From Tridacna crocea (lineage: Eukaryota > Mollusca > Bivalvia > Cardiida > Cardiidae): DNA of 64,000 nt. The notes under the pieces were generated by a model. The model ran no database searches and had not been told where the DNA came from. It saw nothing but the letters and a program-made list of their open reading frames with translations. The stretch is from contig OX031059.1 of the NCBI GenBank assembly GCA_943736015.1, positions 43,101,159 to 43,165,158 on the forward strand, read 5' to 3'. The translations under genes and the position numbers were made by a program. Shown piece after piece: positions 1-64,000 of this stretch; within the stretch, counting starts at the first letter, position 1; each line of letters begins with the position of its first letter.

Positions 1-183
1 AACCTTTTGAAAACCTTGTGATAAAAGCAGAAAATTCTGGTAACCAGCATTTTCTCCTTTTCCCAAGTTTTCTACCTTGCTAGAAACAAATTTAAATTTT
101 TGAGTTACACTTATTTTGTCTTCTGCACATGCTTTCAATTTAGACCAGTCTAAAACTTATATTGTCATTTGGTAAAGAGTTAA
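1..183 (+). mobile_element. TPC element set A, forward, left end cut by window edge
   Basis: Core and long right arm with GGTAAAGAGTTAA end are present; the left arm starts outside the window. Confidence 0.75.
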
Positions 184-258
184 AACAAGTATGAATTTTT
201 CTCCTCTGGTTAAGAGGGTATTTCACACAAATGGAACGCTCTTTGCTTTCTCTCACAG

Positions 259-426
259 GAGGACATTATCAGGACACTAAAGCAAGCATCACGACTCTTC
301 CATTACTGTGCCACTCCTTTACTGTTTAGTACAAAATGGCGGCAAAATGTCATAGAAAAGTACAAAGTGACAAGACAAGGATCAGTATCATCTGTTGCAA
401 GCAGTGCTACTCCAGATACAAAAGCG
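259..426 (+). CDS. SZT2: SZT2 exon a (first in window)
   Basis: The acceptor is tctcacag and the donor GTATGA. It is 56 codons, phase 0 at both ends, beginning EDIIRTLKQASRLFHYC and containing LLFSTKWRQN. An ATG at 336 lies in a shadow frame and is not the start. Confidence 0.8.
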
Positions 427-3400
427 GTATGATTCTACTTATGGTATTTTTAGGCTTATTTGTTTTTTTGCTTAGTTTTCTGAGATTTGTTTCACAGTGG
501 TTATGTTACAGCATTAAATAGATATATCTGTGCATTCATATTAATAACATAATTTGCTTAACTCTTTACCACACAATCCCGACGTTCAACGACCCTGAGA
601 AGGAAGCCTTCTGAAAACATTGTTGGAAAAGAAAAATGCTGGTAACCAGCATTTTCTCCTTTTCCCACAATGTTTCCTTCCCTTCCTAAGACAGATTTCA
701 AATTTTCAGTCACCTTTATTTTGTTGTCTGCAAATGCTTTCAATTTTGACCAAAATGTTGTTGTTTGGTAAAGAGTTAACACAACAGTCTGTCCAAGTCT
801 TCTTCTTATGTCCCACAGTTCTAGCAATGGCTTCGTTATAATTCATTCTCTAACAAAAAGGACAGCATTTACCGTTGATTTTTAAACTTTTACAGCACAA
901 TCTTGACTTTCAATGACCCTGTGAATTGAGCCTTTTGATACCATTCCCTACAATGTCTTCTACTTCCTCCAAAACAAATTTAATTCTTCAGCCAGGTTTT
1001 TGTTTTGTTGTCTGCAAATGCTTTCAATTTGGACCAGTCTAAATTTTGGTTTTTGGTAAGAGTCAACACTTCTGCTTTTCACTTTCAGAGGTCAAGGCAT
1101 GGATCTGGCACTTCTGCAGGAAGTACTCGAACAAAGCGTTCTGAGAGCAGCGAGATTAAAAAGCACCCATCTTTGCCAATATTCAAAGAGACAGAGGAAG
1201 TTGGCTACCATGAGGAAGAGTGGCATGTAGAATTACGCTCTCAGTTTATCCGGCAGTATATCGAATATTTGCATACAATTGGCTTTAACTATGTGCAGCT
1301 CAGCAAGCTGCAAGATGCATCACATGCACAACGGAAGTAAGTCACTTTTATAGATAGTCATTTTTAAGAAATTGTGTTGAAGGGTATTGAAAAAACTTCT
1401 GGACAAAGATAACCAACCTGTTTTAGTTTGTATGTTTAAAGTCTTTAACCCATTACCGCACAATCCCCACTTTTGACGCCCCTGATAAAGAAACCTGTAG
1501 AAAACATTGTGGGAAAAGGAGAAAATGCTGGTAATCAGCATTTTCTCCTTTTCCTATAATTTTTCTACCCTTCACAAAATAAATTTCAAATTTTCAGTCA
1601 CTTTTATTTTGTCGTCTGCGAATGCTTTTAATTTGGACAAGCCTAAAATATTGTCGTTTGGTAATGAGTTAAATGTTGCTATGCCTTTTAACTCCTTACC
1701 ACATGTTGCAGTTTTAGACTTGTCCAAATTGAAAGCATTACAAATTAAAGATGGTTCAAACAATAGAACCTGTCTCTCTCAGAGGAAAAAATATTTTTGG
1801 AAAAGTAGGAAATCAGAGAAGAAAATATTTGATGGAAAAGGTAAAATTCCTGGTTTTCCTGTTTTCAAGAGCTTTCTATGGTCCTAAACACCCTAAAACA
1901 AAAAGCCCTTGAAAACATTGTGGTAATAGAGAAAACCAACAATGTTTAGTAACTTTTCACAGTGGAATCTAATCATTTGCACCACATTGAATTGGTGATC
2001 TGCAATGCTTTAAATTTAGACCTGTCTGGTGTTATGTCGTCTGGTGAAAGTTAACTGTTAAACCTGACAGCAAAATTTCAGACTTGTCAATATTTAAAGA
2101 ATTTACACAAGACAATTTAATTTTTTTTCAAATTGTAGTATTTTTATTCTTGAATAGGTAGAAAATATTGTGGGAAATGGAGATAATGCTGGAAACCAGA
2201 ATTTTCTCATTTTCCCTAATGTTTCAAAAGTGTTCATATTAGGGTCGCTAAAATTTGGGATTGTTTGGTTGATTCTATGATGTTTAACACAATTTTCAAA
2301 ACTATTTCTGCAACTAGTGCACCTATCCATGTTACCAGTGCTCTGCACAATATTCTTTCCAAGCCACTGGCTGCTTTCCTGAATAAACCATTGTCGAAAT
2401 AAGGATCAGCAGTAAGTTAGGAATGTAGCATTGACTATCTTCAATCCAGGGAAGAAATTGGCCAAGCCAGATCTCAAACCAGTGATCCCTGGTTTTTGAG
2501 TCCTGTACTGACTGAGCTACTGGAACATGATGGGATTGTTTGGTAAAAGGTTAATGAGTTTTTCTATTTTGTTGAATTGTTGATAATGAAAGTTTTGTGT
2601 CCCAGGCAAGCAAAGTTTGGTGAGGAGTTCAAGCCCCAGATGGAAGAAACAGAGATAAAGCCGACAGATATCCATAATCTTCAGAAGACAGTCTCTGGTG
2701 GGGTGCTACTGATAGAGCTGAGCTTTAAACAGGAGTATTTCTGTGTAAAACTCTATACATGTGATCATAATAAACTGGGCATTACAGTAAATCAACAGGT
2801 ATGGTAGGATTTAATTTTCTCTTTACATTATTACCTTATATCTAATGTTTATGTTTTTATTATTCCATTGATATACTCTGTCTGTCCCCTCTACCCCATG
2901 TTAAATCCAATAGATACCTCTACAGAGTAATAGGTTTGAAAACATTTTGACTGTTGGTAAATTTTTTAACTTTTACCAAACAATCCTAAGATTTAAGAAA
3001 CTTATTGTAAAAAGCTGTAGAAAAACATTGTTGGAAAGTTTTCTTCTTTTTCCCCAATACTTTCTTTCCTTTCAGAGGTCTTAAAAATGTTTATACCAGT
3101 TTTGAAATTGTTGCAAGGGGTCTTAAAAACCAGAGATTAATTGGTAAATGGTCAAAAGCTATTCGACAGTAGAGGTATCTACAGGCACCCATGATAAGTA
3201 ACCCATTGCAATCTCCCGCAAAATGTTTGGATGTCATGTTAAAAAAAAACTAACCTTTGACATGTCCTTTTTGAACTGTTTTTGTACTGCATTGCAATCA
3301 TCTTAGTTTTGGTGCTGACTAGAATTGCCAACAGCATTCCGTGTCTGCATGTTAGCTTTTACCAAACAACAGGTTCAAATTTAGAGAAATTTTCAAACAA

Positions 3401-6400
3401 AAAAAAAAAAGAGATACAAATGTTTAGATTGTCTTCAGAATGTAGAAAACACTGGGAAAAAGGAGAAAATGCTGGTTACCAGCATTTTCTGCTTTAACCC
3501 ATTACCAAACGACAATATTTTAGACTGGTCCAAATTGAAAGCATTTGTAGACGTCAAAATAAAAGTGACTGAAAATTTGAAATTTGTTTTGTGAAGGGTA
3601 GAAAACATTGTGGGAAAAGGAGAAAATGCTGGTTAACAGCATTTTCTCCTTTTCCCACAATGTTTTCTAAAGGGGCGTCAAAAGTAGGGATTGTGCGGTA
3701 ATGGGTTAGCCAGTATTTTTGTGAACCTTCTTCTTGGATTGTTTGGTAAAGGATTAATGTACATGTACACTAAGGCAGTAAATATGAGTTTATTTTTGTT
3801 GATTTTTCTTTCTTTCTCCATTTGAACATTTTTCAGTTTAAACATTTTTATCTTTGTGGATGCTGGGACTTTTGTTGAACTCAAAAAATGAAAATGAACG
3901 CCTTTGACTGTTATTGATATGCACATCTGGAAATCCTTTGAGAAAGCATTGTAGGAAACAAACAAAATTAGCTGAAGTGATGTAATTTGTGAGAAATGTT
4001 GTGAAAGAAGGAGAAAATGTTGGTTCTCCTTTCCTCACAGCGTTTTCTAAAATTATCTTCCCCAATGTTGTTTATACTCAGGAGATTGTGGTAGAGATTT
4101 AACCCCTTACCATGTATGCCCCAGTTTTACCAACCCTACAGACCCTGCAGAAGAAGACTTTTAAAAACATTGTGGGAAAAGATGAAAATGCTGGTAACCA
4201 GCATTTTCACCTTTTCCAACAGTGTTTTCAATCCTATCAGAGACAGAAACATAAACTTGAACAACATTTGTGTTGTCGAATGCAAATTCTTTTATTTTGG
4301 TAAAAACCAAAATTTTGCAATTCAGTACAGGGTTAAGGATAGAGCACCTAAATGGGATTTGTGTCACATCGCGTTTCTTCACCAGAATTATACGGATTTG
4401 GCTAAGACTTGGGTAATATGTAAATTATATGGGGAGGAAGCATCTATCTGCCGACTGACTACAGATTACCCAAGTCCTAACTGAATCAATACATTTTTTT
4501 CTAGGGACAAAAGGAATGTTACACTAACCCTTTTCCAGACGACAAAATTGTAGCCATGTCCAAGTTCCGGACATTTGCAGACATTAATTTCAACATGGGT
4601 GAAATGGTGGAATATTTCTTTGATAGAGTAGTAAACATTGTGAGAAAAGGAGAAAATGCTGGTCACCAGCATTTTCTCCTTTTCCCACAGTGTTTTCCAA
4701 AGGCTTCTGTACAAAGGTCGTTAAAAGTCAGCATTGTGTGGTAAAAGGCTAATTCCATTTAGTTGCCATATCCTTAAAAATAAGTAGACTCCTAACCCTT
4801 CTAGTGCATTATGGAATGGAATAAACTTTCTTGTTGATTGATAAATAAGAACTCACACTGATAAAATGCTTTTGCATATTTTTAACTGACCAGATATGCC
4901 TTTGATGTCTATCTTGAAATTATTTGTTGATACTCATGTTAATTTCTTGAAAAGGGAGGTAACTACTATATCTCTTTCTAATGAGAATGTAGTGGTTTTA
5001 GATTTATAAATGATAATCCTCAGAAGGAGAAAAAGGAAAAAGTGGCTTGGTTAAGGTAGTACAAAAGCACTAATTTTTACTGTGAGCAAATTTTGTAGGA
5101 TACTATTATAATGAAAATAGCGGTTTTCCATTCTGGAATACTACCTTAAGGTGTTAGCGAAAGACAAAACAGGAAACTGTCTTGTCTAAGCTGCGTTATA
5201 TGGACATAAAGAAATTCTTTAAAATCCTTCTTTTATGGAACAACTGGTCAGAATTTCAAATAATTTCACAGAAATGTTCCTGATGACAGATTTTGAAATG
5301 ATTTTTACAGGTGACCTTTTCAAAATTGCTTGGCAAAATAATGATTTTTTGTTTCCAAAGTTTCAATACCAAAAAGAATTGTCTATGGTCCTTTCAAAAT
5401 TCAGATGAGCTATCCAGGGCCATCTTGGCCCTCTTGTTTTAGAATGTTCTTTCACAAATACATGTATTTGAGGCAAATTATTGAAATTTAAAAAAAGTGT
5501 GTTTTTTTAATAGAATGTCTTATTTCAGATTTCATCAAGAATTAAAGCAGATTTATCATATTTGTTTATGACATTTTTGATAGACATAGCCCTTTACTAA
5601 AAAACACCCTGTTTTAACAAATTTGGAGAAGATTGCCATCGAAAACTTGGTGGGAAGAGGACAAAATGCTGGTAACCAGCAATTTCTCCTTTTTCCACAA
5701 TGTTTTCTACCTTGTGAAAGAACTTCAGTTCATTTGTACAACTGTTGGATTTATTGTCCGTAGAAACTTTCAAATTTGAAGAATCTGAAATTTGTGGAAA
5801 GGGTGAAATTTTCTGTGTGTCACTTTTTAGTATTTACATGTGCACAAGCATGATACCTGTATTGTATGTTTTCCATGTCTTGTTATGTTTTGTTTTTTGT
5901 TTTTCTTTTGCCCTGTGATTCACAACACTGAATTTTCAGATGTTGGAAATGGGTGATAGAAGACTGGTTCACAATTTTACAGAAGTGAGTTGGGTGAAAC
6001 TGCACAGTGAAGTGTTTTAAAAGGTCCTCTTCCCCTTGAAACAAAAACTTTAAAAAGAAAACGATGTTGATAAATATGGCAGGAGAAACATCTGGTTCTA
6101 GGGGATGAGGGCCATTAGTTTGTAAGTTAAAGAACAAAGATCAAGAAATATACATGCATTACAGTGCTGAACAATATGAAAGTGTAGTTTCAATAACTCT
6201 CCTATGAAATTTAAACCATTGAAAGTCAGCAATATGCTGCAGGATAAACTCTTTACCAAACACTGTATGTGACAATAATCTAAGAGAAAGAAAGCTTTTT
6301 TAACACCTTACGATGCATCCAAGTGAGATATTTTTCATATCAAAAATAAGCAGTTGATTATTCTATTTATTATATACCTTATTAACATTATTATTTTTAA

Positions 6401-9400
6401 TTTTTCGTTAAAAAAAAAGTAGTTCCTAAATTACGGCAGGAAGTGAAAGTGAAAGTTGATATCGTCACTAGTGATGATATCAAAATTTATTACACTGGGA
6501 AATTCCAGGATTTCATTGCTAGGTATATAATAATATTTGACTACCCACCCACATTTAACCACAAAGGGTTAAAGAACTGGCTTAAAACGAACAAGAAATA
6601 TGTTTGACTAATCAGAAGTCGCAAATGATATTCATATGTTCAGAAAGTTTTAAACAAAGACTGTTTTAAAGAGAATTGTAAAGATTACAGATGAAAAGAA
6701 AAGAGGTAGAACGGTTTAATGTAAGAGTATGATAGCCAAGTCAATTTTCAAGAGATTTTTATGTTTGTTGATCTTTGCTCTATAGTTAAAATTATAAGTT
6801 CTATCAAGTACTTCTACTTTTATAAGTTCATATTGTATTGCTGCATTAATGCCTTTAGGGTGCCTTTCAAGGCTGGGGTTGCTTTTTTGACTGATGTACA
6901 TCAAGTCAGACTGTTGTTTGTATTTTTACCTACTCTACTTCAAAACTGGTATGATTAGATTTCAAAATTTATCTCATAGTGTACAAAACAGATCAGACTG
7001 TAAACCTTCTGCAATACAAAATTTGTGCACATTAGATCTATGTGGAAAAGCAATAAAAAAGCCCGAGCACCCTATGAATTAACTCTTTCAGTGCCAAATA
7101 TACAACTCCCAGTTCAGTCATCTCCCGCCAGAAGGCCTTTTACAGATACACATTTATCTACTTTTCTACATGACAACCATTACTTTAAATTTCAAACTGA
7201 TTTAGGCATTTACTCAATAAAACACTACCTGGTGCGACTCAGTCAGCTATGATCAGCCATTCAGAGAAATCTGGAGCTAAAACAGGCCTGATTTCTCCTC
7301 AAACATATTGATAAAAGCCATTTTCTCTATTGCTACTTTATATTGTGTATTACTACAATTCCCCCCAATATTGGGGGGGAGTGATGTGCCATATTAGACA
7401 GGTCAAATTTTCGAAGAATATGACACATGCAGACAACAATTTCTAACTCTGTTGATAACTGATCATACAATATGCTATAATTCAGATTTTTTTTAATCAT
7501 TGTATTTCTCTAAACAAGTTGATTATTTTTTATCCAAGATCAGACTGCTTATTCTATGCAGTCTGATCTTGATCTTGCACTGAAAGGGTTAAAGCTCTCT
7601 AGAAGTCATTCTAACAATTTTTATGGCACTATGCTTATGTTTATATTGCTTTGTGAAATACAGGTCACTGACTTATTCTAATATTGCAATCACTGTTACT
7701 ACTTCTGGATTTAACTCTTTACCAGACGACAAAATTTTAGATAGGCCCAAATTGAAAGCACGTAGACGACAAAACAGATGTAACTCAGAAATTTAAGATT
7801 GTTTCCAGCATGGTTGAAAACATAGTGGGAAAAGGAGAAAATGCTGGTTACCAGCATTTTCTCCTTTTCTCATGATGTTTTCAAAAGGCTTTCTTTATCA
7901 GGGTCGTGAAACAGGGATTGTTTGGTAATGTGTTAAAATAGGGTAAGTTTGAAGGGGAATCCTGTCCATTTATTACCTGGAGAATTATGATTGGTGGAAA
8001 AAATGAAGTTTGTGCAGCCTCTGTTTGGCAGTTTTCCACATATTTTTTTTCATGTGTAGAATCTTGACAGTGCATTATTATCCAGAGTTTATAAGTGGTT
8101 TTAATGTTGTCTGCACTAAATTTGTGACAGGAGTAATGATCTCAACTTTGTTTCTGCAATTGTTTCTGCAATAACCAATAGCCAAAAAAACTTGCTGACA
8201 TAAGACAGGAAAACACAGTGGATCTGCTTGTAACTATATCTATCAATTCAATGAAAGTCAGCAGGTATGAATAATCAAGGATGATAATAGAAACACTTGT
8301 ATGAACTTCAGTCTCATCTATTTCAGTGTTACATACCTACCTTTCTTAACCCTTTACTCCATAGATACTCATTTCTACGCATTGCTTGTAGGAGCCTTTG
8401 GAAAACATTGTGGCAAAAGGTGAAATTGCTCGTGACGAGCAATTTCACCTTTTGCCACAATGTTTTCTATACTATCAAAAGGTGTCATACACACATAAGA
8501 AACGGCTTCATCCTTGCTGATATTTAGGGTTAATTAGAGATACCATAGAAATGCTTTATATGGTAAAGGGTTAACTCACCAGAGTACGTAGAGCTCAAAT
8601 ATAAGCTCTTGATTGGCTTTTGTCTGTCATCTGTCTTTCAGGGCATTTGTCATTTACATTTAAACATTTTATTCTGTAAACTACAGGACAGATAGATTAT
8701 TTTGAGTGAGGCTTTTTAGATGAAGCACCACCTAAATTGTACAGATGGTTTTGCTTCACTTTACTGAACAAGAAGGCCTGGAGAGCTGAAAACAGAACTA
8801 TTGAATTAGTTTGGGATTGCGTGGTAAATTTTTAACAAATTTGCTCGAGTTGTTCAGGTCACCTGAACCAGTTGCCAACAAAAGACAAAGAGAGGAAGAC
8901 TAACTCTGTACCAGAGAATAAAATATTAGATTTGTCCAAACTGGAAGCATTGGCAGACAACAATTGTGTCTGAAATGACTGGAGTTGTCTGTAATAGGGT
9001 AGAAAACATTGTGGCAAAAGGATAGAATGCAGATCACCCACATTTTCTCCTTTTGCAGCAGTATTTTCAAGAGCCATGTTCTTAGGGTCTTTTGAAGTCA
9101 GGATATTGTGGTAAATATTTAAACATCTACATTGAAGGACTCATTTTAAAATGAATTCAAAGAAAATCAATTACATGACAATCAGGGGATTGCACCTTAC
9201 ACTAACATTATGTAATGTTTCATTTGTACAAAATGGAACAGGTGAGCAATCAAGGGCAGTTATGTCCATCTTTCTGTATTATCTTATTTTATTGAAATTA
9301 ATTTCTAATCACTGTTGCCTATTCCTCTACCAAATGACGAAATTATAAACTGGCTCAAGTTCAAAGTATTGGCAGACAGAAAATCAAATGTAAGTCAAGG

Positions 9401-12400
9401 TTAGAAATTGTTTTTGATAAAGTTGAAAAAGGACAAAATGCTGGTCAGGCATTTTTTCCTTTTTCAACAATTTTGCGTTGTAAAGGTTTAGCGCACTACC
9501 TAAAGCAGACAATCCTTTTTTTTTTTCTTGAAACTGACCTTCAGTAAAAAAGTTAAGTGAACAGCATTCGATTTTTCTCCCTTTGCCACAATGTTTTTAT
9601 CACTATTGATGTTTTAAACCTTAGGACAAATTGATTATTAACATTTTTGCAACAATGAGGTCAAAGTTTTCTGCTGCCAATTATTTCAAATGGTAATAAG
9701 TTGAAGATTTGAAAGTTAAGGTATTGCACTCTCATATCTTTCTACACTGATATCATACTGCTTTAAGATAAATTTTGTAAATTATAGATATTGTATGCTC
9801 ATTCTATCTCAGTTCTTGCTTTTGATATTTAAGCTTTCTTATACTTTTGCAGTTGATATTTGAGCATTTAGAAATATTTTGACAAATAGAGAAAATACTA
9901 AAATATTCTGGATTGATTGTGAGCTGTTTAAATCCCTGGCATGTTAGTGCCACTAACTTTAAGATAAAAGGAAAATTTGGTCTTCCAGTATAGATGTCAA
10001 GCATTTAAAATGCCGATTAGTTGTATGACAATGAAATGGACATGATAGGATCTGACATGAGTTGATGTTGAGATGAACGTTATTAACCCATTACCACACA
10101 ATCCCTACTTTTGACGCCCCTGAGAAAGAAGCCTTATGAAAACACTGCGGGAAAAGGAGAAAATGCTGGTAACCAGCATTTTCTCCTTTTCCCACAGTGT
10201 TTTCTACCCTTTCCAGAACAATTTTCAATTTTTCAGTCACCTTTATTTTGTCGTCTGCAAATGCTCTCAATTTGTACCAGTCCAAAATTGTCTTGTGTGG
10301 TAATGAGTTAAACAAGTCTAGGGAAAATGCTATTATGTGAGCCATTTGGAGCGCTTAATGACTAACATTTTTATGACAAGTTTAATAAAAAAAAAATTCT
10401 AAAACGCCAACAGAATCACTGAGTGTCCTCTGCAAATAGATTCATTATGGTAAAGTCCAAAATATTCTTGTTTTGTAAAGTGTTAAGTGAGATTGAGAGA
10501 TGATGCTTGTTACAAGAAAAAAATGTGCCAAATATTTATCCATACAGCTGGCCACAGAGAGGATGCAAAAAAATCTGCATGGTGTAGTAATGGGTACAAC
10601 ATTTGTTTGAATTAACTCTTTACCACACGAGAAAATTTTAGACTGGTCCAATTTGAAAGCACTTGCAGAGGACAAAATAAAGGTGACTAAAAAATAGAAA
10701 TTTGTTCTGGGATGTGTAGAAAACACTGTGGGAAAAGGAGAAAATGCTGGTTACCAGCATTTTCTCCTTTTCCCATAGTGTTTTCAAAAAGCTTCTTTCT
10801 CAGGGGTGTCAAAAGTAGGGATTGTGTGGTAATTGGTTAATGTAGAATAGAGAACATAAGCAGATGCACTAGTGCACGAGTACTGGCAATAATTAGTTAT
10901 CCTTTATTTTATATACTATTTTTGGACCTTTCAAAGTCAAGTGATTGAGGTTGCATTTTTGTATTGTCAATAATTTCATGGGTTGATAAAGTTCATGACT
11001 GTATATTATTATGTCATAAGGGTGTTAACTCTTTACCAAACTACAAAATTTTGGACTAGTTCAAATTGGAAACATTTGCAGATGACAAAATGCATGTGAT
11101 CCAAAGACTGATATTTGATTCGGGAAGGATAGAAAACAATATAGGAAAAGGATGAAATGCTGGTTACCTGCAGCATTTTCACCCTTTTCCCACACTGTTT
11201 TCAAAGGCTTTCTTTTTAGGGCCGTTAAAAGTCGGGATTGTATGATAAAGAGTTAACAGTTTACCGCTTAATTCCATCTTTTAACAACTTGAGGAAGAAG
11301 CCTTTAGAAAACACTGTGTAAAGAGGAGAAAATGCTGGTTGCCAGCATTTTCTCCTTTTCCCACAGTTTTCTAGCCTATCAAGGACAAGTTTGGTCATGT
11401 GAACCCCCTTTCAATTTGGACCATTCTAAAATTTTGTCATTTGGTAAAGACATAAAATACCACATTTTGAGAAATGCTTGATACATGCTGTCTGTACATC
11501 GTGTAAATCATCCTCCTCATCATCATAATAAAGTGCCACTATTTAAAATGAGCAATGGTTGTAATGGTATAAACTATAGATTTTGCAGGATGTTGAATAT
11601 GGCCCTTGAGACAGGGATTAGAAACATGTCAATAAGTTATGGAGAGATAATTTTTTATACCCCTGCAAAACAGATGTTTTCAGAGGTATACTGGTATCAC
11701 CTTGTCTGTCCATGTCTCCGTTAGTGTGTCTGTGTACAAAATACTAGTAATTTCCTGTTTCTGTCAAAGCGCTGGTGGGGGTATTAAGTCACATTCAGTG
11801 ACAGCTGTAGTTTTATACAGTGGTTACGGTATGTACATGTATTTATTTTTCCTGTTTTGTTTTATCCAAATAGTTGAAGCTGCTTTTTGTGGATGAGTGT
11901 GAGAAATGCAAAGATTTGATCCACGTACATTCGTTTGCACATGACTTCCACTTGCGATGTATTCAGGTATTTTATTTACACTTACTAATAAAGAATAATT
12001 AAAGCAATTAAAACAGCCCTTAGGGAGACAGCTTTTGAAACTGTTGTTTGAAAAATAGAAAGTGCTTGTTCAAATGATGGAATTGTCGTTGAATTGGTAG
12101 AAATAATTGAGCTTGAGAAAGTGAGGGGTACCAGCACTAATCCTTTTGATAAGCTGTCTTCCCTAGGGTCATTAGGATTGGCAGGTTGTGTGCTTATGTT
12201 ATTGTGTGGTAAAGGGTTAACCCTTTACTCCATAGATACTCATTTCTACGCATTGCTTGTAGGAGCCTTTGGAAAACATTGTGGCAAAAGGTGAAATTGC
12301 TCGTGACGAGCAATTTCACCTTTTGCCACAATGTTTTCTATGCTATCAAAAGGTGCCATATACACATAAGAAACAGCTTCAGCCTTGCTGTTATTTAGGG

Positions 12401-15400
12401 TCAATTAGAGATACCATAGAAATGTCTTATGGGGTAAAGGGTTAATATACTGTCATGGTCCTCGTGTAAGTTGAACGCTTTCCCAGACTATATGAAATTT
12501 TGACTTATTCAAATTGAAAATATTACAAGTAACAAATTAAAAGTCGCTTCAATGATGTTGTTTGTCTGTGGAAGGGTAGAAAACATTGTGGGAAAAGGAG
12601 TAACTGGTATTCGCCAGCATTTCTCTCCTGTGACCACAATACTGCAAAAGCCTTATCCCCTAGGGTTGGTAAAACTTGGGATTGTTTATTACAGGGTTAA
12701 AACATCCTAACATCAGGTAAAAGCAGTAAAAATTTAACTTATTACCACATAAAAAATTTTGACCAAATTGCAAGCATTTCCAGGCTACAAATGTAACATT
12801 GCTAAAATTAGGAATTCTGTCTTAACCCATTACCACATGAGAAAAATTTAGACTGGTTCAAATTGAAAGCATTTGCAGACGACAAAACAAAGGTGACTGA
12901 AAAATTGAAATTTGTTCTGGAAAGGGTAGAAAACACTGTGGGAAAAGGAGAAAATGCTGGTTACCAGCATTTTCTCCTTTTCCCACAGTGTTTTCAAAAG
13001 GCTTCTTATTCAGGGGCGTCAAAAGTAGGGATAGAGTGGTAATGAGTCAAATAGGGTAGGGAAATATTTAGGGATAAGGAGAAAATGCTGGTTACCAGCA
13101 TTTTCTCCTTTTCCCTAAATGTTTTCAAAAGTTGCCTCTTTCAGGGTAATAAAAAGTCAGGATTGTGTTGTAAAGGGTTAATTTCATTGACTTTATTACA
13201 GTCCTATATTGGTGGAGATCAAGATAGCCTAACCCCTAACTACTACCTAACAGGATTGCTGGCAGACTTCGTGAAAGTGTATCCCTACGCACCTAGTTTT
13301 TCTAGGAATTTCATGCAAAGAGGTAAAATTACATTTCACTTACATGGTTTCCTTGTGCAGTTTAGTTGTCATGTTTTGAGTGATTGGATTTGTCTTTGAA
13401 ATGATAGAAAACAATGTTAGGAATGGAGAAAATTGTGGTAAACAGTCTGGGCTTGTATTCACCAATAGTTCTTAAGAATGTTCTTTGTCTTATTTTTCCA
13501 CAGTTTTTTTAAATTTGACTGTAACACAACTTCTTATTGGATAAACCATTTGGGAGCCAATGAGCCAGCCAAGCTCCTTAAGAAATGGTTTTGATACATT
13601 TGCAAAAAGTAATGACCTTGGTCTGCCTGTGCAGTCTGCACAGGCTTTTGCTCAATTTTCTGCAAGTAGAAGGACCATTCTACCTCATAAGTAATGGATT
13701 TTGTGGATCAAAACTTATGTGATGACTTGGTTTGTATAATTCATCACAGAATGCATTGAATCTGTTTTTGTCAAAGCATGACTCAAATGATTTGATTTTA
13801 CTTTAGATGTGATCACAATACCCGAGCCCTCGTGTTCAGGAAGTGATCTGTATGACTACATGCTGAGACATGCCAAGTTACATGCTATGTCTGTTCTGAA
13901 GATGACCCTTCCTCAGGACTTTGAGCTGGTATGTCACATTATAAAATACATTGAATACTGGGTTATCTTTTCTGTACAAAATTGTTGACCATTATTTTCT
14001 CTTTTTTATTTTTCAACAGTTTTTTGACACAAAGTCTTACTTTCTCAAGGTATTTTGAATATCTGATTGTTGGACAAAGTCATGCATTTCATAAGATTGT
14101 TGGACAAAGTCATGCATCTCAAAGTTAATGAAGCCTGTCGATGAACTAAGGTCGTGGACCAGTAATAGAAAACAGCTAGTTCACCATAAAATTGTTCTTC
14201 AAAATTTGCTTTGATTAAAATGAGTATTATTGTACTACTCTAACTGAGCCACTTTTTCCTTTTTTTCCCTCTAAGGAATTATCATTTATAAATCTAAAAC
14301 CACTGTATTCTCATTACAAAAGGAGATAATAATTACCTCCCTTTTTTTAGAAACTAACTAAAGTATCAAAACATAATTTAAAGATGGACATCAAAGGAAT
14401 TTCTAGTAGGTTAAAAATGTGCAAAAGTATTATATTTGTATAAATCCATACTTATCAGCTACTGAAAAAATTTTATTCCATGCTGCACAAGAAGTGTTAC
14501 GTGTCTAGTACCTTAATAATTTCGAGAAGAAAACCCACTAAACATTTGTCACTTTATTTCATCAGGATATCCCCCTCTTGAAAAACCATCATCGAGCACT
14601 GATAAGCCATGAGAAAAGAGAGATCACTGGAACGGAATCAATTAAGTCCAGAAAAGGCATAGAGAATTACAAAATTGGGCTGGTTATACTACAAGACTCG
14701 CCAGTGGGGCAGGAGGTATCATCTAGTGACAAGTCTGCACTAAGTCTACAGTTTTATATTGTTCTGACAACCTCACAGATCAGTTTTCCAAGGCATTCTT
14801 TGGAAAAAGATCTTGGAAACTTCATGGCAAAAAGCAAGCATTCAGGTTTGTATTTTTCATCACAAAACCTCCATTGTTTTCAGTGCAATATGCCCTTTAT
14901 ATTTCTAATCTAACCATTATGAAACATCATTATGTTATATAATAGTTCTTATTTTAGAAAAGTGAGTAGACTTTGATTTATAGAAATAATATGATATGTG
15001 CATGTATGGTTTTGTATATTTTGACTTTTTCTTTCGAGAAATTATGTTTTGTTATTAAAAGAATTTGACATTCATTTGCTCATTAGATTAATTATATTAA
15101 TATGTAAAAAAACGTCCATTAAGCTTGCCAAGGCAATTTTCTAGACTACTTTATTAAGTTTTATCTGATGTGGCAACCTGTGTCAGAGTGCATGTTATCT
15201 GTCATTCAATGTAAATAATGGTTTTCTTTGCCTAAGTCAAAATACAAGTTTAGCTTTTTACCATACAATTTGGAGTTTCTATGACCCTTAGAAAGAAGCC
15301 TTTTTGAAAATCATGTTAGAAAAGGGCATGTGCTGGTTACCGTTATTTCTAGTGGCATCAGTTTTTGTTTGCTTATGCTTCCTTTTACAAAGTGAAAGTT

Positions 15401-18400
15401 CTGTTGTATGGTAAAGAGCTAAAGCGAAAATATATCTGCAGCTAGAATTGCTAATGGACACAAAAAGAACAAAAGTTATTTCTTCTATTATGATTCTGTC
15501 AGGCTTTGTGCAAAATATATGTGAGTACTGTGTGGCTTGTTTGGTGTGTGATCAGGCTCAGCTGATAATTTTTTTACAGAGATTTTTAACTTTTTATTAA
15601 ATGATTAATATTTGTAACCTACCAGATGTAAAAACTTTGGAAAGGCTAACATTTAACCCATTACCACACAATTCCTACTTTTGACGACCCTGAAAAAGAA
15701 GCCTTTAGAAAACACTGTTGCAAAAGGAGAAAATGCTGGTAACCAGCATTTTCCCCCTTTTTTCCACGATGTTTTTTACCTTTCACAAAACAAATTTCAA
15801 ATTTTCAGTTACTTCTATTTTGTTGTCTACAATTCCTTTCGATTTGGACAAACCTAAAATTTTGTCGTTTGGTAATGAGTTAATGCAAATGCAGAAAACA
15901 GATCAGATGTGACTGATTATTTTACCTGTTTGCAAAATTTTAGAAATTATTGAAATTATTTGACCTGTTTGCAAATTGTAGAAAATATTCTGGGGGAAAA
16001 AGGGAAAGTGCTTCTTTCCGGCAATATTTTGAAGTTATTAATCCTCTAGGTCATTTGAACCACAGGTTTGGTAAATCGTTGTACTCATTGCTAAATCTGG
16101 GTTTTCAGTCTGACTGAAAAAGCTTAACAAAAATACATATAGGAAAGATTCTTAAGGAATGGAAAATATCTTTTTATACACCTGAAGGGACATAATTGTA
16201 ATGTAATGCCCAAGGTTGTCTGCCCATCATCTGTCTGTTGGCTATTCTGCATCTCATGGACCCTAGGCTGAACTTTAAATATATTTGACACATTTGTAGC
16301 TTGATGAGACACTATCCCGAGTGGCTGTTTCTAACTCCAGGTTTGAAGCTCATGATGGCAACAAGGAATAAAGGGTCATTTGCTCTTATAATATTTGCTT
16401 CACAGTTATCTTTTGAACTGCTGGTCTTATTATGACATTTTTCACACACAGGAATATGATAAGATGATCACCTGCAAAGCAGTGGTTTCAGATACCAGGC
16501 TAAAAGTTGTATTTAACCCCTGTTTTATGTCATTCAGAGGACAGAGTGCCTGGGAAAAAAATACAGAAAATTGTTTTACTTAAGAAATTCCTATGCTTTA
16601 CTCATTTTCCTGTCATTCCCCAGGCCTATTTTAACTTATCGAAAGGGTACAGGAGGATTTACATGTTGGTATATTAGCAGTTATTGTTTACCAGACAACA
16701 AACTTTTTTATTTGTTCAAATTTAAGTCTTTACACATAATCCCTAGTTTTGATGACCCTAAGAAAAGAGCGTTTTGAAAGCATTGTAGGAAAAGGAGAAA
16801 ATGCTGGTAATCAGCATTTTCTCCTTTTTCCTCAATGTTTTCTACCTTATCAAATACAAATTCTATCACTTGAGCCATCTTTAAATTGTTGTCTGCAATT
16901 GCTTTCTATTTGGACAAGTGGTATTTTTGTCATGTGGTAAAGAGTTAAAGCATTTACAGATGACAAAAATTTGAAATGTTTTGGGAGGGGTAGAAAATGT
17001 TGTGGGTAATGATGTTGTTGTCCATGTTTTGGTCTTTATTTCCGGCAAAGGCTATAAAAGTATTGAGATACTAAGATGTGTTTGTATGTTTGAGACACCG
17101 GTTGAACATGTTTTTACAGAACTTTTTACATCTTTGCATTATACAGCTTTTAAAATAATGTAGAGAAAGGGCTACCTTGATTGCTCATTGCAATTTTTTC
17201 TTGTCAAGTTTTTTCCAGCTGATGATTCTAACAATTTGAATGTTTCCTATAGTAGCTAAGGCAGCTCAGAGCATCAGCTCTTGAGTTATTGAGCTTTTGC
17301 CATGATAAAACTAGAATATTATTTGAGTACCATTTAAATAAACAAAAACAATTCATTGCAATATCTTTAAACTATTGGATTGTTGGGTCTAAAAAAAACC
17401 GCTGTATGGTCTATTCATCAAAATATTTTTGACCCGATTGAGCCCCTTTTCTGTCTTGAAATTTCACTGAAAAGCAGAGAGACTAAGCGCCATCATGCAG
17501 TACTCTTGAGTATTTTTTTTCTGTGTTTTAGCAGCTAGATAAAATAAAGTTTCCGCAAGGGGCTGGTAAAATGATGTGTAGAATTTTGAAAAAATGTAAA
17601 GGTGGCCCTTCAGATTTTGGGACGAAAATTGTACAAAAGTGCAAAAAAAATCATCCTTGTACTCCCAAAGCCTTTTAATTTTCATTCATAAAACGCCAGT
17701 AGTCGAACACCGTCTGACAACATGAGAAATCAGAGATTTACTACAGCCCAGGTCGACACCAACGGGAAACACATTCTATTGTTAGATGATCAATTCGCTC
17801 ATTTACATACAGGAATACACAGATTAAGGTTCAAACATAGGGTCCGAAGAAGACATTATGGAAAATAATTATTACATGTTTCTTAAGTAATGAAATTTAA
17901 GCATTATGAGTCAAGTGCCAGTCACTTGGCATTCCCAAAATGCTTTATTGATTTTTGGTGCGAAATCTAAAAATATCTTAAGAGGCCTTTTAAGGGAACA
18001 TCATCAAAAAAATTTTTTTTGTAATTTTATGAATCTTAATTATTGATGATTTATATTATTTTTTCATATGAATTTCAGTGACACATATATTTTTTAATTT
18101 GGTGAGATGTAAAAATTCTAAATACCTACCTTTAAGAGCTGAATTTGAGCTTTAAGTCCTTCACACGATTTCAACATTTTAGATTTGCAAAATACAAAGC
18201 ATTTAAGATAAGTCATGTGAGGTTCCAGTGATTCAGTTTTTATATGCCCAAAGAGTTGTACTATATTATGGTCCCAGTTGTCCATCTGTCCATCAGCAAT
18301 TCCTTGTGTGCACAACTCCTCATAGAGTTTTCATTGGAAGAAGTTCAAACGTACCACAATGAATCTTCATGATGTCTAGTTGTGCATGTGACCCTTAGAA

Positions 18401-21400
18401 TTTGGATCTCTTTAAGAATCCTCCATTTTAACCCATTTCACTGACAAGCCCCCTTTGCAGTGCTTTTTTGAGGCCTTTATTCTTTAAAAGAGAGGAAAAC
18501 ATTGTTAGAAGAGGGAAACATGCTGGTTCCCAGAATGTTCGCCTTTTCCAACAAGTTTTGAAAAGGCTATGTTCTAAGGGTAGTTAAATCTAGAGGTTAT
18601 CTGGTAAGGGGATATGCTAGTGAATCATTGCAGAAAGAAAAAACAAATAATGATATGATCAATAAAATGGAAACACAAGTCGACAAATATATTCGCTGTC
18701 AAATATCTGTTCATATCATTTTGTATGCCACAAAATATGTGTTATTCTTGTTGTTGTAATTATTTGTGTGGCCTAGGACAGAAAGCCAATTGAAAATTCA
18801 GATAGACAAATAGATTTACCTAAGAATCTTGGATAGCACAGTTTTTCAATTGAATTTTTTTTTAAATTGTTGAATTGCATCTTAATAAGTACACAAATTT
18901 GAAGGTTTGCACTAAGTGATATATGTTTATTCATGTACATTTTGTTCCAGACAAAGTGATGGTTTTATCATCAAAGGAGAAGTTGAAAGATCCTATCACA
19001 GTCAGACAGCCCCCTGGTGTACTACAAACAACGACAAACTATCTAGGGTTCTCTAATAAACACCAGCCTCCTATGTATCAGCTTCTACAGAAAGAAGCTC
19101 AGATTGTTAGGTAAGGGGAAAAATTGGGTTTTCAGGGGTAGACATTCACCTTTAATCCATTACCACACAATCTCTACTTTTGAAGACCCTGAGAATGAAG
19201 CCTTTAGAATACATTGTGGGAAAAAGAGAAAATGCTGGTTCCCAGCATTTTCTCCTTTTCCTACAATGTTTTCGTCTTCACAAGCCAAGGCTGACGATCC
19301 ACCATGCTACTCTACCCTAGCCGGATTGAGCTTGATTTCGACAATCACCCGATATGCATTTTCATTGGTTGCAGCTAGCTCTAACTGCATCAAATCAAAT
19401 CGCTCATAGCATTTCACCTTTGATAAAAAGAGAACAGGGTTGCGATGAAAATAGAAGATAAACATGAATACCTTCGTGGATGTGTGAAGGATCTGTAATG
19501 ATTTTTTACCGAAGAAAACATAGACAAATAATATTTACATAAAGTTTCAATGTAACCAATCAATTATCAGGCGTTTTAGGCTATGGAATGTCAAAGTATG
19601 TTTATGGTTATTGCTTCATGTTGAATAATTGTATTTGTAAGCAGTTTGTAAAACAACATTTCATTGGCTATAGGGAATATGATTTAAAGGGAAATAATAA
19701 GCAGCATCCAATAGGGGGCATGTCGCAGGAATGTCGAAATCAGGCTCAATCGGCCAAAGTAAGATCCACATAGTGATCATAACCTTGACTCGTGAAGATG
19801 CAATTTAAATTTTCAGTCACTTTTATTTTGTTGTCTGCAAATGCTTTCGATTTGGAGAAATCTAAAATTTTGTCGTTTGGTAATGAGTAAAGGTAGTTTT
19901 CTAGATGCTACCATAGAAGTATTGCCCAACAGTCCCATGTTTTAACAACCCCTGGGGAAGGCTCTTGAAAACATTATGGAAACTGCATGTAGTTTGATAA
20001 TTTGTTTGCCAAAACTCTTTATTTGGACAATTTCACTATTCTGTGAACTAGAATGATAAAACTTTGCAGTATAACAAATTTGTTGTGTGGTCAGGTGGCT
20101 GGAAATTGGAAACATGTTAATGGCTGTGGCAAATCATATTGCCCCCAGCCCAAGACAAAACAATTTTCCAGAGCTGTGAAGAAGTTTCCAGGTCCCTTGC
20201 CAGCTGACAGTACAACTGATTTTGTGATCATGTTACCTTATTACTATAGATCCCCAATTTAGAAGACATACTAGTAAATGGATCAACTTCGACCCAGCCC
20301 CCATTCAGATTTCCTGTATTAAAAACTGCTTCATACTCAGTTTAATATGTTTTGGAAGGGATATAACTAAAAAACAAAAAATTATGCTTTCTTTTTCAAC
20401 ATCAAATCTCTGGCTACTTTCTCACATGCATCAGAGGTGAGAGGTAATAAATCATTGGAAAGAAAATTTGCTTCTTTTCTAGTTTTGAAAATTTCAGGAT
20501 CATTTGGAATAGACTTTGATTAAATTTTATAATTATACCCCTGCAAATCGAATGTTTTCGAGGGTATACTTGGATCAGCCTGTCTGTCCATGTGTGGGTC
20601 CATCTGTGTACAAAATACTAGCAATTGGCTGTTTCTGTCAAAGCTAGCGGGGGTATTAAGTCAAATTTAGTGACAGCTCTAGTTGAATCTTTTCCACATT
20701 ATCAGAGAGAAAATAAAGAACATGGCGGTTGAGTCTATGGAAAAATGTCGTAGGGACAGTCTGTGGAACAAGATGTTGATTATGATTAGTAAATCAGACG
20801 ACCAGTCAGCAGATGATAAAAGAAAAAAGAGAAGTGACACAGAAGACAGTCGTGGTGTAAGTGTTGTTTATTTGTGTGTTGGATGCCTTGACTTTCTGCT
20901 GTAAATAATACTGTTTCATGTCAATGAACCCTTCCTGACTCATCATATTTTTACTCTAAACCAGTCTGAATGCATTAGCAGGCAACAAATTGAATGTTTT
21001 TTTAAAGGATAGGAAACATTGTGAGGAAAGAATATGCTGGTAACCGCCATTTTATTCTTTTTCAACAGTGTTTTCAAGAAGCCTTCTCATTCAGGCTTGT
21101 TAGGACAAGGAATTGTGCGGTGCAGGTTTAAGTTTGAAGCAATTTTCGTAACCTACAATTGTCACTCATGATGATTTCTACTTTTAACTCTTTACTACAC
21201 AATGTGGACTTTTAACAACCCAGAGAAAGAAGCCTTTTGAAAACATTGTAGGAAAAGGAGAAAATGCTGATAATACTAAGTTCAGTTTTCAGAGCCCGCT
21301 AGCTTAGTTGGTAATGTACAGAGTTTGATGTATAGGGTAGACTGGTATTATTCCCAGCACAAATTAATTACAAGCATTGCAACAGGATCAATTCCTATCT

Positions 21401-24235
21401 CACTGCTAAACATTGTTCTGATGATGTTTATGTGGGAAAGTAGTCAATGACGAGGAAAGAGTTTTCATGTGAATCTCTTGTAAATGACAGTCCAGAAAAA
21501 CTTGGATAGGATAATACTAACTACTGCAAAAAAGCTTTAATAATATTGAAGATGGTGATAAACACACACACACCCAATAAAACAAGTTAATATCTTGGAG
21601 CTCTAGCAGTAGACTGCTTTTGAAAAGACAGAGGAAAAGGAAGTTATATTGCTAGCAGGAAGGATTTTGAAATCTTTATTAATACGGGGTAAGAAATTAA
21701 CTCTGCAAGTTATAAGTAAAGAAAACAATCTACTGGTGTAGCCCTGATGTTGTTATTGTCTGCATTTTACTTCAAACTTGAACAAGATAATTATACCGGT
21801 ATTAACCAAAAAAATGAGGAACTCATTTAACAGGGCAGTAAATGTCAAAATATTTGTACATAATTATGCCTTTTTCTTGTTTTGACTTAGAATTTTCACT
21901 GGAATTCAAGCACTTGCAGCCAAGCATTGGCACCTGCTTCGGGTGCTCTTGATTTTATCTTGCTATCAAATGTATAGATCTGTTTGCTGATTTATTCCAG
22001 TTTTAGGTTTTATTCTTTAGGGTTTATCTACATTTCTCCTTATTCCAGCCTGTGATTCGGCTGTCTTATGATGAGTTTTGTGAGCTACTTGATCGTGTAC
22101 ACAGAGTGCCTATACACGAGTTAGACAAACAACTTGTGCCATTTCAACACATGAGTATTGCCTGGTATCAGAATCTTGTACATGTTCTCAATGTCAAATA
22201 CCCAGAGACAGCAAGGGGCTGCTTCCAAAGTCAGAATAACAGTACAGAATATTATGTGAGTAGTATTATGCTCAGACATATTTAACCCTTCTGGCTTTGA
22301 ATGACCCTAAGGAAGAATGTTTATTGAAAACATTTGTGGAAAAGTATAAAACGCTGGTAACCAGCTTAATTCAGTAATTTGCTAAAGAATAGGTTTGTTC
22401 ACAGTGTTGGAGTGTTTTGATGTAGAAATAAGGTATGAAATGGAATTTGAGATTTTTTTGGCAGTGGAAATGGATAGTCACAGATAAATCATGGTTGCCA
22501 GATTTTATCAAAATAGCAATGTTCTGTAATGTAACCCTCTACCAAGTGCTGAAATTTTGGACTAATTATCCCCCAACCTCACACACATACACACAACGAA
22601 GTGGAGGGGGGTATGCTGGTATCACCATAGCTGTCTGTCTGTCCATGGACTCAGATTTGCTTGGCGAAATATTTTTTAACTTAGTGAACTCAAATTTACA
22701 CATAATGTTCCTATATATATTGAGTTGTACATGTGCAATTTCCATGATCCTGCTGTGATTTGTTTTAGAATTATCTCCCCTTGAACTCTTTTCAAGTCTT
22801 ACTTTTGTACTTAGCCATTCTGTGTTCTGAGACAAAGATCTGTTTTCTGACAAGGAGCTGGTCGGGGATATGATCATGTTTAGTGATAGCTCTAGTTCAA
22901 ATTGAAAGTACTGGTATTAGCAGATGACATACTGTGTGTAGCTTAATTCATTACCAAACAACAAAATTTTAGGTTTGTCCGAATCGAAAGCAGACGACAA
23001 ATAAAAGTGACTGAAAATTTGAAATTTGTTTTGTAAAGGGTAGAAAACATTGTGGGGAAAGGAGAAAATGCTGGTTACCAGCATTTTCTCCTTTTCCCCA
23101 CAATGTTTTCAAAAGGCTTCTACCTCAGGGTTATCAAAAGTCGTCATTGTGTGATAATGGGTTAAATAATGTTACTTGTTCATGAAAGTGAAGGAAACAT
23201 GGTGGTAAATGAAGATAATGCTGGTCACCAGCATTATCTCCTTTTCCCACAAGGTTTTCAAAAAAAGATAATTTTTTTTTTCATTTTCTCAGGCTTGCTT
23301 AAACTTGGGATTCTATGGTAAAAAGTTCGAGTTTTAATCTGGTTTTTAGCCTTCTCTGCAATTAAATAAAGATAGAAAAAATATTAATTTTATATTTCTG
23401 AACATCCATTCCAGGTGATTCTTAACCCAAAGGCTTTAGACTTGTTTATGTTACTCTCACTGGACACTAGTGGAGGCAAGGCTGTAAGTAACTTTAGTCA
23501 GCAAGAGTAAGGTGAAGAAACTAGACTTATTGTCCAAAAAGGATGTATTATGTTATGCCCCTAGTGGCCTATCTGCCAATCTCATAGCAAATTCTTATCA
23601 GCTCTGTATTGCCTAAACTGTTACCAGATGAAAAATTTTAGCCTTGTCCAAATTGAGAGCATTTGCAGACAACAATTTCAGTGTGGCTCTTTTCTTTGAT
23701 AGATAGAAAAAGAATGACAGACAACTCGCCCCAAAGACAACTAGCCCCAAGACAACTTGCCCCACAAAAAACTCGCCCCAAGACAACTCGTCCCAAATTT
23801 AGACGACAACTCGCCCCAAATTAAGGGACAACTCGCCCCACGTCGAAGACAAGTCGCCTCAAGTTTATAAAAACTCAGACTAACTCACAGATTTCGAAGA
23901 ATTGAGCCCAATTTAAAAACAAAGTGATCGATTGATTGATGAATTGATGGGCAGATTGATTGATTGATTGATGACAAAATGAATGTGCCTCAAAAACTGA
24001 AACTTTATTTGGAAAGGTTAGGAAACCTATTAGGAAAAGGAGAACAGCGTGATATTATTCAATGTTGTTATTAAATTTGAACGTCTTGGAAATTCTACAG
24101 ACCGGGTTGAAATTTGAGTAAATTTATCAAAACCATTATTAGTTCCTTCTAACTGATGTACGATTAAAAAAAAAAAACAATCTCTGCAATTAACTTATTA
24201 CTGATAGAAAGGCACTCCCCTTTTTCCTCTCTCTG

Positions 24236-24278
<43 letters not shown>

Positions 24279-27200
24279 TTATGAACTCGAACAATGTTTG
24301 GCAAAAAATTTTTTTTTGCCCCCTTATTTATTTATCTATTTTTTTTTTCATTTACATTTACGTCTTGATTTCTGTAAAAGTAACAGAGTGAATGAACGTA
24401 TTATATTGCATTGTCAATACATGTATGTATTTCCTAGAATATTCTCAGAGGCCTCTCTTTCAGTGTTGTTACAAAATGGGATTGTATGGTAAAGGGTTAA
24501 AATGACCGGTTTCGGCCTGTATCATGTTGCAATTTTGGTCGGCGATTTCTCAATTTCTACAATAAAACTTTTCATGTTTACATGTTTATGCTTTTCCTTC
24601 TTTAACCCATTCCCAAACGACAAACTTTTGGACTAGACCAAATTGAAAGCATTTGCAGACAACAATTCAACTCTTGCTGAAAAGATGATTTCTGTCAATG
24701 ATAGGGTAGAAAACATGGTGGGAAAAGGAGAAAATGCTGGTTACCAGCATTTTCTCCTTTTCGCACAATGTTTTCTAAAGGCTACTATTCAAGACGCGTA
24801 AAAAGCAGGGATTGTTTGGGAAAGGGTCAATCGGTCAGTTAAGAAGTGATAAATTGAAGCGTATTACGGTCTGTAATGTACGTCTGCCGAAAGGTACTAA
24901 GTCACGCTTGGTATGAAAACATGATTACGAATTTGACACCTGATTCAACGACAATAATCTTCATTAAAGGATTAACGTAACAAGCGTGGGTGCATCAAAG
25001 TAATTTCTTAATTGTATCACACTTTGGTAGAAGCAACTTTTTGGAATTATCTAATTCACCCTTTACCTATAATAATAAAATTTTAGACTTGACCAAATTG
25101 AAGCACTTGCAGACGACACATTCCACATTATCAAAAAAATTGAAATTTTGCCGTTTCAACTTTTTTAATTGAAAACTGGTCCTTATTGGACTGTAAAGAT
25201 CAAAGATCAGACTGTGCTTTCTGTGTAGTCTGATTTTGGTATACATTGTCTGTAAACAGTCAGTGGGTCGCGCTTAGTGCTCAGCGTTATTTTGGTAAAC
25301 TCACACATTACCCACATTATCACAAATTCGCACATTACCCCGATCCAATTAATAAAGCAAACTTTTCCGGGTCTTATGTGTATGTAGAAAATAATGCTTG
25401 ATTAATATGGTGTCGCTCGATTGTACCAGAAATGATATGTTGTGCAATTAAGTGATTGCTTGAAAAACATCGTTTATTAATTGACTCATTGCCTCTTGAA
25501 TTGAATTGAATTGAATTGAGAGAGGAATGATTCATGCCATAATGACTATCATCAATCCTCGGAAAGAAATTGACCGAGCCAAGGATCGAAACAGAAACCC
25601 CTTGTCCTCAAGTCCTTTACTACCGAATGAGCTACCGGAGCACTGCACAGTACTGTACTTAGATAGCAGTGTGCCACGAAAAAAGGAACCAGGGAAAAAC
25701 TTAAGTGAACGGCTTCGGGCTTGATGCCCCCTACTATATAGATTGTTTAACCATTTACAAAGCAAACCCTGTTTTTTATGACCCCAAGGAAGAAGCCTTC
25801 TGAAAACACTGTGGGAAAAGGAGAAAAAACTGGTTATCAGCATTTTCTCCTATTCGCACAATGTTTTCAACTCTTCCAAAGTCAAATCTCCGTCACGTTT
25901 ATTTTGTCATTTTCAAATGCTTTCAATTTAGACCAGACTAAGATTTTGGTAAAGAGTTAAATAATTTGTACATTTATCAGTTCATACTCATAAAAATTTT
26001 ATTTTAATCATCTGTATATATATAAACAATTTATTAAAAATATATATATTTGTTGATTTATAATAATCATAAGTTTTACACCTTTATCTTTTGTCTTAAA
26101 TGTACATACTGGAAAAAGTAACAAAAGCTGGGCGAGTTGTCTTCTATGTGGGGCGAGTTGTCTTGGATGTGGGGCGAGTTGTCCCCTAATTTGGGGCGAG
26201 TTGTCTTCTGAAGGTGGGGCGAGTTGCCTTGGGGCGAGTTGTCTTTGGGGCAAGTTGTCCTGCACCCATAGAAAAACATTGTTTGAAAAGGAGAAAGTGG
26301 TAGTTATCAGCATTTTCTACTTTTACCACAGTGTTTTCAAATGCTCCTACAATAGAGTTGATAAAAATCTGCAATGTGCATTAACCCCTTACCGCACAAT
26401 CCCTATTTTTCATGACCCTGAAGAAGCCTTTGGGAAATATTGTGGGAAATGGAGAAAATGCTGGTAACTAACATTTTCTCCTTTTCCCAGAATGTTTTCT
26501 ACTCTTCACAAAAGAAATTTCAGATTTTCAGTTACTTCTATTACTCGTCTGCAAATGCTTTCGATTTAGACAAGCCAAAAATTTTGTCGTTTGGTAATGA
26601 GTTAAAGGATTAAACCACTCGTCAGATTCTGGACATATTTCATACATGTGTGCACATTGATAAAGTAACAAACAGACTGAAGGTGCTCCATATTTTTTTG
26701 TTTTGCACAAAAAAGTGGACTTGCCCATATTAAAAATATTTGTTTAACCTATTACCACACAGCAAAATTTAAGACCTATCCAAATTGAATGCATTTGCAG
26801 ACGACAATTTTAAAGTGGTTCTGATGGTACAATTTTGCTTTGATAGGGTAGAAAACTTTTGGGGAAAAGGAGAAAATGCTGGTGACCTGCATTTTCTCCT
26901 TGCCCATATTAAAAATATTTGTTTAACCTGTTACCACACAGCAAAATTTTAGACCTATCCAAATTGAATGCATTTGCAGACGACAAATTTAAAGTGGTTC
27001 CGACGGTACAATTTTGCTTTGATAGGGTCGAAAACTGTGGGTGGTAAAGGAGAAAATGCTGGTAACCAGCATTTTCTCCTTTTCCCACAATGTTTTCAAA
27101 TGTTTTCTTTCTCAGGGTTGTTAAAAATAGGAATTGTGTGATAATGGGTTAAAACACAACAAATGTTGATTAAATAGTTGTTTACACCCCAAGAATACTC

Positions 27201-27692
27201 TGCTTATCCCACATCAAAGCATACTTTTTAGGGTCATGAAAGCTTGAGATTATTTGATAAAGGGTTTGATTAGTTTTACACTGAACTATTTCTAAACTCT
27301 TTCCAACACGACAAAATTTAAGACTGGTCCAAATTCAAAGCATTTGCAGATGACAAAATAAACATGGCTGAAAAAATTAAATTTGTTATAGGAAGAGTAG
27401 AAAACATGGTGGGAAAAGAAGAGAAAGCTGGTTACCAGCATTTTCTCTTTTTTCACAGAATATTTTGAAAGGGCTTTTTAAGGCTGTTATAACTCTGTAT
27501 TGTGTGGTAAAGACCCAATTACATTTTTCTTTTTTTCTTACACAGGGCCTATATGTAGTGTTCCAAGAACCTCCAAGAGAACATGAAAGTGATAATGCCA
27601 AGGGACAACTTTCATTAGAGCTTAATGTCCAAAATACCATGGAACAGTTTGTGAATGCTTGCTGTTTTCACCTCTGGAGCTCTGTGTTATGA
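259..27692 (+). CDS. SZT2: SZT2, KICSTOR complex subunit, C-terminal part (12 exons, 5' end outside window)
   Basis: Exons 259-426, 1089-1336, 2606-2798, 11874-11966, 13202-13322, 13807-13928, 14566-14845, 18951-19110, 20706-20856, 22049-22255, 23415-23483 and 27546-27692 all have AG/GT boundaries and compatible phases. Together they give 1959 nt: 652 codons and a TGA stop. Family recognition rests on remembered C-terminal SZT2 blocks: GGVLLIELSF and FCVKLY in exon 3, HVHSFAHDFHLR in exon 4 and LQFYIVLTTS in exon 7. SZT2 is a protein of over 3300 residues in mammals. With KPTN, ITFG2 and KICS2 it forms KICSTOR, which places GATOR1 on the lysosome and lets amino-acid starvation switch off mTORC1. 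About the last fifth is present. No known catalytic motif lies in this part. Introns range from under 0.5 kb to 9.1 kb (2799-11873) and are packed with TPC elements, but none interrupts an exon. High confidence in the gene structure; the family call is from memory. Confidence 0.86.
558..779 (+). mobile_element. TPC element set A, forward, complete
   Basis: TTAACTCTTTACCACAC start, core with GCTGGTAACCAGC centre, GTTTGGTAAAGAGTTAA end. In the SZT2 intron after exon a. Confidence 0.87.
882..1066 (+). mobile_element. TPC element set A, forward, decayed
   Basis: Both arms are recognisable (TGTCTGCAAATGCTTTCAAT) but the left half of the core is lost. The end lies 22 nt before SZT2 exon b. Confidence 0.65.
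1089..1336 (+). CDS. SZT2: SZT2 exon b
   Basis: The acceptor is cactttcag and the donor GTAAGT. It has 82 codons plus 2 nt, with a Ser/Arg-rich start, then EEEWHVELRSQFIRQYIEYL and IGFNYVQL. A decayed TPC element ends 22 nt before the exon. Confidence 0.84.
1445..1672 (+). mobile_element. TPC element set A, forward, complete
   Basis: TTAA at both ends, CCCATTACCGCACAATCCCC left and TTGTCGTTTGGTAATGAG right. The core is intact. Confidence 0.87.
1687..2270. mobile_element. Three decayed TPC pieces in series
   Basis: 1687-1750 is a reverse left arm only. 1885-2055 is a decayed forward copy. 2057-2270 is a reverse copy with a degenerate core (ATAATGCTGGAAACCAGAAT) ending GATTGTTTGGTTGATT. Confidence 0.5.
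2450..2530 (-). mobile_element. tRNA-derived SINE head (minus strand)
   Basis: On the minus strand, an A box (GTAGCTCAGTCAGTAC) and a B box (GGTTTGAGATC) lie at roughly tRNA spacing. The cloverleaf is not intact, so it is a SINE and not a tRNA gene. Confidence 0.45.
2606..2798 (+). CDS. SZT2: SZT2 exon c
   Basis: The acceptor is gtcccag and the donor GTATGG. Its first G completes a Lys codon with exon b. It contains the diagnostic GGVLLIELSF and FCVKLYTCDHNKLG blocks. A 9.1-kb intron follows. Confidence 0.87.
2966..3155. mobile_element. Decayed TPC element
   Basis: CTTTTACCAAACAATCC start and a collapsed core (AACATTGTTGGAAAG ... TTTTTCCCCAATA). The arms are barely recognisable. Confidence 0.4.
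3352..3497 (-). mobile_element. TPC element set A, reverse, cut by next copy
   Basis: The left arm and full core end at TTAA 3494-3497, where the next copy begins. The right arm is missing. Confidence 0.6.
3494..3709 (-). mobile_element. TPC element set A, reverse, complete
   Basis: CCCATTACCAAACGACAATA start and GTGCGGTAATGGGTTA end. The core centre is TGCTGGTTAACAGCA, itself containing TTAA. Confidence 0.85.
3960..4055. mobile_element. TPC core remnant
   Basis: AAATGTTGTGAAAGAAGGAG ... CTCCTTTCCTCACAG hairpin remnant without arms. A further end fragment, GGATTGTTTGGTAAAGG, lies at about 3735. Confidence 0.4.
4099..4336 (+). mobile_element. TPC element set A, forward, diverged
   Basis: TTAA at both ends. 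Core GGGAAAAGATGAAAATG / CATTTTCACCTTTTCC has the G-A-G to G-A-T change mirrored as CACC. The right arm is diverged. Confidence 0.7.
4524..4752 (-). mobile_element. TPC element set A, reverse, near complete
   Basis: CTAACCCTTTTCCAGACGAC start and GTGTGGTAAAAGGCTAA end. Core centre GCTGGTCACCAGC. Confidence 0.8.
4857..5125 (+). repeat. Dispersed repeat G, forward copy
   Basis: Contains GGGAGGTAA, GAATGTAGTGGTTTTAGATT, TATAAATGATAAT and AAAAAGTGGCT blocks shared, inverted, with 14199-14460. Class unknown. Confidence 0.6.
5184..5455. repeat. Dispersed repeat H (same family as units in the inverted duplication)
   Basis: Shares AATTTCACAGAAATGTTCCT and TTTTTACAGGTGACCTTTT with the arms at 30477-35844. 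It ends in GATGAGCTATCCAGGGCCAT with a GGGCCA/TGGCCC hairpin. Confidence 0.6.
5590..5810 (+). mobile_element. TPC element set A, forward, decayed
   Basis: Core GCTGGTAACCAGCAATTTC present with mismatches; the arms are weak and terminal TTAA is not certain. Confidence 0.5.
5811..7078. other. Intronic sequence, little structure
   Basis: No coding exon seen. The one clear feature is a near-perfect 28-bp palindrome centred on CACTAGTG at 6456-6483. Short ORFs here lack splice context and look random. Confidence 0.5.
7079..7592. mobile_element. TTAA-flanked element E (about 514 bp)
   Basis: Termini TTAACTCTTTCAGTGC and GCACTGAAAGGGTTAA form an inverted repeat with TTAA at the ends. Internally there is a palindrome around AAGATCAGACTGC ... 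GCAGTCTGATCTT (7537-7571). No transposase frame: a second non-autonomous TTAA family, unrelated in arm sequence to TPC. Confidence 0.7.
7711..7936 (-). mobile_element. TPC element set A, reverse, complete
   Basis: TTAACTCTTTACCAGACGAC start, intact core, GTTTGGTAATGTGTTAA end. Confidence 0.86.
8346..8574 (+). mobile_element. TPC element set B, forward, complete
   Basis: TTAACCCTTTACTCCATAGA start and GGTAAAGGGTTAA end. The core is TTGTGGCAAAAGGTGAAAT ... ATTTCACCTTTTGCCACAA around TGCTCGTGACGAGCA. Arms unlike set A, core homologous. Confidence 0.88.
8900..9121 (-). mobile_element. TPC element set A, reverse, diverged
   Basis: CTAACTCTGTACCAGAGAAT start and ATTGTGGTAAATATTTAA end. The core is partly eroded (GTGGCAAAAGG / CTCCTTTTGCAGCA). 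An end fragment lies at about 8810-8837. Confidence 0.68.
9327..9490 (-). mobile_element. TPC element set A, reverse, shortened core
   Basis: Left arm present. The core is reduced to AAAAAGGACAAAATGCTGG ... CATTTTTTCCTTTTTC, with an internal deletion at the centre. Confidence 0.5.
9491..10082. other. Intronic sequence without recognised feature
   Basis: AT-rich, with one possible TPC core half at about 9575 (CTCCCTTTGCCACAATG). No exon seen. Confidence 0.4.
10083..10311 (+). mobile_element. TPC element set A, forward, complete
   Basis: CCCATTACCACACAATCCCT start, core with CACTGCGGGAAAAGGAG, GTGTGGTAATGAGTTAA end. Confidence 0.88.
10612..10840 (-). mobile_element. TPC element set A, reverse, complete
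   Basis: TTAACTCTTTACCACACGAG start, intact core, GTGTGGTAATTGGTTAA end. A lone right-end fragment sits at 10438-10486. Confidence 0.87.
11035..11256 (-). mobile_element. TPC element set A, reverse, complete
   Basis: Core centre altered to GCTGGTTACCTGCAGC. It ends GTATGATAAAGAGTTAA, whose TTAA also starts the next copy. Confidence 0.78.
11253..11454 (+). mobile_element. TPC element set A, forward, abutting
   Basis: Begins at the TTAA of the previous copy; core GCTGGTTGCCAGC. The right end GGTAAAGACATAA has lost TTAA. Confidence 0.72.
11652..11812 (+). repeat. Dispersed repeat D, copy 1
   Basis: TTATACCCCTGCAAAACAG start, TGTCTGTCCATGTC, then GTATTAAGTCACATTCAGTG and ACAGCTGTAGTT end. The same architecture is at 20532, 22567 and, inverted, at about 50281 and 62236. 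Confidence 0.65.
11874..11966 (+). CDS. SZT2: SZT2 exon d
   Basis: Thirty-one codons, phase 0-0, acceptor ccaaatag, donor GTATTT. It reads LKLLFVDECEKCKDLIHV, then HSFAHDFHLRCIQ, the best-conserved block of this region. No ATG-initiated reading frame covers it, so simple ORF searching would miss it. Confidence 0.87.
12010..12220 (-). mobile_element. TPC element, strongly decayed
   Basis: Only scattered arm matches and the GTGTGGTAAAGGGTTAA end survive; that TTAA starts the next copy. Confidence 0.45.
12217..12445 (+). mobile_element. TPC element set B, forward, complete
   Basis: Very similar to 8346-8574, same core TGCTCGTGACGAGCA. It ends GGGGTAAAGGGTTAA. Confidence 0.88.
12471..12700 (-). 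mobile_element. TPC element set A, reverse, decayed
   Basis: GTAGAAAACATTGTGGG survives, then the core is eroded (ATTCGCCAGCATTTCTC). TTAA right end. A short left-arm fragment follows at 12735-12800. Confidence 0.55.
12822..13050 (-). mobile_element. TPC element set A, reverse, complete
   Basis: CCCATTACCACATGAG start, perfect core, GAGTGGTAATGAGTCAA end (TTAA mutated to TCAA). Confidence 0.86.
13052..13181 (-). mobile_element. TPC element set A, reverse, left arm missing, mirrored core change
   Basis: The core reads ATTTAGGGATAAGGAG and CTCCTTTTCCCTAAAT, where other copies have ATTGTGGG and CCCACAAT. The GGGTTAA end lies 20 nt before SZT2 exon e. Confidence 0.75.
13202..13322 (+). CDS. SZT2: SZT2 exon e
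   Basis: The acceptor is tttattacag and the donor GTAAAA. It has 40 codons plus 1 nt, containing YYLTGLLADFVKVYPYAP. A truncated TPC copy ends at 13181, 20 nt before the exon. Confidence 0.82.
13440..13600. repeat. Dispersed repeat F, copy 1
   Basis: GTATTCACCAATAGTTCTTA and GTTCTTTGTCTTA are shared with 63385-63470. Class unknown. Confidence 0.4.
13807..13928 (+). CDS. SZT2: SZT2 exon f
   Basis: Its first AT completes Asp with exon e. It reads DVITIPEPSCSGSDLYDYML and then HAMSVLKMTLPQDFEL, ending phase 0 at donor GTATGT. Confidence 0.82.
14064..14123. repeat. Short tandem duplication (about 30 bp x2)
   Basis: GATTGTTGGACAAAGTCATG occurs twice in direct succession. Confidence 0.7.
14199..14460 (-). 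repeat. Dispersed repeat G, inverted copy
   Basis: Reverse complement of blocks at 4857-5125. Both copies are intronic in SZT2, so the transcript carries an inverted pair about 9.3 kb apart. Confidence 0.6.
14566..14845 (+). CDS. SZT2: SZT2 exon g
   Basis: The longest SZT2 exon here, 93 codons plus 1 nt, acceptor tttcatcag, donor GTTTGT. It contains YKIGLVILQDSP and LSLQFYIVLTTSQISFPR, the second strongly conserved block. Confidence 0.84.
15250..15422 (+). mobile_element. TPC element set A, forward, decayed
   Basis: CTTTTTACCATACAATTTGG start and GTATGGTAAAGAGCTAA end; the core is broken. Confidence 0.5.
15653..15883 (+). mobile_element. TPC element set A, forward, complete
   Basis: CCCATTACCACACAATTCCT start, core TGCAAAAGGAG, GTCGTTTGGTAATGAGTTAA end. 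Confidence 0.86.
15920..16683. other. SZT2 intron, no exon seen
   Basis: Contains a faint TPC remnant at about 15940-16080 and otherwise unremarkable AT-rich sequence. Confidence 0.35.
16684..17010 (-). mobile_element. TPC element set A, reverse, split by a nested copy
   Basis: Left arm 16684-16721 (TTTACCAGACAACAAACTTT) resumes at 16949 (AGCATTTACAGATGAC), continuing to GGGTAGAAAATGTTGTGGG. The interruption is the forward copy 16722-16948. Confidence 0.65.
16722..16948 (+). mobile_element. TPC element set A, forward, nested inside another copy
   Basis: TTAAGTCTTTACACATAATC start and GTGGTAAAGAGTTAA end; core centre GCTGGTAATCAGC. Confidence 0.83.
17010..17596. other. SZT2 intron, no feature recognised
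   Basis: No exon with matching splice sites or conserved peptide seen on either strand. Confidence 0.35.
17597..18135. mobile_element. TIR element K, about 0.54 kb, copy 1 (empty-site reference)
   Basis: Starts TAAAGGTGGCCCTTCAGATT and ends ACCTACCTTTAA, an inverted terminal repeat. Other copies are 38521-39042 and 41145-43055. It carries AAATATCTTAAGAGGCC at 17971-17987, the undisturbed site where copy 3 has a TPC insertion. Confidence 0.7.
18428..18612. mobile_element. TPC element, decayed
   Basis: TTTAACCCATTTCACTGACA start; core GAAAACATTGTTAGAAGAGG ... CGCCTTTTCCAACA. The orientation is ambiguous. Confidence 0.45.
18951..19110 (+). CDS. SZT2: SZT2 exon h
   Basis: Acceptor tgttccag, donor GTAAGG. 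It continues the Asp split from exon g and reads VMVLSSKEKLKDPITVRQPP, ending with 2 nt of an Arg codon. Confidence 0.78.
19152..19272 (+). mobile_element. TPC element set A, forward, left part of a split copy
   Basis: CCATTACCACACAATCTC start and full core GCTGGTTCCCAGC; the right arm resumes at 19798. Confidence 0.7.
19273..19797. mobile_element. Long-TIR DNA transposon inserted in a TPC element
   Basis: Left end TCTTCACAAGCCAAGGCTGA and, reverse complemented, right end TCTTCACGAGTCAAGGTTAT. Further matches (GCCGGATTGAGCTTGATTTC against GCCGATTGAGCCTGATTTC) extend the inverted repeat to about 80 bp. No transposase frame. The superfamily is not identified. Confidence 0.7.
19798..19893 (+). 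mobile_element. Right part of the split TPC copy
   Basis: CAATTTAAATTTTCAGTCAC to GTCGTTTGGTAATGAGTAAA, the expected long arm. Confidence 0.68.
20532..20684 (+). repeat. Dispersed repeat D, copy 2, beside SZT2 exon i
   Basis: ATTATACCCCTGCAAATCG to TTTAGTGACAGCTCTAGTT. It ends 21 nt before exon i, leaving only GAATCTTTTCCACATTATCAG as intron end. Confidence 0.65.
20706..20856 (+). CDS. SZT2: SZT2 exon i
   Basis: Acceptor acattatcag, donor GTAAGT at 20857. It is highly charged: EKIKNMAVESMEKCRRDSLW, then DDKRKKRSDTEDSRG. A repeat ends at 20684, 21 nt before the exon. A donor 2 nt earlier (GTGTAA) would break the phase. Confidence 0.77.
20950..21132 (-). mobile_element. TPC element set A, reverse, decayed
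   Basis: Left terminus lost; arm block GAATGCATTAGCAGGCAAC, core GAGGAAAGAATATGCTGG, right arm GAATTGTGCGGTGCAGG. Confidence 0.5.
21184..21276 (+). mobile_element. TPC element set A, forward, truncated in the core
   Basis: CTCTTTACTACACAATGTGG start; it breaks just after AAAATGCTGATAA, where a SINE-like segment follows. Confidence 0.6.
21297..21400 (+). mobile_element. tRNA-derived SINE head
   Basis: A-box-like TAGCTTAGTTGGTAATG and a weaker B box (GGTATTATTCC) about 40 nt later. The cloverleaf is not intact. Confidence 0.4.
22049..22255 (+). CDS. SZT2: SZT2 exon j
   Basis: Sixty-nine codons, phase 0-0, acceptor ttattccag, donor GTGAGT. It contains LSYDEFCELLDRVHRVPIHE and FQHMSIAWYQNLVHVL. 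Confidence 0.8.
22281..22372 (+). mobile_element. TPC element set A, forward, left half only
   Basis: TTAACCCTTCTGGCTTTGA to ACGCTGGTAACCAGC. It begins 25 nt after the SZT2 exon j donor. Confidence 0.55.
22532..22940 (-). mobile_element. TPC element set A, reverse, interrupted by repeat D
   Basis: Left arm 22532-22566 (CCCTCTACCAAGTGCTGAAA) resumes at 22897 (CAAATTGAAAGTACTGG). The insert 22567-22896 is a repeat-D copy ending TAGTGATAGCTCTAGTT. Confidence 0.55.
22567..22896 (+). repeat. Dispersed repeat D, copy 3 (longer form)
   Basis: GTATGCTGGTATCACCATAG, CTGTCTGTCTGTCCATGG, then GGGGATATGATCATG and GATAGCTCTAGTT. The longer internal part is shared with 62236-62672 in reverse. Confidence 0.6.
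22943..23165 (-). mobile_element. TPC element set A, reverse, complete
   Basis: TTAATTCATTACCAAACAAC start; core GTGGGGAAAGGAG / CTCCTTTTCCCCAC; GTGTGATAATGGGTTAA end. Confidence 0.86.
23183..23328 (-). mobile_element. TPC element set A, reverse, partial, mirrored core change
   Basis: The core has GATAATGCTGG and CCAGCATTATC, where the consensus is GAAAATGC / GCATTTTC. Left arm missing. Confidence 0.65.
23415..23483 (+). CDS. SZT2: SZT2 exon k
   Basis: A 23-codon exon, phase 0-0, acceptor ccattccag, donor GTAAGT: VILNPKALDLFMLLSLDTSG. It is too short to appear as a free-standing ORF. Confidence 0.76.
23612..23715 (-). mobile_element. TPC left arm ending at a minisatellite
   Basis: TTACCAGATGAAAAATTTTA, CCAAATTGAGAGCATTTGCA, then TTGATAGATAGAAAA, where the palindrome should start; the minisatellite follows instead. 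Confidence 0.6.
23720..23870 (-). repeat. GGGGCGAGTTGTC minisatellite (minus orientation)
   Basis: At least seven ACAACTCGCCCCAA-type units of 15-25 bp with variable spacing. The opposite-orientation array is at 26126-26262. Confidence 0.85.
23925..23972. repeat. GATT simple repeat
   Basis: Runs of ATTGATTGATT and GATTGATTGATTGATG. Confidence 0.8.
24226..24273. repeat. CT microsatellite
   Basis: An uninterrupted CT run of about 40 bp following CTCTCTCTGTCTCC. Confidence 0.92.
24435..24500 (-). mobile_element. TPC right-end fragment
   Basis: Right arm only, ending GGGATTGTATGGTAAAGGG then TTAA. Confidence 0.6.
24602..24830 (-). mobile_element. TPC set A, subgroup A2, reverse, complete
   Basis: CCCATTCCCAAACGACAAAC start, GTTTGGGAAAGGGTCAA end. 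Closely similar over its whole length to 53078-53306. Confidence 0.88.
25050..25165 (-). mobile_element. TPC left-arm fragment
   Basis: TTTACCTATAATAATAAAAT, AGACTTGACCAAATTGAAGC, GCAGACGACA; no core. Confidence 0.5.
25520..25660 (-). mobile_element. tRNA-derived SINE (minus strand)
   Basis: Minus strand: A box GGTAGCTCATTCGGTAG, B box GTTTCGATCC, then CTCGGTCAATTTCTTTCC tail. It shares its tail sense with 2450-2530. Confidence 0.5.
25747..25960 (+). mobile_element. TPC element set A, forward, complete
   Basis: TTAACCATTTACAAAGCAAA start; core ACTGGTTATCAGC; TTTTGGTAAAGAGTTAA end. Confidence 0.82.
26126..26262 (+). repeat. GGGGCGAGTTGTC minisatellite (plus orientation)
   Basis: Six to seven units such as GTGGGGCGAGTTGTCTT. 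It abuts a TPC core (CATAGAAAAACATTG) at 26266. Confidence 0.86.
26266..26384 (-). mobile_element. TPC core and right arm next to the minisatellite
   Basis: GTTTGAAAAGGAG core with GTGGTAGTTATCAGC; right arm to TTAA at 26381, which starts the next copy. Confidence 0.62.
26381..26605 (+). mobile_element. TPC element set A, forward, complete
   Basis: CCCCTTACCGCACAATCCCT start, core AAATGGAGAAAATGCTGG, GTCGTTTGGTAATGAGTTAA end. Confidence 0.85.
26723..26922 (-). mobile_element. Truncated TPC copy within a tandem duplication
   Basis: GCCCATATTAAAAATATTTG precedes the TTAA start at 26744 and recurs at 26901, giving a tandem step of about 178 bp. The core is cut after CATTTTCTCCTT. Confidence 0.7.
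26923..27152 (-). mobile_element. TPC element set A, reverse, complete
   Basis: TTAACCTGTTACCACACAGC start; GTGTGATAATGGGTTAA end; core preceded by GTCGAAAACTGTGGGTGG. Confidence 0.85.
27292..27518 (-). mobile_element. TPC element set A, reverse, near SZT2 terminal exon
   Basis: AAACTCTTTCCAACACGACA start; core AAAAGAAGAGAAAGCTGG; end GTGTGGTAAAGACCCAA, 27 nt before the exon. Confidence 0.75.
27546..27692 (+). CDS. SZT2: SZT2 terminal exon with stop
   Basis: The acceptor is a strong pyrimidine tract ending ttacacag. It reads GLYVVFQEPPREHE, later ELNVQNTMEQFVNACCFHLW and SSVL, then TGA (27690-27692). A reverse TPC copy ends about 27 nt upstream of the exon. Confidence 0.82.
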   Translation, partial: GLYVVFQEPPREHESDNAKGQLSLELNVQNTMEQFVNACCFHLWSSVL

Positions 27693-27949
27693 CATTGAGC
27701 TTGAACTTCGACCTTTGTAACAACGATTTGAACCTTTGGCCTAAATATCTAAATGATAGAAGAACAAACAAGCCGAGGACAGTCTCATCTCTTGACTTTG
27801 TGATTCTTCTCTGTCTGCATGGACTGCAGTTTTTCACAATAAGATAGTAGGGTTGTTCCCATAGATCTAGGTCACAGTTAAATGATACTCTTGACCTTTT
27901 TCTTATGAAAACATGCATATGATGTTTTGCATATTAGAATTACATGTCC

Positions 27950-28130
27950 TCTTTGCTGGACAGAATTCAAGATTTGTCCAAATTTAAAGCATAGACAGAC
28001 AGCCAATAAGATAAGCTGATATAGGATATTGGGATTTGGCCTTTGAAAGGGTGGAAACATTGAAAAAGGAGAAAATGCCCGAAACCATCCTTTTATCTTT
28101 AGTCTGTAAAATTTTCCTAAAGTTGTGGGT
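27950..28130 (-). mobile_element. TPC element, decayed
   Basis: AGATTTGTCCAAATTTAAAG arm and a GAAAAAGGAGAAAATGCC half core. Confidence 0.45.
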
Positions 28131-28162
28131 GAAGGGATAACAGGTTTTCTGTTTTAGACATG

Positions 28163-28391
28163 TTAACCCTTTACCCCATAAGGCATTTCTAAGGTATCTC
28201 TAATTGACCCTTAATAACAGCAAGGATGAAACCGTTCCTTATGTGCATATGACACCTTTTGATAGCATAGAAAACATTGTGACAAAAGGTGAAATTGCTC
28301 GTCACGAGCAATTTCACCTTTTGCCAAAATGTTTTCCAAAGGCTCCTACAAGCAATGCGTAGAAATGAGTATCTATGGAGTAAAGGGTTAA
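28163..28391 (-). mobile_element. TPC element set B, reverse, complete
   Basis: TTAACCCTTTACCCCATAAG start; core TGCTCGTCACGAGCA; end ATGGAGTAAAGGGTTAA. Confidence 0.88.
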
Positions 28392-28446
28392 AGTGCTGAA
28401 TATTTTACATGTGATGATATTGTTAAATTTTTTGTTTAATGTGGTG

Positions 28447-28676
28447 TTTAGCTATTTACCAAACAATCCCTTGTTTTTATGATCCATGGACAGAAGGCTC
28501 TTGAAAACATTGTGGGAAAAAGAGAAAATACTGGTAATCAGCATTTCCTCCTTTTCCTACAATATTTTCGACTCTTCCAAAGTAAAGTTTCAATTTTTGA
28601 GTCACATTTATTTTGTCCACTGCAAATGCTTTCAATTTGGACCAGTCTAAGATTTTGTCATTTGGCTAAGAGTTAA
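28447..28676 (+). mobile_element. TPC element set A, forward, complete
   Basis: TTAGCTATTTACCAAACAAT start; core ACTGGTAATCAGC; CATTTGGCTAAGAGTTAA end. Confidence 0.8.
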
Positions 28677-29448
28677 AGACTGTTAAAGAAGAATACCCTA
28701 AAGTTGTGATTATCTCTAAATCAGTACATTGATTACATAGTTGTGTTTATCTCTAATCAATACCTTGATTATATAAAGTTATTTAATCATGGGTATCAGC
28801 AGTACAGGTAAGCGGAGTTTAGCCTTTTTTCATCTCATCTCTGCACTAAAATTTTTGTTGTGGATACTTATTTCATTTGGCTTACCAAGACTGTTTAAAT
28901 AAGTATCCACAAAATGGATATCCATGAGGATATGCTGTCAATTTTTTAAATCCAATTTGCTCACTATCTGGACTGTAGAGTATAGAAAATTATCAATGAT
29001 ATCATGCAACTGATTAAAGTTGAAACTTTTGAAGTAGAAGATTTTTTTGTCATCCCAGTGTAAAATGAAAATTTCAGTATTATAGGGAATATAGTTAACA
29101 AATCTGATTGTAAAACCTGGTGATTTGCTTTTGAAATGGCCACAAAATGCTAAATAATTATATTGACTAGTCAGATTTGGGGCTGATAATTTTTTTCCTC
29201 CTCCAAAGTTTTGAACTCGGTAACTCTTTGTATATCCATTTATTCTGTGATTCAGAAAGCCACTTTTTACATTCAAGTTTTGAAATATGTGAAACATATG
29301 GATAAATAACTTGTGTTCATGTGTAGCAGGTAATACAGTGGGACACCTTGTCCTGTAAATCAGATAAAAGTAGATGACATTTGTTTAAAGAAAATAAACA
29401 ATAAATTGTGCTCTGAAGGGTAAAACTTGAGATTACCATACAATAAGT

Positions 29449-29667
29449 TCACACTTTACTGCATAACTGTGCCTTATATAGACCTACAAGAAAAATGCTT
29501 TGGAATAAATCATGGAAAAAGAGAAAATGCTTGTAACCAGTATTTTTTTTTTCCATGATGTTTTATAGCCTTCCAATACAATTATAAACATACAAGTTGC
29601 ATTTACATTGTGTGCTTATGCTTTCAATTTGGACAATTCTAAAATTTTGTGATCTGGTGAAGGATTA
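29449..29667 (+). mobile_element. TPC element, forward, decayed
   Basis: ACTTTACTGCATAACTGTG start, AATGCTTGTAACCAGTA core remnant, GTGATCTGGTGAAGG then TTAA. Confidence 0.5.
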
Positions 29668-29764
29668 AGAGAACCTATTATGGGAAAAAGCTACTAGTGA
29701 ATGTCTTGTAGAATTTATTATGGTTTTTCAAAATATGCTACATTGTTAAAAGCTTTGAAAAAAA

Positions 29765-30271
29765 TCTTTTTGTTTTCCGATCCTTAAGGAAGAGGACATT
29801 TGAAAACACTGTGGGAATAGGAGGTAGTACATGTACTTGGAACAAGTATTTTTTTCTTTTTTCACATGTTTTTTATTTTCCAACAGATTTGTGGACAAAT
29901 TCCATCCGTTATGCCATATTAGTTGTCTGCAAATACTTTCATCGTGGATGTATCTAAATTCAACTCTTTACCACACAACTCCGAGTTTTAATGACTCTTG
30001 GGTTTTGAGAAGCTTGTGAAAAAAGGAGAAAGTTCTGGTGTACTGCATTTTTTCCCTTTCCCACAATATTTCCTACTTTTTCACCGAGAGTTACCATTGT
30101 TTTAGCTCAATTTAATGTAGCTAAAATGATTGGCCTTGTTAATGAAAGGTCTCAAAACATTGCAGGAAAAAGGAGAAAATGATGGTTAATGGCATCTTTT
30201 CCTTTTTTCACTATGGTTTACAGTTTTTCACCTAACGGTGTTAATGCTGGTGATTGTGTCATGAAGGGTTA
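29765..30271. mobile_element. Cluster of three decayed TPC copies
   Basis: 29765-29962 forward, 29959-30080 forward and truncated (CTCTTTACCACACAACTCC), 30118-30271 reverse (GCAGGAAAAAGGAG core, GGGTTAA end). Confidence 0.5.
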
Positions 30272-30476
30272 ATCCACGTAATAAACCAGCATAAAAATGT
30301 TTCCAATGTTTTCAAACAGTAATAGAAATCTAGTTGCCTTCTTCACTAATAACTAATGTACATATTCTAAATTTTAAGATTAACATTATAATTTGCCAAG
30401 ATGGACTTTCTGACCCAATCACCAAGTTAGTCTTTGAACCAAGAATTAAATTTTAATAAAGAATGTTTGACATATC
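30272..30476. other. Unique-looking sequence before the inverted duplication
   Basis: No feature recognised. Confidence 0.3.
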
Positions 30477-32910
30477 ACACGGGTAGGAAACTTCATATTC
30501 AGAGTCAATGGCTCCGACGAGAAAATGTTGTGTTGGTCTTCCGTTTCTGAAGATGTCGGCTGAAAAACAATCCCAAAACAGGTAGGCATGTCAATATTTG
30601 TAATTATGTGTTCTTATGTCTCTGAAATTCAAAAAAAGGAGAATGTCATTCGATGCTCTAGTCTTTCAACGTGTTTTCTGCACTATGGAAAGTTGGAATT
30701 GGTGTACGATGTTGTATGAATCATTTGTGGCGTGGATTGACCGTAGCCAAAATAATACATCTCGGAGATAAATTCAGTTTGTTATTACCATTTAATTGGC
30801 AAGTAAGAGGGAGTCTTACTGTCCCAAAGCCATGAACTAATGTCCTGAAATGTTACATTCACTACTGGTCAAAAATTGAAAAGAAAAGCACAAGAATTGA
30901 TAAAAATAAAGAAGGGCTCTGATTATGTGGAGCGGCTCTGACTATGTTACTCGGCACTGATTCAAGAGGGCTCCCTTTCAAAATTTTAGTTTTCTGTAAA
31001 TAATTAGTCAGGACGTAAATTTTGGTTTTCCATTAATATCTTTCTGTCCAAAATTTAGTTCATTTGTTGGATGGAACATGATTGCATGTATGAAAATACT
31101 AAGGACTGGTGTTTCCACGTTAGAAAAATGCTGTTTAACATTAGTCTATCTAAATTTTGAAAATACTTCTGCATAGCTTTTGATTAGACCGAATGGTCCA
31201 TATATAAAATTTTTCGTGCTTTTGTCGCAAATGCAGCCCACACATAAGCACAAATAATGAAAATATATTTTCTTTTAGAAGTACGAGAATGATAAACACA
31301 GCACGTGTTTGAATGGTCTAGATGCATGAATTTGCATTAGGAAGTTTATGAATCATTATTCAGCCATCAACATAATTCTTTACATATAATTGAAACTTTG
31401 GAAACAAAATCATTGTTTTGCGAAACAATTTAAAAAGGTCACCTGTAAAAGTCATGTCGAAATCTGTCACCACCCCTACTATCATCCCCACATCAATGAT
31501 TTTGATGAATCAGAATTCTGCAAATAAACTTTGGATAGATTACCCAACAACAGTTTCTTGCAGAAGAGCACAAGCACGAAAGTGACTAAAATCATGAGTC
31601 CAACGAGAGAACCACATGCAGGTGCCAACAATATGATGTTGTTTTTCGACGGATTAAAAATTTTCAAAACGATTTTTGAAAAGGGTCACCCTAGACATAT
31701 CTGTGAAATTATTTCAAAGTCTGACCAGCCATTCCAGAGAAGATTTTGTTTAAATTTCTTCATGTACATACAGTGTTAATAGCCCACAGCCATCAGAGCC
31801 ATGTTTCTTGATGGATCGAAATTTCTCCAGCACTTTGCGAAAAGGGTCAACCAAGGAACATTTCTGTGAAAGTATTTCAAAATTTGACATGCCGTTCCAG
31901 AGAAGAATTTTTTAATAATTTCTTCATGGCCGTAAGTGGCCACCTGCACCCCAATCAGGGCCATGTTTCTAGACAGATCAATTTTCGTGAACACTGTTTG
32001 AAAAGGGTCACCAAAGGAACATCTCTCTGAAATTATTTCAAAATCTGACCAGCCGTTTCAGCGAAGAAGAATTTTCCGTATAGTGCAAGTAGCCCCCATT
32101 CACCAGAGCTATATTTATTGACGGGTCAAAATTCGCGAACAATATTTGAAAAATGTCACCCAAGGAACATCTCTGTGACATGATTCCAAAATCTGACCAT
32201 CGGTTTCTGAGAAAAAGAATTTTTAAGAATTTCTTCATGGCCATAGTGCAAGTAGTCCCCATTCATCAGAGCAGTGTTTATTGACGGATCAAAATGAAGA
32301 AGATTTTTTAGATTTTTTTTTCATTTCTGTATAGTGCAAGTAGCCCCAATTCATTGGCATTCAACAGAGCCAGGTCTTTTGACATCAAAATTTCGCGAAC
32401 AATTTTGGAAAAGGGTAACCCAAGAAACATTTCTGTGAAATTATTTTAAATCTGACCAGCGGTTTCAAGAAGAATTTTCAAGAATTTCTTCATTTCCGTT
32501 CAGTGCAAGTAGCCCTCATTCACCAGAGCCATGTTTCTTACGGGGTTACAATTTCGCCTACAATTTTTTAAAAAAAGGGTCACCCAAGGAACATCTTTGT
32601 GAAATGATTTCAAAATATGACGAGCAGTTTCAGAGGTGAAGATTTTGAAAGAATTTCCTGGCAACTAGGGTTTTTGATGGAATCAAATTCTGTGAGCAAT
32701 TTTCAAAGAGGACCTCCCAAGAAACATTCAAGCCAAGTTTGGTCCGAATCAGCCCAGTGGTTTAAGAGGAGAAGATGTTTAAAGAAATTGTTGACGACGG
32801 ACTACAGACGACCGCACGACGGACGACGGCCACATCGTTATCCTAAAAGCTCCCTTTGAGCACGTTGTGCTCAGATGAGCTAAAACCGGAATGAATGGCA
32901 TCATTTACGT
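30477..32910. repeat. Left arm of 2.4-kb inverted duplication
   Basis: Reverse complement of 33423-35844. The outer edge (ACACGGGTAGGAAACTTC) matches the last bases of the right arm, and the inner edge ends GGCATCATTTACGT. The arm contains the inverted 5' part of the exon-like segment at 35762, a unique-looking 1.1 kb, and a tandem array (about 31660-32650). Over several hundred bases compared by eye, differences are a few per hundred. Confidence 0.85.
31660..32650. repeat. Tandem array in the left arm (mirror of 33690-34650)
   Basis: The same units in reverse, for example CCGTATAGTGCAAGTAGCCC recurring, with the CAAGGAACATCTCTGTGA block. Reading frames in it are repeat translations, not genes. 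Confidence 0.7.
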
Positions 32911-33019
32911 TTTCTGATCGTACATCATATTAACAAAATGTCAATTTGACAATATGTATAATTGGTAAAATACTTATCTTTGCTATTTCCTTATATAAAA
33001 CTCTATGAGAAAATAGGGT

Positions 33020-33369
33020 TACGAGGGATGTTCAATAAGTAATGCCCCTGACCCAAGTCCAGTTGTCTGATCTAGCTGAATTTTTGCATGTGTAATGATC
33101 GATGTCTCTTTAGCTTATGTGGCAAATTACAATTCTAGGCTAATTGTTGTTTGGGATTTACAGGTGTTTGAACTGAGTCAGGTGTTAAATTGGAGCCAGA
33201 TGAGTGTCGCGCACTTATCCAGTTTTTGTATTTGAAAGGACCCACACCACAGGAGACTTTTGATGAATTAAAAGAAACTTATGGTGATAATGCCCCATCA
33301 TATGACCTTGTAGAACGCTGGCATTGTGAATTCAAATATGGCCGGAAGTCTTTACTAGAATTTAAATGA
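33020..33369 (+). mobile_element. 5' fragment of a mariner transposon
   Basis: Lies in the spacer of the inverted duplication. It starts with a mariner-like terminal repeat, ACGAGGGATGTTCAATAAGT (33021-33040). From 33172 a frame encodes a helix-turn-helix N-terminal domain (ECRALIQFLYLKGPTPQETF, APSYDLVERWHCEFKYGRKS), then stops at 33367-33369. There is no start codon and no DDD/DDE catalytic domain, so it is dead. Recognition is by the family pattern of mariner HTH domains. Confidence 0.75.
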
Positions 33370-33422
33370 CCGTTGGGTTACAAGAACTCATTTTCTATCA
33401 GATGTCAGTCACACACATTGAC

Positions 33423-35844
33423 ACGTAAATGATGCCATTCATTCCGGTTTTAGCTCATCTGAGCACAACGTGCTCAAGAGGAGCTTTTAGGATAACAAAG
33501 TGTCCGTCGTCCGGTCGTCCGTAATCCGTCGTCAACAATTTCTTTAAACATCTTCTCTTAAACCACGGGCTGATTTGGACCAAACTTGGCTGGAATATTT
33601 CTTGGGAGGACCTCTTTGAAAATTGCTCACAGAATTTGATTCCATTGAAAACCCTAGTTGCCAGGAAATTCTTTCAAAATCTTCACCTCTGAAACTGCTC
33701 GTCAGATTTTGAAATCATTTCACAAAGATGTTCCTTGGGTGACCCTTTTCAAAAATTGTAGGCGAAATTGTAACCCCGTAAGAAACATGGCTCTGGTGAA
33801 TGAAGGCTACTTGCACTGAACGGAAATGAAGAAATTCTTGAAAATTCTTCTTGAAACCGCTGGTCAGATTTAAAATAATTTCACAGAAATGTTCCTTGGG
33901 TTACCCTTTTCCAAAATTGTTCGCGAAATTTTGATGTCAAAAGACCTGGCTCTGTTGAATGCCAATAATTGGGGCTACTTGCACTATACAGAAATGAAAA
34001 AAAAAAAAAGTCCTAAAAAATCTTCTTTATTTTTATCTGTCAATAAACACTGCTCTTATGAATGGGGGCTACTTGCACCATGGCCATTGAAGAATTTCTT
34101 AAAAATTCTTTTTCTTAGAAACCGATGGTCAGATTTTGGAATCATGTCAAAGAGATGTTCCTTGGGTGACATTTTTCAAATATTGTTCGTGAATTTTGAT
34201 CCGTCAATAAATATAGCTCTGGTAAATGGGGGCTACTTGCACTATACGGAAAATCCTTCTTCGCTGAAACGGCTGGTCAGATTTTGAAATAATTTCAGAG
34301 AGATGTTCCTTTGGGGACCCTTTTCAAACAGTGTTCACGAAAATTGATCTGTCTAGAAACATGGCCTTGATTGGGGTGCAGGTGGCCACTTGCACTATAC
34401 GGCCATGAAGAAATTATTAAAAATTCTTCTCTGGAACGGCTTGTCAAATTTTGAAATACTTTCACAGAAATGTTCCTTGGTTGACCCTTTTCGCAAAGTG
34501 TTTGAGGAATTTTGATCCATCAAGAAACATGGCTCTGATGGCTGTGGGTTATTAACACGGTATGTACATGAAGAAATTTAAACAAAATCTTCTCTGGAAT
34601 GGCTTTGAAATAATTACACCGATATGTCTAGGGTGACTCTTTTCAAAAATCGTTTTGGAAATTTTTAATCTGTCGAAAAACAACATCTTATTGTTGGCAC
34701 CTGCATGTGGTTCTCTCGTTGGACTCATGATTTTAGTCACTTTCGCGCATGTGCTCTTCTGCAAGAAATTGTTGTTGGGTGATCTATCCAGAGTTTATTT
34801 GCAGAATTCTGATTCATCAAAATCATTGATGTGGTGATGATAGTAGGGGTGGTGACAGATTTCAAAATGACTTTTACAGGTGACCTTTTTAAATTGTTTC
34901 GCAAAACAATGATTTTGTTTCCAAAGTTTCAATTATATGTAAAGAATTATGTTGATGGCTGAATAATGATTCATAAACTGTATAATCCAAATTTATGCGT
35001 CTAGACCATTCAAATAAGTGTTGTGTTTATCATTCTCGTACTTCTATAAGAAAATATGTTTCATTATTTGTGCTTATGTGTGGGCTGCGTGTGCGACAAA
35101 ATCACGAAAAATTTTATATATGGACAATTTGGTCTAATCAAAAGCTATGCAGAAGTATTTTCAAAATTTAGATAGCCTAATGTTAAACAGCATTTTTCTA
35201 ACGTGAAAATACCAGTCCTTTGTATTTTCATACATGCAATCATGTTCCATCCAACAAATGAACTAAATTTTGGACAGAAAGATACTAATGGAAAACCAAA
35301 ATTTACGTCCTGACTAATTATTTACAGAAAACTAAAATTTTGAAAGGGAGCCCTCTTGAATCAGTGCCGAGTAACATAGTCAGAGCCGCTCCACATAATC
35401 AGAGCCCTTCTTTATTTTTATCAATTCTTGTGCTTTTCTTTTCAAGTTTTGACCCGTAGTGAATGTAACATTTCAGGACATTAGTTCATGGCTTTGGGAC
35501 AGTAAGACTCTCTCTTACTTGCCAATTAAATGGTAATAACAGACTGAATCTATCTCCGAGACGTATGATTTTGGCTACGGTCAATCCACTCCACAAATGA
35601 TTCAGACAACATAGTAGACCTATTCCAACTTTCCACGGTGCAGAAAACACGTTGAAAGACCAGAGCATCGAATGACATTCTCCTTTTTTTGAATTTCAAA
35701 GACATAAGAACACATAATTACAAATATTGACATGCCTACCTGTTTTGGGATTGTTTTTCAGCCGACATCTTCAGAAACAGAAGACCAACACAACATTTTC
35801 TCGTCGGAGCCATTGGCTCTGAATATGAAGTTTCCTACCCGTGT
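33423..35844. repeat. Right arm of 2.4-kb inverted duplication
   Basis: Begins ACGTAAATGATGCCATTC. Near its inner end is TGAGCACAACGTGCTCA, a near-palindrome that marks the edge of a dispersed repeat. It ends GTTTCCTACCCGTGT inside the exon-like segment. Confidence 0.85.
33690..34650. repeat. Tandem array of about 150-260 bp units inside the right arm
   Basis: About six units, each carrying ATGTTCCTTGGGTGACCC-like, GAAACATGGCTCTG-like and GGCTACTTGCACTATACGG-like blocks, then a CTGGTCAGATTTTGAAAT-like block. Unit length varies through indels. The mirror array is at about 31660-32650. Confidence 0.7.
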
Positions 35845-35923
35845 ATCAGCTGATAGTCTTTATAACCAGTATGTCAAATGTCGAAATAAAGGTTGTTGTC
35901 ACAAAATTGGAATCCATTGTTGA
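35762..35923 (+). pseudogene. Unassigned exon-like segment at end of inverted duplication
   Basis: After ttgtttttcag, the frame reads PTSSETEDQHNIFSSEPLAL, MKFPTRVSADSLYNQYVKC and RNKGCCHKI, to TGA at 35921-35923; a possible donor (AAG|GTTGTT) follows 35891. The Cys spacing hints at a zinc ribbon that might precede the OB-fold exon at 43319; that link is a guess. The first 83 nt occur again, inverted, at 30477-30559. Confidence 0.35.
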
Positions 35924-36228
35924 AGTAATATGTCGATGAACAATTTTTATAAAAGTTTCTCTGAAAGCTGTTTGTGTGCAATATTTTATAAAACGTATTA
36001 AATGTAAATATGTAAAGTTTTCACTCAAGAGATGAAAGTAAACATTTACATTTATGTTTTCTATTTGTTATTTCTGTTTACCCCATTCATATGCTGGATT
36101 ACGCTTGTGATGGTCCAGTCTATACTGTCTGTTCTTGGCATGTATATGTATTTATTATGTTTAATGATAGACCTTGGCAGGCCCAACAGTAAAATGTGTT
36201 CATCCCTGTTACTTCTGATTGAAACTTT
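35924..36228. other. Sequence after the inverted duplication
   Basis: No splice-flanked conserved peptide seen; nothing recognised. Confidence 0.3.
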
Positions 36229-36583
36229 TTTAAATCACATATTAATCTCCCTTGTTTCCAGGACAAAGCAGGTATTACATTCAACATTTACATTTAACTC
36301 TTAACCACACAATCCTGACTTTTAATGACCCCAAGACAGTAGCCTTCTGAAAACTTTGTGGAAAAAGGAGAAAATGCTGGTTACCAGCATTTTCTCCTTT
36401 TCCCACAATGTTTTCTACCATTTCCAAGACAAATTTCAATTTTTCAGTCACATACATTTTTCCGTCTGCAATTGCCTTCAATTTGGACCGACCTTCATTT
36501 TTGTCGTTTGAAAGAGAGTTAAATCACATAATCTCACTTGTATTCAGCAAAATGCAGCCATTACATTCAACATTCATATTTAA
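36229..36583. repeat. Direct duplication of about 65 bp flanking a TPC element
   Basis: 36229-36297 and 36520-36583 both read AAATCACATA..., then ATTACATTCAACATT and end ATTTAA. The TPC copy occupies the space between. Confidence 0.65.
36294..36522 (+). mobile_element. TPC element set A, forward, complete
   Basis: CTCTTAACCACACAATCCTG start; GTGGAAAAAGGAG core; GTCGTTTGAAAGAGAGTTAA end. Confidence 0.85.
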
Positions 36584-36925
36584 GGTAAGCATTTTGTGGT
36601 GAAGTGATGTTATTTTATACTTCTTTCAGGGGAATGAGTCTAAGTTTTACTGATGTAAACCAAGTCTTGGTAGCATTCTACCAAAGAACAGTGGATGGCT
36701 GGTTTGATTAAATAGTTAGGCTTATTTATTTCCATGAACTGATGAAGGACATTACAATGGAATTCATTCAAATAAAGTTGAAAACATCATTATAATCCAT
36801 AAAATAAATTACTGATGGAAATTCTAATGTGTGTCTGCATGGTTTTGTACATCTTGACCAAAAATTCATGGGATACTAATATATTGTTATGCGATATATA
36901 AAATGACATTTATCAAAATTATGAC

Positions 36926-36995
36926 ATAAAACTCATCTAGCAGTGAATTAAACCTATGCATAAAACCTCATCTAGCAGTTAATTAGACCTATATT
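36926..36995. repeat. Short tandem duplication
   Basis: AAAACTCATCTAGCAGTGAA and AAAACCTCATCTAGCAGTTA in succession, each followed by a TTA(A/G)ACCTAT-type block. Confidence 0.6.
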
Positions 36996-36999
36996 ACTC

Positions 37000-37700
37000 A
37001 TTCTGAGCTCCACTGGCCAAAGGCCAGTGAGCTATTGTCATGGCGTTGTGTCTGTCGTCCGTCAGTGTGTGCATCTGTAAATTTTTTCTTTAAAACACTT
37101 CTCAAAAACTACTGACTGGATTTTTACCAAATTTCAAAAGAATGTTCCTCTTTCAAATTCCTTCAAATAATTGTGTTCCATGAAGAATCCTGGTTGCCAT
37201 GGCAACCAAAGTAAAAACCTTTAAAAATCTTCTCCTCCCATTATTTTGCAGGAATGTTCCTTAACTCTTTACCACACAAGAAAGTTTTAGACTGGTCCAA
37301 ATTGAAAGCATTTGCGGACAACAAAATAAAGATTACTGAAAAATTGAAATTTGTTCTGGGAAGGCTTAAAAACACCGTGGGAAAAGGAGAAAATGCTGGT
37401 TACCAGTATTTTCTCCGTTTTCCACAGTGTTTTCAAAAGACTTCTTTCTCAGGGGCGTCAAAAGTAGGGATTATGTGGTAATGAGTTAATAGATAGAGGT
37501 TTACAGAATTCCTTTTAAAAAAATGATCTGTCAAAAAACATGGTTTTTATGCGAGATTCATTTTCTTTTTATGGTATAAGGTAAAATCTTTGAAAAATTT
37601 CTTCTCTCAAACTGTTCATTGGATTTCATTGTTGTTTTGCAGGTAAGTTCCTATGGTGGTTGTCTACCAAATTCCTTTAAAAAAAATTATACACCTAAAG
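37000..37700. repeat. Dispersed repeat H copy split by a TPC insertion
   Basis: CACTGGCCAAAGGCCAGTG hairpin edge, ACTGACTGGATTTTTACC and CATGAAGAATCCTGGTTGCC; the match resumes after 37489 with AAAAACATGGTTTTTATG. Confidence 0.55.
37261..37489 (-). mobile_element. TPC element set A, reverse, complete
   Basis: TTAACTCTTTACCACACAAG start; core GCTGGTTACCAGTATTTTC; TTATGTGGTAATGAGTTAA end. Confidence 0.87.
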
Positions 37701-38072
37701 ACACATTTTTTATAGACAAGGCTTATTTTTTCATGTATGATACATAGTAAAATTTTCAAAAATGTTCTTCTCCAAAACTATTTATTGTGTAAGTTTTGTC
37801 GACTAACAGAGAAAGTTTTGAAAAACCCTGAGAAAAGGGAAGAAAACTGGATTGACTTGACCTAGTCAGCCCCTTTCACAGCTTGAACTTTTCAGTTTTG
37901 CCTTATTACTATGCCTGAGTAATCATGCCAAGATAGAAAAGAAAAAGTATTTTAACAAAACACCCATTTTGTTGGTACATTTTAAAAAGCATGGTCTAAT
38001 GAGTACCTTTAACAAAGGGCACAGTGAATACTAAACTAGTGCAATGTCTTTTACTATTTTAGTTACACTTTA

Positions 38073-38407
38073 TTAACTCTTTCCCAAACAAGCCCAGGTG
38101 TGCAGTACAAGTCCTTAGAAAAAAACTGTGGGAAAAGAGAAATTGCTTGTAATCAGCCAAAGACAAGAAGTCTTTGGAAAACACTGTGGGAAAAGGAGAA
38201 AATGCTGATTATCATCATTTTCTCCTTTTCCCTCAGTGTTTTCTACTGTATGAAAGAGAGAAATCATTATTTCATCAATGTTTTATTTGTCGTCTGCAAA
38301 TGCTTTCAATTTGGTCACATCCCAGCATTTTCTCCTTTACCCACAATGTTTTCTAAAGGCTTCTTTCTCAGAGTTGTCAAAAGTAGGGATTGTGTGTTAA
38401 TAAGTTA
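38073..38407. mobile_element. Mosaic TPC element (two cores)
   Basis: A forward copy with core GCTGATTATCATCATTTTC and long arm up to CTTTCAATTTGGTCACAT continues directly into a second half core (CAGCATTTTCTCCTTTACCC) and a reverse right arm ending GTGTGTTAATAAGTTAA. A rearranged chimera. Confidence 0.6.
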
Positions 38408-38520
38408 AAGTAGACATCCAATGATAATGTCTCGCACACCAGCCACAAAAAGTTGCAACAACAACAGCCATACTGTAAAAGGTATTTACAATGTACAAAG
38501 GTGCAGACATCCTAATTTCA

Positions 38521-39042
38521 TTAAAGGTGGCCCTTCAGATTTTGGGACGAAAATTTTACAAAATTGCAAAAAAATCATCCTTATACTCCCATAGCCTTTT
38601 AATTTGCGTTCATAAAACCCCAGTAGTCGAAAACCATCCGATAACACGAGAAATTAGAGATTTATTACGGACCAGGATTGCACCAACGGGAGACACGTTC
38701 TATTTTTAGATTATCAATTCTATCATTTGAATACAGGAAAATACAGACAAAGTTTTAAACATCCGTCTGAAGAAGACATTATGGAAAATAATTATTACAT
38801 GTTTATTATGTAATGGAATTTAAGCGTTATTAGTCACGTGCCAGTCATTTGACATTCCCATAATGCTTTATTGATTTTCAGGCTACGTAGCCTTTTAGGG
38901 GAATACCATCAAAAAAAATTTTTTTCTGTAATTTTATGATTCTTAATTATTGATGATTTGTATTGTTTTTTCATATAAATTTCAATGATATATATTTTTT
39001 TTTATTTGGCGTGATGTGAAAATTCTAAATACCCACCTTTAA
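38521..39042. mobile_element. TIR element K, copy 2
   Basis: TTAAAGGTGGCCCTTCAGAT start and ACCCACCTTTAA end form the terminal inverted repeat. No transposase. Confidence 0.75.
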
Positions 39043-39059
39043 GTTCCCAAAACTGTTCC

Positions 39060-39222
39060 TTTAACCCTTTACCACACAATGCAGTGTAGTGAACTGATCA
39101 AAAAAAGACCTGAAAACATGGTTTCTCCAATTTTTAAGACGAATCATCTTTTGAGCTATATTGAATTTATTGTCTTCAAATGCTTTTACTTTTGCCGAAT
39201 CAATTTTGCTGTGTGGTTATAT
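39060..39222 (+). mobile_element. TPC element, forward, core lost
   Basis: TTTAACCCTTTACCACACAA start and TTGTCTTCAAATGCTTTTAC arm; no palindrome. Confidence 0.5.
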
Positions 39223-39325
39223 GTATATACTTACATGTATTTTTATTTCATCTTCAGAGGGCTTTGGCTATATCATGCTATGTAATATGACCATTTGATA
39301 TTGACTTGATAATGGACAACAAACT

Positions 39326-39553
39326 TTAATTCATTACCAAACTACAAAATTTAAGGCTTGTCCAACTCGAAGGCATTTGCAGACAATAAAATAAAAGTTG
39401 CTGAAAATCTGAAATTTGTTTTGTGAAGGGTAGAAACCATTGTGGGAAAAGGAGGAAATGCTGGTTACCAGTATTTTCTCCTTTTCCTAGAATGTTTTCT
39501 AAAGGCTTCTTTTTCAGGGTTGTCAAAAGTAGGATTGTGTGGTAATAGGTTAA
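39326..39553 (-). mobile_element. TPC element set A, reverse, complete
   Basis: TTAATTCATTACCAAACTAC start; core GGAGGAAATGCTGG; GTGTGGTAATAGGTTAA end. Confidence 0.86.
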
Positions 39554-39568
39554 GACTCGCATTTCAAG

Positions 39569-39645
39569 TGAGTGACAATGTGGCTCAAATGATGGAATTT
39601 GCCATTCCAAGAGGTCGAAATATTTTGGTCCATGAGAAAGCACTG
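39569..39645 (+). pseudogene. Short exon-like coding segment, unassigned
   Basis: Between a weak acceptor (catttcaag) and donor-like GTTAGC, the frame reads SDNVAQMMEFAIPRGRNILV and HEKAL. Codon use looks coding but I do not recognise the protein. It directly follows a TPC element ending at 39553. Confidence 0.28.
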
Positions 39646-39899
39646 GTTAGCGTAATTCTTTTCCACACTATTTTCAGTAGCCATTTTTAAATCGCCATTC
39701 TGTCAAGAATGGCAGATTTATTGCAGTCGGGGAGGTAGGGTGAAATGGGTTAAAAGTTGTAAGTGGATTCCTGAATCTTCATGGTTTTTTCAAGATAGGA
39801 TGAGCCTAATAACTTGAAATTTCCGTGCAACACTATCGTAACTCTGAATAAACCTTACAGTTTTTTACAATGTGATTGTAATCACTCATTTCATGTGTT

Positions 39900-40640
39900 C
39901 ATCCGCAGAAAAAAAAAAATGACAGATTAGAAATTGTCGCCGTATCTGAAAATGTTTGATTAATACATGGTTAGAAATGAATTTTGAAATCATGCGTTTG
40001 TTTGATTTATTCTCATATGTCTTTTTCTTTAATTAAATTCGTTGGTTTAAATTTTTGAAACGCGTATGAATCAAATAACATGCGGGGAGCTAATGACGTC
40101 ATAACCCGCCTTGCAAGCGAGGAAAAAGGATCTCTACAACTTTCAGGCATCAGCTAGTCCATCCATCTTAAATACGTCGGTAAGTGAAAGTGGTTATTTT
40201 CTATTTGCCTGGTTCTACTTGATAGTACGTCTGATCTATGATTATTAAACTTTGTGGTAGGAAAAATAAATCTGTTGACCCAGTTTCTGTTCGCAGTGTT
40301 GTGGTGTCGCCATTTTTTATTTCTCACGTTTTGATACTGGTCCCATTTACCGCAATGCATAGATGCATGACAGCCATTCCATCGATTGAAGTTGAAATAA
40401 AAAATCAGGTGAAATTAATTACGACATTGACCTAATCCAAATTACTATACAAATCGATATCGCTAGAACTATAATCTGACTACCCGAATATATGTACACT
40501 TTCGATAACATCACGAATTGTCGGCTAGACAAAATTTGTCAAGTAACTTGGCAAAACTTTAGAAAAGCGAAATTACGGACGATCGTTGACCCCTATAAAT
40601 CGTGAATGTTCTAAATGCTCAATTGAACCATGAGCGCAGG
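39900..40640. promoter_or_regulatory. CpG-rich patch with CRE-type site and first-exon-like donor
   Basis: CpG dinucleotides are clearly denser than in the flanks. A perfect CRE (TGACGTCA) lies at 40094-40101. About 80 nt later is a perfect donor (ACGTCG|GTAAGTG). No repeat family covers the patch. This is consistent with a promoter and non-coding first exon of a + strand gene, perhaps the OB-fold remnant; inference only. Confidence 0.35.
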
Positions 40641-40683
40641 TAAAATCTACGAATTTAGTATAAATTCATCTCTTTTTCCAAAG

Positions 40684-40770
40684 GAAGGAGGTCAACTCGG
40701 CCTGCTACACGATCGGCCCATGAATCAACTCGGCCTGGTGTCATCTCGGTCCAATTAAATTGCATTTGGC
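40684..40770. repeat. CAACTCGGCC short minisatellite
   Basis: Four degenerate CAACTCGGCCTG / CGATCGGCCC / CATCTCGGTCC units. Confidence 0.6.
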
Positions 40771-41290
40771 AAAATGAGGTATCAGATATGAAATTAATTT
40801 AAATTTGTATACTTTAGGTATAATAAGTGATTCTGAGATGGTATTATGTTTGAGTATGTACTTGTCAGGATATGGCAGAAAGAGCATTCAGTTACAAATG
40901 GTTGAGGTGTTCAGCTAGTGCTCATAAACATGTCATCTCATTTTAAATTGGTACCAACTTGCTTTAATTATTTCAGTCTGGCAAGAACTTTTCTCATTTG
41001 GTGAAAGTGATGGTGCAAGGAAAAATAGCCACGGAATCCTGTGTGTACCTTTCAACCAATTACATGATCAGAAGTCTTGTACCCTCATATTAGATCAGAG
41101 GCTGAGCGTTTAGTCTTTGTTTGGGTATGTCTGCCGGAAGGAATTTAAAGGTGGCCCTTCAGATTTTTGGATCAAAATTTCACAAAAAAGTTATCATTAT
41201 ACTCCCAAAGCAATCTTTTCAGCCAACAACAAGAGAAATTAGAGATTTACTACGGCCCAGGTTGACACCATCAGGAAACACTGTCTATTT

Positions 41291-42510
41291 TTATGCTCCC
41301 TGAAGAGCAAGCATATAGTCGCCGCTTCATCTGTCCTTCCGTCTGTCCATCCGAAGTCATTTCTCCACAACCCCTGGACCAAATTGGATAAAACTTCATA
41401 TATGAACTCCTTAGGGTAAGGTGCCGATATAATTTTCCTGGTTTTTCCATTTGACCCCGTGTCATGAAAAAAGGGGCTTAATGCAAAATTGCAATTTTTA
41501 CTCCTATCTCATTCAGTTTTTGTCAAAATTTCATGAAACTTCATGGTTATATTGTTTATGGAAAGATTCAGCATAGGCTCTTGCTATTTTTAATCTAGGG
41601 TTTTTTTTAAGTTGACATCCCGTCATGGAAAAAGGGGTTTTCTTGCAAAATTCCAATTTTACTAATGTCTCATTCAGTTTTGGTCAAAATTTCATTAAAC
41701 TTCATGGTTATATTGCTTTTTCAAAGTTTCACCATGTGCTCTTGTTTCTTTATCTATGTGTTTTTCAATTTGACCCTCTGTCATGGAAAAAGGGGGTTTC
41801 TTGTAAAATGCCAAGGAAAAAGGGGCCTTAAAGCAAAATTGCAATTTTTACTAATACCTTGTTCAGTTTTTGTCAAAATTTCATGAAACTTCATGGTTAT
41901 ATCTTGTTTTACAAGTTTCATTATGTGCCCTTGTTATTTTCAACCTATAAGATATTAATGCGCAAATACCTCTTTCCTGGTTTCTCAATTTGAGGCTGCA
42001 TCACAGAAAAAGGGGACTTCATGGAAAAATTTGTTTTTCACTTGTATCTCCTACATCTGTGCTCAAAACTTTGTGAAATTTCAAATCTGAACTTGTTTGA
42101 ACGTTGCCCAGGTACCTCTCTTTCGGTTTCTCAATTTCAGGCTGCAACACGGAAAAAGGGGGCTTCATGTAAAAAAATCCTTTTATGTAATATTTACTAC
42201 ATGACTGCTCAAAATTTTATGAAATTTCGAAATTTGAATTATTATCAAAAAATGCCAAAAATCACACACCAGTTGTATTTATTTCAATGATGCAATATTG
42301 CCTTATGGGAAAAGGGGGCTTAGTGGGCTTATTGTCCTCTACAAGTTTGTCTTGGCTATCTCTAAGTTAGTAATTGCCTTTTCACTTGAATTTTTGGGGA
42401 GCACGAACAGGTCCTTTTAGGATAAAAGAAGTAAATTTATATCAATTTCATATATTTTATGACAAGCACTTGTTCGGGGAGCATAACCCGTCTCTGAAGG
42501 TTCTTGTTAC
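41291..42510. mobile_element. Element L, about 1.2 kb, with internal tandem repeats
   Basis: Ends ATGCTCCCTGAAGAGCAAGC and CTTGTTCGGGGAGCAT give a short inverted repeat (GCTCCC/GGGAGC). Inside are about five units of 150-190 bp with AAAAAGGGG, AAATTGCAATTTTTACT and TTCATGAAACTTCATGG. No coding capacity. Confidence 0.65.
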
Positions 42511-42688
42511 ATGAGCAACTCGCTCATTTACATACTGGAAATACGCAAAGGAAGCTTTGAAATAAACATAAGACATTATGATTATGGAAAATAATTACAT
42601 GCTTGTTATGTTATTGAATTTAAGCGTCACCAGTCACATGCTAGTCTTTTGACATTCCCACAATGCTTTCTTGAAATCTAAAAATACT

Positions 42689-42911
42689 TTAACTCATTAC
42701 CAAACGACAATATTTTAGGCTTGTCCAAATTGAAAGCATTTGCAGACGACAAAATAAAAGTGACTGAAATTTGTTTTGTGAAGAGTAGAAAACATTGTGT
42801 GAAAAGGAGAAAATACTGGTTACCAACATTTTCTCCTTTTCTCACAATGTTTTCTGTATAGGCTTCTTTCTCAGGGTTGTCAAAAGAAGGGATTGTGTGG
42901 TAATGGGTTAA
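42689..42911 (-). mobile_element. TPC element set A, reverse, in element K with TTAA duplication
   Basis: AAATACTTTAACTCATTACC at the left and GGTAATGGGTTAAGAGGC at the right. The empty site in copy 1 reads AAATATCTTAAGAGGCC, so one TTAA became two. Confidence 0.92.
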
Positions 42912-43318
42912 GAGGCTACATAGCCTTTTAAGGGAACGCCATTAAAAAAATTTTTTCTTTGTCATTTTGTGATTCTTAATTATTGATGATTTGTATTATT
43001 TTTTCATATCAATCTCAATACCAGTTAAGTTTTAAGTCGTATAAATACCCACCTTGGACATGGATTTTAATTTTTTAAGAGTTGGTTTATGGGCTTTGAA
43101 ATTGCATACTTGTGTTATTTGTGGTATGGCTTGATTGTTGGGTGCAATAACAGGTTAACTTAAGTCATGTAGAGGCCATTTTCAAATTATAAATTTATGA
43201 TCATTAAAAAAAAAATGAATAAGTATAGTTCATATGTCACATATTAATCTACTTTTATTAAATAGTTTTGCACTATGTATCCAAAGCTATGAAATTATTT
43301 TTTCTTTTATTTCTGTAG

Positions 43319-43548
43319 GACAGCCTTGCCGCCAAAGTAAGGGTTAACTCGAAAGAAGTAGATGTGAGAACAATAACACTGGATGATGGGACCAGTAACA
43401 TGAAGGTGGGCCTGTGGCAAAATCTGTCAAGCCATGCAGTAACCCTCGGAGATGTGGTAGAAATTATTAAATAACAAACGTTATTTGCAACGAAAAACAC
43501 TATGATAATGAAGACTCTGTGTCATCAACTCAATACACAGAAATTGAG
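43319..43548 (+). pseudogene. OB-fold (RPA-like) protein exon with frameshift
   Basis: After a good acceptor (tttctgtag), 51 codons read DSLAAKVRVNSKEVDVRTIT, LDDGTSNMKVGLWQNL and TLGDVVEIIK, then TAA at 43472-43474. The RxITLDDGT...MKVxLW...GDVVEI pattern is typical of single-strand nucleic-acid-binding OB folds. From 43474, in another frame, a coherent peptide resumes (TNVICNEKHYDNEDS, SSTQYTEIE) and ends at a perfect donor (GAG|GTAAGA). The best reading is a 1-nt deletion in a once longer exon, so a decayed gene copy. A real C terminus at the TAA is the alternative. No partner gene recognised. Confidence 0.55.
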
Positions 43549-44122
43549 GTAAGATATGTTTCTTATACTTACTGGTTGGAAAAAAAAAAAATTAAGCATG
43601 CATTCCATTTATTTTGCTAATACTGATTTCAATAAAAACCTAAGATATCACTTGATATCTGTTTAAGAATTCTAAAGTAAGGGCAAGAATAGATGATATT
43701 CGCAAATTACTCTTTTTTTATACTCTTTGAAAAAATTCCCCTTCATACTGAAAAAAATTTTGAATTAAGTGGAATGGTTAGTGGGGAAAAATGTGCACAT
43801 AATCCCCACATCCTAGAATTGACACGTATTGCTGTAGCTTTAGAATCATTACAAAATTTACAAAATATTAATTTTAAAAACATAGATTCGAAGGGAGAAA
43901 AGCTAAAAGCTGGTAACTGATTTTTCAAAATTCAAATTCATGATAAATGACTTGACTGTTTTTAGAGATAACCTGAGGTATTACTATATAGCTTCGGTGT
44001 TGTTAGCAATTTGCAAAACTTTAACATTTTGTAATATCTGTAATTATCAAAGATAATTATATGTTCACTAATCTCATTAAAATCAAATCTCAAAACCATG
44101 GCTTTCTTTTCATCTTTCACAT

Positions 44123-44337
44123 GCTATAACAAAAAAATTTTAGACTGGGTCCAAATCAAAAGTATTTGCAGACAACAAAAAAAATATGAGTGGAAAATGA
44201 AAATTTGGGTTTGGAAGGGTAGAAAACATTTTGTGAAATGGAGAAAATGCTGCATACCAGCATTTTCTTATTTTCCCACAACGTTTTCAGAAGACTTCTC
44301 TCTTGGGGTCATTAAAAGTCCAGACCTTGAATTAGAT
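44123..44337 (-). mobile_element. TPC element set A, reverse, eroded ends
   Basis: AAAAAAATTTTAGACTGGG arm; core GCTGCATACCAGC; termini not conserved. Confidence 0.65.
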
Positions 44338-44361
44338 TTGTCCCATAAGAGCATTTGAGAT

Positions 44362-44538
44362 CTAACTCTTTCCCAAATAATCACATGTTTTAACAATCCA
44401 GAGTTATAATCTAGGGGAAAAGGAGAAATTGATTCTTACAGGCAATTTTGGCTTTTCTCACTTTTTTCTTTGAAATTGTTGTCTGCAACTTCGATGCACA
44501 TTGACAAGTGTAAAACTTTGTCATCTGATAATGGGTTA
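44362..44538 (+). mobile_element. TPC element, forward, decayed
   Basis: CTAACTCTTTCCCAAATAAT start and CATCTGATAATGGGTTAG end; core eroded. Confidence 0.55.
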
Positions 44539-44603
44539 GAATTGGACCTAAAGAGGAATATAGATAAAGATATTCACCATTATTCTCTTTTTGTTTCTGA
44601 CAG

Positions 44604-44817
44604 GTAACGAAATTGCCGAATAAGGAACTGACAACAACAAATTTTTGAGGTAACATGGAATCTTCCGTGGTTACAGAAAATGATGGAATCTGCATCATTG
44701 ATGTTGATTTGCTTGTTGCAGGATTTTCATGTCCCATGGAAGATTTTTATTTGCTTCTTCCAAAAGATGTGAAATTCTCAGCTAGCAGCAATTCCATTGA
44801 GTCTTTTGTTGCTTAAA
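44604..44817 (+). pseudogene. Possible 3' exon of the OB-fold gene remnant
   Basis: An acceptor (tttctgacag) opens VTKLPNKELTTTNF followed by TGA. A separate frame from ATG 44656 gives 53 codons starting MESSVVTENDGICIIDVDLL and ending TAA at 44817. Two overlapping coherent frames fit either a decayed exon or chance. AATAAA at 46409-46414 could serve it. Confidence 0.3.
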
Positions 44818-44873
44818 AGAAAAAGAGTTTGTAAAATGTGTTAAATTAATTTGTTTGGATCTGTAATTGCCAT

Positions 44874-45099
44874 TTAAGTCTTTACCAAACGACAAAATGT
44901 TAAACTGGTTCAAATTGAAAGCATGTGCAGACAACAAAATGAATGTAAATGAAAAATTGAAATTTGTTTGGAAAGGGTGAAAAACATTGGGAAAAAGGAG
45001 AAAATGCTAGTCACTGGCATTTTCTCCTTTCCCCAGAATGTTTTCAAAATGCCATTTTTTCAGGATCTTTGATTGTCAGGATTGTGTAGTAAAGATTAA
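44874..45099 (-). mobile_element. TPC element set A, reverse, complete
   Basis: TTAAGTCTTTACCAAACGAC start; core GCTAGTCACTGGC; GTGTAGTAAAGATTAA end. Confidence 0.82.
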
Positions 45100-45750
45100 A
45101 AAAAAAAACATGAAATACATTAAGTTATTTGTTACCCTCTGCATGCGGTGCCATCATTTCAAATGAAACTGTAATTTGCTTTATCAATATTTTTACATCA
45201 AAAAGGACTTCACAGATATGCTTAAATGAGCCTGTGTTCGATGTACTCTTATATAGAGGATGCAAATTGCAAATGTTTGCTTGCTCTATTCAGTAAAATT
45301 TCCTTTAGTGTCAGAACCAAAGATCAGTTATAAACCCTCTCCCTCAAAGGAAGAGATAAGCCAAACTTATAGGGTGAAGGTTTATCCCTTTTCTTTGATT
45401 CAACTGTGTTGGAAAGTAGGTTAATTTTTTCAACAACAACAAAAAAGAAATGCACACACTGGAAAAGGGGCTTATAGAAATTTACCAAATTCTTAAATAC
45501 GTTCTAGTACAATTTTCATCAAGTTCTCTTTAATTTTCATAGAATGATAAGTGTTCCATCATAAAGGAAGGTTACTTTTGACATTGAGTTTATGACATTG
45601 GAAAACACAGGAAAGGAGATGTTAAAGAGGTTTGACAGCCAGTAAAGTGTGTGGGACCCTATGCCTCTTGTTATCTCTGTTAATTTTTTTCATTCAAGGG
45701 TATTTTTTTTTAATGATGTATATAGTGTTTTCACTGAATGTTTATTTCAT
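45100..45750. other. Intergenic, nothing recognised
   Basis: AT-rich; no repeat family or exon identified. Confidence 0.3.
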
Positions 45751-46125
45751 GCACCTTGACTGCAATTATATAACTATTTTTGTACTTTACATGTAACAAA
45801 CAATCTCTTGTTTTCAAATTCTTGGGAAAGAGTAAAGGAAAACAACCTGTAGCAAGCATTTTCACATACAGTGTCTCTGATAGATGAGGCTAAACTTACT
45901 ACATGCTGATTCAGTTTTGAAACTTCCAGTTTGAAAATGCACCTTGACTGCAATTATATAACTATTTTGGTACTTTACATGAAACAAACAATCTCTTGTT
46001 TTCAAAGTCTTGGGAAAGAGTAAAGGAAAACAACCTGTAGCAAGCATGTTCACATACAGTGTCTTCGATAGATGAGGCTAAACTTACTACATGGTGATTC
46101 AGTTCTGAAACTTCCAGTTTGAAAA
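45751..46125. repeat. Direct tandem duplication, 188-bp period, two units
   Basis: GCACCTTGACTGCAATTATA starts both units (45751 and 45939); the two copies differ at only a few positions. Confidence 0.85.
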
Positions 46126-47540
46126 CAAAACAAAAAAAAAGAAAAATGGGAAGTTGTGAGATATGCAATGCATGATGAGTGAATTTTAGTAATTTTTTTT
46201 TTATAACAGATTTGGTTATACCCAGTATGATTTACAAGATCTGTCTAGAAATAGCAAATTAATTTTACTTAAAGCTCTGTCTTCAAGTAAAAGCTCAGGT
46301 TATTTTATGGTATGGTCAAATTTTCATCATTATTTTGTAATGTTTTCTTAAAGCTGCTTTAATTTTGTACCAAGCATAATCGATATTGTGCTAATAGTTT
46401 ACTTTTTAAATAAACAGTTTATATTTTTTCAATTTAATTTGTTATTGTTCATTTAGTCCACCAGAATGAGGTGTTTTTGTCCTGGACAAAAAAGCTGTTT
46501 TAGTTAGCTACTGGAGAAGTGTTCTAAATAAAAAAGCTTTTGACAATACAAATGAAATTCTGTTCCCTTCATGCAGTTAAACAATGTATTAGATCACAAT
46601 TACATAAAAAATGTATAACCTAATAGCAGAGATTCGCCTTAAAGGGTTTCCATATTAGCTGGACTACTCTGGAACATAAAGTTGAGGTATTGTCATCACC
46701 TTGGTGTCCACTAAGTAAAAGTTAGCTGTTTGAATGCTGAACAAAATTAGAACTTTATTTTATGAGGAAACATTTTGTTGTTGAGCTTGTAGCTTTAATT
46801 GTATAGCCATCCGTCTGTATGTATTGTCTGTATTAATCCTGAGCATAAATCCAACCTTTGTTGGTGGATTTCAGAATTATTTGGTCATTTTATATTCCAT
46901 TATGAAGTGATCTCTTCAGTCAGTCCATTGTCAAGGTCATACGTTTTAATAAGCCAAAATCAGCTTGTGCAGAGCGTCACTCTTATATTTATACTTGGAT
47001 TGGGGGAAAAAAAAGGGTGCACTTGTTCTCCTTGATGATTAGATGTGCCACTTGAATTATTGTTTGAGGTCAAAAATCTTCTAAATCTTCAAGCCCTTCA
47101 ACAAATGGCGATTTTCAGGACCTTCAGTCCTTTGATGTTCTAGTAAAGGACAGGTGTTCCATGCAAGAAATTTATTAGAGAGAAATGGAAAGCAATATGA
47201 AATAGGAAGGAACCCCTTATTACACGGACTTGAAAAATATAAATAAACAAAGAATTTTAAGACATTTTAATTCTAAAATTGCCTTTATAAGACACTTTTA
47301 GACATTATATCCTTTTATCATTGGCATTCCACAGTGCTGAAATACAAAACCAAATGCTTGTTTAACTATAGCCATGTAACCATATTCACTTTTTTGTGCC
47401 ATATTCACCAAATAGTCCAAACACTGTTTTCACTTACCAATACAAGCCATGTGATAGCTAAGGCAGAATAACCCCACCAATTAGACAACTGGTTATTGAA
47501 CTAAAGAAATAAATTTGAAATTGTTGGTGACTATAATCTT
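46126..47540. other. Intergenic, no gene recognised
   Basis: Contains AATAAA (+) at 46409-46414 and the THOC1 poly(A) candidate at 47171. No coding exon seen. Confidence 0.3.
47171..47176 (-). terminator. THOC1: Candidate THOC1 poly(A) signal
   Basis: Minus-strand AATAAA about 730 nt past the THOC1 stop, the first canonical hexamer I find on that strand. The 3' UTR would contain a TPC copy (47541-47680). Confidence 0.4.
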
Positions 47541-47680
47541 TTAACCCTTTACCAAACAATTCCAAGTTTTAATGACCCTGAGAAAGGAGCCTTTTAGAGA
47601 CCCTGTGAAAAATGGAGAAAATGTTGGTAACCAGTATTTTCTCTTGTTCACACAACATTTTCTGCTTTTTCATAGACAAT
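47541..47680 (+). mobile_element. TPC element set A, forward, right arm lost
   Basis: TTAACCCTTTACCAAACAAT start; core GTTGGTAACCAGTATTTTC. Confidence 0.62.
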
Positions 47681-47903
47681 ACTGGTACTATGGTGTTTGT
47701 AAATAGGAAAAATTCTAGCAATGTCCTTTTTGCCACTAGACCATAAAACTTCACAAGAAATTCTTACTCTTAACAATTGAACAGGTAATTGTTTATCAAT
47801 CCATAAAAATGATTAGACTACAAAGTCTTCTGCAAAGTCTAAACGACTCGGGCACTTCTTCATGTCCACATACAATCTGTACTACAGGAGTAAAGTCTGA
47901 TCC

Positions 47904-47999
47904 CTAGCTTGTAGATATATTCTGTGCCACGTCATTCAACCCCACTTCTTTCAAGGCCACTTGTAAAGCTGCCAAACAAGCCTTGTCTGTCTCGTTCTC
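47904..47999 (-). CDS. THOC1: THOC1 terminal exon with stop
   Basis: [20 protein letters not shown] and [11 protein letters not shown], then TAG (47904-47906). It completes the death domain. Acceptor attctgtag. Confidence 0.9.
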   Translation of the reverse strand, partial: ENETDKACLAALQVALKEVGLNDVAQNISTS

Positions 48000-50900
48000 C
48001 TACAGAATATAAAACATTCATTTTCATAAAATATATATACACCCTATAATTATTCATGAATTTAACCCTTTACCACACAATAACGACTTTTGACACCCCT
48101 GAGGAAGAAGGCTTTTGAAAACATTGTGGGAAAAGGAGAAAATGCTGGTAACCAGCATTTTCTCCTTTTCAAACAAAGTTTTCTACCCTATCAAAGCCAG
48201 TTGCACCATTTGAGCCAATTTGAAATTGTCCTCTGCAAATGCTTTCAATTTGGATAGACCTAAAATTTTGCTGTGTGGTAAACTGGTAAACCAGATAAAC
48301 TGAAATCTACCCTGATCTGGTTTCAATTTTACAAGGTCTGTCAAATGACCTTTTCTGCCAATTTTGATTGACAGGTTTTATCATCCAATGAAATCACAGC
48401 ATTTAGCATCATGTAAACAAAAAAATCCGGCACAATTTCTAGTTAGCTTTTCAGGCTTGACTACCGAAATACTGCATTACTAAGGGGGGCATGCCAAACT
48501 CGCGTTAACAGAAAGGTCAATAACTGGCACTTTCATTCAAGGTTAGTATACACTCGACTTTTGCCACCCATTCTTTACAACTCTAATCTTAAAACTTGTT
48601 GAAACTACTTTTTTGCAGATTATCTTTCTTAATGAGAGAAAGTGCTATTTACCATAATTTTCTCCCTTTCTTGTGATGTTTTCAAAACCTTTTTTATTTG
48701 GGACCTAAAAGCACAAGATTGTTTTCTGAGGCTTTAACCCTTTCCCAGAAAAAATTTTAGCCTTGTCCAAAATTGAAAGAATTGGCAGACAACAAATCAA
48801 ATGTTCCTCAAAACACGGAATTTTTTCAAAGAGAACATAATGTAGGAAAAGGAGAAAATACTGGTATTTTGTCCATTTCCCACAATGCTTTAACCCTTTC
48901 CCAAACAATCCCTGTTTTTTACGGGTCTGGAATAGTAGCCTTTTGAAAACATTGTGGAAAAAGGAGAAAATGCTGGTAATCAGCATTTTCTCCTTTTTCC
49001 ACAATGTTTTCTACCCTATCATAGACAGAAAACATATTTTCAGCAAGAGTTGAATTGTCATCTACAAATGCTGTCAATTTGGTCTGGTCCAAGAGTTTGT
49101 CGTTTGGGAAAGGGTTAAAGAAAATACTGGTAACCAGCATTTTCTCCTTTTCCCACAATGTTTTCTACCATTCACAAAACAAATTTCAAATTTTCAGTCA
49201 CTTTTATTTTGTTGTCTGAAAATGCTTTCAATTTGGACCAGTCTAAAATATTGTCATTTGGTAATGGCAGGCCTCCTAGCAGGCCAAAACAAAAATAAAG
49301 GTTTTTATAAAGGCTCCAATGTATGAAAATAAAGGCCTTTTAGTGTAAAATATGAAAAAATAAAGAGTAAATAAAGGCTCTTTTCGTCGAAGTTCTCATT
49401 TCTTTATTAAACCCACAGTCATACCAAACAGCTACTGCATGGTAGTCTGATGAACACAACAGCATTCTGAAAAACTCAAGATGAAAGAAACAAAAGCAGC
49501 ATTGTTTAACTACACATAAAAGAAGGGAAAATGCAGAACAAAATCCATTACTTGCTTTAAGCTAGCACGGCAACCAGTCAGAGCAAATATAAAGGTTTTG
49601 AGTGAGAATTACAGGCTATTTTGGCGTTTTAAAGGTTTTCTGGGGAAATGTAAAGGTTTTAAAGGTTTGATCTGAAATTAAAGGTTTTTAAAGGTTTTAA
49701 AGGTTTCACTAGGAGGCCTGTAATGGGTTAAAAAGATTTCTTTCTTAGGATCAGTAAAATTCGGGGTTTTGTGGTAAAGATTTAACCACATACCTGCCAC
49801 AGTGTTATAACTTTGATAGCTTTCTCTGCTGTACTATTACTCTCACTCTCAAAGTAGGCAATATCATCCTCTGGGAATCCCAACTCAACTGCCAGCTTTT
49901 TCCAATCTGAGCCTACTTTTTCTCCAACCTGCTTTATCACAGTTTTGTTCAAGGCTATCTCTACAGGCCCTTCTGTGTCTTTCTCTGTAACATAGGTAAC
50001 CTTTAAAGTAGTAAAATACTAACAACCCTATCTCATAATATGATATACAGTAACTTGCTACCTCGTGGACACAAGATTGTCGAGGATCTAACTTACAACT
50101 TTTGATTTAAAAAAAAACAAAAATTGTTTTCATATTTACTCATGCACAGAGCCTACCAACCCTTTAATAAACGACAAAATTTTAGACTTGTCCAAATTGA
50201 AAAAAATTGCAGACGACAAAATAAATGTGAATCAAAAATTGAAATTTGTGTCCACCAAGGTAGAAAACATTGTGACAATTCCACGTCAAAAAATAACTCT
50301 GTCACAGAAATGCAAAATGCCAAAGTCCCATGTGGCCTCTGTGTTCTTGGTCCATAATGAAAACTGCTACAAAATCAAGAAAACTGCACTTGCACACCCT
50401 AATATATACATAAAATTATAAAAACACTGTGTGTAAATTTGAGTTCACTAACTGAAGAACTGTCCGATTATATTGCCGGACAAATTTGTGTCTATAGACA
50501 GACATACAGCCATAGCAATTCCATTATACCCTCCTTCATTTCCTTGTTGGAGATATAAAAAATGCTGGTAACAAAGATTTTCTCTTTTATCCATGATGTT
50601 TTCTTTCCTTTCAAGGACAAACCCCATTTTTTTGATAATCATCATCATTCTTAACTTCAAATGTGTTTGATTTTTTTCACAAGTCCATATTTTAGCTGTA
50701 TGGTAAAGACAGCAGGGTAAAAATCTCATGCACAGTTTCGTCTGCAACTGAGACCAGACTGGCTAGAATGGATTAAGTCTTGCAGCACTTAAATATAAAA
50801 CCAACCTCCTTCACGGGCTGAAAATACAATCAGTGACACTCTGAACAAGTTTTCATTTAATGGGCTTGACTGAACAGTTGGAATGTATGGATCCAAGATC

Positions 50901-53900
50901 AGAAAGCACATTCTGTGCCGTAGGATCTATGTCATACCATAAAAGCTCCTGCTTTAGCCTACAGAACTAAAAGGGTTAAAACTTATCTTACGTTCACTGT
51001 TTTTGATGTCTTCCTCTTCTTGAGTTTCTTTGATCTCCTCGTCATCCTCTACACCTGTTTTCATTTCTTCTTGTATGGTCTAGGCATGATGATTAAAGTA
51101 GAAAAAATAACTACTAGTCCATTATTTCAGCAAACTAAGATGTGTGTAAAATGGACATTTCTAATGGCAAACAAAAATATTGCATTTAACTCTTTACCAA
51201 ATGGCAAAATTTTGGGCTGTCAAATTGAAAGCATTTGCTGATGACAATCAAAGGTAGCTCAAATATTGAAATTCGTCCTTGATATGGTAAAAAACACTGT
51301 AGGAAAAGGAGAAAATGCTGACTACAAGCATTTTCTCCTTTTCCCACAATGTTTTCAAAAGCGGTCTTCTTCAAGGTTGTTAAAAGTCTGGATTGTGTGG
51401 TAAAGAGTTAAAGGCTGTAATTGGTTATAATTATAACTTAATGTAGGAGATTGAAGAGATTATTAAATGTCTTGTGCAATCTGATCATAATCGTCTAAAG
51501 ACTTTGTTGGTTAAATCAACTACATTTTTCTTGGTGCTATTTGTTCATACACTTACATTCTTTGCTTTTAAACTCACTAAATATACACCAATTAATAACA
51601 ATTTCTCCACATTGTTTTAACTTTGTCCATCTGAGAAAATAGCCAAGGCTTTGAGACTTGTGCAAAGTATTGTTAACCCTTTACCCCATAAGGCATTTCT
51701 GTGGTATCTCTAATTGACCCTAAATAACAGCAAGGATGAAGCCGTTTCTTATGTGTATATGACACCTTTTGATAGCATAGAAAACATTGTGACAAAAGGT
51801 TAAATTGCTCATCACGAGCAATTTCACCTTTTGCCACAATGTTTTCCAAAGGCTCCTACAAGCAATGCGTAGAAATGAGTATCTAAGGAGTAAAAGGTTA
51901 AAAGATTTTAAAGGACTAATAAATATACATGTATGTACTGGGCACAATGGTATGAATGGCATTTAAAAAGATGTGTTACACCAAACCAACTACTAATTAT
52001 GTGTCTTTGTAGATATATTTTCCCACATTCCTCAATTCTTTACCCAACACATAAGGCTAAGCCCTGAGACAATATTAAGAAAACACTGTTACAAGTAATT
52101 CCACTTTTTCTTGCAATGTTTTCCCTTTCATAAGTTAGTCCTTTACCAGATAATCCTTTCTTTAAATCACCCTGAGAGAGAAGCCTTTTGAAAACATTTT
52201 GAAAGGAGAAAATGTTGGTATTGAGCACTTTCCACGATGTTTTCTACCCTAGCAAAGACCAATCTATCATTTGAACCACATAATCATATGCTTCAATTTA
52301 GGCAAGTCAATGATTTTGTTGTGTGTTAAACAGTTTAAAAAAATCTCATTTCCTCATAACATTTGTCTTTGATTCTATTTATACTAGTAGCATATCTATG
52401 CATAGCTTGTCTGGTAAGACTTTCTTAATCAGCTCATCACCTTCACCTTTATAATATCCTTTCCATTCTTTTTTATCATTGCAAGATTGCACAGATTACA
52501 GCAAACATTCTATTGCAACCGGCAACGGACATAAATATCAGTTTTCATCCTATATTGATTCTTAATCCTTTCCCACATAACACCGACTTTTGATGACCTT
52601 TAGAAACAGGACTTTTGAAAACATTGTGGGAAAAGGAGAAAATTCTGGTAACCAGCATTTTTTTTTCCCTTTTCCTACTTTGCTTCTATCCTTTTTCTAC
52701 ATTTTCAACAATTTTAGCTTAAATTCTGCTTCTGCATGTGCTTTTGGATTTGAAATCTAAAATTTTGTGGTGTGGTAAAGGGTTAACTATGTTTACACAG
52801 TTGACTAGATTACAACATTGTCAAGTTTTAACAGTGATTGTTTACCCATCTGGCTGTAGAGATGTTTCCTAATTTACAAAAACCAAAAAGATTTACTTAC
52901 CGGCATCTGTTTTGCAAGTTTGGATAGCATGCCATTTAAATAAACCTTTAATTCCAAAGCTGGAGTGGTACTGTTTGTAAAGAATTGAGGACTTCTTCTA
53001 GCTAACAAACGTAGCGCTTTCCACTGGAATGTCTGATCATTGGTCGATCTACAAAGAGGATTGTAGGAAACTATTAGTTAACCCTTTCCCAAACGACAAA
53101 CTTTTGGACTAGACCAAATTGAAAGCATTTGCAGACGACAATTCAACTCTTGCTGAAAAGATTATTTCTGTCTATGATAGGGTAGAAAATATTGTGGGAA
53201 AAGGAGAAAATGCTGGTTACCAGCATTTTTTCCTTTTCCCACAATGTTTTCAAAAGGCTACTATTCCAGACCCGTAAAAACCAGGGATTGTTTGGGAAAG
53301 GGTTAAAAGTTTTTTTCTAAGTAAGTTTTCATGATACATGTACAATGAAGACTTTCGTGGCTGAATACAATTGAAACATTCAATTAATATTTAAGACAAT
53401 GGCTTTTCAAGGGTCTAAAAGTCACAGACTGTATAAGAAGAGCTGTCAACTACATTTGTGCAGACATGGATTTAAAAGATTTAAAACAATTTATTTTAAT
53501 CTGTGTATTTCAAATTTGATTTCTTGGTTTAATTTATTTGAATTACCAAGATTTCACAAAAATTTTAGCAGTGTCCAGAGTAACCTATTCCTATCCATCG
53601 CTTTTTCTGCCTTGCTGTGGACCAATTTTAAAAAAACATTGTGACACAAGGAGAAAGAGCTATTAACATACCATTTCACCTATTGTCTTCATGTTTTCAC
53701 ATGTTTTACTGTATCTAACCTTAACCACACAATCCAAAACTTCAAAAATCCTGAACCAGATGGCACTTGAAAAATTTGTGGGAAAACAATAAAATGTTGG
53801 TCTCCAGAATTTTCTACTTTTCAAATAATGTTTTCTATCCTTTCAAAGAAGATTCCACAATTTAAATTACATGTATCAGGTTTGTCCTAAGAAATAGCGT

Positions 53901-56900
53901 TGGTTTGGACAAGTCCATTTTTTTTTTCTTTTTGAAGACTTAAACATGGATTTTTTTCTGATTATCTTCATTTTACGAGAATACTTTTTTACATCATCTG
54001 ATGCAAATATCACCAAGGAGGGATGAATTGACATAAAAGTGCAATTTCATCCTTTCATGGATCACTGTCAAAATTATTTCTATGATCTTCAATATTTGAC
54101 ACAAAATAGCAAGGTTAAAAATTATCTCTTTCCTGTATTGGGTAAAACACAAAAAAGTGCATACTTATATTCCTCCTCAACTTGGGCTTCAGGATCATTC
54201 TGCTCAATTGCTTCTTGGAAAAAATCTTCCAAGGTTGGCAAAAACATTCTATAAAAAATTAAACACATTTGAAAGTCGGGTAAGTTGATAATAATGGGTA
54301 AAAAAAAAAATTTAACAGCAAATTTTAAAACTGTTCTGACTATAAATTATTCAAAACCTCAATCTGTTTTCTAAAATTTCACTCATCCAGTGTAAAAATG
54401 TTTGCAGATGACACTTAACAATTGTTTAAAAAAAGTTTTTCTTTGACAACATTGTCAGAAAAGGTGAAAATGCTGCATACAAGCACTATCTCCTTTTCAC
54501 ACAAAGTCTTTAAAGGTCTCTTTCTCTAAGGTTGCTATATCTCCAGATTGTTAAGACAAGTAATACTGAAATACATATATCTAAGCGCATGTAAGTATCC
54601 AAAATGAGAGAAAGAACAAACTTTTACCTTTCCTCAGCTTTACAAGCATTCATATTATTGGGGTTGAGATTCCATAATTTTGTCAATTCAGGGTTTCCCA
54701 TTTTGATCACTTTTCCACCACTGGCCTGAAGATCATCTCCAATTCTCCTCCTCTTGGCCCTGAAAATAAAGGGAACTTGTTTAAATCATTTCCTGAATCA
54801 GCTTTGGAGCAAACAGCTACTAAACAGCCACTGGATTGTTTGATTAAGGATTAACTCTTGCACAATCAACACTTCACTTTGAAAGAATGATGTTTTAGAT
54901 CTTTATATGTTACTTCATGGGCCCATAGATTTTTTGAAAATCACCCATACCTACCTTTTGGTTTGTTTTGGCTGGTCCTTTGGTTTCATCACAAAGTCCG
55001 GACAACCATCATTTTTCCAGCTGTTCCAGTGATCCTCCCTTGACAAAATGTGTTCTACAGTTTTAGCAAAAGTTTCTCCATCTGGAGGTGTTTCCTTGAT
55101 CAGTTGATATATATCTTCCTCGGCTGTCTTGATCCATGAGCTCTGTTCCTCTGTGAGAGCATGTGTTTGTCTGAGATATATGGTAAAACAATTATTTCTC
55201 AATATCTACATTCTGCAAGAAATAAAACTAAAAACAATATGAATAAGTAGCTTAACATTCAAGCTTTAAACAAATATCAAGCTCAACCTAATGTCATGAC
55301 CTGAGTGAACACCTAAGGACCCTTAAAACTGACTGTCAAAATGTGATTACTATCTGGCTCTCAATCTTGCAATTTTTTTTTTGTAAGAATTCCAAGCAAA
55401 AGAGACACATCTAGGTAAAAAAACTTGACAGTTTCTACAAATCCCTATCATGTCCCTAGGAGTCTGTATCTGAAATTTGGCTTTGTTTAATTAAACTGAA
55501 TTTGTTAAACTTAAAAAATGAGCACTTGATCACAGAAGAGCTAAAACGTTATTAAAAAAGAAAATGTATACTTACAGCTTGAACTTCACATTTGCATTAA
55601 GGTATTGGAATATAATGAGGAACTGTACCAGTACATAACGTCTAAAGTTACTGTCATTTAACTGTAGATCTAATAACTGAAACATACAAAAAAGTATCAT
55701 CAGTTAATCATAAACATATGCACAATTTTAAATCTCTGTTTGATGAATGTATTCTAAATCTTCAACTGAAGGCAGAAAAAGTTGTTCCCACACACTATTT
55801 ACCAAGATAAAATGCCTTAAAACCAGATGGAAATATGGCATACATGACATTAATTTATCTTAAATTTTTCAAGCTTGACGTACATTTTGATTAAGTTATC
55901 CCCAGAAATGGTTAGAAGCACGAAATAAAAAGTTTTTTTTTTTTTGTTCTTTTTGAGAAAGATCGAAATTTATTTCATCCTGTGAACATTATTGGCAATA
56001 TTTTCAGTGTGGCTGTGCCATTCGTCAAAATATTTACCAATGATGTTCACTCAATGAAATAAATTTCGATCTTTCACTAAAAAAAGCAAATATCCTCTAT
56101 ATCTACACATAAGCTATGCTTTGTGAAAGGAAAGTTTAATGCATCAGGCAAATGCAAGATGACATGGGTTAAAATTGTTTGTTCCTTGTAAATTTTTTAC
56201 ATTTTTACCAATCATCTACTTCCAGATCCTACTGATTGTTGTCAGACTAAATGGGTTTTATGCAAGCATAATGATTCCGGTGTAACGAAAAATCTTGAGG
56301 GGCTATAGAAAATCATAGCAGGTGGTTCTGCCTAAGTGTTGAAAGAATTTTTTTTTTTTTCTTTTGTTTGTTTTGAAATTGTTATTTCACATAACTTTTT
56401 GAGGTTCAACATATAATTTTTGCAGGAAAAAGGGCAATAACTAAAATTAAGATAGGTATACCCTTTCACTAGTAAGATATTTTGCAAAGAAAGCATCGGT
56501 ATCCAAGGAACGCTTCTGATTCAACTTTTTCTTGGAAGATTTGAGATCATCAAGTTTTGAGCTCTTAAAGGCTTCAAGCACAGCATCGGCATTCTGTAAT
56601 GTAAGATTATATTTCAAATCAGCAATTGTAGTTTCTGCTGTTCATTTTTCATGCAAATCTGCATGACAAAACTTTTATACAGATGTACAGTAAATTGTTG
56701 AATGGTATTTTATGGCAACTTGGCTAGTACTTTAGTTATAGTACTGATGCCAGCATGTTTCTATTTTGTATTGCTGAATTACTGAAATATACTGAAGTAT
56801 AAATTCTATAAGTGTACATACATCATATGAAACAAAGAAACACTGTTTATCATAATGTTCTCCTCTTTTTCACAATGTTTTTAGAAGCCTTCTACTTAAG

Positions 56901-59900
56901 GGTAGACAAAACAAGTAATAGTTTTATAAATAGGTAAAACCATTCATTTGATATTCAGGATGTCTGTCAAACTTCCTGAGATTTATACTTACAGATACAA
57001 ATGTTGCCCAGGATCGTTTTTCATAGCACAGTGGTGGTTTCCGGAAGAAATCTTGTAATGCCCAGAATTTTCTGTACAAGTTATAGTCTATTGGTACATT
57101 ACTGAAAAGAAAAAGTAGTTTTAAAACACAACATCCTTGAGATTTTTGTTTTTATCTAACCACAGACCACTCTTGAAAACATAATGGCAAAACAACCAAC
57201 AAATTAATTTGCTAGCTTATCTGCAAAGTACTTGTGAGGAACAAACTAAAAAAAATGCTCACATGTTTGGATTTGTTTCTGAATGGTTAGTAAATATTGT
57301 GGGAAATGGACAAAGTCCTTGTAAGAAAATAGCAACAGCATTTTCTCCTTTTCCCTCAATGTGTTATACCATAATTTCCCAAGGTTGTTAAAACTCAGAA
57401 CTATGTGGTAATGACTTAAACCTCCATTTCAGTTGATCATCAAAATTAACAGAGTTGGTTGTACAGTTGTCTACAGCAAATACTGTATTACATGGAAATA
57501 TATCAATGGATTAAATTTCTAAGGCAGATTATTCATCAAAGAATGGCAACATTGTCTTCTCTGAACAGTAACTCTTTACAAGATGAAATTATTTTGATCT
57601 TGTCAAGGTTGAAAGCATTTGCAGATGACAAAAAGATGAGAAGCTAAATGTCAAAGTCTTTGGAAGTGAAGTAAAACATTTGGCAGAGGAGAAAATGCTG
57701 ATTACTTCCTATTCCTACAGTGTTTTAAAGCTGTCTTCTTCAGAGTGGCTAAAACTCTGGACTGATTGGATTAAGTTTATATAAGAAATCATTATCATTA
57801 ATTTAAAAAACTTCAATCATGGTTACATCCTGAAAGTAATGAACAGAGCAAATCTAAGGAGATTTTCAAATCAGACTGCTTGTTTTATGTAATCTGGACC
57901 TTGATACACAATTCATATGCAAACAGCTACAATTGTCAGTAGGCTTCAAAATTTAGAGTGTTCTCTGTTGGTTTTCCAATACCTCTTCTGTTCTTCCATT
58001 TCCCCTTCTTCTACTTCCATTTTCTCTTGCTGTGATTCTGAACCCTGCAAATAAAGACATTTCTTGAAATGTTTGTTTGTCTGAATGCTTTTTTATGCTT
58101 TCTACAGTATTTTGTTAAAAACAAAAAAAAAAGAAACCCTGTTCGCCTCTTTTCTCAATTTCATCCATGGTGCTAGGCATACAGTTGGCTGGGCCATGCT
58201 CAAGGAAACTTCAACATAGCAAGATACAAGTGGGGATCAAACCTGAAACTCCTGATAAAAAAGTCCCATACTTGAACCATTGACCATAGAGGACCAAAAA
58301 GATATACAGTTAAAATACAAAGAGGATAACTTTGACTAATTACACAAAAATAAAGTTTCAGGCTTATCCGAATTTTCCAAAGCAACTGAAGAAAATTATT
58401 TAACTCTACCACATAATCCCAAATTCTAATGACCTGAGGGAAGGAGCCTTTAGAAAACATTGCGGGAAAAAGAGATAATGCTTGCAACCAGCATTTTCTC
58501 CTTTTCCCCACAATCTTTTAAACACTATCATACATGGCAATCATCATTTTGGCTACATTGCTACATTGAGCATGTCATCTGCTAATGCTCTGAATTTGGT
58601 CTAGTCAAGAATTTGTTCTTTGGTAAAGAATTAAGTGGCTCAATGGTAAGACCTGTCTTTGAAAGTTTAGACAGCATAGTGAAAAGGGAGAAACTGTTGG
58701 TTACCCCAGTACTCCTTGTCCCACAATCTTTTCAAAACTGTATTCTCCTAGTGGTTATCAAAACCCAGATGGTAAGTTAAGGAATAAACATTTGAAACTC
58801 AATCATTTCTATTTCCTTGAAGATTCGTAATTCTATGTTTCAATGTGACTAAAATACACATCAAAAAGTGTCTTACCTCTGCTGCTTCTTGCTTTGATTG
58901 TTTGTAAGATGTAACATTTTCTATGTTGAACTGGCTCATCAGATTTAATGCTACAAAAAAAAAGAAAATTCATTCAATCTGAAATAATTTTCCATGCAAC
59001 ATATTGATCAGAATACATTAGCAAGGTATGAAAATAAAGATGAAATGAGCCTTTGAACCTTAAAATACACTCAGAAATCATTCATGGATGCAACAACAAA
59101 GCAAGCAGTATGCTAATAAAATTCCTAAAGGAGTGAGATTATCAACAAAGAAATTGAAAAAGGGACCAGAGAAAGCAGAATGAATAATCAAAATAGGGCT
59201 AAATGAATTAAACCTTTACCATACAGCCCAGAGTTTTAGTGACTCCAAGAAATAAACTTTTTGAAAACATTCTGGGAAACAGGAAATTTCTTCTTTTCCC
59301 ACAACAGTTTGTAATCTTTGAAAGACAAATCTTATGTTTTGAGTAACATTTGATATGTTGTGCATAAATGCTTTCAATTTGGACCAGGTTAAAATTTAGT
59401 TGTGCAGCAAAGAGTTAACACTTTACCACACAACAAAATTATATGACTGGTCCAAACTGAAAGCATTTGCAGACGACTAAATAAATGTGGCTGAAGAATT
59501 GAAAATTGATTTGGGATGGGTAGAAAACATTGTTGGAAAAGGAGAAAATGCTGGTTACCAGCACTTTCTCCTTTTCCCACAATGTTTTCAAAAGGCTTCT
59601 AACTCTGGGTCGTCAAAAGTAGGGATTGGGTGGTAATGGCTTAAAAGCTCCACAAAGTGATATGACATTTCCTGTTCATTCATATAGGCAAACAGACTAC
59701 ATGTTCCTTGCACTCTGATCTTAGGCTACACTATCTGCAAAAAGTAACTAACTTTAGACTCAACACTCTGAAAAGATATCTTAAAGCTTACAACACAGAC
59801 AAAACTAACCTGATTTCTCTGATAGGGGAAATAATCTTGACAAGAAGAGCTGTATCCTACCACAAAATACTGTATTTTGGGACTTGGACAGACGTCTAAG

Positions 59901-62900
59901 TAAGTCTTTGAAAAGAAATTGTAAATATACTGACTTAGTATCATTAAATTCCTTAAAATTTTTCAGGAATCTGCATTAAATTTTTACAACAGAATTCCAA
60001 GTTCTGACGATCACAAGGAAGAAGCTGTTTGAAAACATTGTGAGAAAAAGCATAAATGCTGGTAATCAGCAATGTTTTCAACTATATGTAGAATGAAAAT
60101 AAGGAACCCTTGTATTTCATCTTCAGGGAATTTCTTTATTTTACCTAAAACATAGAGCAGACATGGAATCATAGTCAGTATATGAAACAACACCTGCACT
60201 ACATGTGGCAGACATTCTGGAGGTGATTTGTTGTATCCTTGCTCTTGAATCTGCTGAAACTCTCTCTAGAAGTACAGTCACCCTGTCATATAATGTCAGG
60301 AAAAAAGTAAAAGGGTTCCCTTATTTTTGGAGCCTTCTATATCTCATTTATCACCAAAATTGATTAGGACATGTCCAAAACTTCATCAACTGAAAACAAG
60401 CCTGTTATTTTAACAGTACCCCTCTATTTCAATTGAGACACAACTTCCCTCTAGTAAATTTAACTTCCATTAACTCTTTACCAAACAACAAAATTTCAGA
60501 CTGGTCCGAATTGAAAGCATTTGCAGATGACAAAATTTGTTCTGGGAGTGTAGAATCATAGCTCAGCTGGAAAAGGAGAAAATGGCAGTTACCATCTTTT
60601 TCTTTATCAGTGCTGTAAAAACCAGGGACTGTTTTGGAAAGGGTTAAAGTATGGCAATGAATAACTGATCAACCTATCCATCAAAATTCAGCAATGAAGC
60701 TTATATTCACTTTGCTGTATTGTGGAAGTGTCTTTTGATAGACAGGGAGAAGGTAATGCCATACTGTCTATTTCTAACTCCCTTTGGGACATTACATTTT
60801 CAGAAAAGGGGGGGGGGGATTAACAGGGTTAGAATGGGATAATTTTTTCCACAGACAGCTGTAAATTAACCATACAGGTTATATTCAGTGCAAATTCTGA
60901 AACAAAAGTCTACAGTTGTGTCATGCAGTATTGAATTAATTTCTAAAGCCATTTTCAAAATTATGTTGCAAATTTGATAATTCAATAAATCAGAATCAAG
61001 AACTTGGTGAAAACTTACCATTGCACATTCTCAACAGGAAGTTTTTGCCGGTGTCAAAGTATGTTTGCTGAAAATGAAAAAAAAGATATGACTTAAATAA
61101 ATTTTCAAAAATATTATCAATAAAGTTTAATAAACCCATTATCACTGGATCATTCACAAGGAGAATAGATTTAAGATCAACAGAGAATCTACATTGGGTG
61201 CACAAGCATCCATACATGTGAAAGTGAGTTTTAAGATTTATCTTATTTTCATTGACAGAAAGAGATATATAAATTATATGTATAGATATATAAATTTCTT
61301 TGACAGAAAAGAGTCAACATTTACCTAAACACTCATATCCAAACGTAGCTAAAACCTTACCTGCTGATACAAAACATCAGCAGGAAACAGCCTTCTGCAA
61401 TACAGATGGTAAATATGAACAAGGTTTAACTCTTTACCACACTATCCCAACTTCTAACGACCCTTAGAAAGAGAGCTTTTGAAAATATTGTGGGAAAAGG
61501 AGGAAATGCTGGTTACCAGCATTTTCTCCTTTTCCCACAATGTCTTCTACCATTACAAATCGATTTTCTATTTTACAGTCAATTTCATTTTGTCGTCTGA
61601 AATTGCTTTCAATTTCGACTACTCCAAATTTTGTCATTTGGTAAAAAGTTAATATAACATAATACATTGCAGCAAAAGCCAAAGGTACTGATTGCTTGCT
61701 ACCTCTCTCTTTGGCAACAGTAACTCAAAATGTGGACTTCTGAATGAACAGAAAGGTTTGTTACAAAAAGGTATGGTATCTTTACTTACAGATTTCCAGA
61801 CTTGAACCTTATCTTCCACCAGTCCAAACAACTCCTCACACTGATCCAGAGGTATCACATCAAATATATCCGTTAACAACAAGAATGGCACACTAGGTGA
61901 ACACAGTTCTGTGAACAGTATAAGATAAGAGATAAGGCTAAAAAACTTCAGAAAATGAGAATTTATCTCAGCAAATATTCCCACAAGAATAAGTCAATTA
62001 ACTCATTACCACCCAATCCCTACTTTTGACGAGCCTGAGAAAGAAGACTTTAGAAAACATTGTGGGAAAAGGAGAAAATGCTGGTAAGCAGCATTTTCTC
62101 CTTTTCCCTAATGTTTTTTACTATTCACAAAACAAATTTCTAATTTTCAGTCACTTTTATTTTGTCATCTGCAAATGCTTTCGATTTGGACAAGCCTAAC
62201 ATATTGTGGTTTGGTAATGAGTTAAGTATTCTACAGTACAGGAAAAAAGTTTGGTCTCCAAATCCATCTTTGTACATGACCAACACATTGAAACGATATT
62301 GTTTTTCATTTGCGGTGAAGAGGATCCAAACATGTCAGTAGATTTGTCGGACAAAAGTAGAGCCATCACTAAATGTGATTATACCTCTACCAGCTCCTTG
62401 TCAGAAAAACAGGTCTTTGTCACAGAATGCAGAATGGTTTAGTACAAAAGTAAGAGCTGAAAAAAGTTCAAGGGGAGATAATTCTGCAACAAATTGTAGC
62501 AAGAAAATTGCACATGCACAACTTCATATACATATGAACATTGCGTAAAGTTGATTACAGTTAGTCGAAAAATGTTGGAGTATTCTGCAGCATAAACTTG
62601 TGTCTACGGACAGAGAGATAGCCATTGTGATTCCAGTATACTCTCCTCCACTTGGTTGTGGGGCGGTATAATTATCTTGCTAAATATCTGTAATATTAAA
62701 AATGTGAATTCAAGAAAGGTTAGAAGGTAAATATTGATTAACGAAAGCATATCACAAGAGCTCACTCTTGATCACTTTATACCTACCTGACCTATGTACA
62801 CCATACAGCCATCACCAAGCTTGAAAACATTGAGGAAAGAAGAAAATGCTAGTCAACCAGCAATTTCTCCCTTTTCCCTACAAATTTTTCTACAATAATT

Positions 62901-63050
62901 GAAGAAAAATCCCGTCACCGGAGCTAAGCAGCACATACTTTGTTGCCAGTAAAGTTTACATTATGGAGAGTATTTCTACAAACCTGCTGACACAGCATCA
63001 ATAGACAGACAAATAAACTTTCTGTACACTTTACAACCATCGTCCTTGGC
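47904..63050 (-). CDS. THOC1: THOC1 (HPR1), THO complex subunit 1 (15 exons, 5' end outside window)
   Basis: On the minus strand, exons 62984-63050, 61790-61908, 61019-61067, 58877-58950, 57983-58044, 56993-57101, 56462-56593, 55576-55676, 54955-55170, 54628-54759, 54165-54248, 52901-53048, 50992-51079, 49794-49984 and 47904-47999 join in frame to 1668 nt: 555 codons and TAG. Recognisable THOC1 blocks are [94 protein letters not shown] and [14 protein letters not shown]. The C terminus is a death domain (about the last 80 residues, [13 protein letters not shown]). THO couples transcription to packaging and export of mRNA in the nucleus. The vertebrate protein is about 657 residues, so only the N-terminal part is outside. 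A conserved stretch of about 33 residues expected after RMCN is absent (see findings). Confidence 0.92.
48062..48289 (+). mobile_element. TPC element set A, forward, complete
   Basis: TTAACCCTTTACCACACAAT start, intact core centre, GTGTGGTAAACTGGTAA end. Between THOC1 exons 14 and 15. Confidence 0.84.
48610..48893 (-). mobile_element. Two partial reverse TPC copies
   Basis: 48610-48737 keeps the half core and right arm. 48734-48893 keeps the left arm (CCCTTTCCCAGAAAAAATTT) and a collapsed core. They share the TTAA at 48734-48737. Confidence 0.55.
48890..49118 (+). mobile_element. TPC set A, subgroup A2, forward, complete, mirrored core change
   Basis: CCCTTTCCCAAACAATCCCT start, GTTTGGGAAAGGGTTAA end. 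The core has ATTGTGGAAAAAGGAG matched by CTCCTTTTTCCACAAT; the consensus is GTGGGAAAAGG. Confidence 0.88.
49119..49731 (+). mobile_element. TPC element set A, forward, split by a hAT-like element
   Basis: Core and long arm to CATTTGGTAATGG (49267), then insertion, then TAATGGGTTAA (49721-49731). Confidence 0.78.
49268..49720. mobile_element. hAT-like non-autonomous transposon (453 bp)
   Basis: Termini CAGGCCTCCTAG and CTAGGAGGCCTG are a 12-bp perfect inverted repeat, flanked by TAATGG on both sides. Internal repeats of TAAAGGTTTT. No transposase. The hAT assignment rests on the CAGG ends; hAT usually gives 8-bp duplications, and 6 bp are visible. Confidence 0.75.
49794..49984 (-). CDS. THOC1: THOC1 exon 14 (death domain)
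   Basis: [40 protein letters not shown] and [12 protein letters not shown]: the first helices of the THOC1 C-terminal death domain. Acceptor tatgttacag, donor GTATGT. Confidence 0.92.
50158..50280 (-). mobile_element. TPC element set A, reverse, cut after the first core bases
   Basis: CCTTTAATAAACGACAAAAT, AATTGCAGACGACAAAATAA, GTAGAAAACATTGTGAC; repeat-D sequence follows. Confidence 0.6.
50281..50535 (-). repeat. Dispersed repeat D, inverted copy 4
   Basis: GCCGGACAAATTTGTGTCTA, GACAGACATACAGCCATAGC and ATTATACCCTCC match 62236-62672. Confidence 0.5.
50540..50715 (+). mobile_element. TPC element, forward, right half
   Basis: ATGCTGGTAACAAAGATTTT core remnant; GCTGTATGGTAAAGACAG end. Confidence 0.45.
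50992..51079 (-). CDS. THOC1: THOC1 exon 13
   Basis: An acidic linker with [15 protein letters not shown], 29 codons plus 1 nt. The acceptor tgcctag has a weak pyrimidine tract; the donor is GTAAGA. It joins Gln-Lys to the death-domain exon. Confidence 0.83.
51186..51411 (-). mobile_element. TPC element set A, reverse, complete
   Basis: TTAACTCTTTACCAAATGGC start; core GCTGACTACAAGC; GTGTGGTAAAGAGTTAA end. Confidence 0.84.
51673..51901 (-). mobile_element. TPC element set B, reverse, complete
   Basis: Nearly the same as 28163-28391; core TGCTCATCACGAGCA; end AGGAGTAAAAGGTTAA. Confidence 0.87.
52135..52337 (+). mobile_element. TPC element, forward, decayed core
   Basis: TTAGTCCTTTACCAGATAAT start; core reduced to GAAAGGAGAAAATGTTGG ... 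GCACTTTCC. A weaker remnant precedes it at about 52040. Confidence 0.55.
52562..52786 (+). mobile_element. TPC element set A, forward, complete
   Basis: TTAATCCTTTCCCACATAAC start; core with expanded T run; GTGTGGTAAAGGGTTAA end. Confidence 0.78.
52901..53048 (-). CDS. THOC1: THOC1 exon 12
   Basis: [40 protein letters not shown] and LSKLAKQMP. Acceptor ctttgtag, donor GTAAGT. A complete TPC element starts 29 nt upstream of the 3' splice site (53078). Confidence 0.92.
53078..53306 (-). mobile_element. TPC set A, subgroup A2, reverse, complete, beside THOC1 exon 12
   Basis: CCCTTTCCCAAACGACAAAC start and GTTTGGGAAAGGGTTAA end. Its left TTAA edge forms, on the transcribed strand, TTAACTAAT about 29-34 nt upstream of the exon, a branch-point-like string. 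Confidence 0.88.
53536..53945. mobile_element. Two decayed TPC copies
   Basis: 53536-53712 reverse remnant (AAAAATTTTAGCAGTGTCC) and 53713-53945 forward remnant (TTAACCACACAATCCAAAAC). Confidence 0.42.
54165..54248 (-). CDS. THOC1: THOC1 exon 11
   Basis: [20 protein letters not shown] then AQVEEEY, starting with 1 nt and ending with 2 nt of a Lys codon. Acceptor tttatag, donor GTATGC. Confidence 0.91.
54330..54560 (-). mobile_element. TPC element, reverse, decayed
   Basis: GTTTGCAGATGACACTTAAC arm; core GTCAGAAAAGGTGAAAATGC ... CTATCTCCTTTTCACAC. Confidence 0.45.
54628..54759 (-). CDS. THOC1: THOC1 exon 10
   Basis: Starts with basic AKRRRIGDD, a likely nuclear-localisation stretch, then [20 protein letters not shown]. 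Acceptor attttcag, donor GTAAAA. Confidence 0.91.
54955..55170 (-). CDS. THOC1: THOC1 exon 9
   Basis: The longest THOC1 exon: [54 protein letters not shown] and a Lys/Pro-rich end. Acceptor atatctcag, donor GTAGGT. Confidence 0.93.
55576..55676 (-). CDS. THOC1: THOC1 exon 8
   Basis: [20 protein letters not shown] and [13 protein letters not shown], ending with 2 nt of a Leu codon. Acceptor atgtttcag, donor GTAAGT. Confidence 0.93.
55957..56075. mobile_element. Small hairpin element (about 119 bp, TIR about 45 bp)
   Basis: GAAAGATCGAAATTTATTTC at the left is matched by GAAATAAATTTCGATCTTTC at the right, with further matches (GTGAACAT/ATGTTCAC). A foldback MITE within a THOC1 intron. Confidence 0.78.
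56462..56593 (-). CDS. THOC1: THOC1 exon 7
   Basis: Forty-four codons, phase 0-0, acceptor cattacag, donor [24 protein letters not shown], then a Lys-rich stretch and [12 protein letters not shown]. Confidence 0.9.
56820..56940. mobile_element. TPC remnant
   Basis: ATGTTCTCCTCTTTTTCACA core half and a weak right arm only. Confidence 0.3.
56993..57101 (-). CDS. THOC1: THOC1 exon 6
   Basis: [20 protein letters not shown] followed by [16 protein letters not shown]; acceptor cttttcag, donor GTAAGT. One of the most conserved parts of the protein. Confidence 0.92.
57240..57420 (-). mobile_element. TPC element, reverse, decayed
   Basis: AATATTGTGGGAAATGGAC core start, CAGCATTTTCTCCTTTTCCC core end, CTATGTGGTAATGACTTAA end. 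Confidence 0.55.
57571..57775 (-). mobile_element. TPC element, reverse, decayed
   Basis: ACTCTTTACAAGATGAAATT start and GAAAGCATTTGCAGATGAC arm; short core. Confidence 0.5.
57983..58044 (-). CDS. THOC1: THOC1 exon 5
   Basis: An acidic linker, [20 protein letters not shown], ending in 2 nt of a Ser codon. The MEVEEGEM run matches the acidic linker of vertebrate THOC1. Phases fit both neighbours. Confidence 0.84.
58190..58300 (-). mobile_element. Possible tRNA-derived SINE (minus strand)
   Basis: Minus strand B-box-like GGTTTGATCCC and A-box-like ATGGTCAATGGTT at tRNA-like spacing. Weak. Confidence 0.28.
58400..58634 (+). mobile_element. TPC element set A, forward, near complete
   Basis: TTAACTCTACCACATAATCC start; core GCTTGCAACCAGC; TTCTTTGGTAAAGAATTAA end. 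A decayed reverse copy follows at 58640-58785. Confidence 0.75.
58877..58950 (-). CDS. THOC1: THOC1 exon 4
   Basis: Acceptor tttttgtag, donor GTAAGA, 2 nt plus 24 codons: [20 protein letters not shown], then EAAE. It corresponds to the LNLQSQFN(L)ENVT segment of vertebrate THOC1. Confidence 0.84.
59208..59418 (+). mobile_element. TPC element, forward, core mostly lost
   Basis: TTAAACCTTTACCATACAGC start; GTGCAGCAAAGAGTTAA end shared with the next copy. Confidence 0.62.
59415..59644 (-). mobile_element. TPC element set A, reverse, complete
   Basis: TTAACACTTTACCACACAAC start; perfect core centre; GGGTGGTAATGGCTTAA end. Confidence 0.86.
59960..60100 (+). mobile_element. TPC element, forward, truncated
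   Basis: GAAGCTGTTTGAAAACATTG and AAATGCTGGTAATCAGC only. Confidence 0.42.
60470..60647 (-). mobile_element. TPC element set A, reverse, short core
   Basis: TTAACTCTTTACCAAACAAC start; GGAAAAGGAGAAAATGGCAG half core; GTTTTGGAAAGGGTTAA end. Confidence 0.65.
61019..61067 (-). CDS. THOC1: THOC1 exon 3
   Basis: Sixteen codons plus 1 nt: [16 protein letters not shown], flanked by ttttcag and GTAAGT. This is the strongly conserved GKN(Y/F)LLRMCN motif of THOC1. The exon that normally follows was not found. Confidence 0.88.
61426..61652 (+). mobile_element. TPC element set A, forward, complete
   Basis: TTAACTCTTTACCACACTAT start; GGAGGAAATGCTGG core; GTCATTTGGTAAAAAGTTAA end. Confidence 0.86.
61790..61908 (-). 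CDS. THOC1: THOC1 exon 2
   Basis: Acceptor tgttcacag, donor GTAAGT. It reads [20 protein letters not shown] and [16 protein letters not shown] second AG (acctag) 16 nt further in was rejected because it breaks the phase with exon 1. Confidence 0.86.
61998..62225 (+). mobile_element. TPC element set A, forward, complete
   Basis: TTAACTCATTACCACCCAAT start; core GCTGGTAAGCAGC; GTTTGGTAATGAGTTAA end. Confidence 0.86.
62236..62672 (-). repeat. Dispersed repeat D, inverted, longest copy
   Basis: AAGGGGAGATAATTCTGCAA, ACTTGTGTCTACGGACAGAG and ATAGCCATTGTGATTCCAG match, inverted, the interior of 22567-22896. It ends GGCGGTATAATTATC. Confidence 0.55.
62795..62900. mobile_element. TPC core remnant
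   Basis: TTGAAAACATTGAGGAAAGA ... CTCCCTTTTCCCTACAA, without arms. Confidence 0.45.
62984..63050 (-). CDS. THOC1: THOC1 exon 1 in window
   Basis: Acceptor attttcag, donor GTTTGT. It encodes [20 protein letters not shown] and ends with 1 nt. The exon aligns with the region before the VPFLLL block. Earlier exons lie beyond 64000. Confidence 0.72.
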
Positions 63051-63084
63051 CTGAAAATAATAACCATACACATGAAAATGTCTT

Positions 63085-63314
63085 TTAACCCTTTACTCCA
63101 TAGATATTCATTTTGACGCATCAACAACAGACAGCTTTTGAAAACATTGTGGGAAAAGGAGAAATTGCTCGTAACGAGCAATTTCTCCTTTTCCCACAAT
63201 GTTTTCCACTCAATCAAATATTTGTATCCTCATTTGTCCACATTTTTGACATCATATCTTTATTCGCTGCTGAAATGGAAGAGCCTAGAATTGGCATAAT
63301 AGGTAAAGGGTTAA
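63085..63314 (+). mobile_element. TPC element set C, complete
   Basis: TTAACCCTTTACTCCATAGA start (as set B), GGTAAAGGGTTAA end, but otherwise distinct arms. The core has the outer stem of set A (GTGGGAAAAGGAG) with the inner stem of set B (AAATTGCTCGTAACGAGC). Confidence 0.88.
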
Positions 63315-63384
63315 ACGCATTGGGATTTAAGGATGTTTGACATCAGCCAGAATTCACTCTAGCTCTAGACAAAATGGGCTAATC

Positions 63385-63470
63385 AGGGTCTGTATCCACC
63401 AACCATTCTGAAGAAGGTTCTTTGTCTTAATTTTCAAGATTTTCTGACTTAAAAAGTAAGAGAACTTCTG
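63385..63470. repeat. Dispersed repeat F, copy 2
   Basis: GTATCCACCAACCATTCTGA and GGTTCTTTGTCTTAATTTTC, similar to 13440-13600. Confidence 0.4.
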
Positions 63471-63473
63471 ATT

Positions 63474-63708
63474 CTAACTCACTACCAAACAACAATATTT
63501 TAGGCTTGTCAAAATCCAAATCCAAAGCATTTGCAGGCAACAAAATAAAAGTGACTGAAAACTTGAAATTTGTTTTGTGAAGGGTAGAAAACCTTGTGGG
63601 AAAAGGAGAAAATGCTGGTTACTAGCATTTCCATCTTTTCCCACAATGTTTTCTAAAGGCTTCTTTCTCAGGGGCGTCAAAAGTAGGGATTGTGTGGTAA
63701 TGAGTTAA
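63474..63708 (-). mobile_element. TPC element set A, reverse, complete
   Basis: CTAACTCACTACCAAACAAC start; core GCTGGTTACTAGC; GTGTGGTAATGAGTTAA end. Confidence 0.85.
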
Positions 63709-63766
63709 AACATTTAATATGAGAGGCATTTCATTTTATTTAACATTTGAACAAAACAAGAAGGGC

Positions 63767-63963
63767 TTCAACTCCTTACCAAATGACAAAACTTTAAGAC
63801 ATTTCCTAAACGGAAGCAATCTCAGACAACAAAATGAATGTGACTAAAAATTTGAAATTTGTTTCAGGAAGGGTAGAAAAAATTTCCTCCTTTTCAAACA
63901 ATGTTTTCAGAAGCTATCTATTTTGGGATCATTGTAAGGTGGGGTTGTGCAGTGAAGAGTTAA
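63767..63963 (-). mobile_element. TPC element set A, reverse, left half of core lost
   Basis: CAACTCCTTACCAAATGAC start; GTGCAGTGAAGAGTTAA end, its TTAA shared with the next copy. Confidence 0.65.
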
Positions 63964-64000
63964 GTCATTATCACACAATCCCGACTTTCAACGACCCCTA
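63960..64000 (+). mobile_element. TPC element set A, forward, cut by window edge
   Basis: TTAAGTCATTATCACACAAT then CCCGACTTTCAACGACCCC: the left arm only. Confidence 0.7.

What the first reader, a model, noticed from the sequence alone, without database searches (positions are those of the whole stretch)
13052..13181. Mirror-symmetric base changes inside single palindromes
In this copy both stem halves carry the same departure from consensus (ATTTAGGG with CCCTAAAT instead of ATTGTGGG with CCCACAAT). The copy at 48890-49118 has a matched G-to-A change on both sides (GTGGAAAAAGG / CCTTTTTCCAC). The copy at 23183-23328 has matched ATAATGC / GCATTAT. Two independent mutations at mirrored sites are unlikely, so one stem half seems to be copied onto the other (hairpin-templated repair or template switching), or pairing is selected.
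Basis: seen in the sequence. Interest (0 to 1): 0.75.

Follow-up and report, generated by a model that had tools for sequence, protein, structure and literature searches.

The report
Symmetric palindrome in an abundant MITE
The matched changes on both sides of this palindrome are real, but most seem to be inherited from the mobile elements that spawned the copies; these short jumping elements, which make up roughly a fifth of the sampled sequence, tend to keep a symmetric core while moving and lose it once stranded, and copying of one side onto the other in a resident copy seems to occur but is rare.

Summary
The copies belong to a 229-bp TTAA-ended, piggyBac-type MITE with a central 67-bp palindrome; family hits cover 19% of 200 kb sampled from a 1.05-Gb genome and 30% of the window. 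In 68 window copies 43 stem changes are mirrored, against 14.8 with halves dealt at random. Much of this is ancestry. The mirrored change at 13052-13181 recurs as an exact palindrome at 12 other loci, on arms of no common subfamily. The commonest mirrored variants in the sample (T16C; G22C+A29T+A34T+G39C) go with arm-defined subfamilies. In 78 young copies collected by arm alone, 87 private stem changes include 1 mirrored pair (0.57 expected). Copying of one half onto the other is the best account of locus L093, whose mirrored dinucleotide change is unique in the genome, but it looks too rare in resident copies to make the pattern alone. Symmetry is mostly kept in mobile lineages, as in the terminal repeats, and lost in stranded copies and in arrays at three loci. 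I infer that rare template switching supplies double changes and that selection for a symmetric core, or repair tied to transposition, retains them. Why the core should be symmetric is not shown.

The parts
13052..13181 (+). MITE copy of the finding; lacks most of its left arm (lies directly behind the right end of the copy at 12822-13050); core and right arm present, TTAA at right end
13060..13092 (+). left stem half, GT>TA variant; three positions unpaired with the right half
13094..13126 (+). right stem half, mirrored GT>TA variant
12822..13050 (+). full-length copy with mirrored T16C; reference for the 229-bp element
48890..49118 (-). full-length copy with mirrored G22A, not seen on both sides in 41 relatives
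23164..23327 (+). diverged copy, mirrored A32T within a badly mismatched stem
53078..53306 (+). close relative of the 48890 copy (94% in the arms) with G at site 22 on both sides
24602..24830 (+). second close relative (91%), G at site 22 on both sides
8346..8574 (-). copy of the subfamily with four mirrored core changes (G22C, A29T, A34T, G39C)
12217..12445 (-). same four-change subfamily
28163..28391 (+). same four-change subfamily
51673..51901 (+). same four-change subfamily
63085..63314 (-). copy with only A34T and G39C mirrored and no one-sided stem change; arms 58% like the four-change subfamily

Best explanation
The feature is the central 67-bp palindrome (33-bp halves, one centre base) of an extremely abundant non-autonomous TTAA transposon (piggyBac-type MITE). 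Shown: mirrored changes exceed chance; the commonest mirrored variants go with arm-defined subfamilies, so they were on both sides in lineages that amplified; copies stranded at a locus collect changes at about the same rate in core and arms, nearly all one-sided; at least one single copy carries a private mirrored dinucleotide change. Inferred: (1) double changes are supplied by occasional copying of one half onto the other, most simply polymerase template switching at the hairpin; (2) they are kept because lineages with a symmetric core amplify better in the long run (or because symmetry is restored in a step tied to transposition), as for the two terminal repeats. The core would act as a third functional inverted repeat, either as a DNA hairpin or as a two-fold binding site for the transposase or a host factor.
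For: Close pairs of window copies: core diverges as fast as arms (ratio 1.02 in 10 pairs and 1.01 in 15 pairs below 12% arm divergence); ratio 0.73 at 12-16% and 0.38-0.55 beyond, so the core is constrained mainly in the lineages that copied. Young subfamilies H and Y, collected by arm: 78 copies, 87 private stem changes, 1 mirrored pair, 0.57 expected. Arm clusters of dispersed copies: three have a perfect consensus palindrome; one has four mirrored differences and one one-sided; in the largest, without the search-chosen loci, T16C is on both sides in 10, on neither in 19 and otherwise in 3 of 32 copies. By contrast two clusters that lie as tandem arrays (loci L022, L025 and L010; the cores share most of their changes, so probably one satellite) have 8 unpaired with 0 paired, and 6 unpaired with 1 paired, sites. 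Terminal repeats show source-level mirroring too: 44 of 1336 against 10 of 4481 cells in 106 copies, explained by relatives (own 864, relative's 860 matching sites in 72 copies). Copying: L093 has AA>TG mirrored; none of the 14 other fetched mirrored-A32C copies has it, and its exact 45-base core has 1 match in the genome; adjacent double changes are mirrored 7 times against 0.5 with halves dealt, non-mirrored same-type 2 (two of the 7 are copies in one locus, two involve shared variants).
Against: One-sided variants do amplify: in Y, A18G left-only is in 18 and A29G left-only in 7 of 38 copies, so perfect pairing is not strictly needed. The source-level tally (8 mirrored sites against 3 one-sided) is small and biased: A32C and the Y core were found through mirrored variants; without them it is 5 against 1, and if the tandem arrays were counted as sources it would turn. 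A32C is not confined to one arm type: 3 of 19 one-sided A32C copies and one with a different change on the right also have those arms. The 12 GT>TA palindromes on different arms, and an A34T/G39C core shared by 63085-63314 with copies whose arms are only 48-54% like its own, could reflect exchange of whole cores. No test of mobility was possible.
Confidence: 0.5

Rival explanations
1. Neutral hairpin-templated repair or template switching acts on every resident copy and by itself makes the mirrored changes.
For: L093's mirrored AA>TG, unique in the genome; L052 has site 18 A>T on both sides where its relatives (left arm 98-99% identical) have A, or G on the left only (L052 was picked because it is mirrored); excess in 176 copies, 60 against 37.8; centre base A in 36, T in 118, C in 20, G in 2 of 176 copies, where stem T sites show T>A at 3.5%, as core inversion would give.
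Against: A mutational process acts alike on stranded and mobile copies, yet the young copies collected by arm show 1 mirrored pair in 87 changes, and the excess in the 176 copies is 22 pairs beside 902 unmatched changes, part of it unmasked ancestry. At site 32, 0 of 28 A>T and 1 of 21 A>G copies are mirrored (first 100 of 1522 rows).
Confidence: 0.17
2. Subfamily ancestry alone: a few founders happened to carry symmetric variants and were copied many times; no copying between halves and no selection on symmetry.
For: The commonest mirrored changes go with arm type; private mirrored changes in young copies collected by arm are near chance.
Against: It does not say why founders are symmetric: four paired changes and one unpaired in the four-change subfamily, two paired in Y. 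L093's dinucleotide pair is private. GT>TA on both sides (12) is far above what left-only (20, of which 7 in one 70-kb stretch) and right-only (22) counts would give by chance among some 116,000 near-perfect cores (exact number of unchanged 53-mers not counted), without a common arm subfamily.
Confidence: 0.15
3. The two halves are separate sequence-specific binding sites for the same protein (for example the transposase); mirrored changes are parallel adaptation to binding specificity, and pairing as such does not matter.
For: Core sequence itself, not only symmetry, is conserved across lineages with different arms. piggyBac and piggyBat transposases bind palindromic motifs in the element ends with paired C-terminal domains (passages of PMC7351741 and PMC11707139). 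The genome has 118 matches to the piggyBac transposase family, 26 of them near full length without stops.
Against: 33-bp perfect halves down to the centre base are longer than the 19-bp motif of piggyBac; mirrored variants occur along most of the half (sites 14-40 and 9). No transposase with matching ends among 7 loci examined.
Confidence: 0.2
4. Whole cores are exchanged between elements by gene conversion or recombination, so symmetric variants spread as units across different arms.
For: The A34T/G39C core is in 63085-63314 and in four copies whose arms are 48-54% like its own (those four are 72-90% alike among themselves); GT>TA cores in 12 copies with arms of no common subfamily.
Against: Explains spread, not origin of symmetry; one member, L052, most likely arose from an AA/TT core in its own subfamily, so some are independent.
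Confidence: 0.1

Closest known systems
CMITE group of coral MITEs (Acropora; PMC2872659: abstract, part 1 of 2 of Results, and Discussion read)
   Same: TTAA target duplications, CCCTTT-type piggyBac ends, an internal region shared by families with different flanks, tandem arrays
   Different: CMITE is about 100 bp with a 75-base internal region not described as a palindrome in the parts read, and about 1600 copies are estimated there; here the internal region is a perfect 67-bp palindrome with some 116,000 near-perfect copies
Template-switch maintenance of RNA hairpins (PMC8794818: abstract and part 1 of 2 of Results read)
   Same: multi-base compensatory changes in one step, as in L093; loop inversion expected
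   Different: there in rRNA and microRNA genes under RNA selection; here in a DNA transposon, where the process looks rare in resident copies
Homogenisation of short inverted-repeat arms by template switching in yeast (PMC8604942: abstract and Introduction read)
   Same: one arm copied onto the other, multinucleotide mutations, spacer inversion
   Different: single genes in yeast strains; here a dispersed family that lets stranded and mobile copies be compared
Palindromic internal repeats of piggyBac and piggyBat ends (PMC7351741, PMC11707139: passages read)
   Same: palindromic cis element bound by a transposase domain dimer
   Different: 19 bp or imperfect, near the ends; here 67 bp, central, and binding is untested

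Membership tests
piggyBac-type MITE | TTAA at both ends | tested here: met
   consensus TTAA...TTAA; in 106 copies with both ends the first four positions read TTAA on both sides in nearly all that have letters there. Empty sites were not tested
piggyBac-type MITE | terminal inverted repeats starting CC[C/T]T | tested here: met
   CCCTTTACCA in part of the copies; CTCTTTACCA and CCCATTACCA types depart from the motif in one letter
piggyBac-type MITE | short, non-coding, many copies | tested here: met
   229 bp; about 116,000 matches per strand to the 67-bp core within 2 mismatches
piggyBac-type MITE | piggyBac transposases in the same genome | tested here: met
   118 matches to PF13843, 26 near full length without stops
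piggyBac-type MITE | autonomous partner with the same ends | tested here: inconclusive
   of 7 transposase loci examined, one shows TTAACCCTTTATATAC on both sides, one TTAACCCTTGTCATGC / TTAACCCTAGTCATGC, one TTAACCCTTTATATAC on the left only, 4 no clear pair; none has the MITE's CCCTTTACCA as a pair flanking the gene. Only 7 of 118 matches were looked at
CMITE-like group | internal region more conserved than the terminal repeats | tested here: inconclusive
   window pairs: core less diverged than the outermost 10 bases at each end for arm divergence 12-40% (for example 0.137 against 0.180), more diverged above 40% (0.22-0.24 against 0.16-0.18). Not filed as CMITE
CMITE-like group | sequence of the CMITE internal region | not tested
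   the CMITE sequence was not in the parts read
template-switch homogenisation of inverted repeats | multi-base mirrored change in one copy | tested here: met
   L093, unique
template-switch homogenisation of inverted repeats | inversion of the spacer | tested here: inconclusive
   centre base A in 36 of 176 copies; could be subfamily variation
template-switch homogenisation of inverted repeats | excess of private mirrored changes in resident copies | tested here: inconclusive
   1 against 0.57 in young copies collected by arm; 60 against 37.8 in mixed copies

The most novel reading that the evidence does not exclude
The palindromic core is a functional third inverted repeat of these MITEs, needed as a hairpin or two-fold site for efficient amplification, passed as a module between families with unrelated arms, and evolving by whole-half template switching that selection then retains. 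A natural experiment of this size would show directly how symmetric DNA elements get past the one-sided intermediate.
Probability: 0.25. Interest if true: 0.7.

Novelty: new variant of a known kind. Interest (0 to 1): 0.5.

Why it matters
The family offers on the order of a hundred thousand near-perfect copies of one 67-bp palindrome in one genome, with stranded copies as a neutral control and subfamily markers as a record of the mobile lineages. That separates mutation (how often one half is copied onto the other) from selection (whether symmetry is needed to move), which is hard to do for RNA stems. It also shows a MITE group covering about a fifth of the sampled sequence whose internal palindrome behaves like its terminal repeats.

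Tried and rejected
RNA families: no Rfam match at gathering scores in the window. Arms as a mirrored control: the two arms are not inverted repeats of each other, so the terminal repeats were used. A second interior site (site 28) as a repeat of the site-32 test: not completed. Strict selection for perfect pairing: rejected, because one-sided variants amplify in subfamily Y. The 13052 copy as an independent double mutation: rejected. Sibling swap for the core (own mirrored 64, with relatives' right halves 50, left halves 58, in 89 copies) is weakened because one relative with a changed base at site 16 served many T16C copies. An argument from mutation types is weak: 6 of 8 source-level mirrored changes are transversions against 21 of 67 private changes in H (p 0.02), but p is 0.05 when Y is added. 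Papers: nine searches listed no description of this palindromic MITE or of mirrored change in MITE cores; this holds for that library, those terms and the rows shown. In a Mercenaria genome paper (PMC8905726) a word search of the main text found no MITE mention. Rows dropped: copies with fewer than 24 or 28 complete stem pairs; near-identical copies (192 to 176); 2 copies lacking arms in the tree; L132 and L136 in the Y counts (core broken by deletion or another insertion); in the Y and H private counts, variants seen on one side in 5 or more copies; 3 copies with indels in the outer-stem count; L001 (same place as the window).

Full report
WHAT IT IS. The three copies named in the finding belong to one repeat. 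A profile built from window copies finds 112 non-overlapping hits in the window. The full element is 229 bp, begins and ends with TTAA, has ends of the types TTAACCCTTTACCA, TTAACTCTTTACCA and TTAACCCATTACCA, two unlike arms, and a central palindrome of two 33-bp halves around one base: GAAAACATTGTGGGAAAAGGAGAAAATGCTGGT, T, and the mirror. One strand folds as a long hairpin (13058-13128: -27.2 kcal/mol as DNA, z -10.3). The window lies in a 1.05-Gb genome of 31 contigs. Family hits cover 19% of 20 arbitrarily placed 10-kb stretches and 30% of the window. The 67-bp core within two mismatches has 115,581 forward and 115,977 reverse matches; a symmetric core matches on both strands, so this means roughly 116,000 near-perfect palindromes. 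A frame matching THO complex subunit 1 points to a eukaryote; repeat types and the number of large contigs remind me of bivalves, but that is recall and was not tested.

DOES THE OBSERVATION HOLD. Yes; coordinates and counts are in the observation check. The naive excess is about threefold and falls as ancestry is taken out.

THE COPY OF THE FINDING. The exact 53-base palindrome with GT>TA on both sides occurs 12 times in the genome; the window copy, with further stem changes, is a 13th case. Left-only occurs 20 times (7 within 70 kb of contig C11) and right-only 22 times. The arms of the 12 are not one subfamily: mean pairwise identity 0.667, maximum 0.783 in 66 pairs, against 0.738 for 19 copies from the sample with clean cores. 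For one of them, L052, a left-arm search returned 40 scored places of 912 candidates, 98-100% identical over about 104 bases. Their consensus core is ATTAAGGG / CCCTTAAT, itself a mirrored pair of changes, and L052 alone carries a further A>T on both sides. L052 was chosen because it is mirrored, so it shows that such a change arises, not how often. Outside the searched 53 bases, three of the 12 show further matching changes by eye: L057 C>T on both sides, L060 a one-base deletion on both sides, L049 an extra T on both sides.

SUBFAMILY MARKERS. Clusters by arms of 219 window and fetched copies, search-chosen loci L002-L008 included: T16C on both sides in 22 of 50 copies of the largest cluster, on neither in 24; without the search-chosen loci 10 and 19 of 32; 22 of all 27 mirrored T16C copies lie in that cluster. 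An 11-copy cluster with quite different arms has four mirrored changes and a one-sided G21A in 6 of 11. A pattern search for any change at left site 32 (1522 matches, first 100 listed, counted by hand) gave A>C 51 (17 mirrored, 31 one-sided, 3 other), A>T 28 (0 mirrored), A>G 21 (1 mirrored). I fetched 40 of these, among them 15 of the 17 mirrored A>C copies: 13 of 15 have arms at least 87% like one consensus, against 3 of the 19 one-sided ones that could be compared, of 21 fetched. So mirrored changes are common for some variants tied to arm type and rare otherwise, but the tie is not exclusive.

PRIVATE CHANGES IN YOUNG COPIES. Two subfamilies were collected by left arm alone (40 listed places each). 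Y: 38 usable copies. H (that of the 48890 copy): 42 copies including 3 of the window. Leaving out the two copies chosen for being mirrored (L052 and the 48890 copy), 78 copies carry 87 private stem changes and 1 mirrored pair (T16C in L144), expected 0.57. With them it is 3 pairs against 0.72. Stem and arm change rates are alike: H 2.5% and 3.1% per site, Y 2.0% and 1.5% including shared one-sided variants. Over window pairs, core and arms diverge equally below 12% arm divergence, and the core falls to about half beyond 16%.

SIGNS OF COPYING. L093 has arms 96% like the A32C-type consensus (it is one of the 11 copies behind that consensus) and AA>TG on both sides; its exact 45-base core has one match in the genome, itself. 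In 176 copies, adjacent double changes are mirrored 7 times against 0.5 when halves are dealt; non-mirrored same-type cases number 2. Of the 7, two are copies in one locus (L023), one is the GT>TA variant, and one joins a subfamily marker with a neighbour. L074, with arms unlike the rest, has mirrored A15T, G20T, G22A and A32C and one unpaired change. In the outer stem of 37 copies chosen on the inner stem only, mirrored cells are 7 of 592 against 8 of 2516 non-mirrored; 3 of the 7 are L074 and 2 are L093.

TERMINAL REPEATS AS CONTROL. The ends show mirroring more strongly: 44 of 1336 against 10 of 4481 non-mirrored cells in 106 copies. Replacing the right end by that of the nearest relative leaves the match unchanged (864 and 860 sites, 72 copies), so it is source-level. 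The same swap on the core gave 64 own against 50 and 58 in 89 copies, an excess that is partly an artefact. Two clusters that lie as tandem arrays at three loci (L022, L025, L010), amplified without transposition as far as seen, have cores with many unpaired sites.

MECHANISM. A mutational process that copies one half onto the other should act on stranded and mobile copies alike. In stranded copies it is rare, but the lineages that spawned dispersed subfamilies mostly carry symmetric cores. I therefore infer a filter, or a repair step, tied to amplification, with rare template switching as the supply of double changes. The source-level set (T16C, G18A, T19A, G22C, A29T, A32C, A34T, G39C mirrored; A18G, A29G, G21A one-sided) is small; three of the mirrored sites and two of the one-sided ones come from subfamilies found through mirrored variants. 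One-sided variants do amplify (18 and 7 of 38 in Y), so any need for symmetry is not absolute.

RELATION TO KNOWN SYSTEMS. The ends and TTAA fit the piggyBac superfamily; the genome has 118 matches to its transposase, 26 near full length without stops. Of 7 transposase loci examined, three have ends starting TTAACCCTT and none continues like the MITE. Coral CMITEs share the idea of an internal region common to families with different flanks. Template switching as a maker of symmetric changes is established. Nine searches of the held library listed no account of this element or of mirrored change in MITE cores.

LIMITS.

Noticed in passing
30477-35844: A large inverted repeat with arms of about 2.6 kb in blocks 94-97% complementary, centred near 33160.
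   Followed up: no
L010, L022, L025, L023: Fetched stretches hold the MITE core inside tandem arrays; in L010, L022 and L025 six copies each, about 1.6-1.7 kb apart, with cores that are not symmetric.
   Followed up: partly
26720-27081: Direct duplication of 179 bp that repeats part of a MITE copy.
   Followed up: no
23719-23840 and 26130-26261: Minisatellites of units like GGGCGAGTTGTC on opposite strands.
   Followed up: no
45749-46125: Two copies of a 188-bp unit, 95% matching.
   Followed up: no
61652-61993: Open frame on the minus strand matching THO complex subunit 1 (efThoc1, E 2.7e-07).
   Followed up: partly
core centre, 176 copies: The centre base relative to the arms is A in 36 copies and C in 20, more variable than stem T sites; inversion of the core or free variation.
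   Followed up: partly
63085-63314, L028:5270-5498, L027:1707-1934, L016:4699-4926, L016:822-1048: The same derived symmetric core (A34T, G39C) sits in the window copy and in four copies whose arms are only 48-54% like its own, suggesting that cores may be exchanged between elements.
   Followed up: partly
L183-L188 (flanks of three piggyBac transposase genes): Transposase genes, some in groups with equal scores as if recently multiplied, have copies of this MITE beside them.
   Followed up: no
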